Positions 1 through 64,000 of a stretch of DNA of 64,000 bases are shown piece after piece. The stretch's first letter is position 1, and every line of letters starts with the position of its first letter. The stretch is taken from positions 19,123,971 to 19,187,970 of the forward strand of contig OZ025257.1 in assembly GCA_964019135.1 (NCBI GenBank), read 5' to 3'. The notes beneath the pieces are model-generated. The model did no database searches and was not told the origin of the DNA. It saw only the letters and a list, made by a program, of their open reading frames with translations. Origin of the DNA: Arenicola marina (lineage: Eukaryota; Annelida; Polychaeta; Arenicolidae). A program made the translations under genes and the position numbers.

Positions 1-1186
1 ACGTGGCAGTCACGTGGTCCGGACGCGACCACGGCCTTGACATTGAGGCGGAGGCGTGGCGCGTGTACAGGGTGGCGTTTGCGATAATCGCGGTGACGGG
101 TTTTGTGCTCAACTCCCTAAGCATCGCCACCCTCTTGAGAGGTGAGCTTCGTCGCTCCAGCACATCCGTCTACTTAGTCACCCTGGCCGTGGCCGATTGC
201 TGCGTTCTCTTGCGGCAGTTCGGGGACCAACTGGTCTGGTGGCTGGATGGTGACGTGCTGAAAGGGATGCCGAAATGGTCGGACGTGCTGTGCCGCCTGG
301 AGCGAGTCTTCACCTTCTTCCCGCTCACCTGGGCCGCCTGGATGGTGGTTAGTGTGACTGCCGAGAGGTGTCTCTGCACGCTGCTGCCCTTCCAGGCCGC
401 CAAGCTGTGTCGGCCGACGGTGGCGCGCGCCGTGGTGCTCACCATCACCGTAGCGCTGCTGGCCCTCTGGGTGGGCATCGCCTTCGGCACTGACGTCACC
501 ATGGGGCCGTGTGACCTGGGGCCCTTCAATGCCTTCTTGATCCACCGCGGCGGCTACTGGATGCTGAACGTCATCTACAGCTACGTGCCCACCGCGGCCC
601 TGATCGCCATGAACGCCGCCATCATTGGACAGCTGGTGAGGACGCGAGCCAACAGGATGGCTATGACGTCATCAGATGACGGCCTCACCATCCAGGTCAC
701 GAAGACAGTGCTGACCGTGTCCTTGACCTATTCAGTGTTGACCTTCCCCACGACAACCGTCATGGTCTCCATATGGTGAGATTCTGTCTCTTATTCGCTA
801 GCCTAACAAGATGGTGATCATTACACATATTTATATGACGAAAATAAAAACAAATTGATAATTTGGTTGAATGAATTGAGTAATTGTCATCCGCGTCACG
901 TTTCGATAACCCATTCCAACCGCCCCTGTTTGTTTTCAGGACGGCATCTGTCCCCAACCAGAATCCAGTCGTCATGACAATTGTCGATCGAATCTTCTAC
1001 TTGATGGTTTTCTCTAACCACGCCGTCAACTTTCTCATCTATATCCTCAAGTCGACCAAGTTTAAAGCCGAATTTAAAGCAATGATGACGTCATTCTGTC
1101 CACGGAAGCCCAAAGAAGTGGACAGTGTGCTACCCCAGAGCGATAACACTAGGTCTACTGCGGCGTCGTCCGAGCAAGCCGAATAG
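1..1186 (+). CDS. Rhodopsin-like (class A) GPCR, copy 1, 5' end cut by window
   Basis: Two exons, 1-775 and 940-1186, joined by a 164-bp GT-AG intron (donor after ATATG, acceptor TTTTCAG) that falls after TM6; the split codon becomes Trp and the frame continues. The first codon in frame is the GTG at 3, but this is not a start: copy 2 shows about 38 more N-terminal residues, which lie before the window. Seen: seven hydrophobic segments, Asn in TM1 (VLNSLS), LAVAD in TM2, AERC in place of E/DRY after TM3, and NFLIY in place of NPxxY in TM7. The C-terminal tail is short and Ser/Thr-rich. It is nearly identical to copy 2; visible coding differences include Val versus Gly in TM2 and Cys versus Ser in the tail (SFCPRK/SFSPRK). 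The ligand is not known; it looks like a lineage-expanded peptide- or FMRFamide-receptor-like orphan. Confidence 0.85.
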
Positions 1187-1837
1187 CGTGGTATATAACC
1201 CTCATACCTGGCAACAATGGTTCGTCGTCCACTGATTAGGCCGTATGACGGAAATGCAATGGATGCAGGAAGCAGGGGCTCTTCGAGGAAAATCTTGGAC
1301 TATAAATTTCAATGTATAATCTGATACAAATAGGTCACCAATTGGATTAGGCGTAAATTCTGCCAATTTACTTGCATCCATAGATTCTGCAGTTGATGGA
1401 GAGAACCTTTTCAAGTATTGCCCTGAACTGATCGATATAATATTGTTGACCCGCCCCAGATTATATTTCCCGATCATTATGTTAAATATTAAATACCTTT
1501 CGGTGTCATTGAAGCAGTGTGCGTCTTTAATAACTAAAGGAGAGGAACTACTGTGTAACCGTCCTTAGCAAACATTCCAGCTTCAATATTTGATTGATCA
1601 GTGAGCACCCTCATTTTCTGCTTCTTCATCTGTACAGTATCTTGTTGTCGCGATATTGTATTCTGTATCTTGTCTATATGCTGTCTCCATCGCGTTTTCT
1701 TTTTCTTTCTTTTTCTTCCTAGATTTATGTACTTTTGGAAAACATGAAAAATACAATGTAAAGAGAGCGCGGGCCCTCGTTTAAGAGCTGACTGGATGTT
1801 CGTAGTCGCGGTGGCTTCTTAGACGTGCAAGCAGACT
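1187..1837. other. 3' flank of GPCR copy 1, no gene seen
   Basis: This stretch is non-coding and is repeated almost exactly downstream of copy 2 (9425-10070). The small minus-strand reading frame here is also duplicated but shows no family signature, so I do not call it. Confidence 0.6.
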
Positions 1838-3606
1838 AATCGTGTACTACATTATAACTCCCCTGGTTTTAGCAGTAAGACTAATCGTGTATCTCACTCT
1901 CCCATGGTTTTAGCGGTAAGACTAATCATGTAGCTCACTCTCCCATGGTTTAATAGTCGGGCTAACCGTGTATCCCTCTCTCCCATGGTTTTGTATTAAG
2001 GCTAATCGTGTATCTCACTCTCCCATGGTTTTAGCAGCAAGACTATTCGTGTATCCCTCTCTCCCATGGTCTTTGTATTAAGGCTAATTGTGTATCTTAC
2101 TCTCCCATGGTTTTAGTAGTAAGGCTAATCGTGTATCTCACTCTCCTATGGTTTTAGTAGTAAGGTTAATCGTGTATCTCACTCTCCCATGGTTTTAGTA
2201 GTAAGGCTAATCGTGTATCTCACTCTCCCATGGTTTTAGTAGTAAGGCTAATCCTGCATCTCACTCTCCCATGGTTTTAGTAGTAAGGCTAATCGTGTAT
2301 CTCACTCTCCCATCGTTTTAGCAGCAAGACTAATCGTGTATCCCTCTCTCCCATGGTTTTTGTATTAAGGCTAATCGTGTATCTCACTCTCCCATGGTTT
2401 TAGTAGTAAGGCTAATCGTGTATCTCACTCTCCCATGGTTTTAGCAGCAAGACTAATCGTGTGTCCCTCTCTCCCATGGTTTTTGTATTAAGGCTAATCG
2501 TGTATCTCACTCTCCCATGGCTTTAGTAGTAAAGCTAATCGTGTATCTCACTCCCCCATGGTTTTAGTAGTAAGGCTAATCGTGTATCTCACTCTCCCAT
2601 GGTTTTAGTAGTAAGGCTAATCATGTATCTCACTCTCCCGTGGTATAAGTAGTAAGGCTAATCGTGTATATCACTCTCTCATGATTTTAGTAGTAAGGCT
2701 AATCGTGTATCTCACTCTCCTATGGTTTTAGCAGCAAGACTAATCGTGTATCCCTCTCTCCCATGGTTTTTGTATTAAGGCTAATCGTGTATCTTACTCT
2801 CCCATGGTTTTAGTAGTAAGGCTAATCGTGTATCGCACTCTCCCATGGTTTTAGTAGTATGGCTAATCGTGTATCTCACTCTCCCATGGTTATAGCGGTA
2901 AGGCTAATCGTGTATCTCACTATGCCATGGTTTTAGTAGTAAGGCTAATCGTGTATCCCACTCTCCCATGGTTTTAGTAGTTAGGCTAATCGTGTATCTC
3001 ATTCTCCCATGGTTTTAGTAGTATGGCTAATCGTGTATCTCACTCTGCCATGGTTTAGTAGTACGGCAAATCGTGTATCTCACTCTCCCATGGTTTTAGC
3101 AGCAAGACTAATCGTGTATCCCACTCTCCCATGGTTTTAGTAGTAAGGCTAATCGTGTATCTCACTCTCTCATGGTTTTAGTAGTAAGGTTAATCGTGTA
3201 TCTCACTCTCCCATGGTTTTAGGAGTAAGGCTAATCGTGTATCTCACTCTCCCATGGTTTTAGTAGTAAGGCTAATCGTGTATCCCACTCTCCCATCGTT
3301 TTAGCAGCAAGACTTATCGTGTATCCCACTCTCCCATGGTTTTAGTAGTAAGGCTAATCGTGTATCTCACTCTCTCATGGTTTTAGTAGTAAGGCTAATC
3401 GTGTATCTCACTCTCTCATGGTTTTAGTAGTAAGGTTAATCGTGTATCTCACTCTCCCATGGTTTTAGTAGTACGGCAAATCGTGTATCTCACTCTCCCA
3501 TGGTTTTAGCAGCAAGACTAATCGTGTATCCCACTCTCCCATGGTTTTAGTAGTAAGGCTAATCGTGTATCTCACTCTCCCATGGTTTTAGCAGTAAGGC
3601 TATTAG
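1838..3606. repeat. 41-bp minisatellite array 1
   Basis: There are about 43 tandem units of roughly 41 bp with the cores TAAGGCTAATCGTGTATCTC and ACTCTCCCATGGTTTTAG. Variant units (ending GTATTAAGG, or starting AGCAGCAAGAC) alternate in higher-order runs. Each unit holds a CCATGG palindrome. The array ends with a short inverted piece (CTATTAGTCTCACGATTAGT). Homologous arrays sit at 10071-11476 and, inverted, at 27118-27430. Confidence 0.95.
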
Positions 3607-4003
3607 TCTCACGATTAGTCTCACTACTAAGATCATGGGACGTAGTAGAGTCGTTCGCAGTGGTAACGTTATGAGGCTTGATTGAGATGGAGAGGGCGTA
3701 TACAAGTTTGCGCCCCCGTTAACCGTCACCCGCCGTTTCAGATTCATGGCGATACTGCACCACCGCTATATTATGTTAAATGATGTCGTCGTTTGTATTT
3801 AAGTTGAATGAATACTACTGTGTACTTCAGATACGTGTTTTTGGAATATATGCATTACTCGCTTGAACAACATTGTTGAAGATAAAGGAGATGTATATAA
3901 TGTCGAATGTGGTAAATAAGGTGGAATTGATATTATCGATGTAGACAACATGTATGTTTTTCTTCATTGCATCTAATGTTATCTTCAGTATGACGATCTG
4001 GAT

Positions 4004-4211
4004 CAGGGGCGGATCGAGGGGGGATGGGGGGTTTGGGGGATGTTAAGGACTGTGATAGTCGAAAAATTTCCCACCCTCGCCTGTTGTAAAAAAACTATGG
4101 TGGACACCCGCGGTCATTTAATCCCCCCACCCACCCCCGCTCAGTCTCAAGCTTTTTTTATAGAGCCCCCCGGTCGCAATCCCCCTTTCCAAAATCCTAG
4201 ATCCGCCCCTG
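4004..4211. mobile_element. hAT-like MITE, copy in A1
   Basis: A short non-coding element bounded by inverted CAGGGGCGGATC / GATCCGCCCCTG termini, with G- and C-runs inside. Ends of this form are common in hAT-derived MITEs. The expected 8-bp target duplication is not clean here. The same element sits at the same place in A2 and in the inverted copy, so it was inserted before the block was duplicated. Confidence 0.7.
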
Positions 4212-5950
4212 TAGATCTATGTCACTAGTTGCAAACCAAACGGATCAAAATACAATAAATACGTAGACACACAAATCAACAAATTTGGCGTTGTTTTCAG
4301 TGACAAATGTGATTAATTTGCAACAAAATGTCACCTCTACAAATGACACCCTTATCCGACCATTCAGATCGCCGCAACACACGGACAGACGACTGCATAC
4401 CCTCTGGTTTTTGGATGAAATATACACTCACTCATTATTAGGATTCTCATGATTCTCAGGATTTTTCTGTTAAAAATCCTATTCTCAATAGGTACTCGCA
4501 TTATTGCTTAATCCCCAACTGCTATATATGTTTTGATTAAAATATGATACCCAACAATTTACTTCATATCTGGCGTTTGCATCGGCATTTTCATACTATA
4601 AGAGTTGATAGTCACTTGAAATTTATTTCTATTAAATCAAGCAATTGAATAACATAGCTACCGTCATTAAATACGCAACATTGTAGGAGTGGCTCGAGTG
4701 ACATCGACCAACAGGTCTTAACTAGAAGCGCCCGACCGATTAAATGAATCAGTTGCTTCTTGTCTTCTTTATGGCACTTATCTCTTCATTGTATACACTT
4801 AAGTAGATTAATATGGACTTGACTATTGTGACTTGCCCAAAAAATGCCATGCCCGTTGGACGATACTCAACACTAACGATTGGCGTTAACTCATTAGAAA
4901 CCATGTAATATGTCTTTCAAAGAAAATACTCTTGGGGCTGCAATGTGATATAAAAGTAAAACTTGAATGTTGGTATGCAATCTATTGTTTCTTGTTTAAA
5001 AGGAAACCATCATCGAGAAAATCGCACATCAACAGTATGAAAGACTGATTTTCGCCCATCAGGCTGGGCCTGTGAATGACGTCACGAATTGGGGATTCCC
5101 CTGTGAATGACGTAACGAGTTAGGAATTCCCATTTCACTGACACCCGCCGATGTTTGTCGATGTTTAGCGAGATCGTTTCTAAATCGCCGAAGCTTATTA
5201 TACGATGCTCTATTCATTTTACCTATGTCACCACTTCTTTTGCTGTGTTTTATTCGTGTTTGTCCATTAAGACTGCGTAAAATCTCAGGGCTACAGCCCG
5301 CCGATGTTTGCCGATGTTTATCGAGGTCTGCACAAAATCGCCGAGGCTTATTATGGGTAGCTTACCTTAAACAATTGTTGGTTCTGTGCGAGGGGGAGTC
5401 CATCGTAACCGTAAGCAAGTAATGTTCCCTCTGAAGACGAGTCTCCTTGCCATGTGGACGTAGGGCTGAAGACCGGGCTGTGTTTATTGGCGTCTTGGCA
5501 TTTCAGATAAAAGACTCTGGCATAATGATAATCAGGGACTCTTTCTCGGGATGATATCCTGATCAACAGACGGATCGATAGCAAGGTATCCAGCTGAGCC
5601 ACTCGGCTTTGACTCTTTATGATGAAAAAGAAGTTTCACGATAAAGAGTCAAAGGCTGAAGCGTGTAATTACAACATCTGTAAGTGACATCACAGACAGC
5701 GGGCGCTCACCTCCAGCGAATCCGGTTTTGGGTCATGACATTTCACCGCCACATATACAAAGCTTGGGGAGCTCTTTGGATTCGATTCAAAAATAGTATA
5801 GTATGAGTATGAGTATTCGTTGGCCGACTTTCAACTGGACATCATCCATGGTTCATCCATGGGAGTGTCAGATGTTGATGACAGACCAGCCCATCTTCTG
5901 TTTTCTCTACCCCTTACCCAATCTTCTAGGAAACTCAACCCACTAATTTT
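4212..5950. other. Non-coding spacer, no gene seen
   Basis: No convincing coding signal. It contains local duplications of the phrase CCTGTGAATGACGT(C/A)ACGA and of CGCCGATGTTTG..GATGTTTA. Part of it (5440-5800) recurs inverted at 22260-22600. Confidence 0.5.
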
Positions 5951-5955
5951 TGGTT

Positions 5956-6390
5956 TCACGTCTTGAGAAGAAGGATGTGCAGTTGGAGTCTTGAGTACTT
6001 CTCTCCCCTATTGTCATATAGGTCAAAGAACCCCAAAACGTCACGATCCATGTCGGGGGGAGCATAGAGTCTCTTAGGTGCATGATTATCCACAGATGAA
6101 ACCAACAATCTATGTTCCCTAGTTTCAATGTCACTCTTTATTTCGGTCTTGTCATTTTTTGTCAATAAATGAGTACTGAGTTTTTCCAATACTGATTCAA
6201 TTTTGTCTAATCTGTCACCCATATATCTAACTGTTGCACCCATGTCGCTAACTGTTGCTGCCAATTCAGAAACATATTTGGGTTTTTCGATTTCGACCTT
6301 TGCATCGTCAAATACAGTTGATCCTTTATCAACAAAGGCTTGCCACATTGTTGGAGGGATTTGATTGATTTTTACTAATTGATTTAGCAA
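5956..6390 (-). CDS. Hypothetical protein with coiled-coil segment
   Basis: I do not recognise a family. The reading frame gives 144 residues from an ATG at 6390 to a stop at 5956. Residues about 45-80 have heptad-like spacing (AATVSDMGATVRYMGDRLDK, then IESVLEKLSTHLL), suggesting a coiled coil; the C-terminal third is polar. It lies in the spacer between GPCR copies 1 and 2, and I find no counterpart after copy 2 or in the inverted copy. It could be a small single-exon gene, one exon of a larger gene, or a gag-like remnant. I see no splice partner, TATA box or poly(A) signal that settles this. Confidence 0.35.
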   Translation of the reverse strand: MLNQLVKINQIPPTMWQAFVDKGSTVFDDAKVEIEKPKYVSELAATVSDMGATVRYMGDRLDKIESVLEKLSTHLLTKNDKTEIKSDIETREHRLLVSSVDNHAPKRLYAPPDMDRDVLGFFDLYDNRGEKYSRLQLHILLLKT

Positions 6391-8106
6391 AATTGTAGAT
6401 TATAAAACACATAAAGTTGTATTTAAACCAAAAAAATTACGACCGAAAGTTTCGACAAGTGTTATAGCTCGTTAACAGAAAATATGATGAATTTAACAGT
6501 CTATTTGTTTGAATTTGGCTTTGGCGGGAAAATCGATCTGAGACAAGGAAAATCACCGATCAGCGTACAACTGTTAATTCCTTTCTCAAGAAATTAATAA
6601 TCTAAACCTTTTACTTCTGACACCATTATTGTGGGTCGTACCTCAGGGGAGCTTCGCTCTAGCCGAGGGTGAAAGCCCTTTTGGTCGTCTGGATAGCAAA
6701 TGGCTGAGATGTCTCGGCACGTCTGTCTTCTTCGGTAGTTCGTCTTCGTCTGACCGTTGTTGTAGGTCTTTTTCAGGTGGCGCCACGCTTGAATGGTTTT
6801 CATTGGTTACAATAATGCACTCGCTGGGAGCCAGCTGGTCACGCACGTATGCTTGTGACAATGTGAGCAGTTCTAGGCCGGCTTCCAGCCAGAATAAGCG
6901 TATATTCAGTGTTATTCGCCAGGTGGCGGGTCACCGTTTCACAATAATACCAACCAGTCGTTTCACCGAATAATTTTACTCGATGCTTTTTCATTTTGCA
7001 AAGGTATCGATGAGTGGCCAATACAATTAGGGACGATTCAGTAACATGTACATTAGCCACAATTATTAACACTTTCTTCCGCGTACTATATCGTGCGCAG
7101 AATCTTAAGCCAGAATGTTTTCACAGTAATTGAATTACTAATAGACCTTTCACAACCATCTGCACGACGTTGGAGAGAAAAAAACGTCTCGGCTATAAAA
7201 CGACAGCGGTTCGAATGACCAACGACAGTTGCATTTCTTCCTTGTCGGCGTGGCTTTGAGCCAAGATGTGTCAGAAGCAGCCATCTTAAACGGCACTATA
7301 TAGTAACACCTACCCCACGGGAAGGATAATCGCTTCATCCTTCAACAACAATATGCCTAGTGCTGCCAATTAGCTAATCAGCAAAATTGCAAACGTTGAC
7401 ACGCAAAAATTCCTATCGGTGTCATATCTTTCATCTTGGTTGTTATTGATTAACATTGCATTATGTGGATATGGCTTTGGGCTATTTTAGGTTATTTCGT
7501 AACATTATTTGTGATGTGGTGTTCTGTTACAGGCCAGCAGTTTTATTCAGGGAGTGCTGGTGTAGCTGGTGTGTAACTGACAAAATGTGCATTGTTAGCG
7601 TCGTGTTTGAAACTTACGTAAGCAATCTAGACGAGTCATTAGCCATTAGTCCCGGTTGTCTCTCATCTATCCACATGATAAAGAAACTCGTTTGTCGCCA
7701 GTGACTTCAGACGACAAAATGGCCGCCATTTTTGTTCCATGATGGAATTACGAAAAACTGGTAAACAAAGGTGCTGTGGACAATGAATGTCGCCCAACGT
7801 GTATGTACTATAAACCTAAAGTGGCCAGGAGCCTCAGATTCCTGTCTCCCTTCCTAAGTCTAGATGGTGTTGACATTGCCCTGTGGTAATCTGATCGCTT
7901 TTTCTTAACAAACCCCCTTTAATCATGGAGCACTTTTTAATGCTTTAGATTTGTATTTAAGCCTGGGCGTCCGTTCACGGGCCCATAACCACGTGGCACA
8001 GGCACCCATGCAGGGTAATATTAATTATCTTGCTTGTATTGCCGCATTTGCGTTCGCACTGAACACATATTCAATTGAGAAGTGGATCTTCGCTGAATAA
8101 GAAGAC
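6391..8106. other. 5' flank of GPCR copy 2
   Basis: No gene called. About 6960-7720 recurs in inverted orientation, split between 40950-41570 and 29280-29420; 7925-8020 recurs inverted at about 28985-29070. This is therefore part of the duplicated unit and probably carries the promoter of the receptor gene. I see no well-placed TATA box. Confidence 0.5.
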
Positions 8107-9424
8107 ATGGGTACTTCTGTGATGTGGCACGCTGCAACCGAACTGGAGTCGCACAGCCTGACAACCGGCGATTTCAGTCTGAGCTCGACGCCGGTATCTG
8201 CTTCCGGTACGTCAGAACACGTGGCAGTTACGTGGTCCGGACGCGACCACGGCCTTGACATTGAGGCGGAGGCGTGGCGCGTGTACAGGGTGGCGTTTGC
8301 GATAATCGCGGTGACGGGTTTTGTGCTCAACTCCCTAAGCATCGCCACCCTCTTGAGAGGTGAGCTTCGTCGCTCCAGCACATCCGTCTACTTAGTCACC
8401 CTGGCCGGGGCCGATTGCTGCGTTCTCTTGCGGCAGTTCGGGGACCAACTGGTCTGGTGGCTGGATGGTGACGTGCTGAAAGGGATGCCGAAATGGTCGG
8501 ACGTACTGTGCCGCCTGGAGCGAGTCTTCACCTTCTTCCCGCTCACCTGGGCCGCCTGGATGGTGGTTAGTGTGACTGCCGAGAGGTGTCTCTGCACGCT
8601 GCTGCCCTTCCAGGCCGCCAAGCTGTGTCGGCCGACGGTGGCGCGCGCCGTGGTGCTCACCATCACCGTAGCGCTGCTGGCCCTCTGGGTGGGCATCGCC
8701 TTCGGCACTGACGTCACCATGGGGCCGTGTGACCTGGGGCCCTTCAATGCCTTCTTGATCCACCGCGGCGGCTACTGGATGCTGAACGTCATCTACAGCT
8801 ACGTGCCCACCGCGGCCCTGATCGCCATGAACGCCGCCATCATTGGACAGCTGGTGAGGACGCGAGCCAACAGGATGGCTATGACGTCATCAGATGACGG
8901 CCTCACCATCCAGGTCACGAAGACAGTGCTGACCGTGTCCTTGACCTATTCAGTGTTGACCTTCCCCACGACAACCGTCATGGTCTCCATATGGTGAGAT
9001 TCTGTCTCTTATTCGCTAGCCTAACAAGATGGTGATCATTACACATATTTATATGACGAAAATAAAAACAAATTGATAATTTGGTTGAATGAATTGAGTA
9101 ATTGTCATCCTTTATTGCACGTTTTTGTCAGCGTCACGTTTCGATAACCCATTCCAACCGTCCCTGTTTGTTTTCAGGACGGCATCTGTTCCCAACCAGA
9201 ATCCAGTCGTCATGACAATTGTCGATCGAATCTTCTACTTGATGGTTTTCTCTAACCACGCCGTCAACTTCCTCATCTACATCCTCAAGTCGACCAAGTT
9301 TAAAGCCGAATTTAAAGCAATGATGACATCATTCTCTCCACGGAAGCCCAAAGAAGTGGACAGTGTGCTACCCCAGAGCGATAACACTAGGTCTACTGCG
9401 GCGTCGTCCGAGCAAGCCGAATAG
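8107..9424 (+). CDS. Rhodopsin-like (class A) GPCR, copy 2, complete
   Basis: Exons 8107-8993 and 9178-9424 with a 184-bp GT-AG intron give 377 residues. The ATG at 8107 starts a 55-residue N-terminus before TM1 and is shared with the inverted pseudogene copy, which supports it. Seen: Asn75 in TM1, Asp103 in TM2 (LAGAD, where copy 1 and the paralogue at 43 kb have LAVAD), Cys135 before TM3 and Cys208 in the second outer loop for the usual disulphide, Glu159-Arg160-Cys161 in place of DRY, Pro234 in TM5, no CWxP in TM6, and NFLIY (326-330) in TM7. The intron position matches the paralogue at 43 kb. The product should be a plasma-membrane receptor signalling through G proteins. The ligand is unknown; the family could be a peptide-receptor offshoot. 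Confidence 0.88.
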
Positions 9425-10070
9425 CGTGGTATATAACCCTCATACCTGGCAACAATGGTTCGTCGTCCACTGATTAGGCCGTATGACGGAAATGCAATGG
9501 ATGCAGGAAGCAGGGGCTCTTCGAGGAAAATCTTGGACTATAAATTTCAATGTATAATCTGATACAAATAGGTCATCAATTGGATTAGGCGTAAATTCTG
9601 CCAATTTACTTGCATCCATAGATTCTGCAGTTGATGGAGAGAACCTTTTCAAGTATTGCCCTGAACTGATCGATATAATATTGTTGACCCGCCCCAGATT
9701 ATATTTCCCGATCATTATGTTAAATATTAAATACCTTTCGGTGTCATTGAAGCAGTGTGCGTCTTTAATAACTAAAGGAGAGGAACTACTGTGTAACCGT
9801 CCTTAGCAAACATTCCAGCTTCAATATTTGATTGATCAGTGAGCACCCTCATTTTCTGCTTCTTCATCTGTACAGTATCTTGTTGTCGCGATATTGTATT
9901 CTGTATCTTGTCTATATGCTGTCTCCATCGCGTTTTCTTTTTCTTTCTTTTTCTTCCTAGATTTATATACTTTTGGAAAACATGAAAAATACAATGTAAA
10001 GAGAGCGCGGGCCCTCGTTTAAGAGCTGACTGGATGTTCGTAGTCGCGGTGGCTTCTTAGACGTGCAAGC

Positions 10071-11476
10071 AGACTAATCGTGTACTACATTATAACTCCC
10101 ATGGTTTTAGCAGTAAGACTAATCGTGTATCTCACTCTCCCATGGTTTTAGCGGTAAGACTAATCATGTAGCTCACTCTCCCATGGTTTTAATAGTCGGG
10201 CTAACCGTGTATCCCTCTCTCCCATGGTTTTGTATTAAGGCTAATCGTGTATCTCACTCTCCCATGGTTTTAGCAGCAAGACTATTCGTGTATCCCTCTC
10301 TCCCATGGTTTTTGTATTAAGGCTAATTGTGTATCTTACTCTCCCATGGTTTTAGTAGTAAGGCTAATCGTGTATCTCACTCTCCCATGGTTTTAGTAGT
10401 AAGGCTAATCGTGTATCTCACTCTCCCATGGTTTTAGTAGTAAGGTTAATCGTGTATCTCACTCTCCCATGGTTTTAGTAGTAAGGCTAATCGTGTATCT
10501 CACTCTCCCATGGTTTTAGTAGTAAGGCTAATCCTGCATCTCACTCTCCCATGGTTTTAGTAGTAAGGCTAATCGTGTATCTCACTCTCCCATCGTTTTA
10601 GCAGCAAGACTAATCGTGTATCCCTCTCTCCCATGGTTTTTGTATTAAGGCTAATCGTGTATCTCACTCTCCCATGGTTTTAGTAGTAAGGCTAATCGTG
10701 TATCTCACTCTCCCATCGTTTTAGCAGCAAGACTAATCGTGTATCCCTCTCTCCCATGGTTTTTGTATTAAGGCTAATCGTGTATCTCACTCTCCCATGG
10801 CTTTAGTAGTAAAGCTAATCGTGTATCTCACTCCCCCATGGTTTTAGTAGTAAGGCTAATCGTTTATCCATCTCTCCCATGGTTTTTGTATTAAGGCTAA
10901 TCGTGTATCTCACTCTCCCATGGTTTTAGCAGCAAGACTAATCGTGTATCTCACTCTCCCATGGTTTTAGCAGCAAGACTAATCGTGTATCCCTCTCTCC
11001 CATGGTTTTTGTATTAAGGCTAATCGTGTATCCCACTCTCCCATGGTTTTAGTAGTAAGGCTAATCGTGTATCTCATTCTCCCATGGTTTTAGTAGTATG
11101 GCTAATCGTGTATCTCACTCTGCCATGGTTTAGTAGTACGGCAAATCGTGTATCTCACTCTCCCATGGTTTTAGCAGCAAGACTAATCGTGTATCCCACT
11201 CTCCCATGGTTTTAGTAGTAAGGCTAATCGTGTATCTCACTCTCTCATGGTTTTAGTAGTAAGGTTAATCGTGTATCTCACTCTCCCATGGTTTTAGGAG
11301 TAAGGCTAATCGTGTATCTCACTCTCCCATGGTTTTAGTAGTAAGGCTAATCGTGTATCCCACTCTCCCATGGTTATAGCAGTAAGGCTAATCGTGTATC
11401 TCACTCTCCCATGGTTATAGCAGTAAGGCTAACCGTGTATCTCACTCTCCCATGGTTTTAGTAGTAAGGCTATTAG
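10071..11476. repeat. 41-bp minisatellite array 2
   Basis: Same unit and same variant order at the left end as array 1, but about 360 bp shorter and rearranged in the middle and right. This is typical of unequal exchange after the block was copied. It ends with the same inverted piece as array 1. Confidence 0.95.
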
Positions 11477-11873
11477 TCTCACGATTAGTCTCACTACTAA
11501 GATCATGGGACGTAGTAGAGTCGTTCGCAGTGGTAACGTTATGAGGCTTGATTGAGATGGAGAGGGCGTATACAAGTTTGCGCCCCCGTTAACCGTCACC
11601 CGCCGTTTCAGATTCATGGCGATACTGCACCACCGCTATATTATGTTAAATGATGTCGTCGTTTGTATTTAAGTTGAATGAATACTACTGTGTACTTCAG
11701 ATACGTGTTTTTGGAATATATGCATTACTCGCTTGAACAACATTGTTGAAGATAAAGGAGATGTATATAATGTCGAATGTGGTAAATAAGGTGGAATTGA
11801 TATTATCGATGTAGACAACATGTATGTTTTTCTTCATTGCATTTAATGTTATCTTCAGTATGACGATCTGGAT

Positions 11874-12081
11874 CAGGGGCGGATCGAGGGGGGATGGGGG
11901 GTTTGGGGGATGTTAAGGACTGTGATAGTCGAAAAATTTCCCACCCTCGCCTGTTGTAAAAAAAATATGGTGGACACCCGCGGTCATTTAATCCCCCCCC
12001 ATCCCCGCTCAGTCGCAAGTTTTTTTTATATAGCCCCCCGGTCGCAATCCCCCTTTCCAAAATCCTAGATCCGCCCCTGTG
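11874..12081. mobile_element. hAT-like MITE, copy in A2
   Basis: Positional copy of the element at 4004, with the same CAGGGGCGGATC ends and small differences in the C-runs. Confidence 0.7.
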
Positions 12082-14568
12082 GATCTATGTCACTAGTTGC
12101 AAACCAAACGGATCAAATACAATAAATACGTAGAGACACAAATCAACAATATTTGGCGTTGTTTTCAGTGACAAATTTGATTAATTTGCAACAAAATGTC
12201 ACCTCTACAAATGACACCCTTATGCGACCATTCATCAGACCGCCGCAACCCACGGACAGGCGACTGCATACCCTCGGGTTTTTTGATGAAATATACACTC
12301 ACTCATTATTAGGATTCCCATGATTCTCAGGATGTTTCTGTTAAAAATCCTGTTCTCAATTGGTACTCGCATTATTGCTTAATCCCCAACTGTTATATAT
12401 GTTTTTATTAAAATATGATACCCAACATTTTACTTCATACCTGACGTTTGCATCGGCATTTTCATACGATAATAGTTGATAGTCACTTGAAATTTATTTC
12501 TATTAAATCAAGCAAGTGAATAACATAGCTACCGTCATTAAATACGCAACATTGTAGGGGTGGCTCTAGTGACATCGACCAACAGGTCTTAACTAGAGGC
12601 GCCTGACCGATTAAATGAATCAGTTGCTTCTTGTCTTCTTTATGGCACTTATCTCTTCATTGTATACACTTAAGTAAATTAATATGGACTTGACTATTGT
12701 GACTTGCCCAAATGCCATGCCCATTGGACGATACTCAACACTAACGACCGGCGTTAACTCGTTAGAAGCCATGCAATATATCCTTCAAAGAAAATACCGG
12801 TGGGGCTGCAATGTGATATAAAAGTAAAACTTTAATGTTGGTATACAATCTATTATTTCTTGTTTAAAAGGAAACCATCATCGAGAAAATCGCACATCAA
12901 CAGTATGAAAGACTGATTTTCACACATCAGTCTGGTGTCGACATGTTCTGCACACATGACCAGAATTAGGCAATCATACGCCAAGGCCTTGACGTCATTA
13001 TCCATGTCAGTTACACTAGATGCCATGAGCAAGAAACGTTTTTTTCTTTTTTTAAGCTTTATTTATTTCAAGAGATTTACAACAACGTATAGTACATGTA
13101 AATATTCACCTCAGGGAGAGTGATGGCAGGTGACCATAAATTGAGACATTCAGACGACGTCAAAACGCTTAGAGTCACGGATATACCGGTGAACACTTTT
13201 AAGGTAAGCTACCCATAATAACAAAGTAAAAGAACTCTGTATTTGTTATGAAAGTATGCCCAATTTCACACCTTCTGGTGAATTTTTAGGATACTTTATC
13301 GTCTCGTTAAAAAAATATTCTCCATTTTCCAAGTATACCCCCATTTCACAAAATGACCAAAACTTGACACCTACCACGAATATGTAATTTTGCTACAATT
13401 CAGCTCAATATTAAGTCATTATCATCAGTAATAGCTCTTTGGAAAGCTTACACCTAGTGCAATACAGGAATGATATTCAAAAATGTAAATAGTAGCCACA
13501 CAAAAATACAGAATGGTAATAATAAAGTGCAATTATGCAAAATCAGGACAGTTTTTGCCAAAGTTCGAAATCCCCACCTTCACAAAATCGACTATAATTT
13601 CACCAAAAATGAAATCTTTCCACCAAACCACTTCTAAAAACTTCTGAAAACATCGTTCTTGTAACAAAAATAAAAAAAAATATAGGTAGCCGTGCAAATT
13701 TCCCGAGAAACACGTCCTGAAGCTTGAAAATGTTATTTCACAAATATTTTTTGGCGCAGCTTATGTCACACAAATTGTCAGTAATTTACGCCTTGTGTCC
13801 ACATTTTAATAAATCCGGTTATATATAATGGTCTCCGATATAATTATGATCTACATGAATGTTTTCTGAACTATTTACAAGTTTTCCCTATGCCTTTTTC
13901 GTGAATGTTCCGAATTTATCACGAAGAGCCATTCTCGGGGAAATACCCTGTGAATGACGTCACGAATTGGGGATTCCCCTGTGAATGACGTAACGAGTTA
14001 GGAATTCCCCTTTCACTGACACCCGCCGATGTTTGCCGATGTTTACCGAGGTCTGCACAAAATCGCCGAGGCTTCTTATGGATAGCTTACCTTAAACAAT
14101 TGTTGGTTCTGTGCGAGGGCGAGTCCATCGCAACCGTAAGCAAGTAATGTTCCCTCTGAAGACGAGTTTCCTTGCCATGTGGACGTAAGACTGAAGACCG
14201 GGCTGTGTTTATTGGCGTCTTGGCATTTCAGATAAAAGACTCTGGCATAATGATAATCAGGGACTCTTTCTCGGGATGATATCCTGATCAACAGACGGAT
14301 TGATAGCAAGGTATCCAGCTGAGCCACTCGGCTTTGACTCTTTATGATGAAAAAGAAGTTTCACAATAAAGAGTCAAAGGCTGAAGCGTGTAATTACAAC
14401 ATCTGTAAGTGACATCACAGACAGCGCGCGATCACCTCCAGCGAATCCGGTTTTGAGTCATGACATTTCCCCGCCACATATACAAAGCTTGGGGAGCTCT
14501 TTGTATTCGATTCCAAAATAGTATGAGTATGAGTACTCCTTATGGTTTTCAACCCTAACAGTGCATTC
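12082..14568. other. Non-coding spacer, no gene seen
   Basis: AT-rich sequence with no supported gene. 12935-13945 is specific to A2 relative to A1. It holds the tract TTATTTATTTC beside an A/T-rich run and no long reading frame. Confidence 0.5.
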
Positions 14569-14586
14569 ATCCCTGCTAAAAATGTC

Positions 14587-14930
14587 CTATAGAGTTTCTA
14601 AAGAACTCTATAGAAACTCTATAGAGCATGCAGTGTTCTATAGCATTTCTATAGATGTCTTTATAGTGTCTCTATAGGACACAAATATTCTATAGACTTT
14701 CTATAGAGCATGCAGTGTTCTATAGCGTTTCTATAGATGTCTTTATAGTGTCTCTATAGGACACAAATATTCTATAGACTTTCTATAGAGTATGCAGTGT
14801 TCTATAGTGTTTCTATAGATGTCTTTATAGTGTCTCTATAGGACACAAATATTCTATAGACTTTCTATAGAGCATGCAGTGTTCTATAGATGTCTTTATA
14901 GTGTTTCTATAGGACAAATATTCTGTAGAA
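14587..14930. repeat. 82-bp subterminal tandem repeat, left end
   Basis: About four units of 82 bp containing GCATGCAGTGTTCTATAG and TTTATAGTGTCTCTATAGGA. The short core CTATAGA repeats every 10-20 bp and could be a transposase-binding array. Confidence 0.9.
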
Positions 14931-15394
14931 TTGCTATGAAACACTGTTCTATATCATTTTTAAGATACGTAAATGGCGTCTCTATAGAACATATTCAATA
15001 GAATCTGGTCGATGTCGACTCAGACACACTGGTGAATGAAATCCTAAGTAGAGAGACTTCGTATGTTGGGCAGATGAACAAATTTAAAATGGAAGATATG
15101 TCCCCAGTGGGCACACAACCGTCGTAAACTCGTCGCTAAACGTCGCTAAACATCGAGAACCCGTCAGATGTTCGTCCATAATCCGCTATCATTAGATCGA
15201 CGCACCTTGGGTTGGTGCCTAATCATACATTTTTAGTGATTGGATTCAAATAGATGGCGCAGCTATGACAGTTCACTGATTATTAAAGACCTCTAGTCTT
15301 TGTCTGATAGGTGTCTATCACCCTATCACGGTATCGCGCGACTTCCTGATAACGTAAAATGCGAACACACAATAATTAAATATATTGTATTTAC

Positions 15395-15795
15395 ATAGGC
15401 TTTAATTATTTAAGACCTAGGTGGTAATTCTCTTACCTAGGCTTTAATTATTTAAGACCTAGGTTGTAATTATTTAAGACCTAGGTTGTAATTATTTAAA
15501 ACCTAGGTCTTAAATAATTAAAGCCTAGGTAAGAATTAAAACCTAGGTTGTAATTATTTACAACCTAGGTGTTAAATAATTACAACCTAGGTTTTAAATA
15601 ATTAAAACCTAGGTTTTAATTCTCTTACATAGGCTTTAATTATTTAAGACCTAGGTTTTAAATAATTACAACCTAGGTTGTAATTAATTAAAGCCTATGT
15701 AGAAAATTAAAACCTAGGTTTTAATTATTTAAGACCTAGGTTGTAATTATTTAAGACCTAGGTTGTAACTATTTAAGACCTAGGTTGTAATTATT
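15395..15795. repeat. Palindromic CCTAGG / TTAAATAATTAA array
   Basis: Runs of AATTATTTAAGACCTAGG and its reverse complement CCTAGGTCTTAAATAATT alternate in both orientations about 15 times. The block could fold into long hairpins or cruciforms. It lies inside the 14571-18836 element. Confidence 0.9.
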
Positions 15796-16013
15796 AGAGT
15801 TGAGCCTCTTGTGCTGTCATATACACCTACTACGCCTAGCCTACTGGCTCCCGGCTGGCTGTAGCCTACGCTATAGGCTACAGTAAGCATAGTCTGATAG
15901 TACTGGTGTTTAATGATGCAGACCTGTATGCAGTCGAGAAGTGGAAGTGACACAACTCATTTCTTCTGACTCTTAATTTGCAGGTAGGTAAAGCAACTAA
16001 TTTTTAAAGTCAA

Positions 16014-16092
16014 GCTTTAGCCGGGGTAGTTGTGATCTCCAGCGTTGAAATTATTCTTATGCTGGAGATCGCAGCTAAGGCCGGGGCTAAAG
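16014..16092. repeat. Imperfect hairpin of about 78 bp
   Basis: The ends CTTTAGCCGGGG and CCGGGGCTAAAG, followed inward by GATCTCCAGC / GCTGGAGATC, form an inverted repeat around a short AT loop. It may be a tiny MITE or a structural part of the host element. Confidence 0.65.
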
Positions 16093-16283
16093 TCATATTT
16101 ATACCGTAATTTCTGCTGTATAAGTCCTAGCTTTTTTTCCTCGCTGCCAAGGAGTACGACTTATATACCAGTATATGACAGTGTGTCTGCTGGAGCATTA
16201 GCGTAAAGAAATATTGTTTACATTATAAAAAAAACATAAAAAGGCAGCACAATCGTACGTTTTCATATTATCATAGTCTTATA

Positions 16284-16537
16284 TCACTCAAAATACATAA
16301 TAGTTTTAGTGAAAACCTATATACGATGGCTAGATACAAGTTATGACTATAATATGACTATTGTTGAGTGATTACAACAAATATGGGCAGAAACTTCACT
16401 CTACAGCATTTCACTCAAAATATATTAGTTTTAGTGAAAAACTATACACGATGGTTAGATACAAGTTATGACTATAATATGACTATTGTTGAGTGATTAT
16501 AGCAAATATGGGCAGAAAATTTACTCTACAGCATTTA
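16284..16537. repeat. 127-bp tandem duplication
   Basis: Two adjacent copies starting TCACTCAAAATA and running through ACAAGTTATGACTATAATA to CTACAGCATT, with scattered differences. Confidence 0.9.
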
Positions 16538-18019
16538 TGAATCTGATTTTGGCATAATTTGGTAATGAGAGTTAAAGGAAAAAAATAGATATCAATTTTC
16601 TGTCTACCAAACAACATTCAGTTATGGAAGAATGTTTACTTGTCAGAGAATTGCTATACCGGGTGATGATATCACATGGACAAGTGTAGCTTTCCTGTGT
16701 ACTACATCATCAAAATGTGCACCTTTCAGTCATTTTTTACCTATAGCATATGCTGTAATTAACTTTTATTTTGAGATAGACAAGGTCAGCAGATAGTGTT
16801 CAGATTTTGTGAATACTTTCACATTTCAGTGCATCGTAACAAGCATCATGATTCGCAGCTTGCAAGGAAGAAACAAGAAGCTACAATAAGGAGACCATCA
16901 GAAGCTGCTGCGCATATTAGGGAATGATCCGGCAGAAGAAAATTGAGGGTGTATTTTATGTAATCATAATGTTATGACTACTTAATATGTGTGTAAGCTG
17001 TAAGTTGCTGAAGACTGTGAGAGTAATATAATTAAGTAAATTGCAGAATCAATGCCACCAGAATTTGCAGTTGGGGACTATATATTTCATTCATTCGAAC
17101 ACATTCCTGGTATTAACTCTGTATGTAAGATAAAAAATGTCTGAGCAATTCCCATGGATTTGTATTTACTGTTTTTTATCTGGTTAATTAATAAAATTCA
17201 TTGCAGTAAGCTGCATCGGTTAGATACTATTTGTGGGTATACATAAAGGTATATATGTCATGAAAATATTGGATTTTCTTTCTGGGATGAATATGTACAG
17301 GTACTTTAAATTGTAGTGCACTGAACATGCTGAATATTTTATGTTGGGTAGGTCAATATTCCTAGAATGTTGTACAGTTCATATTATTGCATTATGTTAT
17401 TATTCACATTCTGTACCTTGTTTTTATAATATATATTTGGAAATGTGGATAATCTATATTGGATTTCTTATTCTTGTCTTTTTTGCGATTCTTGTCTGCA
17501 TAGTGGTATACCAACGAAACCGGTCTACTATGCGGATTACACTTTACGCACATGAAGGACATATTTTTGCAGTACCCGGTAATCCATATTTTTCGAGATA
17601 CTCCGGCATGACCGGTGACCGGTGACAGTGTCACACTCACAGGTGACAGCTTAGCCTTGGGTTAGGAAGAGATACCTACACATTGACTGAGGACGTTACC
17701 TCACCTACAACAGTGGCTTCACACACAGGATTACCAGATTCTGAGGTTCCCAATGATATAGTAAAAGGTATTCCAATGAGACCCTCGGCTTAGTGGCATG
17801 CTTTTCACCCTACCATTGATGTTTTGAGTGGTATACCTTTCAGTAGCCTATACAATTCAGTCTATTGACAGCCTCAGTGCCAGTGGTATAACCATAGGCG
17901 TAGCCTCAGCTTTCGGCATACCATTGGGGACCTGAGCGGTGTACCTTTCAGCATACCATCGGGATCCGAGTGGTATATACCTGTCAGCATAACATTGGCG
18001 ACCTCTGAGTCAGTGGTAT

Positions 18020-18728
18020 GTCTTTAGATTTATATAGACTTGTTCTAGAGCCTGTTCATAGACTTCTATAGATGTGTACTTTAGCTTGTCTATAGCTTTC
18101 TACAGATGTGTCCTTTAGCTTGTCTATAGCTTTCTATTGACTTGTCTCATAGCATGTCTATAGATTTCTATGGCTGTGTCCCATAGCACATCTAGATTTC
18201 TATAGCGGTGTCCTATAGCATGCATGTCTATAGATGTCTATAGCATGTCTATAGATGATGTCCTATAGCATGTCTATAGATGGTGTCCTATAGCATGTCT
18301 ATAGATGGTGTCCTATAGCATGTCTATAGAGTTCTATGGATGCGTCCTATAGCATGTCGATAGAGTTCTATAGATGCGTCCTATAACATGTCTATAGAGT
18401 TCTATAGATGGGTCCTATAGCATGTCTATAGAGTTCTATAGATGCGTCCTATAGCACGTCTATAGAGTTCTTTAGATGCGTCCTATAGCATGTCTATAGA
18501 GTTCTATAGATACGTCCTATAGCATGTCTATAGAGTTCTATAGATGCGTCCTATAGCATGTCTATAGAGTTCTATAGATACGTCCTATAGCATGTCTATA
18601 GAGTTCTATAGATGCGTCCTATAGCATGTCTATAGAGTTCTATAGATGCGTCCTATAGCATGTCTATAGAGTTCTATAGATGAGTCCTATAGCATGTCTA
18701 TAGAGTTCTATAGATGCGTCCTATAGGC
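18020..18728. repeat. 34-bp CTATAGA tandem repeat, right end
   Basis: Degenerate at first, then regular units of about 34 bp from about 18200 (TCTATAGAGTTCTATAGATG then CGTCCTATAGCATG). It is the right-hand partner of the 82-bp array, unrelated in unit length but sharing the CTATAGA core. Confidence 0.92.
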
Positions 18729-18838
18729 AGCCTATAGAGTTTTGTCCTAAAGTGCTAGAGCACTTCTTTAGAAATATTCTATAGAAACTCTATAGAATAT
18801 TTCTTATAGAAACTCTATAGAACATTTTTAGCAGGGAT

Positions 18839-20866
18839 GTCCGAAGCACCATTAAGTCTAGCTTGAGGCCCATAGTAAAGTATGGGAACCAGTCGACGCG
18901 TTGTACGCATAATGGTTGTTACTAGAGGTGAGCGCGCGCTGTCTGTCACGTCACTTACAGACCCCATTACCGATATACGGGTTGTCTTCCATTGGTCTGC
19001 GATGATAATAAACTAGGTTTGTCGGCGTCTTGATTGTGAGCCATCTTCAAATGCCAGCTTCTGGGTGAGTTGCATAGTTCATATTTTGGTAACAAACGCG
19101 TGGTAAGTTTGAAATCTGAACAAAGGCGGGCATCAACTTTAATATATCAAAGTGGTCATTTTTGCGTCCAAAATGACGTAACTGCAGGTTCCGGTTGAAT
19201 TGTTTTTGATGTTCAAGTGGATTACATATGCAGGTGAAGGGCGTAACTAAATATTTAGATTGATGACACAAATACAGATACACAACGATGAGACTATTAT
19301 TTGTTGTTAATGATACCTCTTCGATATTGTTTCGGTGACAGCTGGAAGGAATGGAGCACTTTAAAATGCTGGGTTCAGCAATCTTTTTTAAATAAATCTA
19401 TAATTGTTTTTATATTTTTATTTCGTGGACATGAGGTCGCAAAAATCCTTCTTGGCAGACCCCACACATGGATTCAGCTAAAAGCAACCAGCTTTAGAAA
19501 AAAAGTTACTTGTTTTTTGGGTCAAAATTGCTCATCTTTCATTATGTGGACGTCTTTTTGAAAATATCAAACAATACTCTAACTAACATTTACATCGCTG
19601 CCTCTTTTCTTACTTGATATTTGTACGAGGCGATCGACTTTTGTCATGGAACTGGTTATGAATGTAAGGTGATCGACGTCTGCACGTCACTCAAGGCCCA
19701 TGGTATCACATACAATTTAAACATCGTACATCAAATAAAATATATACTTAACATAATGGCGCATCCAAAGAGTTGGTAAGGTTGACTGGGGGCGTCTAGC
19801 TGGGGGTGGGGCCAGTAGAGGTGGATCCATGTGGAGGGGTTCCAAATGTGTTCAGGGGTAGAAATTATCCCTTCACTGGGTTGTTGCCCCTGTGGATGGT
19901 CTGATTCATGACTTGTCATTCCGTACCGTGAAAGGTTTACTTGACTCAAACAGGTGCATTTCTTCGGGCCAGGACCGGTATGCCGTCCGGTATGCTCCTG
20001 CTCTTCCAGACCTACCGGTCGGGCTACGCCGAATGTCAATGAAATGTTCACACCGATCATGTCCGGTTCATTTCGGGGCAATAGAACCAATTTTAGCATC
20101 TTCATATATATGCAAAATTGAATTGAACAATTGGCAATACCTGCATATTGAGATCAAATCTGTCACTGCAAGCTGAATAGGTACCTAGGTTTAAAGTCCA
20201 TCTCTTGGGGGGGGGGGTATTTGTTACTAAACCACTTTCAACTATACATTTCTCAGTGGTTACCAAAAGCCATTTATCAGATGCAATTATTTTACAATGT
20301 CTCTTATGCCATACATGTTAATATCTGAAGTCCCCAAAATAAACTCAAGCAGCGAACGATCCATTTCCAAACCCCCGTCCAGAGTAGAGATTTGTGACGT
20401 CACAAGATGAACCGGTTTGAGTGCGCCTCGCTCGCAACGATTGCCCGCGCTGTTTGAATGTAGCCTACGTGCGGCAGGGAAGCTCTAACTCAGATGTTTA
20501 TTTCGGTTAACATTAACTAATGATGAATATTTGCAACACGTAGATGTAGATAAACCTAGATCTATGACATTATAGGTGTGGTCTTGTTGGTTAGAGCAAC
20601 ATTCGTGACACTGACACTGACAGAAGGCAAACAGCTGCAATGGCCGGTGCCACTGCCAGTGTGTTCCCAGCCTATAAAAAAATAACTTGTAGTAGGCCTA
20701 CGTTACGTTTCTTCCCAAAAATGGGAAGGGTGGGCAAGGCTACAGTAGTGGACGGGCCGTCGCGGGGATGTCCGTCCAATCGTAGACATACAATTTAGAT
20801 CCAGGGTTAAATGAAATGTATGTAATAAAAGAAGTTGTTCATGCACATCAAAAGAGAGGGAGGGCG
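18839..20866. other. Non-coding spacer, no gene seen
   Basis: 18839-18990 is the right flank of the insertion; part of it recurs inverted near 22190 (CATTAAGTCTAG). The rest has short opposing frames without family features and several GACCGGT-type words. No gene is supported. Confidence 0.5.
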
Positions 20867-21595
20867 ACATTTATCGGCCTAGCATAAAAAAAACACGCAG
20901 CGTACATCTCGTATATACGCTTCATCTCGTACTTTTTATAGTAATACTTGTGGACACCCGAACGTTATGGTGTCCGGTTGGGACAAACAACTAAGTAGCT
21001 TTTCACCAATGCTGGTCGCCGAATTAATACTTTATATGATTACAAGTCATATTTGCTTTTTGATCTAGATCTCATGATATAATAAGCCTCACTTTTTATG
21101 AATGAAGCGTTCGCAAAATATATTTTTGCGTAGGGCGTTTCGAGGTTTTCAACGTTTACAATTACAGTCCCTTGGCGGTGGCGGTGGCGGAGGTGGAGGG
21201 GAGGGGAACGGGAAGGGGGAGGTGGAGGTGGAGGTGGGGGTGGGGGTGGGTGTGGAGGTGAAGGAGGCGGAGGTGGCTTTGGAGGTGGAGGTGTAGGCGG
21301 TGGAGGTGAAGGAGGCGGAGGCGGAGGCGGAGGTGGTTTTGGAGGTGGAGGAGGCGGCTTTGGAGGTGACGGTGGCTGTGGAGGTGGAGGTGGAGGTGGA
21401 GGTGGAGGTGGAGGTGGAGGTGGAGGTGGAGGTGGAGATGGAGATGGAGGTGGAGGTGCAGGGGGAGGGGGAGGTGCAGGGACCAACCGGACACCATAAC
21501 GTTCGGGTGTCCAAAAGTATTATTATAAAAAGTACGCGATGAAGCGTATATACGAGAAGTACGCTGCGTGTTTTTCATGCTAGGCCGATAAATGT
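20867..21595. mobile_element. TIR element of about 729 bp around a GGTGGA array
   Basis: Arms of about 115 bp at 20867-20983 and 21481-21595 are inverted copies. They begin ACATTTATCGGCCTAGCAT and include GCGTATATACGAGA and CACCCGAACGTTATGGTGTC. Between them is almost only the GGTGGA microsatellite. No clear target duplication is visible and no protein is coded. It could be a MITE whose core was replaced by microsatellite growth. Confidence 0.75.
21172..21480. repeat. GGTGGA / GGCGGA microsatellite
   Basis: Imperfect hexamer and trinucleotide repeats on the plus strand. They produce artificial poly-Pro, poly-Ser/Thr and poly-His/Leu reading frames on the other strand. Confidence 0.95.
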
Positions 21596-21864
21596 AGGTA
21601 TGTGATAAAATGGCTAATATTGTTAATATTCAAGGCGAATAAATTCAGTGCGTACGGAATGCCGTTCATATGGTGCAAATGGATCAAATATATGCAAAGT
21701 AACATAGGACATAAGAGATGGACTTTAAGGCGACATTATATTTTTTATGCAAACTGTGAATTGTATTAAATTGTCTGTCTCTTGACATGTTAATGGTACA
21801 TGAGAATTGAATTATGAGACATAAACAAATAGCACGTGTGTAGAATATTGCCAAGGTGTATTGC

Positions 21865-22140
21865 GTTCCTCGGGATTGGGATTTTCTTTTTACCGTTAAC
21901 AGGGAATGAGGAAAATAATTCTTCGTGAACTGGGACTGGGGCATCAGCCGACCGCCGTGATCAAGGATTTTAATTTATCGTGAACTGGGAATTTTAATAT
22001 TAAATAAGAGTGAACCGGGGAATCGTCAATTTAGTCTCGTGTATCCGCTCTTCCATTCCATGCGGAGAGTTCTGCGTTTAATTCATCGTGACATGGGAAT
22101 AAAGAAATTTATTCTTCGTGATCTGGGAGCACGACACCCC
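21865..22140 (+). repeat. Dispersed CGTGAACTGGGA repeat, copy 1
   Basis: About 275 bp from GTTCCTCGGGATTGGGATTT to a C-run after GGGAGCACGAC. It contains repeated words like TCGTGAACTGGGA. Two related copies lie at 25345-25622 and 51110-51405, all in plus orientation. Non-coding; a SINE or MITE-like family not assigned by eye. Confidence 0.8.
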
Positions 22141-22189
22141 CCCCCCCACACACACTCCTACAAGGCGTCAGCTGGTCCCTATTCTTTAC

Positions 22190-22655
22190 TATGGGCCCCA
22201 AACTAGACTTAATGATGTTGTGGACATGAATGCACTGTTAGGGTTGAAAACCATACTCATACTTGTTTTGAATCGAATACAAAGAGCTCCCCAATCTTTG
22301 TACATGGGTCGGCGAAGTGTCATGACCCAAAACAGGATTCGCTGGAGGTGATCGCGCTGTCTGTGATGTCACTTACAGATGTTGTAATTACTTACATTTC
22401 GCTTTAACGACAAAGAGTCCAAGGCTGAGGCGTGTAATTAGCCGAGTGGCTCAGCTGGATACGCTGCTATCGATCCGTCTGTTGATCCCAGGATAATACC
22501 CCGAGATAGAGTCCCTGATTAGCATTAAGCCAGTCTTTTATCTGCAATGCCAAGACGCCAATAAACACAGCCCGGGCTTCAGTCTTACGTCCACATCACA
22601 AAGAAACTCGTCCTCAGATGAAACATTTCTTGCTCCAAGGCATCTAGTGTAACTG
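22190..22655 (-). repeat. Inverted copy A3, distal part
   Basis: Reverse complement of about 14060-14568, joined directly to the sequence that follows the element at 18837. It preserves the pre-insertion target site of the CTATAGA element (GCATTC-AT-GTCC on the minus strand). At 22627-22655 it continues with the complement of the segment near 13005-13030. Confidence 0.8.
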
Positions 22656-24870
22656 ACATCGGACGTACGTAGAGAAACCGATCATTAAAAGTGTGTTGGG
22701 TATCATGTTTATGCATCTCGTTAGAAATGTTCATGGCTTTTCAAAATAATCAAAGAACTTGTCAATTTCTCTTCGTCGTAAGGTAAACGCCTTTGTTTGC
22801 TAAAATGCATCTACTTTAATCAAACATTATAATTGTATTATATATATTATTGTTACTAATATGATGATTGCATATATTATTAATATGTCATATAGGTAAA
22901 ACCTAAAGGTAGGCCTACTGATTGTCTGAATTACCTGGATATATCTAGAAAGAATATGGGAAGTGTTGCAGATTTCTAGTGCATCTCATCTAGTCTATGA
23001 TGATCGCTAATATAAGTGGATTCATAATTCATAACTAATTCATAGCTACAGGGAAAGATAATGAAAACTATACGTGTTTAAATCTGTAATGAAGTGGATA
23101 TACATAAACTGCATGTCAAAGCAAATAAAAATGTAGGCCTGTATGTTTAATTCAAATAACAACACAGATTGAAGTGATAGTTAAGTGATAAAATGCCGAG
23201 TATGCTCCTATGATCATAAATAAAACAAAACTGGCATGCAAAAACTACAAATAGTTAATGTCAGATTGTTTGATATACTTCATATGTTAACAATATGGAA
23301 TTCATAACTGTATTTTCGCTGAATGGCTACATTATATCATAATGCCCCATAATTGAACCATCAAGATAATATTCAACTTGAAACCTTGAAAGTAAGAGAA
23401 AAGTTAAATGCTGTATTTTCATGGAGAATAGATATCTCACATCTTTCTGATAATTGACAATTGTTTATGGAAATAGTTTTTGGCATATCGATTGCCAATA
23501 ATATTATCTTTGGGTCACTCTTAGACTATGCATAATAATTATCCCAATTTTATTCATTTATCTTTATCAGTGCTGAAGAAATTAGAAAAAAAAACGTTTA
23601 ATTTTTTTAATTATTGTTAATATTTTCCATTTGATTGTGAGTAGTGGATGGTCCAGAGAAATTCCGAAGTGACCTTGGGTCGTGGGCCACGTCTGCCTGC
23701 AGGCCCTCACCCAACATTGTTTTGGTCCTTTTTCATTTGCAAATTAAGACTTAGTCTTTAGATGCCATCTTAGATATAAACATGACAAACCTGCCAATTT
23801 TTGTGTGCACCTTTTTACAGTTAAATTGCTGCCAGGGCATAACATTTTAAGGGAAGTGGATGATTTTCCCCCCTCCCTCCCACAACCCTGGATCCAAGTC
23901 AGGTCAGCCTGAAATTGAAAATTCTAGTCATGCGGCTCGGCTAGCCTAAAATTAGGTGACAGTAAAATTGCCAGGGTCAACTGTCACTGACACTGACGCA
24001 GTGACTGTGTGTGTGTCTGACAGAGTGACGGTGTGTGTTTGACACAGTGACATCCCGAGACAGTAAAAATGAGTCCCACTGACCACACCGATGGCGACGG
24101 GTGGCAGTGCAGCCATTTCAATAGCTGAGGCTCAGCTGTCAGACAGACAGACAGACAGTTGCCAGAGTGCGAAAGCAGGTCAACAAACTGGCAAATGGCG
24201 TAGATTTACACGCAGTTTTGCACAATGAATTAAGTAACAATTATCTGTGATCGTTGTTTCACCACATTGTCAGTTTCTGGTCTATTAATTTTCTTTGCGA
24301 AATGGCGATTTCAAGCAGTTTAAGTGAGCAGGTGAGCAAAGCTAGCAGACGACCAGTCATGTTGTTAAACGGAGACGCTCATAGTTTACGAAGCCGGTAG
24401 GTGGCGTTCCATTTACGGGGGCGACTGTGCATGTGAACGCGAACCAGTCAGTAAAAGCGGAAACAGTCAGTTGCAGGTCGGGCACCAGTCTGACTAGTAG
24501 AACACAGGCCGAGCGCTCGGGGGAGGGGGTGGGGGTGGGGGGGGGGGGGCAAGTGGCAAGGAATATTTAACGCGGCGCGGATCGTTGAACTCATAAATGT
24601 ATTGTAATTTAAAGCGTAAATGAAGTGTCAGCGTTTCAATAATTTATCAGTTACCTTTCGAAGGTAGATAATTTAATTATTAAAGACTTAACATCACACA
24701 TTTCGGACCAGTGTTTAAGGGATAATTTTGTGGTGCCGCGGAAATTTGCTTCTTACTCCTTAAACGTCTCATGGGGGCTGTTACGCGAAATGAAAGTCCT
24801 GAGCATATGCTTGAAATGGACTTTGATTATGCATGCATGTTACCTTAAGAGCTCGCTTGCGCTCGCTATA

Positions 24871-24904
<34 letters not shown>

Positions 24905-25344
24905 TTCAAAGGAAAATGCCGAGCCCATATCATTTACATTTCCAGTTAAACTATACGCAATTCACTAAAAATTACACAAAATTTATTAAGTTCCAAGCAC
25001 TTTTGCACGACCACCCAACTTGCCATGGGCACCCGACACAGTGAACTGATGATGTCACCGGCGATGAAGCAACCAATAGGTTCAAACGACTACTACCACC
25101 GGAAGCTATAATATCGAAGCGGTTCAATTACCTTACCAATATGGTGGAGCAAGAACAAACTTCTGTGGAGTCGGACGAAAGAATTTGAACTAAACACCGA
25201 ATTTACACCAACTGGTGCTGTAATCGGGTATTAGTTTGAACCTGTAAGGGATGACGATGGTGGATTAGGCATTCTTTATACAGGTCTTTGGCGCATCGCA
25301 GGGTCGGGGGGGGGCGGGGGGGGGGGGGTGCAAGTGGTATTTTT
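22656..25344. other. Non-coding AT-rich spacer, no gene seen
   Basis: No supported reading frame. It contains a CAGA run near 24140-24160, a G-rich tract near 24520-24550 and an (ATT)n microsatellite at 24868-24903. It has no counterpart in A1 or A2, so it was inserted into, or is unique to, the inverted copy. Confidence 0.5.
24868..24903. repeat. (ATT)n microsatellite
   Basis: About eleven ATT units; translated artefactually as poly-Ile. Confidence 0.9.
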
Positions 25345-25622
25345 GTTCCTGAGGACTGGGATTTTCATTTCACCGTGAACTGGGAATGAGGAAAATAATT
25401 TTTCGTGAACTGGGAATGGGATATTAGCCGGCCGTCCTGATCAAGAATTTTTCGTTAATCGTGAATTGAGAATTTTAATGTTAAATAACTGTGAGTTGGG
25501 AAATGGGCAATTTATATCATGTATTTGCCCCTTCCATTGTATACGGGGACTTCTTCATTTAAATCATCGTGACCTGGGAATAAAGAATGTATTCTTCGTG
25601 ACTTGGGAACACGACCCCCCTT
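25345..25622 (+). repeat. Dispersed CGTGAACTGGGA repeat, copy 2
   Basis: Same family as 21865-22140, with TTCCTGAGGACTGGGATTTT at the left and GACTTGGGAACACGAC before a C-run at the right. Confidence 0.8.
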
Positions 25623-25848
25623 GCCCTCCTCTTTTAGGGCCGAAATTTATACCATTTAACATATGAAAACCAAAAAGCTAGGCTATTACTCGAAACCGCC
25701 CCCCCCCCTTGGCAGCATATAGAGTAGAGTGGTGGGCCATGGTTCGATGGTGTAACTTTATACAGCTGCTGTCTTAAAAAACTCGCTGTCACTGAAGGGT
25801 GTATGGGCAGGACGGGCTTTTGGGTTAGTGTGGGTGGGGTGGCAGTCT

Positions 25849-26325
25849 TTAGGGATGGTGGGAAGGGGTGGAAGGAGGAGAGGTGCTTGAAGTGTCATGT
25901 GCATCCTGCGCAGCAGGGGGTGGAGGCAGGGGATGGTGATGGGAAAATAAGGTTGAAACAGCTTCAGGCTTCAGCCTCAGCTTTATAGGTTCGTTTGGTC
26001 CTCTGCCTAGGTACTTAGCTTGCAGATCTTCTTCAAGGCAATTTTTCTCAAAGTAGCCGGAACATACTCTTGAATGTTTGGCGGGTTTAAAACTCACACG
26101 AGTAATCTTGTGTAGCCATTCCCGCAAAAGCTGCTGGTCGCCTAGTGGATCGCGGTAAAAGGATGTCCTCTGTTTGCCGTCCTTATTAGCACTTGAATTG
26201 TAACGAAACAACAGCTGAACAGTACACCATTTTGTTCTAAATGCATTGATGTTTGAAACTCGCTTGTCACTATTCATGAGAGGTGTTAGGCCGAGAATAT
26301 GTTCCGAAGACGCAGTTTCGTCCAT
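25849..26325 (-). pseudogene. THAP-domain protein remnant
   Basis: The frame gives 158 residues. Residues about 50-120 match the THAP zinc-finger layout: TSFYRDP, then a Trp (REWLHKI), FKPAKHSRVCSGYFEKNC, and a C-terminal LRLKPEAVSTLF that mirrors the family's AVPxLF box. THAP domains bind DNA through a C2CH zinc site and occur in cellular factors and in P-element, Kolobok and ISL2EU-type transposases. Here the second Cys of the first pair is missing (WCTVQLLF) and the C-x2-H pair reads C-x2-Y, so zinc binding is probably lost. The tail is His/Pro/Ser-rich low complexity. It sits directly beside the inverted copy A3. It is most likely a decayed transposon or gene fragment. Confidence 0.6.
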
Positions 26326-26651
26326 CTAAGCACATTTTTGGTTCAGCGGAAGGTCATCGCCGGTGACGTCAAGGCCTTAGCGTATGATTGGCTAACTCTG
26401 GGCACGTGTTCAGACCATGCGACACCGGCCTGATGGGCAAAAATCAGTCTTTTATACTGTTGATGTGCGATTTTCTCGATGATGGTTTCTTTCTAAACAA
26501 AGATATTAACGGCAAATAGTTTCAATTCTTTTACAACCGCCGGCGAAGGGGTGGGGGATTAAATGACCACGGGTGTCCACCGATTTTTTTTGAAATTTTT
26601 GTGGGAAATTGTTTGATTTTCAGTCCTTAACATCCCCATAAACAACCCCTC

Positions 26652-26794
26652 TAGAATCCGCCTCTGGGTGGCATCTACACAATGTCTCGTTCCGATTTAT
26701 TTCGTGGGAAAGCCCGACTTTTACAGTGTATGCTCAAGTTCCCAAGGAGGGGTTGCAACACCCTAACCCCCCCCCCCTAGATCTGCCCCTGATC
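26652..26794 (-). mobile_element. hAT-like MITE, inverted copy
   Basis: Degenerate positional equivalent of the elements at 4004 and 11874 (ends CTAGAATCCGCCTCTG and AGATCTGCCCCTGATC). It is shortened. Confidence 0.55.
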
Positions 26795-27117
26795 CAGATC
26801 GTCATACTGAAAATAACATTAGATGCAATGAAGAAAAACATACATATTGTCTACATAGACAATATTAATTCAACTTTACTTACCACCTTCGACATTATAT
26901 ACATTTCCATCATCTTCAGTAGCATCCAGTAGCATTCATTCAAGAAAACATTGAACAATAATGACGCCATTATTTAACATAACTTATAGCGTTGATGTAG
27001 AATCGTCTTGAATCTGCAGTGACTAACGGCGGCTGGAGGTTATCGGGCACACTCTTGTATATGCCCTCTCCATCTCAATCAAGCCTCAGAACGTTACTAC
27101 TGCCAACGGTAATACTA

Positions 27118-27430
27118 CGTCCCATGGTTTTAGTGGTGAGACTAATCGTGTACTTACTGCTAAAACCATGGGAGTGTGATGCATGATTAGTCTTACTGCT
27201 AAAACCATGGGAGTTAGAGCGTGATACACGATTAGTCTTACTGCTAAAACCATGGGAGTTAGAGCGTGATACACGATTAGTCTTACTGCTAAAACCACGG
27301 GAGTTAGAGCGTGATACACGATAAGTCTTACTGCTAAACCCATGGGATTTAGAGCGTGAGACACAATTAGTCTTACTGTTAAAACCATGGTAGTTAGAGT
27401 GCGATACACAATTAGCCTTACTGTTCACAC
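27118..27430 (-). repeat. Minisatellite array 3, inverted
   Basis: About seven units of roughly 45 bp (GATTAGTCTTACTGCTAAAA then CCATGGGAGTTAGAGC), the reverse complement of arrays 1 and 2 with a slightly longer unit. Opposite-strand frames over it are artefacts. Confidence 0.95.
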
Positions 27431-27850
27431 GCCTAAGGAGCCTTCGCGAGTTAATGAATACGAGCTCCTAATCAGTTCCTAAACGAGGGAGCACGCTATG
27501 TTTACATTGTATTTTTCCCATTTCATCAAATTACATAAATCTACCATTCGTGGGTAGTAATTTAACGTAATGGTCGCGAATTATACTCTTGCGCGGGTCA
27601 ACATTAGATCGATCAATTCAGGGCAATACTTGAAAATGTTTTCTCCATCAACTATAGAATCTATGGTAAGTAGGTACAATGTACGCCAATTCCCACTCAT
27701 GAGCTATTTGTAGCATAATATACATTGAAATTTATACTCCAAGATGTTCCCCGAAAAACCCCTGCTTCCTGCATCCATTGCATTTCCGTCATACGGCTTA
27801 CCCAGTCGACCACGAAACATTGTTGCCAGATATGAGAGTTATATAACACG

Positions 27851-28886
27851 CTATTCGACTTGTTCGGAGGTCTTCGACGCCACAGTGGACCCACTGTTAT
27901 CGCTCTGGGGTAGCACACTGTCCACTTCTTTGGGCTTCCGTGGACAGAATGACGTCATCATTGCTTTAAATTCGGCTTTAAACTTGGTCGACTTGAGGAT
28001 GTACATGAAAAAGTTGACGGCGTGGTTAGAGAAAACCATCAAGTAGAAGATTCGATCGACAATTGTCATGACGACTGGATTCTGGTTGGGAACAGATGCC
28101 GTCCTGAAAATAATCAGGAGCGGTTGGAAGTGGGTCATTGAAATATGATGCTTTTCAAAAGCACAATAAAGGATGATAATTACTCAATTCATTAAACCAA
28201 ATTTAAAATAAAATTGCAAACATTTCGTCATTTTCAACATATAAATATATGTAATGACCACCATCTTGTTAAGCAAGCAACTACGAGACAGAATATCACA
28301 GTATGGAGACCAGTACGGTTGTCGTGGGGAAGGTCAACCCTAAGTAGGTCAAGGACACGGTCAGCACTGTCTTCGTGACGTGGATGGTGAGGCCGTCATC
28401 TGATGACGTCATAGCCATCCTATTGGCCCGCGTCCTCACCAGCTGTCCAATGATGGCGGCGTTCATGGCGACCAGGGCCGCGGTGGGCACGTAGCTGTAG
28501 ATGACGTTCAGCATCCAGTAGCCGCCGCAGTGGATCAAGAAGGCATTGAAGGGCCCCAGGTCACACGGCCCCATGGGGACGTCAGTGCCGAAGGCGATGC
28601 CCACCCAGAGGGCCAGCAGCGCTATGGTGATGGTGAGCACCACGGCGCGCGCCACCGTCCGCCGACACAGCTTGGCGGCCTGGAAGGGCAGCAGCGTGCA
28701 GAGACACCTCTCGGCAGTCACACTAACCACCATCCAGGCGGCCCAGGTGAGCGGGAAGAAGGTGAAGACTCGCTCCAGGCGGCACAGCACGTCCGACCAC
28801 TTCGGCATCCCCTTCAGCACGTCACCATCCAGCCACCAGACCAGTTGTTCCCCAGTGGCAGCGTGCTACATCACAGAAGTACCCAT
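27851..28886 (-). pseudogene. GPCR copy 3, pseudogene with internal deletion
   Basis: Exon 1 is 28886-28300 and exon 2 is 28103-27851 on the minus strand; GT donor and AG acceptor are kept. Relative to copy 2, exon 1 is exactly 300 bp shorter. The missing part covers most of the N-terminus, TM1 and TM2, and the reading frame is preserved across the junction (AACTGGTCTGG side). The seventh codon, TGG in copy 2, is TAG here (28868-28866). From TM3 onward all motifs are present (AERC, Pro in TM5, NFFMY in TM7) and the frame is open to the stop at 27851. The split codon is Leu rather than Trp. Without TM1-2 it cannot be a normal seven-helix receptor, so I call it a pseudogene. A truncated protein from a downstream ATG (28820) is possible but unlikely to work. 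Confidence 0.85.
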
Positions 28887-29420
28887 GTTTTCTTTTCCAG
28901 CGAAGATATACTTCACAATTGAATCTGTGTTCAGTGCGAACGCAAATGAATAATGTATGGGATTGTTGCAATAGAGGCAAGAGAATTAACATTACCCTGC
29001 ATGGGTGCTTGTGCCACGTGGTTATGGGCCCGTGAACGGACACCCAGGCTTAAACACATCTAAAGCATTGAAAAGTGCTCCCTGATTGAAGGGGGTTTGT
29101 TAAGTTAAATTAAGAAAAAGCGATCAGATTATCAAAGGGCAGTGTCAACACCATCTAAACTTAGGAAGGAAGAAAGGAAAGTGAGGTTCCTGGCCACTTT
29201 AGGTTTAGAGTACATACACGTTTGACGACATTCATTGTCCCCAGCACCTTTGTTTACCAGTTTTTCGCAATTCTATCATCGAACAGAAATGGCGGCCACT
29301 TTGTCGTCTGAAGTCACTGGCAACAAACGAGTTTCTTTATCACGTGGATAGATGACAGAAGACCGGAACGCGGTTAATGATGGCTCGTCTGGGTTGTTTA
29401 CGTAAGTCTCGAACACAAAT

Positions 29421-29534
29421 ATAATCAGTTTTTTTTTGGGGGGGGGGGGGTATTAGAAAGCAGCACCCAGTCCTCGATCCGCCACCCTATCCTCTCTTTC
29501 ACTTGTTAGTAAATCGTGCAACGTTTTAGTCTAT
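29421..29534. other. Junction sequence with G-run
   Basis: Short unique stretch with a T8/G12 run between the end of the A3 homology and the AACGTTC element. No gene. Confidence 0.5.
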
Positions 29535-29547
29535 ACCCAGCTAACAA

Positions 29548-29785
29548 TTGAACGTTCCGCGAACGTTAATAGAGGGTTCGCTGAGGGTTTCGCGAACGTT
29601 CACATGGAACGTTCGAGGAACGTTCGCCAGGAAAGTTTGTTTTACGTCAGTAGAACCTTTAAGCCAACGTTCGCTGAACGTTTACTGTTCGCTGAACGTT
29701 CACATTTAACGTTCGAGGTACGTTCGCCAGGAACGTTTTTGTTACGTTAATTGAACCTTCAAGCGAACGTTCGCTGAATGTTTAA
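29548..29785. repeat. AACGTTC tandem repeats, left
   Basis: Words such as GAACGTTC, CGAGGAACGTTCGCCAGGAA and AAGCGAACGTTCGCTGAA repeat with a period near 115 bp (two units). AACGTT is self-complementary. Confidence 0.85.
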
Positions 29786-30169
29786 AAAAACCGTTACCCC
29801 ACCTTCTGCTAACGTGCGACCAACGATCAAATTACGATCCAGTCACACGAAACGATATAGGCATGTGATGTATAATTCGATCTGCGGCTCGCGTACACGT
29901 GTTACTCGTGTAACTCGACGAGGACAGATAGACGTGTCAGAAATCATTCATAGTGACTTAATCACCGATAATGCGAACAATCAAATGGAGCGATGTTGGT
30001 CACCAATAAGTGTCCTATTCGAAGAAACACTGACAAGTCATAATTCTTAATAAACGTCCAGATGGCAGATTTAGGACTTACAGATGAGGCTCAAGGCAAC
30101 CAAGTAAAATGTTTACCCCTGAAGGCCTTGGGTTGCCGTCTAACAGAAGCTTTGTAGAACAACCCTTAT
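29786..30169. other. Non-coding spacer, no gene seen
   Basis: A 90-residue open frame on the plus strand (29778-30050) has no recognisable domain and starts inside the repeat, so I do not call it. Confidence 0.4.
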
Positions 30170-30530
30170 GAAAAAACACCATGGTATACCATGGTAATTT
30201 AGCATGGTATACCATGGTGTTTTAAAACAGGTATACCATGGTATATTATGGTAAATTACCATGGTATACCATGGTAAACCATGATATAACATGGTATACC
30301 ATGGTGTTTTGAAACAGGTATACCATGATATACTATGGTAAATTACCATGGTAAATGATCATGGTAATTACCATAGTAAATTACCATGGTATAGCATGGT
30401 AATTTACCATGGTATAGCATGGTAATTTACCATGGTATAGCATGGTAATTTACCATGGTATATCAAGTACCAGGGTATGCTAATTTACCATAGTACTTTA
30501 AAACATGAATACCATGGTATACTATGTTAC
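30170..30530. repeat. ACCATGGTA palindromic repeat
   Basis: Dense TACCATGGTAATTTACCATG repeats, each ACCATGGT being self-complementary, with a longer unit ending in TTTTAAAACAGGTATACC seen twice. Confidence 0.92.
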
Positions 30531-32099
30531 TAATCACCGTTACATATAGCAATATATAAATATAATGCTATGATATATATATATATTGCCAGTCTAAAAA
30601 ATACAAAAATAAAGAATAGAAAGATTCACAATCCACTTTCATATATATGTATTACAATAAAAAGGTGCAGTATGTGAACAAGTGACATTATAAACACATA
30701 ATTAACCCAAGGTTACCTGTTACGTAAATGACACAAATTCCAAAAGATTTATATAATATACACATTCTAGCCGTATAGATATATTAGAAAAACAAGCTAC
30801 CATTATGTAAAGAAATGTTCATTGCTTATATGCATATTGACATAAAATTAAATCAACAAATAATATCAATATACACCATATAGCAACATCAAAGCTACAT
30901 ACCATCAAATTTAAATTTCACATCTAAAAAGTGGTTGAATGATTAATATATTGATACATTATAATAAATTTTGTTCACTTTACAGCTTATACATTTGAGA
31001 GAGTTGAAAAAAAAATGCCATCATGGAATTTTGTCTAGTCATTATATGAGCAATAAAATATAGACATACTAAAACTATATACATGACATAAAAAACCAGC
31101 TGTATTCGATTATTACCCAAATAACGTATACTATACAAGCATCAACTGTTATGAATGAATTGATAGAGTATTTTTTTTTCTTTCTAATGGATACAAATTC
31201 CACATCAAAATGAGAAGCACCACCATGCAGCACTTCGCAACTACTACATAACTACTACTCAACTTTAAAAAAACTACTATTCAATGCATAAAACATATAT
31301 AAACAATCCCTTATACACATATATTCATTTCAATTTGTAAAACAAGTAGATCTTTCAAAATGTCTTCTTATTATCCAGCCTTTACAGGGTTGCTGAACTT
31401 CTCTCGCATTAACATGCAAATTTCTTTTACATCTTTGCCATGAAATTCTCGCCTAACTTGATCTGTAAAAAAAGGATACACTTATCGTCTTAGTAAATTA
31501 TCATTTACCAATGCTGTTTAACATTGTAAGACATGGGTAAGTATGTTGGAAAGCTATCTTAGAAAACTTTGTACCACATTTATTTTTACAGTATGCAGGA
31601 AGCAACATAAATACCAAAGAGAATGTAATAAACAGAATAGCGTGAAAACATACTGTAGTACAGAGTTCCCACATGAAATAAAAAAACAATTACCTGATTT
31701 TTCCCTGAGTAACAGAAAGGCATGCGGCCTTCGACCCCCCACACCGACACCACCAAATAATTAGGGGGAGGGATGTGACAGGGCTATTGCCAGTATAGGG
31801 TTGAGGCACTCATAGACACATGTACAAAGAAACCAACAAAGTATCTTAACAATATGTTAACGAGAGAAATGCACAGGACATACATGAGTCTTATGACAGG
31901 CCACTTCATCACTCACAGGCTAGGCCAGCTCTGCTCAACATGAGTCACAATCTTTGTACGAAGGTTCATACACATAAGAACAGACAAACTCCAGAGAGAG
32001 GGAGGGGGGGGGGGTCTAGCCCTAGCCCAGAACCCTAGGCTGTGTGTGGCTGAAATGATTGTTCAACCATAGCCATGTTCATGGCTAGCCCTAGCTTAG
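30531..32099. other. AT-rich non-coding stretch
   Basis: Strongly AT-rich with no supported gene. The frames around 31501-31764 overlap on both strands without domain features. A G-run lies near 32005. Confidence 0.5.
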
Positions 32100-32107
32100 C
32101 CTGAAAA

Positions 32108-34070
32108 GACGTCACTCAGCTTACGGCAAGATAACGTCTGAACTCATCGCACTTGTTCCCTGTTCAAGAAACATATTTCACCATCTTGACTAAAACACTC
32201 ACTTGTCAGCCGTATTTCGAAATCACATATTTCTTCCTTGATATAAATCAAAGCGTGGGCACACAAGAGTCGCACTCATTCAGACAAGATAACTCCATAA
32301 ATCAACATTTTCACGAACGCGCAAAATTTTCTTCTCGCGATCAGCCATGATGGCTCTCTGTCAACATGCCTCCAGGGCGGCGCCACCACGAACCCGCCTA
32401 CTGGAGGTTTCGCGCGTTGGCCGTTCCGTGTACGTTCAATGACCGGGTGGTTTCCAATCGGATGTCATGTCTTCGCAAAGTCTTATTAAGCAAGTGGCAA
32501 AGGAGCTGAGCCTGCCTTATGAGCACAACCAGGAGCAGGTTACTGCCATACAACGCGCCTTTGACGGGCAAGATGTATTTTGCGTTCTGCCCACCGGTCA
32601 CGGCAAGAGTGACATAAATGTTTTTCCGCCTCTGATGAAAGACATTCCCGAGGTAAGTTAAGGGCTACCTATTTCTATATTTAATTGAAACAGCGGTACC
32701 TGGAATTTATTTTAATATAAATGCTGGGAAAATTCTGAAACAATGCGCCCCAGCCTTATTATTAAGAGCAGCTGGCCGGCTTACATCGATCGCATGGTAA
32801 CAGTCCCGGCCCGACACCACGGCATGGCTTATCATCTCTAGACTAGATATATATACAAGCGCTGTTTCAATAACGAGGGAAAGAACAACAAGGAGCGGCG
32901 AGGCGGTGGACGGTCGCGAGCGGTGACAGTGGCGGCGCGAGTGTGTGTATTTGGACGGGCGGGTTCAACTGGGGCGGTGGGATTATTGAGTTGGTTGCTA
33001 TGAAAGTAATATGCATAGTAGGCAATGTAGCAACTAGAAATGTAGATCGTAATTGAATAAACGGGGAGTTTGGCTTTAGCAGTTGGCCGAGTGAAAGTTG
33101 CGTTTTAAATACTAGCTGTTGCTGTCCCTAGTGCGAGGGGGGCCATTTGCCCCCACCCCCCCCCCATCCCAAACTAATTAAAGGTTGCACGTTAAGAAGT
33201 CACCGATGGCAAGTGTTCAGCCCCCCCCCCACCACCCGCTCCCTGTCGCAAGCATGAGCTGCGTCTACCCCATCACTTTCATTTTGCTCCGACGGTGCTG
33301 GGTATACATGCATTGGTGTACAAGCGTGGGAACGTGTGTGTATGGGTACAAGGTGTAGAAGACTTAGATTAAATGCATAGACATGGGCCTACTTAGAAAA
33401 CCCGTAACCAGTTGCTCTCTTTGTAAACTGGCTTTTACAGATGACACAGAGATTATCGGCCATGGTGACACATGTTTATGTTCCAGTCAGCAATGAACTC
33501 AGTCACCGCAGTCATGGTAACCGGCAAACAATTCTGACGTCATTTGCAGCCTGACGCGTGGGAAGTCCTTGTACAGTAGAATCGACATTGAATTTTTGAA
33601 TCGATTTTATTTTTCATGTATAATAAACGGTGTTCAATAGTATAATATATTATTAAGTAATTATTTCCATTGTTTTATCGGTCGATTTGCATGCGGATCA
33701 TACTTAAAATTACGGACTGAGAACTTGAGCGTTTGTCTGTGTGTATTTCGTGTGTGTCTCCAGAATTCTTAGTTCGCCGCACCCCGGAAGGTGTCGCTAC
33801 GAAAACCATCATGGCTGATCGCGAGAGAAGTGAAATTGCGCGTTCGTGAAAATGTTGATTTATGGAGTTATCTTGCCTGAATGAGTGCGACTCTTGTGTG
33901 CCCACGCTTTGATTTATATCAAGGAAGAAATATGTGATTTCGAAATACGGCTGACAAGTGAGTGTTTTAGTCAAGATGGTGAAATAGGTTTCTTGAACAG
34001 GGAACAAGTGCGATGAGTTCAGACGTTATGTCGTCTCATTGCCAACTGTCTTACGACAGTAACGTCTTGT
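32108..34070. mobile_element. Element of about 2 kb with TIRs of about 240 bp, carrying a helicase exon
   Basis: The left arm (about 32108-32352) and right arm (about 33806-34070) are inverted near-identical copies. Shared words include ACTCATCGCACTTGTTCCCT, TGTCAGCCGTATTTCG and GCGATCAGCCATGATGG. Outside both lies AGCCTGAAAA and then CTAGCCCTAGC-type sequence. The interior holds one helicase exon near the left arm and otherwise non-coding DNA with long C-runs near 33160 and 33220. It could be a transposon, or a fold-back of two copies of one repeat. No target duplication is clear because a MITE lies against the right end. Confidence 0.6.
32467..32652 (+). pseudogene. First exon of a RecQ/DEAD-like helicase, orphaned
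   Basis: The exon runs from an ATG at 32467 to a canonical donor (GAG|GTAAGT) at 32652 and codes 62 residues. Residues about 18-50 match the start of a superfamily-2 helicase: a Gln upstream of the site (NQEQVTAIQRAFDGQD), then VFCVLPTGHGKS, a Walker A motif with Thr-Gly-x-Gly-Lys-Ser. RecQ-like helicases with PTGYGKS are frequent in marine-invertebrate repeats. No later exon with DExH, motif III or motif VI is visible before the right arm at 33806, so the gene is truncated. The motif itself is intact. It could still splice to something further away, but that would have to cross a foreign MITE and transposon. Confidence 0.6.
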
Positions 34071-34086
34071 TTTCAGGCTAGCCCTA

Positions 34087-34392
34087 GCTCTGACATCAAA
34101 ACCGCCACCAAGGTGAAGGTTTTGAATAGCACAACACTTTTTGATGTAGAAAACAAGCATGGCAGCGTGCGCAAACTGAACTCCTAAATGGCTGATATTT
34201 CAGATATTTTTGCCGGCTTTCGACTTCAGTAAAGGCGCCGGGAGTAAGAATACAGTTTGTAGATTGCAAAAATGCCAATATTGAAAAAAATTGTTGACAC
34301 ATTTAGCGCCGGGAGCTTTCGAAGGAACTCTACACAGAACAGTGTTGTGCTGTTCAAAACCTTCACCTTGGTGGTGGTTTTGATGTCAGAGC
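34087..34392. mobile_element. 306-bp TA-flanked MITE
   Basis: The ends GCTCTGACATCAAAACC / GGTTTTGATGTCAGAGC are inverted copies over about 50 bp (continuing CACCAAGGTGAAGGTTTTGA). TA dinucleotides at 34085-34086 and 34393-34394 fit a Tc1/mariner-type target duplication. No coding capacity. Confidence 0.8.
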
Positions 34393-34442
34393 TAGGCTAG
34401 CCCTAGCCTGCCACGAGCGCTTAACTTCTTCTTTCATTATTA

Positions 34443-34545
34443 GTCCCCACGAGGTCATCTGCACTAAGCCCCACCTCTCATAATCTATAACTTATATAGA
34501 CCATGAGACTTGAGGTGAGGCTTGTGCAGATGACCGCGTGGGGAC
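34443..34545. mobile_element. 103-bp TA-flanked hairpin MITE
   Basis: GTCCCCACGAGGTCATCTGC at the left is mirrored by GCAGATGACCGCGTGGGGAC at the right. It is almost wholly self-complementary apart from a short central AT loop. TA lies on both sides. Confidence 0.8.
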
Positions 34546-34810
34546 TATAATAAAGAAACGAAGAAATTAAGCGCTCGTGAACAAGACTATCAAAGTATCA
34601 TTTCATCAACAAGTTTCAATGTATGGGTGATTCTATAATTGCGGTGCATTTGGAGAAAGAACGAATAATGAAAATGAAGTTTCCAAAACATTTTTTTTTT
34701 ATTTATTCAACGTAGCAATCTATCTCAACGTGAACAGAACCATGGGCCGGGCTGATTTAGCAAATTCTGAGAAATTGTGTAGATTTATGCTGCGTGTCAT
34801 TATACTTTTT

Positions 34811-35201
34811 GTCCCCTCCGTTACCGACAAAATTGCTGTAGACGACATACTTTCAACGTTGTATTATTCATTAAAACTCATCTTGCTAATACCTCAAGTG
34901 TCCTTATGATAGATAAAGCAAGACATTTGCCTCTGGTTGTGTAAGTTATGACAGATTAATTAAGTATATGTGGTGAGTTGTCTAAAACCTTGATATTGAG
35001 ATGCTTTTACACTGTGCGTCTCGCAAGTATAGTCCCCTAAAAGTTTATTTCATTATTAAATACAATCTACTAGGCGCAATACATCAATGGTATCAAAATC
35101 TATTGTATGGGTATATTTGTTTCTTATGTACGGAAAATTAAAGGCTAGGTAACGGAGGGGACTCATGGCAACGGGGGGGACGCCATGGTAACGGAGGGGA
35201 C
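34811..35201. promoter_or_regulatory. Subterminal 15-bp motifs, left end of transposon
   Basis: Copies of GGTAACGGAGGGGAC: reverse orientation at 34811-34825; forward at 35148-35162, 35167-35181 (GGCAACGGGGGGGAC) and 35187-35201. They lie between the TIR and the end of the gene. The likely role, by analogy with other DNA transposons, is transposase binding. Confidence 0.75.
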
Positions 35202-35332
35202 AACACGTACACGTACTGGTGTATCATACATCACATTCAATAAATGAGCGACTTTTCTAAATGCAGTGTTCACTTGCCTTAACAGGAATTAGGGCAAGCA
35301 CAAATTGCACAACGTAATTTAACATGGCCTGT

Positions 35333-38300
35333 TTAAGTTCTCTTTTTGAGAATATCGTGCCAGATGGAGGGCTTAACTTGGAGGTGCCTATCTGTCACCT
35401 TTTCTGGTGGGGCAATTATCTGAATGATATCGTCTTTCGTGTACCAACATATGTCGTCACGGTCGGGCCAAAAAAATCGGTTCAAACCAACTTGGTGCAT
35501 GCATTTAACCTGCACATCCTCGTCGTCCACGTTGATCACAATACCCGGGTATGGTGCACAGTCATACCGCACCGCTACATACATGCCAAGAAGGTCATTG
35601 GTATGTGAGGTAGACGGTTCTGGGCCTTCAACGGCCAACATAGGTACGAAGTGATTTGGAACGAAATGGTCGTCATTTCATGAAACCTTGTTGATGTCCA
35701 CATTAAGTGGAACGTTTCTGCACACTCCAGCTGCCTAGGAAAGAGTAGCCGATGCATATCACTTCGGACATTTGGATTTCCTCTCTTGGGGTAGGCCGTG
35801 AAGAGTTTGGCTTTTAATACGCTGGACATGGCAAATATCTCCCATATGCCCATGTAACTGCCATTCTTAGTAAGTTCCAAGACTTCGGCCTGATATAGAA
35901 GAGATATGTCCTTCTCGGTGATCTTGCCTGTCGATTCGTACATCCCAGAGAACATGCAAAATTTGCGTGTCAGGGCTTTGGCCTCTCGATCAGTAACATC
36001 AGCCCCCTGCCTCAGGTGATCTGTGTCGAGATAGAGCTTCTCGTGGACCGCAAGTTCGATCACAATGCGCGCACTGAGTTCTGCCTCACAGTTAGCATGC
36101 CCGAAGGCAAATACACTCCCAGTATGGGGCAAGCAATTGCCATCAGCTGCCACTTTGACTGGTGTCATATGTGGAAATGGGAGATCATCTGGTGCATTCA
36201 TTTGCGCATCTTCATCAATTTCCATCTCCGGAGACAACCTGACACAGCGCCCTGTGATGGCATATCTCTGATCAACTTCTTCCTCCAGCTCGATGCGCTT
36301 GCTCTTCAGCTCAGCATAGATGTTGAATGTCCCAAACTCCTCTAGTATAGCTTCAAAATATAGTTTTCTGTCAGGTGATTCCTGGTTATTGATAACTGTT
36401 GACTGGTTATTAGCCTTTCCTCCTTTGGGATATTTCACGGCAAAAGAAAACGATTTCGGGGAATAACATGAGCAGATTTCCCCTCGTTTACAGAGACAGC
36501 TGACATCTCTATATGTGAAATCGCCACAGCCTTTAGTGATGAGCTGGTGCATCTTCATTGTGCCAGGCACAGTTGGCAAAGTAATTTCAGCAAAAGATTT
36601 CTTTAAAGTGTTCGATCTCTTCTGAATCAACAAGATAAAGCTTGATTTTGCACTCCGAGTTCAACAAATTGTACAGGGCAGTAGCACTTGGACAGTCACT
36701 GCCTCTTTGCACTCTGTAGTCTGCCAATCGCTTCACCGTCGCCCCAACTCCATCGGGCGCTCCTTTACCATGTCCGGCTTCCATGAAATTCCAAGAGGCT
36801 GTAAATGTAATACACAATAGGCTAAAATAGTACAATAATATAACTTTTCTCAATATTACGTATACCTTTACTAGGATGACGGAAAAACTTTGTGCGTCAC
36901 ATTTCAATGAAAGAATTATGAAACTGCTGACTAGGATGAAGTGAATTTTAGCGGATGCAAAACTTCCGAACTGAGAATGGAATGAGTGAGAGCTGGTCAC
37001 ACTAAAGATTTTGCCACAAATATACAAAGGGTACCTCTTTACAGAAAGAAATTTCCCATGTCACACACTTTAAAACGATATTTTGATTTATGAAAGTAAA
37101 TATTATGTGTACTATTCAGAAGATATGAAACTAGTTACTCACAATTAAATCGATATGATTTATGATACTGATCTACGGATGTTTATGACTTACCAAACTT
37201 AATGCCACGAAGAGCTAGCTTCCATGTGAAAAGGAAGAAGTTGTGTTTCTGCTTGTACTGGGTGCATGGGCCATCGCTGAAAAAGTGAATTGTGTCTATA
37301 TCGGGGTAAGACTGCTGCATGTCGTCGAGCATTGGTTCCAAATGTGCCCAAATCCCAAATGGACTGTGCTCCAGATTGTCTGACATGGAACAAAACGAGG
37401 TGGCCTTGCCATTCGATCCTACGTAGTAAACGCCTGTATGCAGACTGACTTGCTTCTTTGAAGCACCAAAATGCATGCTTTGGATCTCTGTCGCATATTT
37501 GCAAGCATAGTTTTCTGCAAAGTCAACATGGATCAAACATTCATTGTTCCCCATATTCTGTATCTGTTGACGATAGAAGAGAAACTGGTGTCTTATGTTG
37601 TAGTAGTGTCGCTTAAACCTTTGCAGATAATCAATGCTTTGATCTATCAGATCTCCAACAGTGCCCTTAACCTCCTGTTTGATGGTCATGCTGATGGCCT
37701 TGGGTACTTCTTTTATAGTACGCATCTCCTTCACTGTTTTCCATTGAGTCTAGGAGGTTGAGTTATTCTTGTCAATTGTCTGGAAGTCTGGTGTTTTTCC
37801 CTTGCATGCGAGGCAATCTCCATACATGCAATCTTTTGAATTGACATCACAAGCAAGTCCTGAAACTACTTCATCCAAGTTTTTAGAGTCCAGTATTTTC
37901 AGAGATGTAAGCTTTGATACCAGCAGCTGGCAATTTTCATGCAGCTTGCATAAGCAGGTTTGCCTGTCTGTGGCTGTAGGAGGAAGTACCCAAAATGGCC
38001 GGAGACGGCAAAACAAAGAATAGCTGAGTTTCAAATTTCCATTTTCGCTTAGAAATTTCAGGTGAATGTTCTTCATGCTATCTGTCAAAAGCCGCCGTTG
38101 GCGTTTTTCTTTGTTCCTGGTGATAGTTTCCTTCTTTCCAGTGGTGATGCGACTGTTGTCATCCCTCGTATAAAAGGCGTGTATTCGTTGCATCATACGA
38201 GTACCAAGAGATGCAGCCTTGCATTTCTGATAGGTTATACCGCCTTCCTCCTCATTAGATCCCATATTGAACTTCCCTGGCCAGCGTTTCGAAGAGAAGC

Positions 38301-38949
38301 CCAACTGCTCCTGCATGTAACGTTGTAGCTTGTACTTTTTGACGGTAGTTCCCGCCACTAGTCTGGCGTACAATGATTTCTGTCTCTCACGTTTACTGAC
38401 TGCATATTTCCTTCTTATTTGATCCACCAGAACGTTGTGGAACAACAATGTCTTTCTGACTTCTGACGTGCTTGCATACCGCAAGAGGCGTCTTGTCTTT
38501 GAACGTGGTGTATTTGACTTTCCATCATTGTTCAGTCTCTGCCACCTCTTTTTGAATTTCTCCTTTTCACGCACTTGGTCCTTCAATCTCCTTTTCAAAT
38601 CTTCAATTTCTTTCACCATCTTCCTTCTATGCCTTTTTCTCGCTCTTTCATTCATTACTCCTGCATGGCTGGGAGGCGGAGATATGTTGCTGTCTGGAGA
38701 ACAAGGCGGCGTCATTAATGCATTTAATTGTTTTTCTTTTTTACGGTTATTGGCTCTACGAATCTTCCAAGCTCTTCGGGCAAGTCGCAATTCCCGTTCA
38801 GTCATGGCATCAGCGAGTTTGACCTTTCCACTTTCCTTTCTCTTTCTCCATCTTGCTTTTTCTTTTCGCAAATATTCAGCTCGTTTTTCTTTATCCAAGT
38901 TTATTTTGTCGCGGTAGCGTCGCTGCTTTTCTGCAGCTGTGAGAGGCAT
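35333..38949 (-). pseudogene. Transposon protein: coiled coil, DDE-like core, OTU/vertnin-like domain (broken)
   Basis: Exon 1 is 38949-37194 and exon 2 is 36798-35333, joined by a GT-AG intron (TTTG|GTAAGT; TTTACAG|CC) that keeps the frame. Order: a basic N-terminus (AAEKQRRYRDK) with a coiled coil near residues 105-142; a Cys-rich patch (CLCKLHENC, CMYGDCLAC); then IHVDFAENY (Asp at 37524), FFSDGPCTQYKQ (Asp at 37275) and FMEAGHGKGAPDG (Glu at 36781), a likely DDE triad. In exon 2 follow a Cys cluster (CLCKRGEICSC), an OTU-type VAADGNCLPH (Cys at 36135) and NHFVPM with a candidate His. Breaks: an in-frame TAG at 37750-37752, a one-base slip near 36592-36595 (T-run on the coding strand), and another near 35671-35687. 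OTU domains are deubiquitinase-type cysteine proteases; the role in a transposon is unknown. A domesticated host gene is an alternative, but the flanking TIRs argue for a mobile element. Confidence 0.8.
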
Positions 38950-39253
38950 TTTACGTCTGCAAAAAAAAAAAAAAAAAAATTGCTAATTGATGGAACAATT
39001 CCCCCATATCGATTAACGGTGTCATGAATGCAACCTCAGAAGCATAAAATGCTAAATTTAATTGGTGAAAGCGTTATATATTCGATAGTTTACTACAGAT
39101 ACCGTGTTATCTGCCAGAATTAAATCTCTTCAGACAACATCAACAATTGTCCCATCCCGCCATCCATTGCCACTTTCCAAGTAGAGGTTAAGGTCATGGA
39201 AACCGGTATTCGCTCACCTAAAACGTTGCTAAAGGACACAGTTACACCCAGAT

Positions 39254-39675
39254 GTCCACTCCGTTACCGCTTTCTGTCCCCTCTGTTACCAGAATTTGGG
39301 TAACGGAGGGGACGGTAACAGAGTGGACAAAATTGCCATAGGATATGGTGCAGGATAACATCTTTTCATATTACTAAGTCAGTCACCAAATATGTTTGTA
39401 TTGCTTCTGTTTTCAATAGCAAAACATCGCCCAATTTAGTCTACTGCAGTTTTTTCCTTGAATAATAATGGTAACGGTGGGGACATTTAAGAATGTTCAC
39501 CCCTGACACTCACCTGATAAATCTGTTCAATGAGTCGAACCAGAAGAGCACGTTGGAAATCTTCCCGCCAAAACTGCGCGTGGGAACTTGCGTTGCCATG
39601 CAACAGTACAGATAGCAGATCGAGGGAGCGTTTATTTTTACATGCGCTTAAATATGCCACGGTAACGGAGGGGAC
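39254..39675. promoter_or_regulatory. Subterminal 15-bp motifs, right end of transposon
   Basis: Six copies related to GGTAACGGAGGGGAC: reverse at 39254-39268 and 39276-39290; forward at 39299-39313, 39314-39328, 39470-39484 and 39661-39675. Two (39254, 39314) share the variant with A or T inside the G-run (GTCCACTCCGTTACC, GGTAACAGAGTGGAC). They lie upstream of the gene, so they could also act on its promoter. Confidence 0.75.
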
Positions 39676-40502
39676 ACGATTGAAAAGACACCGACTTAAA
39701 AACCCTTATCTTATTCAGAAAGTATTATTTTGTACCTGGAAATTCTACATTGTCAACTCCAAATGACCCACATGACACCACATGCATAAGAAATTCAGAA
39801 ATATTGCAGCGGACGCAGTGGTCACAAAAACTTTCAATTATGGTCATTCCAGGGACAGTCAAGTTTTGTCATGTACCTTGTATTGAAATTGTTCTGTAAA
39901 CGAAATTATTCTAAATACATCTCTTTGCTTCAGATATTCAATACAAAGACTAATTGATGTATCTTATCACGAAATAAGTAAATATTTGAGACCGATATTC
40001 AGCCATGAACTTTGACCTTGACAGTCAGGACACAGAATGCACCGTAATTATAGAATGACCCGTATAAAGGCTCCTATTCGCCTTTTGTTATGGTGTCACG
40101 CTCGAATTTGGGCGTCTTCAGGTTCTATACAGTATAGTATTAATAAATACATACCTTTCATTCATATAAATAAGCAAATATTCGTGAATATAAGCTAATC
40201 GTATAGACATGCCGTAGGACTCCGCTCGCCTTTCCGCAACATTTTTCAAACTTCGCGCATGCGCCTTGCGATCTCCGCTGCGCATCTTCGCTAGGCGGCA
40301 GCTGCCGTCTGGTGGCGCACTACTCACTTCGCGGGGTTGGGCCCCGTTGCAAATCTCACTAATGTTTTAGGGCGGGGGTGTGTGTGTGTGTGTAGGGAGG
40401 GGGGGGGGGGTTACGTTGGCCACATTATTTTGGATCGAGAACGCTAGGCCTATAGCATATAATGATAATCTAATTAGAACTAAAATACAATGATACACGG
40501 CC

Positions 40503-40768
40503 CTTCGAGGAACGTTCCCGGAAGGTAGCTTTACATCCCATTAATCAACGGTTAATTTTACGCTCAGTGTTTCAGTTTAGGGAACGTTCCCTGTAGCTTT
40601 CAACAGAGGGAAGCTAAAATCTAGATATTCCAGGAACGTTCCCGGAAGATATCTCTCCAACCGAATCAGGCCGTACCGTTCATTGAACGTTCGCAGAAGG
40701 CTAAACGCTAACGAAACCAAAATATAACCCCCAGCTAACGGTTCTCTGAACGTTCGGTGTTTGCTGGG
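40503..40768. repeat. AACGTTC repeats, right
   Basis: GAGGAACGTTCCCGGAAG, GGAACGTTCCCTGTAGC and TGAACGTTCGCAGAAGG mirror the left-hand AACGTTC block and end at the inverted TIR (TTTGCTGGGT). Confidence 0.8.
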
Positions 40769-40949
40769 TATAGTATACTGTTCGAGGTAAACTCGCGCGA
40801 CGCATCATGCTTTAATGTCGCTTTTTTTATTTTATAAAATAATAACTCGCATTTACTTTCATGATGCACGACTAGCTCTGAAGGCTAAGCCTTTCTGCAT
40901 TCATATTATGACGACTAGTACTGGTGATGCCAAGTAAGTTGTACAATAT

Positions 40950-41600
40950 CGCACTTTACGACGCACGCTACAACAATGGACACTTTTATCACACGCCAGC
41001 GTTGTCAGTTACACACCTGCTACACCAGCACTCCCTGAATGTGCTGTCTGCTATCTACTGGCCTGTCACACAACACAACACCACAAATAACGTTACGAAA
41101 TAACCGGAAAATAGCCCAAAGCCGATCCACATAACGCCATGTTAATCAATAACAACCAAGATGAAAGATATGATACAGATAGGAATTTTCGCATGTGAAA
41201 GTTTGCAATGTTGCTGATTAGCTAATTGGCAACACTAGGCATATTGTTGTTGAAGGATGAGGCGATTAGCCTTCTCGTTTGGTAGGTGTTGCTAACTAGT
41301 GCCGTCTAAGATGGCTGCTTCTGTTGGTCAATCGAACCGATGGCGTTCTACAGCCGAGATGTTTTTTTCTCTCCAAAGATCGTACAGATGGTCGTGAAAT
41401 GTCTCTTAGAAATTCAATGACTGCAAAAACATTCTGGCTTAAGATTGTGTGCACGACACAGTACGCGGAAGAAAGTGTTAATAATTGTGGCTAATGTTCA
41501 TGTTACTGAATCGTCCTTAATTGCATTGGCCACGCATCGGTAAAATGAAAAGCATCGAGTAAAATCATTCTGTTAGACGACGTATTGGTGCGAGTTGGGC
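40950..41600 (-). repeat. Inverted copy A3, proximal part
   Basis: Reverse complement of about 6960-7600 (shared words include CAGGGAGTGCTGG on the minus strand and GCTGATTAGCTAATTGGCA). It continues the block that stops at 29420, showing that the 11.5 kb in between was inserted or rearranged into it. Confidence 0.85.
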
Positions 41601-42029
41601 AGTTGGTCTGTGGAACCAAGTCACCTGCGTCTTGGTTAATCTAATCCTATGTAATTGTCTCGGGGTGGTGGGTGGGTGCAGGTGGCATTATTAACCCATG
41701 TTTCTCCATCTGCGTTGCCAGTGTAGCAGAACAATTATTTCTGGAAGCGTTGGGATTTACTAGATTTGGGCTAAAGAAATAATTTTTATTGTCCAAAACG
41801 AAAATACAAAAGTTATTAGCCATTTTAAACAAAAACAATTTTGAGAATCAAGCTGAAGAAGTATGTCTAGTAACACACTGGATAGGTGATCTGACCGCCA
41901 TATTCGGGTCTAATCGATCAATGAAACATTTTCTCACATAAAAAGCCACGATGAGTTTCTTTTCTGTTCGTACTCTAGACTACGGATCGAATGAAATATC
42001 TTAATTTTTTTGCTACTAACCCCTTCCCA
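41601..42029. other. Non-coding spacer, no gene seen
   Basis: No supported reading frame or recognisable repeat. Confidence 0.4.
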
Positions 42030-42298
42030 CAGCTTAGTGCACAGTTTATATTCCAGTTTAATAATTAATTCCCACACTTTAGGATTCCGTTCCCACAGTT
42101 TTGTAATTCGTCCCCACAGTGTTGTAATCCGTGTGCACAGTTTAGCAATCAGTCCAAACACGTCAGCAATCCTTTCCCACAGTTTAGCAATTCGTTCTCA
42201 CACTTTAGCAATCTGTTCTCGCCGTTTATTGCATGTAATCAGTTCCCACAGTTCAGCAATGTGTTCCGACAGATTAGTTATCGGTTCACCCAGTTTCT
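42030..42298. repeat. 22-bp CCCACAGTTTAGCAAT tandem repeat
   Basis: About twelve degenerate units of TTCCCACAGTTTAGCAATCC. Overlapping frames on both strands are artefacts. Confidence 0.85.
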
Positions 42299-42579
42299 AA
42301 TATGTAGTTTAAAAGTCCGATGTTTACAGCATTATGAAGATGTATTTGGTGTTCATAAGGCGCATCATCGTACAAAAGTCTCACTCTGAAGCGAAAATGC
42401 GAATTGTAATTTCCGATAGCAATTCGATGCATGCTGCACTTAAGTTTCAAATGTCACCGGTGTTGCAAATGTCAAATCAATTGAAGCAAATGCCGAAGGA
42501 TCGTAATTTGTCATACAAAGAGCTGCCCGCGGAAATATATTACTAAACCATTGCCAGGTCTTCTAAACTGTGGCAAATA

Positions 42580-42725
42580 ATCTGGGCCAGGGCACCTAAT
42601 CTGGCATTAGAAGCCATATCCCACACCCGGAGCCATAGCCCGGGCCCGAAACCATAGCCCGGAGCCTGGAGCATTCGTCCAGCGTAGGTAGCCATAGTCC
42701 GCGCCTGGAGCCATAACCCGGACTT
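42580..42725. repeat. GGAGCCATAGCCCG short tandem repeat
   Basis: Imperfect 18-21-bp units around AGCCATAGCCCGG(A/G)(G/C)C. Confidence 0.75.
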
Positions 42726-43041
42726 TGATGGCACTCTGGAATACCAATCTCTTAACGAGTCTGTGTGTTGTGTTCTTCCATTCCATCTCATTCGTCTAAT
42801 CGCGGATTAATCAGCATGTGCTCAAGATGAAAGAAGATGTGTATGGCTGCTTTTTCGCTGTAGCAATGGTCAAAATAATGATTCTGACAGACGCACAGAA
42901 CATGGGTCTTATAAAACCGGCTGGATGTGTATGCCGCCGAGTCATTACAGCGGCAGAAGTCATGATGGAAAGCCACACGATAAAGGCACGACCTAATCAG
43001 ATAGCGTAGTTTCCTCTCACGAAGAATTCCTCCCAGTAAGT

Positions 43042-45982
43042 ATGGCGTCCTCCGATTCGCTTCCTCTTGGCGCTGATGCACAATTTATGGGCGTCACTAC
43101 AGCATGGACATTACAAACGCTAATAGAAGATACTTCTACGGAACGAATCCTTGCGGCGGCGGCACCACCACCACCGAATGATGACGTCACCAAGCTGGCG
43201 GTTGAGGTCATATTTCCGGTCCTGGCGGTGGTCGGGCTGGTGACCAACGCGTTGACCGTGGCCGTGATGTCTCGGGATCCCTTCCGGCGCAACAGCACAT
43301 CCATCTACCTGTTGACCTTAGCCGTAGCCGACTCAACGGTCCTGCTGAAGCAGAGCGCGCAGGTCATAGCCTGGGCCTTCAAGACCAATCTCCAGAAATT
43401 TTCCTACCGAAACGGGATCGCATTCTTCTGCGGGTTAGAGCGGTTCTTCTCCAACTTCCCGTTGCATTGGGCTGCCTGGATCGTGGTGTGCGTCACCGCC
43501 GAACGCTGCGTCTGCGTTCTCACCCCGCTTCGGGCCACGCGCTACTGCACCCCCAAGGTGGCTCGCCTGGTGGTTGCCATGACAACCGCACTCCTGGCCC
43601 TCCTCTGGCTCATTGTGGTCGTCATAGCATTGGGGGAATGCCGACCAAGCGCGTGGTTCCACATGATGTACGTCGACGGAGGGATCTGGGTGTTCAACGT
43701 CCTGTACTCATACCTCCCGACCCCAGCCCTGCTGGTCATGAACGCCGCCATTATCGTCAAACTGATCAAAGCCAAGGCGATGAGGTCAAACATGGCGCCA
43801 GCCCAAGCCACCGCAGCCGATGACGTCATCACCGCCAAGGCGACGGTTACCGTGCTAACGGTGTCCTTGTTCTACTTGGCCTTGACCTTGCCAAGTACAA
43901 CCATGATCGGCATATACAGGTAATGTTTGTTTGCCGTCTGATATCAGGTCTGATATCAGGTCTGATATCAGGTTTGTAGCGTAAATTAAAAAGCTCAAAG
44001 CATTTTTGGTATAAATAGACAGGAAAATAGATATCGTGTTATTCGTGTTATGTCTATTTAGGCTACCTTTGCCAAAAGTTATATTGTTGAGCTGTATCAC
44101 TGCATTAAAGAGTTTACCATACCATTGATGTAAAAGTGCCTTGATAATGGATATGATTGCCTGCATGTTACTGACCCCATTCGTTCTTGTAATTGTCATT
44201 CTTGATTTTTTTCGTTCTCTTGTGTTTCTATCAGTAGTCTTTGCATCATTATATATTTAGTCGTGGGCTCTCCAGAAAGTAGAAGGGAGTGGTTAATGGG
44301 ATGGCTTATAATACAAAGGGGTAAAGAAGCATTCCACTGTTTGTCGTTAAAGTTACTATTTCAATAAATTTGGCCGGGGAGGGTTCGTCAGACCGGAGAG
44401 AGGCGCCTTCGCTGTTGGAACAGCCGTAAACACTATATAGCGCTTTTTTCTTTCTCTTGTGTTTCTATCAGTAGTCTTTGCATCATTATATATTTAGTCG
44501 TGGGCTCTCCAGAAAGTAGAAGGGAGTGGTTAATGGGATGGCTTATAATACAAAGGGGTAAAGAAGCATTCCACTGTTTGTCGTTAAAGTTACTATTTCA
44601 ATAAATTTGGCCGGGGAGGGTTCGTCAGACCGGAGGGAGGCGCCTTCGCTGTTGGAACAGCCGTAAACACTATATAGCGCTTTCCCGCAAGGAGTCTTCA
44701 CAGTCGGTGAATATACGGCAAGTGAGAAATAGGTGCGCCCTCTGTTGGAAGAATGTATTCCTGCGGGTTACGTCAGTGTGCTGACGTCACCACACAAATA
44801 TGTGCCTTCCCTGTTTAATTTGTGATGACATTAATAGTGTAGCGTGCCGAGGGTGTAAGTGGTCAAATCCCGCCGCTGCCACCAAAACTGTAGCGTGCCG
44901 AGGGTGTTTCTGGTGTTATTGAAAGGGGGCATTTTAAGCCGCGATATTACTGGGCATTCTCAATTGTCTCAATTAAACCTAGCTTAAGTTACCCAGCAAT
45001 AAGGTACTAAGAAAGTAGTTATAATTCAAGCGATTTATTCCGGGTTAGCTCAAGCAGTCGCTGCCACCACATACAACACATCAAACTATCAATATGACTG
45101 GAATATATACATGGCATCAGCCTCTCCGCAAATATACTGATAACCATATTACAAAGAACCACCAATATATCAAACTCAAATATCACTGCACATGCTGCAT
45201 AACTTCTCGTAGCCTAATTGCTGGTCAATCAATCAATCTTTCACATTGTTTGTCTCATCCCCCAAGTTAATTTTCTATATTCCACTACCGATGTTATACC
45301 CCCATCGCAGGGACGCTAACTCTAGTGACGCTACCCCCAAACTCCACCAATGAGCGTGATGAAAGAAACTGTATTTCTACACGTAAGAAATAGGGCCAGA
45401 ATAATCATCATCATCCGTCAAACTACCGGACAATCTTGCTACACAACTTGCATACAAAGATACATAAACTATTCATAAGGATACTTACTATAACATGGCT
45501 GATCTCCAAATTCTCGAACTTTCTTAATCGTCTCCTTTCGTTCTCTCATGGCGACAGTTTACTACCAAATCTCTCCCATGCGCCCCCTGCCGAGTTACCG
45601 TTCTACTTCTCTTTACCAATGCGCTGGTTCCCCTTGTCCAACACCGCTACAATAGTAACTTTGATTGCGTTATATCCTCGATGTGGTCCACAGGACGGCC
45701 TCAACGTTCAACGGCACCCTGGGGGTAATAACAGCCCAGGAACGACTGTCCACCCTTCTGGTCTACACCAACCACGCCCTCAACTTCTTCATCTACAGCT
45801 GGAGGTCACACGCCTTCCGGTCAGAGGTCAAGGCCATTCTAACATGCCGCTGTAAGAGGAAACATCTACAGGGATCGGGATCACGTGATTTGGAAAGCGG
45901 GGACAAGTCGATTCCGTCCTCGTCCGTGACGGCTTCTAGCACAACGACTGAGATCGGCCGGCAGGCCAATACATGTATTTAA
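43042..45982 (+). CDS. Rhodopsin-like (class A) GPCR, diverged paralogue
   Basis: Exons 43042-43919 and 45694-45982 with a GT-AG intron (AG|GTAATG; CCACAG|G) give 388 residues. The intron is in the same codon position as in copies 1-3 but is 1.77 kb long. Seen: Asn69 (TM1, VTNALT), Asp97 (LAVAD), Cys130 and Cys200 for the loop disulphide, Glu154-Arg155-Cys156 in place of DRY, Pro226/228 in TM5, and NFFIY (323-327) in TM7. The N-terminus holds a Pro/Ala run and the tail ends in a Ser/Thr-rich stretch. It shares the TAERC, PNAAII-like TM5 (MNAAII) and RRNSTSIYLLTLAVAD style with the other copies but differs through most of its length and shares no flank with them, so it is an older duplicate. 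An AATAAA lies at about 46016, 35 bp past the stop. Ligand unknown. Confidence 0.9.
43937..43973. repeat. GTCTGATATCAG triplicate
   Basis: Three copies of a 12-bp palindromic unit just inside the intron of the paralogous GPCR, near the donor site. Confidence 0.85.
44215..44688. repeat. 237-bp tandem duplication in GPCR intron
   Basis: Two adjacent, almost identical units starting CTCTTGTGTTTCTATCAG and ending AACACTATATAGCGCTTT. Clean junctions suggest a recent event. Confidence 0.92.
44839..44887 (+). pseudogene. tRNA-Leu-like retro-fragment ending in CCA
   Basis: GTAGCGTGCCGAGGGTGTAA resembles the acceptor stem and D-arm of a tRNA-Leu with the middle deleted. It is followed by a T-arm-like GTGGTCAAATCCCGCC and by an acceptor half CGCTGCCACCA that pairs with the 5' end. 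Terminal CCA is added to tRNAs after transcription in animals, so its presence suggests a reverse-transcribed tRNA. A second 5' fragment (TGTAGCGTGCCGAGGGTG) follows at 44889. Confidence 0.55.
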
Positions 45983-46046
45983 GCCGTTCATACGACATTT
46001 TCCTCCTTTTTAACATAATAAAAACTTCATATGGATATTATACTAT

Positions 46047-46158
46047 ATTATGTTATATTATATTATATTATATTATATTATATTATATTATATTATATTA
46101 TATTATATTATATTATATTATATTATATTATATTATATTATATTATATTATATTATAT
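46047..46158. repeat. (TATTA)n microsatellite
   Basis: About 22 pentanucleotide units, shortly after the GPCR stop. Translated artefactually as a Tyr/Ile run. Confidence 0.95.
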
Positions 46159-46159
46159 A

Positions 46160-47360
46160 TATAAGTTGAAGATGTAATTACTTAAAAGTCATTATTGTTA
46201 CATGTATTTATTACTAGCGTTTGTCAGCGTATCTATAATTTGCATCGCTCTATATATCGTTATTGGAATGAAGTGTATAATCGGTACGGATGTTGTTTTG
46301 TTCTTGTTATTTGGCCTTGCACTGACTCTACTGAGTTTGTGATGTACACGTAATTACTTTAATGTATATTTTTTATATAAATAAACCTATATTAAATCTG
46401 ATCTGGCTGATTATCGACGAGTATGTAGGTCGTAATAGCCAGCTGATAAACGTAAGACGTAAGACGTAATAAACCCTCTATTTGATAAATTATGTAAATA
46501 GTGTGTTCAATAAATGTCTATAAACATTTGTTGCATTTTAATATTTATTGTTTACATTAATTCCGACTTTTCTGCACTTTTCTAATCGAAAATGGGTCTT
46601 TTACTAAATACCTCAATGACGTCAGAACATTGAAGATGTCAAGAACTATGAGGCTGTCTCATCCCATATCTATAGTACAACCGTGTTGTCTATAGTAAAG
46701 TCTTTTGGTATTTCATTTGACCTCACTAATCTCCGAAACAACATTGATCTCTCACGCCCCCCCCCCCACATTCCCTATCTCTCTCTTTCTCTTTTATCTC
46801 TCCCTCTCGCTCCAACTCTGTATCTTCTCTTTGTCGGTGGACGGGAGGGTTTTCGCACCACCTCTGACCGCAACCGCCATGCAACATGGGAGTCCCTCTC
46901 ATGCTCCAGTTGGAGTCTATCTCCAGCAGTTGCCGGTTGTCAGGCAGCTAGACTTATTGCCACAATAAATACAGCCTGCGGGTCACAAGGAAGGCGATGT
47001 CATTTATTATTATTACCTTGACCTCGCCGGGCGTCTGTCATATTTCCTGGCTCCTATCCTGAGTGATCACACAGGGGCGCTGTATAACCCGCTCCGCCTA
47101 CAGTGGCGGCCAGGTATTGAATGACGTCCACCCGAATAGTGACTTGACAAGCGCAGCCTCACCCCCAAAATACAGAAACGTACTGTACAGTCGGGCGCTA
47201 TCCTGTATCACAGGGGCTCCAAAGGGTGTCCCCCTTATAAAGTATACCTTACTTGCCGCCGCATATTCAGCCACGATATCAGAGAACGTAGGGTATAAAC
47301 TATATATATTTATCGAAGTTACTGATAACGAATACACATATCAACGGCCACTTCAACATA
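46160..47360. other. Non-coding spacer, no gene seen
   Basis: AT-rich to 46600, then CT-rich near 46760-46840. The short frames at 46683-47383 overlap on several frames and have no family features. Confidence 0.5.
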
Positions 47361-47362
47361 TA

Positions 47363-48280
47363 GGGGAACATGGGGCAAAATGACCCATCGGGATCAAATG
47401 GCCCACCACAATATGGCGCACTTGCGGTGCTGCCACCTGTATTGAAGCATTGTATATTTATTCCTGTTTGTTACGTGATATCTTAACAAATCTACATGGG
47501 CGCTGAAGCAGACAGCTGATCTTCGTTACCGAAGTCAAAGATTCTGGGCTGTTTCCATCTATGGTAAACACTGAAAGAAAGTAGAGCTCAGTGGATACTA
47601 GCTTTGGGGAAAAATTTGATAAATTAACACGAGCAAAGATAAGTCCAAGTCAAGCCCCAAACGTAATTCAGCTGCGGAATATACTGCGCCGCACTTTTCA
47701 TACACCGGTCAAATGTTAAGTTTACTAACAGGGGCAACATGACCCACGCTGCTTGGGGCAAAATTACCCAGTGGGCCGTTTTACCCACATCCAATTTAAT
47801 ATGTATACTCTAACAGAAACGATTATCTTTAGCAAACTGGATGATATGTCCACTGAATCGGAACATGTTTTATTATCATGAATATGCTTGAAGAAGAAAA
47901 CGATGTGCGTCACAGGGAGCTTGAAGAAGGGAGAGTTGTGCGCCCCTGGGAGCCGGAAGCCTTGATTGAGGCAGAGCCAGGCGGCTCTGTTCCAGAGAGT
48001 TAGGAGTTTGCCTTCTTAGGCTGTTCAGTTCACTCATTAACATGCTGAAATAATGTGCTGATCATTTTGCCCCATTAGGGGGGCAAAATAACCCACTGTG
48101 ACATAAAACATGTTTTGTGTGCTAGTAAAAATTTTGTTCGTGTCACTCGCATGTATCCAAGCTATGTTATTCACAATACTACTGTTGTCAGTTTACCAAA
48201 ATTTGGCTCTTTTTATAGCACTGCTTGTCCTCCAAAAAATACAAAGAAAGTTACGGTGGTCATTTTGCCCCATGTTCCCC
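47363..48280. mobile_element. 918-bp TA-flanked element with GGGGCAAAATGACC ends
   Basis: The ends GGGGAACATGGGGCAAAATG and their complement at the right are perfect over at least 24 bp. TA at 47361-47362 and 48281-48282 fits a TA target duplication. Internal words like GGGGCAAAATNACCCA recur near 47731-47790 and 48066-48100, as subterminal repeats. There is no transposase frame, so it is non-autonomous. Confidence 0.88.
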
Positions 48281-48282
48281 TA

Positions 48283-48832
48283 ACACCATGATGGTGGTGG
48301 GGTTGAGATTAAGTCGTTAACAGTTCGATCAATGATACAGACAGTTCAAATGCATGCTAGTGACAAAGATATGTCGACATTAACCCTGAAAATGAGATTG
48401 AACAGAATAGTTCGTCTAAGAGTTGATTCTTAGACGCAGCCGTAAGATCCAAGGTACAACAATATTCAACAACGAAGGAAAGTTCATTTAATACTTCTTG
48501 CGAATTTTGTTATACGTTATGCCGCATTATCAATCATAGTAACAGCCTATCGTCATTACATTATTTGGCTTGCTGAAAGAACCAAATTTATGAGAACAAA
48601 AGTCATCATTTGATATTTTTTCCGAAATTTTTACATTGCTTGCTTAGCACTGAAACACCAGCGAACGAAATATAATACATGATACATAATCGTTCTCCGC
48701 TTAGCAACGCACAAGTAACAAGCATCGAGTGACATACACTAATCCTCCTGGTACCTCATGTCGCATACGAAGCTCGCCACACGAGCTGGGACCTTACACT
48801 ATTCACGGTGTCATCCATGGCGGTCTCCTCAC
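48283..48832. other. Non-coding spacer, no gene seen
   Basis: No supported features. Confidence 0.4.
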
Positions 48833-49020
48833 CTCTGATGCATAGCTATGTCCGTGCCAACCAGGAGCCCGCGGTGCACGGCGCCCAGGGGCACGGTAAG
48901 GGGCCATAGGACACGGGACCTCTCAGCGTCCCTGGGCTTGAAGACGTCGCCATCACGCCACTGATAAAACCTCCCTTCAAGCAACTTCTGGCCATTCATC
49001 ATGAACACCCGTATCGTGAA
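48833..49020 (-). pseudogene. Exon-like fragment, family not recognised
   Basis: On the minus strand an open 188-bp segment is bounded by an acceptor-like GGATAG and a donor-like CAGAG|GTGAGG. Its GC content and codon use are much more gene-like than the surroundings. It would code 62 residues, including FTIRVFMMNGQKLLEG and YQWRDGDVFKPRD. No start or partner exon is visible. It may be an orphan exon or a piece of a broken gene. The pattern F-T-x-x-V-F...L-x-G also occurs in the fragment at 50345, so both could come from related repeats of one secreted protein family; this is speculative. Confidence 0.35.
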
Positions 49021-50344
49021 CTATCCTTTCCCCTCTGTCGCTAAATTGTTGTCATCATATAGGAGGGCATATTGCGGCAAGCGCCTTATGGCTAACCACA
49101 GCGTTTCTAGCTTAGACCGAGTGAATTTGTTGCGAAATTCTCAAACCAATGCAGAAATAGCGATGTCAACGAACGGTCAGATTGTTCAACATTTAACATA
49201 TTTAGTGAGTTAGTGGGGACGGCCGTTGCAACAAAACAAAACTAACATGCCCATTATTATTCGATTATGCATGACGTACAGCCTAGTCAATACAACTCTA
49301 TCTGTAAAAAAAATCTCAGAATGTTATTTCAAGGTTTACAGAATCATTATCGTACTGTGCAACGTTTATTTTTCTTGTTCTAAAAAAGAGCAGGACATGT
49401 GATGAGTAGTTGATGTCTGGCTGTGTGTTTTTTTATTAATAACAATTTAAATTATTTTTCTAAATGTAATGAATAATATTACGGTTTGTTTAGTAATTCT
49501 AAATGCGATTTCAAGGGTTATATAAATGTTATTAAAAGTAAAACATTTTAATATTGATTTGAACTTAAATATAGTATATTTAAATTTTTTTATATATATA
49601 TAAAATATAATCTGAATATATACGACTATGAATTTACAAATAATTCAGCGATACCAATTTCAAATTTATTTTTAAAATATATATCTCAGCGTCATACACT
49701 GTAATGCTTTAATATTAAAGTTATATTATTCGTATTATAATTTATAATATTTAATTAAAGGCCCATTTACTATGGATGCATTATCCCTAATCCCTAAGAC
49801 AATATCACAATATCACAATATCAACATTTTACTATATTATTTTCCTATATTTCCAATATCACAATATCAATATTTTCCTATTCTCCTATATTTCCAATAT
49901 CACAATATCAATATTTTTCTATATTATTTTCCTATATTTCCAATATCTTAATATCAATATTTTCCTATTCTTCTTATGTTCAATATCACAATATCAATAT
50001 TTTTCTATACTGATGTTAAAAATTAAATAAGAAAATATGTGCTCTATGTCGCCGATCTATGTACAGAACAGCGCGGTTTAAGATGAGCTACAAGGTAACT
50101 TACTCGTGAAACATCAGGTATTGGCTTGACAGTTGCTGCGGCACTGCTAAATTAGTTTCTTCGACTGACCGCCACTTTTAGGGGAACCTGTATTTGTCAC
50201 ATGGGTGTGATGCTTATATTTATAATCAACAAATGTCTTCCCGTGTTGTTTCTAATTTAGATTTACTTCATTATGCGCCAACGTACATGATACGCGGCTC
50301 CGTTGTATTGTCTGTCGTTTTCACCTTGACACTGCTGTCCACAG
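49021..50344. other. AT-rich non-coding spacer
   Basis: Strongly AT-rich between 49260 and 50040, with an AATATCA-type array inside. No gene supported. Confidence 0.5.
49790..50010. repeat. TTCCAATATCACAATATCAA tandem repeat
   Basis: About five units of 40-60 bp with the core AATATCACAATATCAATATT alternating with TTTCCTATATT. Confidence 0.85.
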
Positions 50345-50638
50345 CCAGTGACCTTAGCCGTCGGTGCACCCTATGTCTGTTACCTGGAGAACGGCCAGGT
50401 TATCGCCTGCTACGACAATGGTGACGGGGCCTACCCCGTGACCGCCACCGGTTAGGACTGCAGCCTCCATGTGGTGTACACCGAGGGGCAATTAACCGAA
50501 TCCTTCACGGTCACCGTCTTCGGATACAAAGCCTCCAGCCTGACTGGACTTTGTGCCGATAGTTGCTTTCACGACCTGTCGGCCGCTGCCTGTGTCGCTG
50601 GCGCCCACCAGGACCTAGCCTCTCAGGCTACACCGTGA
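50345..50638 (+). pseudogene. Exon-like fragment with in-frame TAG
   Basis: After an acceptor-like TCCACAG at 50344 the plus strand reads 97 codons with one internal TAG (50453-50455) and ends at TGA (50636-50638). Residues such as VGAPYVCYLENGQVIACYDN before the stop and SFTVTVFGYKASSLTG after it look like a secreted, Cys-containing beta-rich domain. The DNA is GC-rich like a coding exon while its neighbours are not. One nonsense codon in otherwise good coding sequence suggests a pseudogene. I do not recognise the family. Confidence 0.45.
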
Positions 50639-51109
50639 TGGAGCATAAACAGATGAGGGATGCTCGGTAACAACCGCAAAGCATGCTGTATACGTCTCGA
50701 TCTTCATTAATAATCCGGGCCGCCTGTGCAGAATCAGGGGTCGACCCAAAACTAATTGCAATAGTAATCAAACCTGTGTTTCTCACTCCTTATGTATCTG
50801 GTAATATAATTTCCAAAATCTATCAAAATCTATTCATTGGAACATATTTTTGACGGGCGTAGTTTACCCTACCCCAGAAACACCAGAATGGATTACGTAT
50901 TTGACCTTACTCGATGTGGCAGAAAGGCTTTTATAAATTGTGACCCCTACTACGAATTTAGACCTTCGTGGCCTACCCCTACTATATGTTATGGAGTGTC
51001 ATTTTATGTACCAAATGCAAGTATCTTTAATTTTTTTTTTTTACATATTTTTTAATTAGGAACCCCAGGGTTTGCGGCTGTCTATCGACACCGGAGGTAG
51101 TATTTATCG
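50639..51109. other. Non-coding spacer, no gene seen
   Basis: No supported features; a T-run lies near 51030. Confidence 0.4.
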
Positions 51110-51405
51110 GAGGTATTTATGTTCCTCGGGAATGGGCTTTTCATTTGACCTTGACCTTGAACTGAGAATGATGAAAATAATTCTTCGTGAACTGGGAATG
51201 AGGTAGAACACGACCGTCGTCATTAAGGATTTTAATTAATCGTAAAATGAAAATTTTAATATTAAATAACGGTTAATCAGCAAATCGCCAATCTATAACA
51301 TGCATCCAGCCTTTCCTTTGTTTGCGGGGAGTGCTCGTTTTAATTCATCGTGACCTGGAAATCAAGAAATTTATTCGTTATCAGGGAACACGATGCCTCC
51401 TTGCA
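51110..51405 (+). repeat. Dispersed CGTGAACTGGGA repeat, copy 3
   Basis: Same family as 21865 and 25345 (GTTCCTCGGGAATGGG, then TTCGTGAACTGGGAATGAGG, ending in AACACGAT and a C-run). Confidence 0.8.
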
Positions 51406-51424
51406 CCCACCCCCCCCCCCCGCC

Positions 51425-52175
51425 CGGCCTAACATGGTGTGTCCCCTCCCCAAACTTTGGTGTCTACGTTCCCGTGATGAAGGATACCACCACAACCTGA
51501 GTGTCACCCCTCCCCTAACTTGGGGCTTCTCCCCTCTTCTAATTTAGGGTGTCCACCCTCTCCTATCTTGGGGTACCACTCCAACTTGGGGTACCATTCT
51601 AACTTGGGGTACCACTCTAACTTGCGGTACCACTCCAAGTTCGGGTGGTCCAACTTGGAGCGTCTCCCTTAACCCATAACTTCAGGCCTCTCCCATCGCC
51701 AAACTTGATGCTTCCCCGACGCCAATATTGGGTATCTCCCCTCCCCAACCTGGGGTGTCTTCTCTCCCTTAATTCGGGGTGTCTCCCCCCCCCCCATAAC
51801 TTGCCTCTCCCCTCTCTACACTTGCGGTACACGTTAAAAACCTGGTGTGTCTTCCTTCTCCTAATTAGGGGCGTCTCCCCTCCCCTAACTTGAAGCACCA
51901 CCTATACTTGGGGTGTCTCCCGTCCCTTATTTTTGGGGATTTCCCCTCCTTTAACTTGGGATGTCTCCCCTCTCCTAACTTAGAGTAACCCCAATTTAGG
52001 TTGCCTCCATTTTTCTAATGCATGGCATCTCCCTTCCCCTAATCTGAGGTGCCTCCCCTCCCCTAAGTTGGGATGTCTCCCCTCCCCTAACTTGAGGTGC
52101 CTCTCCTGTCAAGACTCCTGTCTTCCCTTTCATAACTTGGGGTCTCTCTCCTCCCCAAACTTGAAGCACTACTCA
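51425..52175. repeat. CT-rich degenerate minisatellite
   Basis: Units of about 25-33 bp around CTAACTTGGGGTGTCTCCCC. The long frames over it are artefacts of low complexity. Confidence 0.9.
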
Positions 52176-53403
52176 AAATTCCTCTTGCTGAACTTAAATT
52201 CATTGATTATACCTACATATATATATAACAGTTGCGTACTACATCACAATGTAGAAGAAATTCCATAATTGATACATTCGCATTCGGTAATTGATAGGTA
52301 CGGAAAGAATTGTGCCAATTGACACTGACGATAGAACATAGGTTTGGCGAAATAAAATTCGTATAAAGTCGCCACTCGAAGAAAAAAGAACCCAGTCCTC
52401 GTTCTCATCTCCGCAGGGACAACTCGGGCTGTCTACAAGATTCATGTTAAACAAGTAGAGTTCAGTGAGCTGCAGTTCATGCGAATACGCGTGCAATACA
52501 TTGTCTTCTGTTTCCAAAATAATACAATTTGCGGTTGTAAGTTATATTCCCGGATTCCTTAACTCGGAGTAGCTGTGGCCAGTGACATTATCTCTTGCAT
52601 GGGTATCTGCGTATGTAGCGTCAAACAATCGCAATTTAAATCGCAGAATAACCTGATTCCGTCTGCGCTTCCTTCCATCTTGCAGCGGCAGTCCACATGA
52701 TAAAGATCCGCCATTTTACCCTGATGATGACCAGTCAACCGCAGAATAATTGCCTCCCTGTCTGACGTGCCATCCACGACTATTCCGCCATATAACCGCG
52801 GCCGGTGATGACAACCAGATCACCTGATACCCCTCTTTATTATCCATCGGGGCTTGGTACCACCTCCCCCACCCCCGATCGTTATTGGGTGTCTGACAAC
52901 TCAGCGTTAGACTATTATAGCTTACCCTTCACACAAGGATTCTTTGTCCTCTCAGACACTGTGGGAGAGTGGGTCTGGTCTGATCTAGGTTGTCCATGAT
53001 TGTTCGGCCCGCTGTGGTGCCAGATTCAGATTGCAACGCCATCTGGACAATGTTCAAAACCAGCGTCTTGTTGCTTCAGAACAAGGACCTGAAGTCGAAC
53101 GTTTAATACAGTCAGTAATACAGTACTGACCATGGCCATTGACATTTTTACAATAAAGTCAAGAATTTATAGATTTTGCAATAATTATATAATTATTTTT
53201 TTCCCAATAGAGCTGATAAATTTTAGGGGTGTGCGACGCAGCGATGTCGGAGATATTTTAACTCGTTTCTCAATAAATTTAATTTATATAAATAAGATTT
53301 GCAATACGTAAGTACCGGCTGCCAAGACGTTTGCACCCTGTGAAGGAAGAACTAAAATTTCAGAGAAGCGTTCAAAGATATCAATGAACTTCTCGATAGT
53401 ACA
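52176..53403. other. Non-coding spacer, no gene seen
   Basis: Short frames on both strands without domain features. Confidence 0.45.
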
Positions 53404-53787
53404 GTGAACATCAAACCAAGAGACCCAAGTTCAACCTTCGATCATGCCCAGCACCTAAATCTGGAGTTTCCAAATCTGATCTCAAGATCTTGGGAGGCTT
53501 ATGGGCTCTGTTTAGTCATATTTTCGCAAAGGTTTACTAAAACACCAATTTACGATGATAAAGATGTTGATCACATTCGTCGGTTGGCGCCACGAGGATT
53601 CCGCAAAAAAAAGCGTTTGTTGAAATTGTGTAAAAAGTTCCTCCTAATCACATTTACACAAATCCGAAGTCGTCATGCGTCACCGAGACATGTCAATGTC
53701 TATCTGATGTCAAAGACTTACCGGAACTTCTACAGAATCGGTTGCAGGCCGTTCACGAAATGCCAAACCCAATTACCTCCGAGGTGA
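53404..53787 (+). CDS. Weak hypothetical open frame
   Basis: A 127-residue frame, basic in its second half (RKKKRLLKLCKKF). The spacer around it is AT-rich and there is no family motif, signal peptide or poly(A) signal. It is as likely to be chance as a gene; I list it only because it is the longest frame in a 4.5-kb stretch. Confidence 0.15.
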   Translation: MNIKPRDPSSTFDHAQHLNLEFPNLISRSWEAYGLCLVIFSQRFTKTPIYDDKDVDHIRRLAPRGFRKKKRLLKLCKKFLLITFTQIRSRHASPRHVNVYLMSKTYRNFYRIGCRPFTKCQTQLPPR

Positions 53788-56700
53788 TGGATTAACCGGG
53801 AGTCCCCAGCTGCGACCCAGGCAATTCCTGCGCTGGGCCGGGGACTACGTGGGGCTTCCTGGGTGTCACCATCACTCTGGCATAACTCAATGACGGTCAC
53901 TGTCACTGACACGTGAACCTCCGTAGGTGGGTGCAGGAAGGAGCGACCCCCGCCCCGCGCCCCACGCCCCGCGCCCCACGCCCCCGACTCCTCCCCCACC
54001 CAACCCCATTGGGTTCTGCGCACTGATGATATTAATAAAAAATATCGGGTTTTGTATATATACTCGTTGTAGGGTTTGCTGTGAATAAACAACTGAAGAC
54101 GCGGTGCCACATAGCGAGGGAAGTCATTGAGTTTCTATGCTGAGTAATTGCATACCGACAGAAGTGGCAGAAGTGATAGCATAGGAAGAAGTCACAGTCA
54201 GAATTATTTAGATACGCGTAGGGTTTCCTAATCAGCCGCGAGTTGTCTGTGTAATATTAACGGTTTTATTTCGTCAAGTGTGCAAAAGTTGTGTTCGTTA
54301 AAAAACATAACTGGTAGGTCATTAGTTAGCAGGTGAGTTGAATTTGCAATGTTGCTGATTCTCAATGGGATTACTGACGAACAAAACCAAGGCCAAGCTT
54401 TAGAGAACGTCTTGCACCCCCCCACACACACACACCAATACCCAGGGGCCACATCAGATCAAAACCATAACGAGTGAGCCTCTAAAGTCAGTGCGTGCCC
54501 ATCTCTAGCGCAAGTATTTCTGTCAGTTAAAAATGTATTTGCCGCGAGAGAGAGGCGTAGGATAACATCGTCACTGATCTCCCAAGATCAATACACAGAG
54601 CGCCATCTATCATACTCACATCGTGGGTAAGAGCCGCCGGCCATGTTGGTTTTATCGCATGTAATACGTCAAAGCCAACCCGGTCGCGGCCGTGTTTTAC
54701 AATCATTACGCTGTTGTTAAGACGCATAGTATTTTTGTGTGATAAGAAACTTAAGGCATGGCTATAAATCACTTGACAATCATTTCAGTCGCCATTTGTG
54801 TTTTTAGGTTTTTGCCCTTTCAATGGTAATATAATGTCTTCTCTGGATTGTCAAAGACGTTTGGCTGAGGTGAACGATTATTTGTCGAATACTAATGTGA
54901 CATTTAAACTTTATGATGTAGGACCTTTCTCTGTCTGCAGAATGTTCTCTTCTTTGCATATCGATGGCATTAGCAAAGTTATAGTTTCCAACTTGCCCGT
55001 TAGATAAGATTGTGGCCTCTCAATGTAGGTTAAGGCGAAGCCAAATATGGCAGAACACATCAGAAAGTCATCTAAATTGGTAACATAATTATAGCAGTGC
55101 AACCTTACAGTGCGCTGCCGAAACTCCGTAATCTGTAATTTTAATCCTAACATCCGTAAAATTGGTTATGAATATCGCCATTGCACACAAACAACATTTT
55201 TAGATTAAAACTACTAGAATGATTATGTCGAAGTCATTCTCCATTTTGACAGTTCCTAAAAGTAACACTTTTCATCACAATGCACTTTGGACCGAATTTG
55301 AAGAGCTGAAGGTAAAAGCACAAAGAACAAGCAATAACGAGATTAAAAAAGATAACCAAAATAAAAGAATAAAAAGACAGGCGAGTTCATACATCATTTT
55401 CTCTTATGAACGTTCCATTAAATGAATACTATTCAGGTTAAAAGCGCAAAGCCAGTGAGTCACAAGAACGCCTAAAACGTGTATATATGGGGTTCAGTTG
55501 GTGATGTCATGTTCTGTCCGTTCTCACCAAACAAAAAACTACTCGATGGTAGGATGTCTACAGCCATGTTTAAACCCCGAGGTACATTTATTTTCTGCTC
55601 TTCCTTCACCAAACCGTGGACACCAAGCACGTGTAAGGTTTAACATCTGAAACGATTTGACTTCCTTCCGGCCTTAAACCCTTCGTACAGATTTTAATTA
55701 AAGTAGTTTCGTACCACCCTTCCCATCTGAGACCAGAAGACATCAAGTATTGTCTAACGTCCTTTGCGAACGACATTGACTTTGCTTTAGCGTTACAGCG
55801 AAATGTATTTCGACCAATATCAAGGCATATAAATTTTAGCGTTACGACCATAAACACACAATAACTGCGGTATAATAATATCTACACCAACCGATACAAG
55901 ACACGAATACAATTACTTCTGTTGTGATGGATTAGCCTGAGGTGACACCATTTACTCCCGTCTCCATGGTAACCTACGAGGAGTTTCTTAGCAACACGCT
56001 GGCGGATTAGGCAATAGAAGAAATTAGATTTTGCCTTCCCCTCGTTCATTTTTCAGCTCGCATTGCAGTGAAGGCCTCCCATTGACGACATCCGGGTTAC
56101 CGATCAGTTTTTAGCCGGCTGCCACTGTGCTCATGTACCGCTATCGAGTTTTTCTTCTTTTTGTTTGTCTTGCCTGCCGGAGATTTTATGGGCTTGCTCA
56201 TGTTCTCACAATACAGTCTATAGTTAGTGTAGCGCGGGGGTGATGTGAAAGGGTGGGTGTGCCCGTTCAGTAGTGTATCCAAGGTCGCGGATCGACCCTC
56301 TCCGACCCCCTCGCCCTCCACCCTAACACGGTTCTGCGTAGGGTGTAGGGCGTCCCACCTGAAGCAAGGGGCTAAACCTCCTAAATTGATGTGAGCTGAT
56401 TTGTTTGTAGATGTTTGTAGATAAACAAATAGGGTGTATGTGAGAAGAGGGGTATAAGGGGGACACGTTGCCCATTTCTGTGAGTAAACAACGTTGTGTC
56501 TGACATTGATGCGGCTCAGATACAACGCCGTGTTTAATTGACTTTTATTTAGCGTTAGTGCCAATTGATTGATTACCCACTGGACATTGAATAGTCACTC
56601 ATATTGGTAGCGGTATAAATTGTGTCACTTCCACTTGATTCCAGACGGAGAGCACTTTTTGCTAAATTTTGCAAGAAATGAAAAACATAACACGACGGCA

Positions 56701-56828
56701 TAAAGAACCACAATTTAAATGGGACTCCACAAGCCCAAGTTGACATTTTCCCCCATGAACAACCCAATAACAATGCGCCAGCTAAAGTACGGTTCGGTTA
56801 ATTAATATCATAGTCCATAAATCGCTCT
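53788..56828. other. Non-coding spacer, no gene seen
   Basis: It contains a CCCCGCGCCCCACG repeat at 53948-53988. Small frames at 54798-55007 and 55219-55425 lack any recognisable domain. Confidence 0.45.
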
Positions 56829-59800
56829 TCACTGCGCACCTGCAAGCACCATATCCAGGGAGAGATACGTGTAGGAGATGGCTCCGGAAGAGCTCTTGTA
56901 TCCGGCCGCTCGCGGGTCGTTCTTGTAGAAGTTCACCTGGTACTCCGGGTTCTTCTCGTATGTCACCCCGAACGTGGAGAACTCCCCTTCCGTATCGAAC
57001 AAACCGACGGCGCAGTCGGTAAACTCGGGCAGCTTGCTGGGGCTCGTAGCCCCGTCGAACACCATGTCTGATGTGGGCGCCTTGTTGAGGGCCTCTTGAC
57101 CTCGGATATCGGCTTTGTCGGGAGAGAAGGTGATCTGGTGACTAGTGAGGTTGATGGCGTCGCCGGCCGTGAGGTAGTGGGCCAGAACCTTGTATAGCTG
57201 CTCGTAGGGGCCAACAGTCGTGACGGTCACCTCTGTAGTGTCCACCAGCATCGCGCCGGCTACACCGATCACCTGCGAGGGGTGACAATAAACATTACAC
57301 TACAGCAGTTGCAGGGTACGTTGATGGTTGTATATTCAGGACGCTTTAACCACTTATCGCGTCGTCAACGGGAGAAGGGAGGGCGAGTGGAGCCATAACC
57401 CCCTTTTCTTTGCGAAGAAGGACATGGGATCTTTATCCTGTGACCACACAGGCAAGATCACAGCGAACGCGAACCACCGATCCACGTGTCGTTAGGCTCT
57501 CAGGTGGCCAGTGCACCCAAGGCGAGCGCTCTAACCCACTGAGCTATCGGGCCGGCCCGTTTGAGTATGTTGAACCCTCAACCGTAACCGTAACCGAAGT
57601 ATGGCGCTTTAAGTAACCTAGGAAGAAGGGCCAAGTTAGAGAGGAGCCATGTTTCCAAGGGAAAACCCCCTACTTCTTTGCAAAGAAACAGCATGGGATT
57701 CGTATTCTGCACCAATGCAGACATTTATTTGCACAGGTGGTGTCCGAACCACAAACTTCGGATTGGGCTAGCTTAGCAGAGCAACTCGACATTAACCGAG
57801 GCCGCCAACCTCATAAGCCTTGGGGGTGACCCCGCTATCAATACCAGGCCGTTAGTAGAAAAGCGTAGTAATATTGCCAGACAAGGGAGCATTAGTTCAA
57901 ATAGACTTTGTGGACATAGATTTGTGAACATAGACTAAGGTTTAGATTTGTAGACTTAGATTTGTCGACATGCTCTCATCGTTGATCGCTAGGTGGCGCT
58001 AGTGAACATGCTCTCATCGTTGATCGCTTGGTGGCGCTAGTGAACATGCTCTCATCTTTGATCGCTTGGTGGCGCTAGTGAACATGCTCTCATCGTTGAT
58101 CGCTAGGTGGCGCTAGTGAACATGCTCTCATCGTTGATCGCTTGGTGGCGCTAGTGAACATGCTCTCATCTTTAATCCCTTGGTGGCGCTAGTGAACATG
58201 CTCTCATCGTTGATCGCTTGGTGGCGCTAGTGAACATGCTCTCATCGTTGACACTGTGTATTCCTTAACTCGTTAGCCGAGCGACACTCCACGACAGCGT
58301 ACATTAACCAATCAGTTGCTGCGCTATATCAGCCAATCTAACCTTTCATCAAAACACAAACATGCATCAGGAACACCTGTTCGTTTCTATTCGAACCGAT
58401 AAGGTACATAATATTATCTATGTCTATGGGTCTGGAAGACACGTGACATTGCGGTTTGTTGGCGACAAGTCGACACCCGACATCGGCAGCTACCTTCCGA
58501 TGTCAACACCGACACAGTTATTTCACGAAAATCCGCCGCCCCCCCACCCGCCCCCCTTGCATTCATGCTCTGCGTTAAACGTATATCCCTCATATCTTTA
58601 TGTCCCACGGTCTTAAACAGATTCGATTGTACTAACAATTCCATCGTTAAAGAAATTCCGCGTCAAAACCTGGACCAAATATTACTCAGGCGCAAGATGA
58701 TTACATTGATATAAGCTTACATTCCTACATTTCATAAATGACAATCAATCGCGGATATTTAGGAACTATTTTTCTCGTGTCGCGTATTATATCGTGTTGC
58801 CGTACCGTGGCGGTGTTGTCAGCCAGGACGACCAGGGCGGTGTCCTCATCGATCCCGATGCCGTACGGAGTACCGATGGGAAGCGCCGCCGTGTCCAGCA
58901 CGAGGCGCGTCAGGCGTCCTTCCCGCCCTCGCTGACTGCAAGCAGACGACAATCGCCGGATGTGGACAAACCACGAGGCGCGGTGGGTATGATTAAGAGA
59001 GCAATTTTTCAGAGGATTGTTTTTTAAAAACTAGAACTGGAAGTTGCGGCAAGGTCAGTATCGCAGTAGATACATAATTGTGGCCGTGTTAGAAGTTGTC
59101 TGATCTTAGATTACATGACGTGATGCTGTGGTTACCTGTTGTAGTCCAGGCTATTACTTTTAGTGGTTCTGTTTTAACCTGTTGTAGCCTTGTCTTTACC
59201 TGTTGTGGCCCTGCCTTTACCTGCTGAGGCCCTGCCATTACCTGTAGTGGCTGTCCAGGATGTAGCCATTCAACATGCCGATGCCCCCTTGTGGGTCATA
59301 GGCCAAGCCGTAGGTGGGGAGGTCAGGGTCGTTATAGGCAAATGCTCCGTCCACGAGAGCCTCCCAACTGTAGCCGTCTGGTCCCACAGATCAGTTCACA
59401 GGTAACGAAACCGCAGGAGAACAAATACATTTGATTTACACAGATGACTTTCAATTTCAATTTCAAATCAAGTTAAATGTGCATGAAAATAAACTGCTAT
59501 CTCTGCGCTCTTTGGTGTACGTTTTGGTTTAAAAATGTATACATATGGATTTACCATTTACGGTCTCAGGCAAAACATTGAGAATATGACAATGTATTAA
59601 ATCCACGTATGTAGTAATATACACGAAGAAACAGAAAGAGGCTAGTTTTGATTAAAACTTAAAAAAATCAAATATAATTTTGAGTCAAACAAAAGTTAGA
59701 ACTTATAATAATATATTCACCGCGTAAATCCGCACATGGTTCTTAAGTGAATACCCAAATAGTGACATTTCCCGCTCTCCGCAGACAAGCGTTCATATAG

Positions 59801-61813
59801 TATATAGATATATATGTTACGGGTTCTTGCCACACCAAGTCATAATGAACGTTAGCGTTTATATTTACATTTAATGTGAAATACATGCATATTACATTTT
59901 TCATAATCAGGAATGAATGACATTCATCGTAAAGTATGCCCGGCACCAATATTCTCACCCATGATCATAGGTGCCGCCACCTGCGCTACCTCCCCTGCGC
60001 TGGTTCCCCCAATGACGGCCCCTGCCTGGTACACTGCCCTGATGGCAGCCAGGGCCGGTGATTCCACCCGCCCCGGGTCGTTGTAGAACCTGACAGGGAG
60101 GACAACATATATTCACTGGTAGTTGGGGAAAGTCCTGACGCGGTGTATGAGACCTAGCCCCAGTTCTGTGGCTGTTGGACGGGCACAAATCTGACAGGGC
60201 CCGTCAGCAATAGACGCTGTCAGCGAGGGACAGTATTAAGTAAATATTAAGACATTCCATCCTCGCCACATTCGAGACGTGACACATTGTCTTAAAGTTA
60301 GTTTAGAGATAGTGTTATCAGTAGCGTCTATTGTTGCTTTACATGATAGTGTGATTACCGGGCGTTACAGGCACGAATGTAACATCTGTAAAGAAGGAGG
60401 TGGGTGGTGGAGTGGAATTGAGCCAGCTGCATATTTCTTCACATCCTAAGAGTTTTAGTCAGAAGTAGTGGTGAGGACTCCCAAAGCCCACCATGACCTG
60501 TCTTGCAGCATGGTGACGTCTCATGACGCCAGTCATGGCCAGTGACGGCGAGTCCCGACCAGTCATGACCGGTCAAGGCCAGTCCCGACCCGTCATGACC
60601 GGTCATGGCCAGTCCCGACCCGTCATGACCGGTCATGGCCACTCCCGACCCGTCATGACCGGTCGGGTCTGATGCACACCTGCCATATTAACGAGTGGTA
60701 CGTGTTACGTGTTGCGTGTTACTTACGACGTGATGATCCTGGCCTGGTCTCCCCCGCCGAAGAAGAAACCCGTCATCCGGTTGATGTTGTCCACGACCGC
60801 CGGGTCGCTGTTGGCGGCGGTGTTCCCCTCGTGGATGGGCACCCAGTAGACCTCGGCGGCCCCGCGACCGGTGAACACATCGTCGTAGTAGATAGCACTG
60901 TCCAGTGGGGTACCCGACGCCGCCGTGACCACACCAAGTCGAGCCACGCCTGGCCCGCCCTGCCGGGAGAAACACCACAGGCCGTCACCGATATCGGTCA
61001 ATCAGTCAGTCATTGGCTTCAGACTCAGCATATTAAGTCTATTGCGCGCATCTGTCTCTCCAGGTTGATTGGTGTCAAAACGCACTTCCCCCAAAATCCA
61101 ACATAGCGTTTTCCACCTGATCATACGGACCTTGTGGTAGAGGAAACGCGTCGATATGATTGCACGAAAGCGGAGCATTAAATAATCCGATTATACGAGT
61201 CACAACGCAGTTAAAGTCGTTGTGGGGAATTAAGGAAAGCTATTAGAAAAAAATGGTAATACGATTTTCCCTATCATGAACTAGCTGTTGTTATTTTTAA
61301 TTATACGCTAATATAGGCTGGCTGCATGTCTAGGCATAGCCATAGGTGTATAATTCGATTGAAAGTTGAGCCTCTAACAACGACACGCACGTTTTGCCAT
61401 TTGGCTTGCTTGGCCACCGGCACCAGCATTCTATACCGTCTGAGTGTAGTACGATGTTTAACTAAAGACACGTGCCACTGAAACTCCCCGGTGGCGTGGC
61501 ATTCTGGAGACTGTATCCGCACGCCCGAGTCAGTCACAATATCCAAAACGTATAGCAAGGATGTTATGATGAAAAAAAAATTCACAGTGACACTCGCCGC
61601 ATTTACGAATATATGGCACAAGTTTGGACTTGTTTACATAAATAAATAAAATTAAATATTGAATGAGACACTTACTGCAAGATCCACTACTGCATCCCAG
61701 AATTCATAGTTGTCGTCGGATATGCCACCGCCCCCCAACACAAGGCTCTGGCCCGTGACATATGGACACAGATACAGGCTGAGACACAGGAGAGCCGATA
61801 GGTAGTGCACCAT
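56829..61813 (-). CDS. Secreted cyanophycinase-like protein (peptidase family S51), six exons
   Basis: Minus-strand exons: 61813-61676, 60959-60727, 60089-59959, 59377-59242, 58935-58806 and 57272-56829. All have GT/AG edges and joining phases agree, giving 403 residues. Residues 1-22 form a signal peptide (LSALLCLSLYLC). Next come VLGGGGISDDNY, LGVVTAAS (54-61), a GGGDQ turn (114-118), VIGGTSAG with candidate nucleophile Ser154, and DSHYSQRGREGR with His211 and Arg215, 217 and 220. In bacterial cyanophycinase, which cuts the Asp-Arg polymer cyanophycin, the matching stretch D-Q-H-F..R.R..R holds the catalytic His and substrate-binding Arg residues; here Gln is Ser. The region after residue 257 (VIGVAGAML) closes the fold, followed by a tail of about 130 residues beyond the bacterial length. 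The substrate in an animal is unknown; an extracellular peptidase for Asp- or Arg-rich peptides is an inference. Intron 5 holds SINE copies and a minisatellite. Confidence 0.88.
57392..57561 (-). mobile_element. tRNA-derived SINE copy
   Basis: On the minus strand GGCCGGCCCGATAGCTCAGT then GGGTTAGAGCGCTCGCC contains a clear RNA polymerase III A box (TAGCTCAGTGG), and GTGGTTCGCGTTC stands for the B box. A body of about 70 bp follows (TGTGGTCACAGGATAAAG to GCAAAGAAAAGGGGG). It lies in the last intron of the S51 gene, in the same orientation as the gene. Confidence 0.75.
57646..57840 (-). mobile_element. Second, diverged SINE copy
   Basis: Same layout as 57392-57561 but more decayed: body words CTTTGCAAAGAAACAGCATG and a weak tRNA head (GCTAGCTTAGCAGAGC). 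Both copies are in the same orientation. Confidence 0.55.
57972..58255. repeat. 41-bp minisatellite in intron 5
   Basis: About seven units of GTGAACATGCTCTCATCGTT followed by GATCGCTTGGTGGCGCTA. A related array in opposite orientation starts at 63893. Confidence 0.95.
58252..58424. repeat. Inverted repeat arm, left
   Basis: About 170 bp (from GTGTATTCCTTAACTCGTTA to GATAAGGTACATAATATTAT), matched in reverse at 62818-62989 with scattered differences. Confidence 0.85.
60525..60665. repeat. Short minisatellite in intron 2 (CATGACCGGTCATGGCCAGT)
   Basis: Four to five units of about 30 bp with nested TGACCGGTCA palindromes and GTCCCGACC. The frame across it is an artefact. Confidence 0.88.
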
Positions 61814-62817
61814 TGTAAGGGTATATAGCTATGCCAACAGGTTGACTGTTCACATACGCAGCTGTGTAGCTACTACTCTTTGCGCACAACACGCAATGTT
61901 GAAGGCAGATAAAAGGAACGTCTGTTTCTAAAACGACAATGCTTTAAGTGCATTGGTAGATATACATGTCGATATTTCGGGACAGAAACAAAATATTAGT
62001 TTGGCGTCGAAAATGCGGAAGAGATAGCGACATTTTGTGCTGCCCTATCTTATCGTGCTATCATACAACTTTATAGAATGACGTTGTACCGAAAAAAATG
62101 TGAAAATTGACTGATAGACGCGAAAAGGTAACAGTGGCTGATTCAAAGGTGAGCTACCCATATTAAGTTTGCACCGCGCCCCCCTTCTTGCCCAAACCCC
62201 GCGTTGATAAACTACTGGGTCCACCATTGTATAAGCATGAGTCATGCATGTATTATCGTATATAATATTAAATCGTGCGCTATTTCGTCTTATGCCGTTG
62301 TGTTCGGTTTGTCTGTCTCGTCGCGCATTATCTGTCGAATGCCTCAAGATAGCGACTTCTAAATTTACCAAATTATGGCAAATGACCATCGTCGGGCTTC
62401 GTAGACGTAAGTTTGTAGATGGGAGATGAATATCAAATGGCAAAAGGCACAGGATTTTTTGTGCTTAACCACTGAAAGATATGACCAAAAATTGCTATGA
62501 CGTTAAGTTTTCATTTAATCACGCTGAATTATTTAACGCATTGGGTATATATGTACCTTGTATATCATCTTTAAATCAGCCGAATAGTTTCGTTGCCAAA
62601 AATGTCCAAACTTTAACATGGAACCATATGAGAGCATTACTTCCTTCACTTCTCCATGACGGGGACAAGTCAAACGACACATTGAGTAAGGCATAACATT
62701 AGGTCAAGCTCACAGCAAGATCAAGGTCGTGAAATAACTGTGTCGGTTAGGACATATTCGGTGTAGGAATGTAGCTGCAGATGTCGGCTATCAATTAGTC
62801 GGCCGATGTTATATTAT
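61814..62817. promoter_or_regulatory. Upstream region of the S51 gene
   Basis: Read on the minus strand, a CTATATACC word lies about 15 bp before the ATG, too close to be a normal TATA box but possibly in the leader. No other promoter element is clear and no other gene is seen. Confidence 0.3.
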
Positions 62818-62989
62818 AATAGATAATATTATGTACCTTATCGGGTCTAATGGAGACGAACAGGTGTACCTGATGCGTGTTTATGTTACGATCAAACGTT
62901 AAATTGGCTCATATAGCGCAGCAACTGATTGGTTAATGTACACTATTGCGGAGTGTCGCTCGGCTAACGAGTTAAGGAATACACACTTT
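62818..62989. repeat. Inverted repeat arm, right
   Basis: Reverse complement of 58252-58424. The arms enclose exons 1-5 of the S51 gene and leave exon 6 outside. Confidence 0.85.
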
Positions 62990-63159
62990 GTAGCATCTCC
63001 ACATATAACTTGCTTTAATACCAGCCCAGCAGTGTTGTTCGTAATAATAGCGCCAGTTACACGCGAATAGGTGCTTTTACGTCGGGATCTCTCAGGCAAG
63101 TATGGTGGTCACATTCTCGACGAATATTGTAATTAACATGACCTGCGTTAATCCGCAAC

Positions 63160-63826
63160 AGAGAATTACCCGGAGTGACAAGCCGGGAATCACCCCCAGA
63201 TTACCCGGACTGACAAGCCGGGAATCACCCCCAGATTACCCGGAGTGACAAGCCGGGAATCACCCCCAGATTACCCGGACTGACAAGCCGGGAATCACCC
63301 CCAGATTACCCGGACTGACAAGCCGGGAATCACCCCCAGATTACCCGGACTGCCAAGCCGGGAATCACCCCCAGATTACCCGGACTGCCAAGCCGGAATC
63401 ACCCCCAGATTACCCGGAGTGACAAGCCGGGATCACCCCCAGATTACCCGGAGTGACAAGCCGGGATCACCCCCAGATTACCCGGACTGCCAAGCCGGGA
63501 ATCACCCCCAGATTACCCGGAGTGACAAGCCGGGATCACCCCCAGATTACCCGGAGTGACAAGCCGGGATCACCCCCAGATTACCCGGACTGACAAGCCG
63601 GGAATCACCCCCAGATTACCCGGACTGACAAGCCGGAAATCAACCCCAGATTACCCGGACTGACAAGCCGGGAATCACCCCCAGATTACCCGGACTGACA
63701 AGCCGGGAATCACCCCCAGATTACCCGGACTGACAAGCCGGGAATCACCCCCAGATTACCCGGACTGCCAAGCCTGGATCACCCCCAGATTACCCGGAGT
63801 GACAAGCCGGGATCACCCCCAGGTAA
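63160..63826. repeat. 35-bp minisatellite (ACCCGGACTGACAAGCCGGG)
   Basis: About nineteen units of ACCCGGACTGACAAGCCGGG plus AATCACCCCCAGATT. Variants ACTGACA, ACTGCCA and AGTGACA, and 34-bp units lacking one A, are interspersed. Each unit can form a CCCGG...CCGGG stem. Confidence 0.97.
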
Positions 63827-63892
63827 CTAGGGCGATATGAGCTTATCGTATATTTAACATGGGGCTCTTACTTCCGTATAGCCTGTCCGCTA

Positions 63893-64000
63893 ACGTCACC
63901 CAGCGATCAAAGATGAGAGCATGTCCACTAGCGCCACCAAGCGATCAAAGATGAGAGCATGTCCACTAGCGCCACCAAGGGATTAAAGATGAGAGTATGT
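63893..64000. repeat. Minisatellite, inverted relative to 57972, cut by window end
   Basis: Units GCGATCAAAGATGAGAGCAT followed by GTCCACTAGCGCCACCAA are the reverse complement of the intron-5 array. It continues past the window. Confidence 0.9.

Follow-up and report, generated by a model that had tools for sequence, protein, structure and literature searches.

A cut-and-paste DNA transposon spans positions 34625-40061 of the window, the 64,000-nucleotide stretch of Arenicola marina contig OZ025257.1 analyzed here, and its gene family almost certainly encodes a transposase with a fused OTU-like cysteine protease domain. The window copy has degenerated. Its family is a young, low-copy cut-and-paste transposon that was active recently in a large animal genome, with sister copies in which the gene is still open. 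We assign a probability of roughly 0.9 to this explanation as a whole, that is, a degenerate copy of an OTU-fused DDD transposon together with the mechanism proposed below.

The element and its copies in the Arenicola marina genome

The 26-bp terminal inverted repeats (TIRs), with GGGT ends, agree with each other at 24/26 positions; within the window, and allowing up to 3 mismatches, they match only the two ends of the element, with no match in 100 shuffles. Across the genome, the TIR pattern, allowing 2 mismatches at most, is found at 25 sites versus 0 for the reversed control. The preliminary description had reported matching 26-bp termini, a GTAT duplication on both sides and a single spliced gene, and all of these are borne out (Table 1), the one predicted GT-AG intron being seen also in the open sister copies, where the intact protein is 1074 aa. 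Its account of the protein, with a basic segment, a Cys patch, D motifs, a second Cys cluster, and DGNC and NHFVP boxes, likewise agrees with what we find. Near its ends the element contains ten copies of the repeat GGTAACGGAGGGGACA, against 0.26 expected in the window, and these are candidate transposase-binding sites; one further weak match lies outside the element at 51940. A search of the whole window against Rfam gave no matches.

The left end of the element matches 13 other places in the same genome, and copies with identical ends and duplications at different genomic sites show that, as proposed, the gene travels with its TIRs. Nine distinct insertions, including the window copy, have both ends and a perfect 4-bp NTAW duplication, while one (L019) has both ends and no target-site duplication; a duplication of fixed length at different sites is a feature of cut-and-paste TIR transposons. 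Near-identical copies of the element are many, and the 1074-aa frame is open in 4/14 places, representing three distinct insertions, and decayed in the other 10. The window copy belongs to the decayed group: it is broken and cannot encode the protein, because of an in-frame stop in exon 1 and frameshifts, relative to the open copies, near 36611 and near 35680. In separate viral and genome contig sets the TIR pattern had 0 and 0 matches, and the 600 and 140 loci matching by pattern yielded none confirmed by tblastn.

Table 1. Features of the transposon, in window coordinates.
Feature	Position	Strand	Basis or remark
Target-site duplication GTAT, left copy	34621..34624	.	directly outside left TIR
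Left TIR, 26 bp	34625..34650	+	sequence; genome copies start at most a few bases away
Left subterminal GGTAACGGAGGGGACA group, n=4	34810..35202	34810 minus; 35148, 35167, 35187 plus	putative binding sites
Exon 2	35333..36798	-	limits from open copies; two frameshifts in this copy
C-terminal SH3-like domain, YPG...WP...WY	35395..35596	-	also in OTU-less homologues
OTU-like cysteine protease domain	35640..36226	-	profile, homologue fold model, alignment
OTU His codon	35651-35653	-	homologue alignment
OTU Cys codon	36133-36135	-	homologue alignment
Second Cys cluster, SCLC...CSC	36440..36500 (approximate)	-	sequence
D601 codon, predicted third catalytic residue, HGKGAPDG	36752..36754	-	place computed from exon limits
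GT-AG intron, 395 nt	36799..37193	-	predicted; length measured in four open copies
Exon 1	37194..38949	-	ATG at 38949; in-frame TAG 37750-37752 = codon 400
D559 codon, predicted second catalytic residue, SDGPCTQY	37273..37275	-	homologue alignment
D476 codon, predicted first catalytic residue, DFAENY	37522..37524	-	homologue alignment
First Cys patch, C332, C334, C367, C374, C379, C382	37804..37956	-	putative zinc site
Basic, helical N-terminus	38500..38949	-	putative DNA binding
Right subterminal GGTAACGGAGGGGACA group, n=6	39253..39676	39253, 39275 minus; 39299, 39314, 39470, 39661 plus	
Right TIR, 26 bp	40036..40061	-	sequence match to left TIR
Target-site duplication GTAT, right copy	40062..40065	.	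directly outside right TIR

A DDD transposase core

A DDE-like core had been proposed for this protein, and the transposase core stands, although its third acid is not the predicted Glu: D601, in the motif HGKGxPDG, is Asp in all 109 homologues having the column (gap in 8/117), whereas the column of the nearby E592, which has 111 rows counting the window, holds Glu in 98, Gly in 11 and another residue in 2. The predicted catalytic triad is thus D-D-D, and is found in 103/104 homologues having all three columns. Models of homologues P0001 and P0025, used rather than the window's own protein, have an RNase H-like core in which the three acids are placed as expected. Database searches gave little help: at E≤1 no Pfam transposase model matched the family's 1074-aa protein, searching the core sequence against Pfam, NCBIfam and the PDB returned nothing useful, and Foldseek with the model of an OTU-less homologue gave no match at E≤0.001. 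On either side of the core, the first Cys patch is strongly conserved (each Cys in 98–100% of rows having the column), and the C-terminal SH3-like domain has weak fold matches of the PWWP/Tudor type (E 0.2 and above).

The OTU domain and its distribution

The identification of the second domain as OTU-like holds up both by alignment profile and by the fold of the homologue model. Among OTU-bearing homologues whose rows cover 140 or more OTU columns, the Cys is kept in 43/44, the other one being a gap, and the His in 44/44; rows below that cover, among them P0004 with Gln and P0006 with Tyr at the His column, are left out of these counts. Eight of 14 OTU pieces match Pfam PF02338 at E≤1 (best 2e-4), the piece from P0001 scoring 17 bits, under the curated cut-off of 23.3; in the family's own 1074-aa protein, Pfam does not call the OTU at E≤1. 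A search with the OTU region of P0001 found 9 proteins, and searches with the OTU pieces found 70. The conservation of Cys and His suggests that the domain is probably catalytically active.

The central claim of the preliminary description, that a transposase core and an OTU/vertnin-like domain are combined in one protein, is supported: 39/117 homologues combine the DDD triad with both OTU residues, Cys and His, in one protein, and the genome copies carry TIRs.

Within the wider family the OTU domain appears, from the alignments and a tree, to be an optional module, gained or lost on more than one occasion; homologues without it retain the domains that flank its position on both sides. Monophyly of the 31 shallow OTU-bearing rows was rejected (p-AU 0.0168, on a quick tree with the group picked after a first tree), a test that leaves the direction, gain versus loss, unsettled. 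Since OTU-less relatives thrive, the domain is non-essential. We note that an OTU of the same kind lies beside a pogo/Tc5-like transposase in P0113. Among five distant relatives scanned for termini, these were found in L026 and were negative in L022, L023, L024 and L025; L026 and L028 are rich in a GTAACGG repeat (9 and 5, respectively), with 0–2 in the other five relatives.

Proposed mechanism and alternative explanations

We propose that the transposase would bind the TIRs and the subterminal GGTAACGG repeats through its basic, Cys-rich N-terminal half, and that RNase H-like DDD chemistry would excise the element and re-insert it into NTAW targets with cuts staggered by 4 bp, while the C-terminal SH3-like domain may hold DNA or chromatin. 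The OTU domain would strip ubiquitin from the transposase or from proteins at the site, such as repair factors or histones, and the complex might thereby be spared degradation before acting. We infer both the protease activity and the role of the OTU domain, and suggest only tentatively that its main role is to shield the transposition complex from ubiquitin-driven loss.

Two alternatives concern the nature of the locus. The OTU gene could be a chance neighbor or a nested second element lying outside the transposon's protein, as the existence of OTU-less relatives and the like OTU adjoining a different, pogo/Tc5-like transposase in P0113 might suggest; this is very improbable, and we reject it because a single open exon encodes both the OTU and D601 in the open sister copies. 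Both active sites also occur in one protein in the 39 homologues noted above, and relative L026 encodes core and OTU in a single 1539-aa frame. Gene annotations exist for some relatives, several of them labelled Vertnin, as would be expected of a domesticated host gene that happens to lie between repeats, but the 13 other places, their identical ends, the duplications at separate sites and the prevalence of decayed frames make such an origin barely conceivable for the present element, and it is rejected on the evidence of these copies.

Two further alternatives concern what the OTU domain of this transposon does. It could be a pseudo-enzyme or a binding module for ubiquitin or another protein, like vertnin, rather than a cleaving enzyme: an excerpt of PMC10318531 describes human vertnin as an inactive OTU homologue, an excerpt of PMC9741609 states that no viral or transposon OTU has been assayed for activity to date, and related elements do without the domain. 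That 43 of the 44 OTU-bearing homologues retain both Cys and His (the exception having a gap at Cys) would not be expected of a mere binding module, and we regard this alternative as unlikely. About equally doubtful is a protease acting mainly on host silencing, one of the two roles raised in the preliminary description, for example through ubiquitin marks on histones or repressors, and not on turnover or repair. The weakly PWWP/Tudor-like SH3-like domain beside the OTU could recruit it to chromatin, but the SH3-like domain is no marker of an OTU-specific chromatin task because it is present without the OTU too.

With sister copies still open, the use of ubiquitin removal by a transposon becomes testable, and an OTU-bearing young element with close OTU-less relatives offers a natural with/without pair for this question. 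The transposon OTU family is also a lead on the origin of vertnin-type OTU domains. A broader scenario would make the element an undescribed animal DDD lineage, perhaps a superfamily of its own beside Sola, with the OTU as a plug-in between the core and the SH3-like domain. In that scenario the OTU was repeatedly exchanged, pogo/Tc5-like transposases acquired it as well, and vertnin, the vertebrate gene for vertebra number, is an inactive relic of a transposon OTU; the whole of it is speculative and on balance improbable.

Comparison with known systems

Retroviral and Gypsy integrases and Mos1 share with the modeled core an RNase H-like fold with three acids in the expected places, and differ in that the third acid here is Asp, positioned where the last helix begins. 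The integrase core matches listed have about 9–12% identity, and with no Pfam transposase or integrase match to the core the integrase resemblance is one of fold only. Helitrons, which use HUH/helicase rolling-circle chemistry, resemble the present element as mobile elements with an OTU, VTD or other deubiquitinase domain, and are unlike it in that it is a TIR/TSD cut-and-paste transposon. Shielding of transposition proteins from the proteasome has been suggested (PMC9741609, excerpt).

Vertnin shares an OTU-like fold, and its HTH resembles the IS3/IS911 transposase (PMC3024977, excerpt), whereas the excerpts of PMC3024977 and PMC10318531 report no DDD core. Nine mollusc relatives are named Vertnin by UniProt and two VRTN-like by NCBI; named vertebrate vertnin was absent from both the homologue search and the OTU-piece search (70 proteins). 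Our literature search listed papers on Ginger and Helitrons, on other transposons or on deubiquitinases, and on unrelated subjects; among those listed we found none describing the present fusion, and none joining transposase, OTU and vertnin.

A transposase–OTU fusion had been thought unusual, but Ginger1 provides a precedent: a cut-and-paste transposase with a C-terminal OTU and 4-bp duplications (PMC2836005, excerpt), both shared with our element. The same excerpt gives Ginger1 a Gypsy-type integrase with a GPY/F motif, TGTNR ends, 40–270-bp TIRs and CCGG/CCGT targets. In the present element the DDD core has no Pfam match, the ends are GGGT, the TIRs are 26 bp long and the targets are NTAW; assignment to Ginger1 is rejected on the targets and ends.

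The preliminary description could name no standard superfamily, but a candidate exists because the DDD triad and 4-bp AT-rich duplications fit Sola as it is described in print. Sola has a DDD transposase and 4-bp duplications (PMC10741241, excerpt), and Sola2, the member closest to our element in its duplication, has TIRs of 12–21 bp, a transposase of 888 aa and AT-rich duplications of the AWWT/ATAT type (PMC3627910, excerpt), compared with DDD, 26-bp TIRs, NTAW duplications and 1074 aa here; the Sola descriptions excerpted from these two papers include no OTU. OTU fusions themselves are already known from Ginger1 and Helitrons.

Structure of the element

The annelid window contains a cut-and-paste transposon of a family that encodes a DDD transposase with a built-in OTU domain, a ubiquitin-protease-like cysteine protease domain. 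The preliminary description had proposed a DNA transposon joining a DDE transposase to an OTU-like domain; the fusion stands and the DDE assignment does not, the catalytic core being of the DDD type. The proposed 26-bp termini and GTAT duplication are borne out, as is the single gene, with its predicted splicing. The two ends share 24 of 26 bases. With up to 3 mismatches the window has no other such site, 100 shuffles yielded none, and GTAT directly flanks each end. Between the gene and the ends lie 10 copies, in both directions, of the 16-bp repeat GGTAACGGAGGGGACA (≤3 mismatches); one further weak match is located outside the element at 51940, with 0.26 expected in the window. In the window copy, codon 400 reads TAG, a position at which homologues and open copies have a residue, and the frame shifts near 36611 and near 35680.

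Features of the window and of one distant relative
Feature	Position	Strand	Remarks
Transposon	34625-40061		limits set by the two 26-bp ends
Gene	38949 (ATG) to 35333 (end of stop)	-	predicted splice sites
Intron	37193-36799	-	predicted; single; 395 nt, GT-AG
Rhodopsin-type 7TM receptor frame	8101-8997	+	Pfam 7tm_1 match
Rhodopsin-type 7TM receptor frame	42997-43923	+	Pfam 7tm_1 match
Rhodopsin-type 7TM receptor frame	28296-28865	-	translation resembles that of 8101-8997
THAP-domain frame	25849-26325	-	E 1e-7
L026, distant relative (8.3 kb)	C14:36689500-36699400, about 1098-9427

Just to the left of the element, 34083-34396 and 34412-34579 contain a 68-nt inverted repeat pair (91%) as well as nested 23-24-nt palindromes, and resemble small non-autonomous elements.

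Copies and distant relatives in the genome

The transposon family is real and young. In the host genome (867 Mb, 762 contigs) the left 301 bases of the element match 14 places at 86-100%, window included, and the other 13 were retrieved for comparison. Ten of the 14 retain both ends and are flanked by a perfect 4-bp duplication, representing nine distinct insertions, all at NTAW (GTAT in the window; TTAT in L009; ATAT in L010, L012, L013, L015 and the copy on contig C1, whose ends are 8.2 kb apart; ATAA in L011; TTAA in L016 and L017). A genome-wide search for the terminus, as the preliminary description had suggested, agrees, with 25 sites at up to 2 mismatches versus none for a reversed control; no short non-autonomous swarm is evident among the places matched. 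Identity to the window element is 98.5-99.1% for full-length copies aligned in one piece with both ends clean (L009, L011, L012, L013, L016, L017) and 96.7% for L019. L019 has both ends, the left one showing 3 mismatches, and lacks a duplication, and L014, L020 and L021 each lack one recognisable end. An uninterrupted 1074-aa frame is present in four of the 14 places (L011, L012, L016, L017), or three distinct insertions, as L016 and L017 are a single insertion inside a duplicated stretch, identical across the shared 6 kb. We note that these two lie about 146 kb apart on contig C18 with identical flanks, reflecting either a segmental duplication or an assembly duplicate.

Searching the genome with the core gave 41 matches. 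Nine are to distant places, with 28-30% identity, and seven of these were retrieved (L022-L028). An OTU domain is also encoded by four of these (L023, L025, L026, L028), with none found at E≤1e-3 in L022, L024 and L027. A single 1539-aa frame in L026 holds both core and OTU, and this relative has inverted repeats starting GAGT and an ATAT duplication at a spacing of 8.33 kb, a result seen in none of 5 shuffles. GTAACGG occurs there at nine sites, four to either side of the frame and one within, at five sites in L028, and at 0-2 in L023, L024, L025 and L027; L022 carries six copies of CTACGGACAC grouped on both sides of its frame. Termini were sought in L022, L023, L024 and L025 and not found.

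The OTU domain as a module

Strict rules place 45 aligned homologues (window included) in an OTU-bearing class and 35 in a class without OTU but with the C-terminal SH3-like domain, leaving 38, many of them fragments, undecided. Between the second Cys cluster and the SH3-like YPG motif, the 35 homologues without OTU have 43-114 residues, with a median of 67, and the 22 measurable OTU-bearing ones have 312-881, with a median of 510. OTU presence changes at least three times on a quick tree of 73 homologues, and a single clade for 31 of 38 OTU-bearing homologues is rejected (p-AU 0.0168) for a grouping picked after an earlier tree was seen; in that earlier tree the near-twins P0011 and P0023, both without OTU, fall among OTU-bearing homologues. 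Among the named homologues, a minority of the set, OTU bearers are from molluscs (e.g. Mytilus, Solemya, Patella, Dreissena, Haliotis) or, as with P0034, from bacterial bins, and those strictly without OTU are from fish (P0017, P0021, P0025) and Mya arenaria. P0034 and P0071, which are labelled as bins of Candidatus Thiodiazotropha and Sedimenticola, are probably animal host DNA inside symbiont bins, clam DNA for P0034.

In a further homologue, the pogo/Tc5-like transposase P0113 (with matches to DDE_1 at E 2.6e-17, HTH_psq and Tc5 HTH), the C-terminus is a vertnin-like OTU, 33-42% identical to OTU domains of the window element's family. Its N-terminal part has no match to them, and its OTU is apparently an independent capture.

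Proposed mechanism and relation to known systems

The repeats would be transposase-binding sites, and cleavage at NTAW would be staggered by 4 bp. The OTU domain would remove ubiquitin, and the likeliest of its possible tasks would be to guard the transposase or its repair partners against ubiquitin-driven loss, by analogy with published proposals: the OTU/Ulp1 domains of Ginger1 are proposed to affect repair (PMC2836005) and a comparable protective role is proposed for Helitron deubiquitinases (PMC9741609).

Vertnin is described as an inactive OTU homologue (PMC10318531) with an HTH resembling that of IS3/IS911 (PMC3024977). Nine mollusc homologues bear the UniProt name Vertnin (P0008, P0035, P0117, P0125, P0127, P0136, P0150, P0167, P0171) and two more are VRTN-like. 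The name Vertnin, applied to these nine relatives of a transposon family, may mislead gene-family studies. Derivation of vertnin from a transposon is a lead, not a result.

OTU-bearing transposons are not new as such, since Ginger1 and Helitrons are reported to carry the domain (PMC2836005, PMC9741609). The element is not Ginger1, as its ends and target differ from those given for Ginger1 in the passages compared (PMC2836005). Published accounts describe Sola as having a DDD core and 4-bp duplications (PMC10741241), and Sola2 as having short TIRs and AT-rich 4-bp duplications (PMC3627910). The DDD core and AT-rich 4-bp duplications are common to the window element and these descriptions, and on this likeness to published description we name the element Sola-like rather than file it under Sola.
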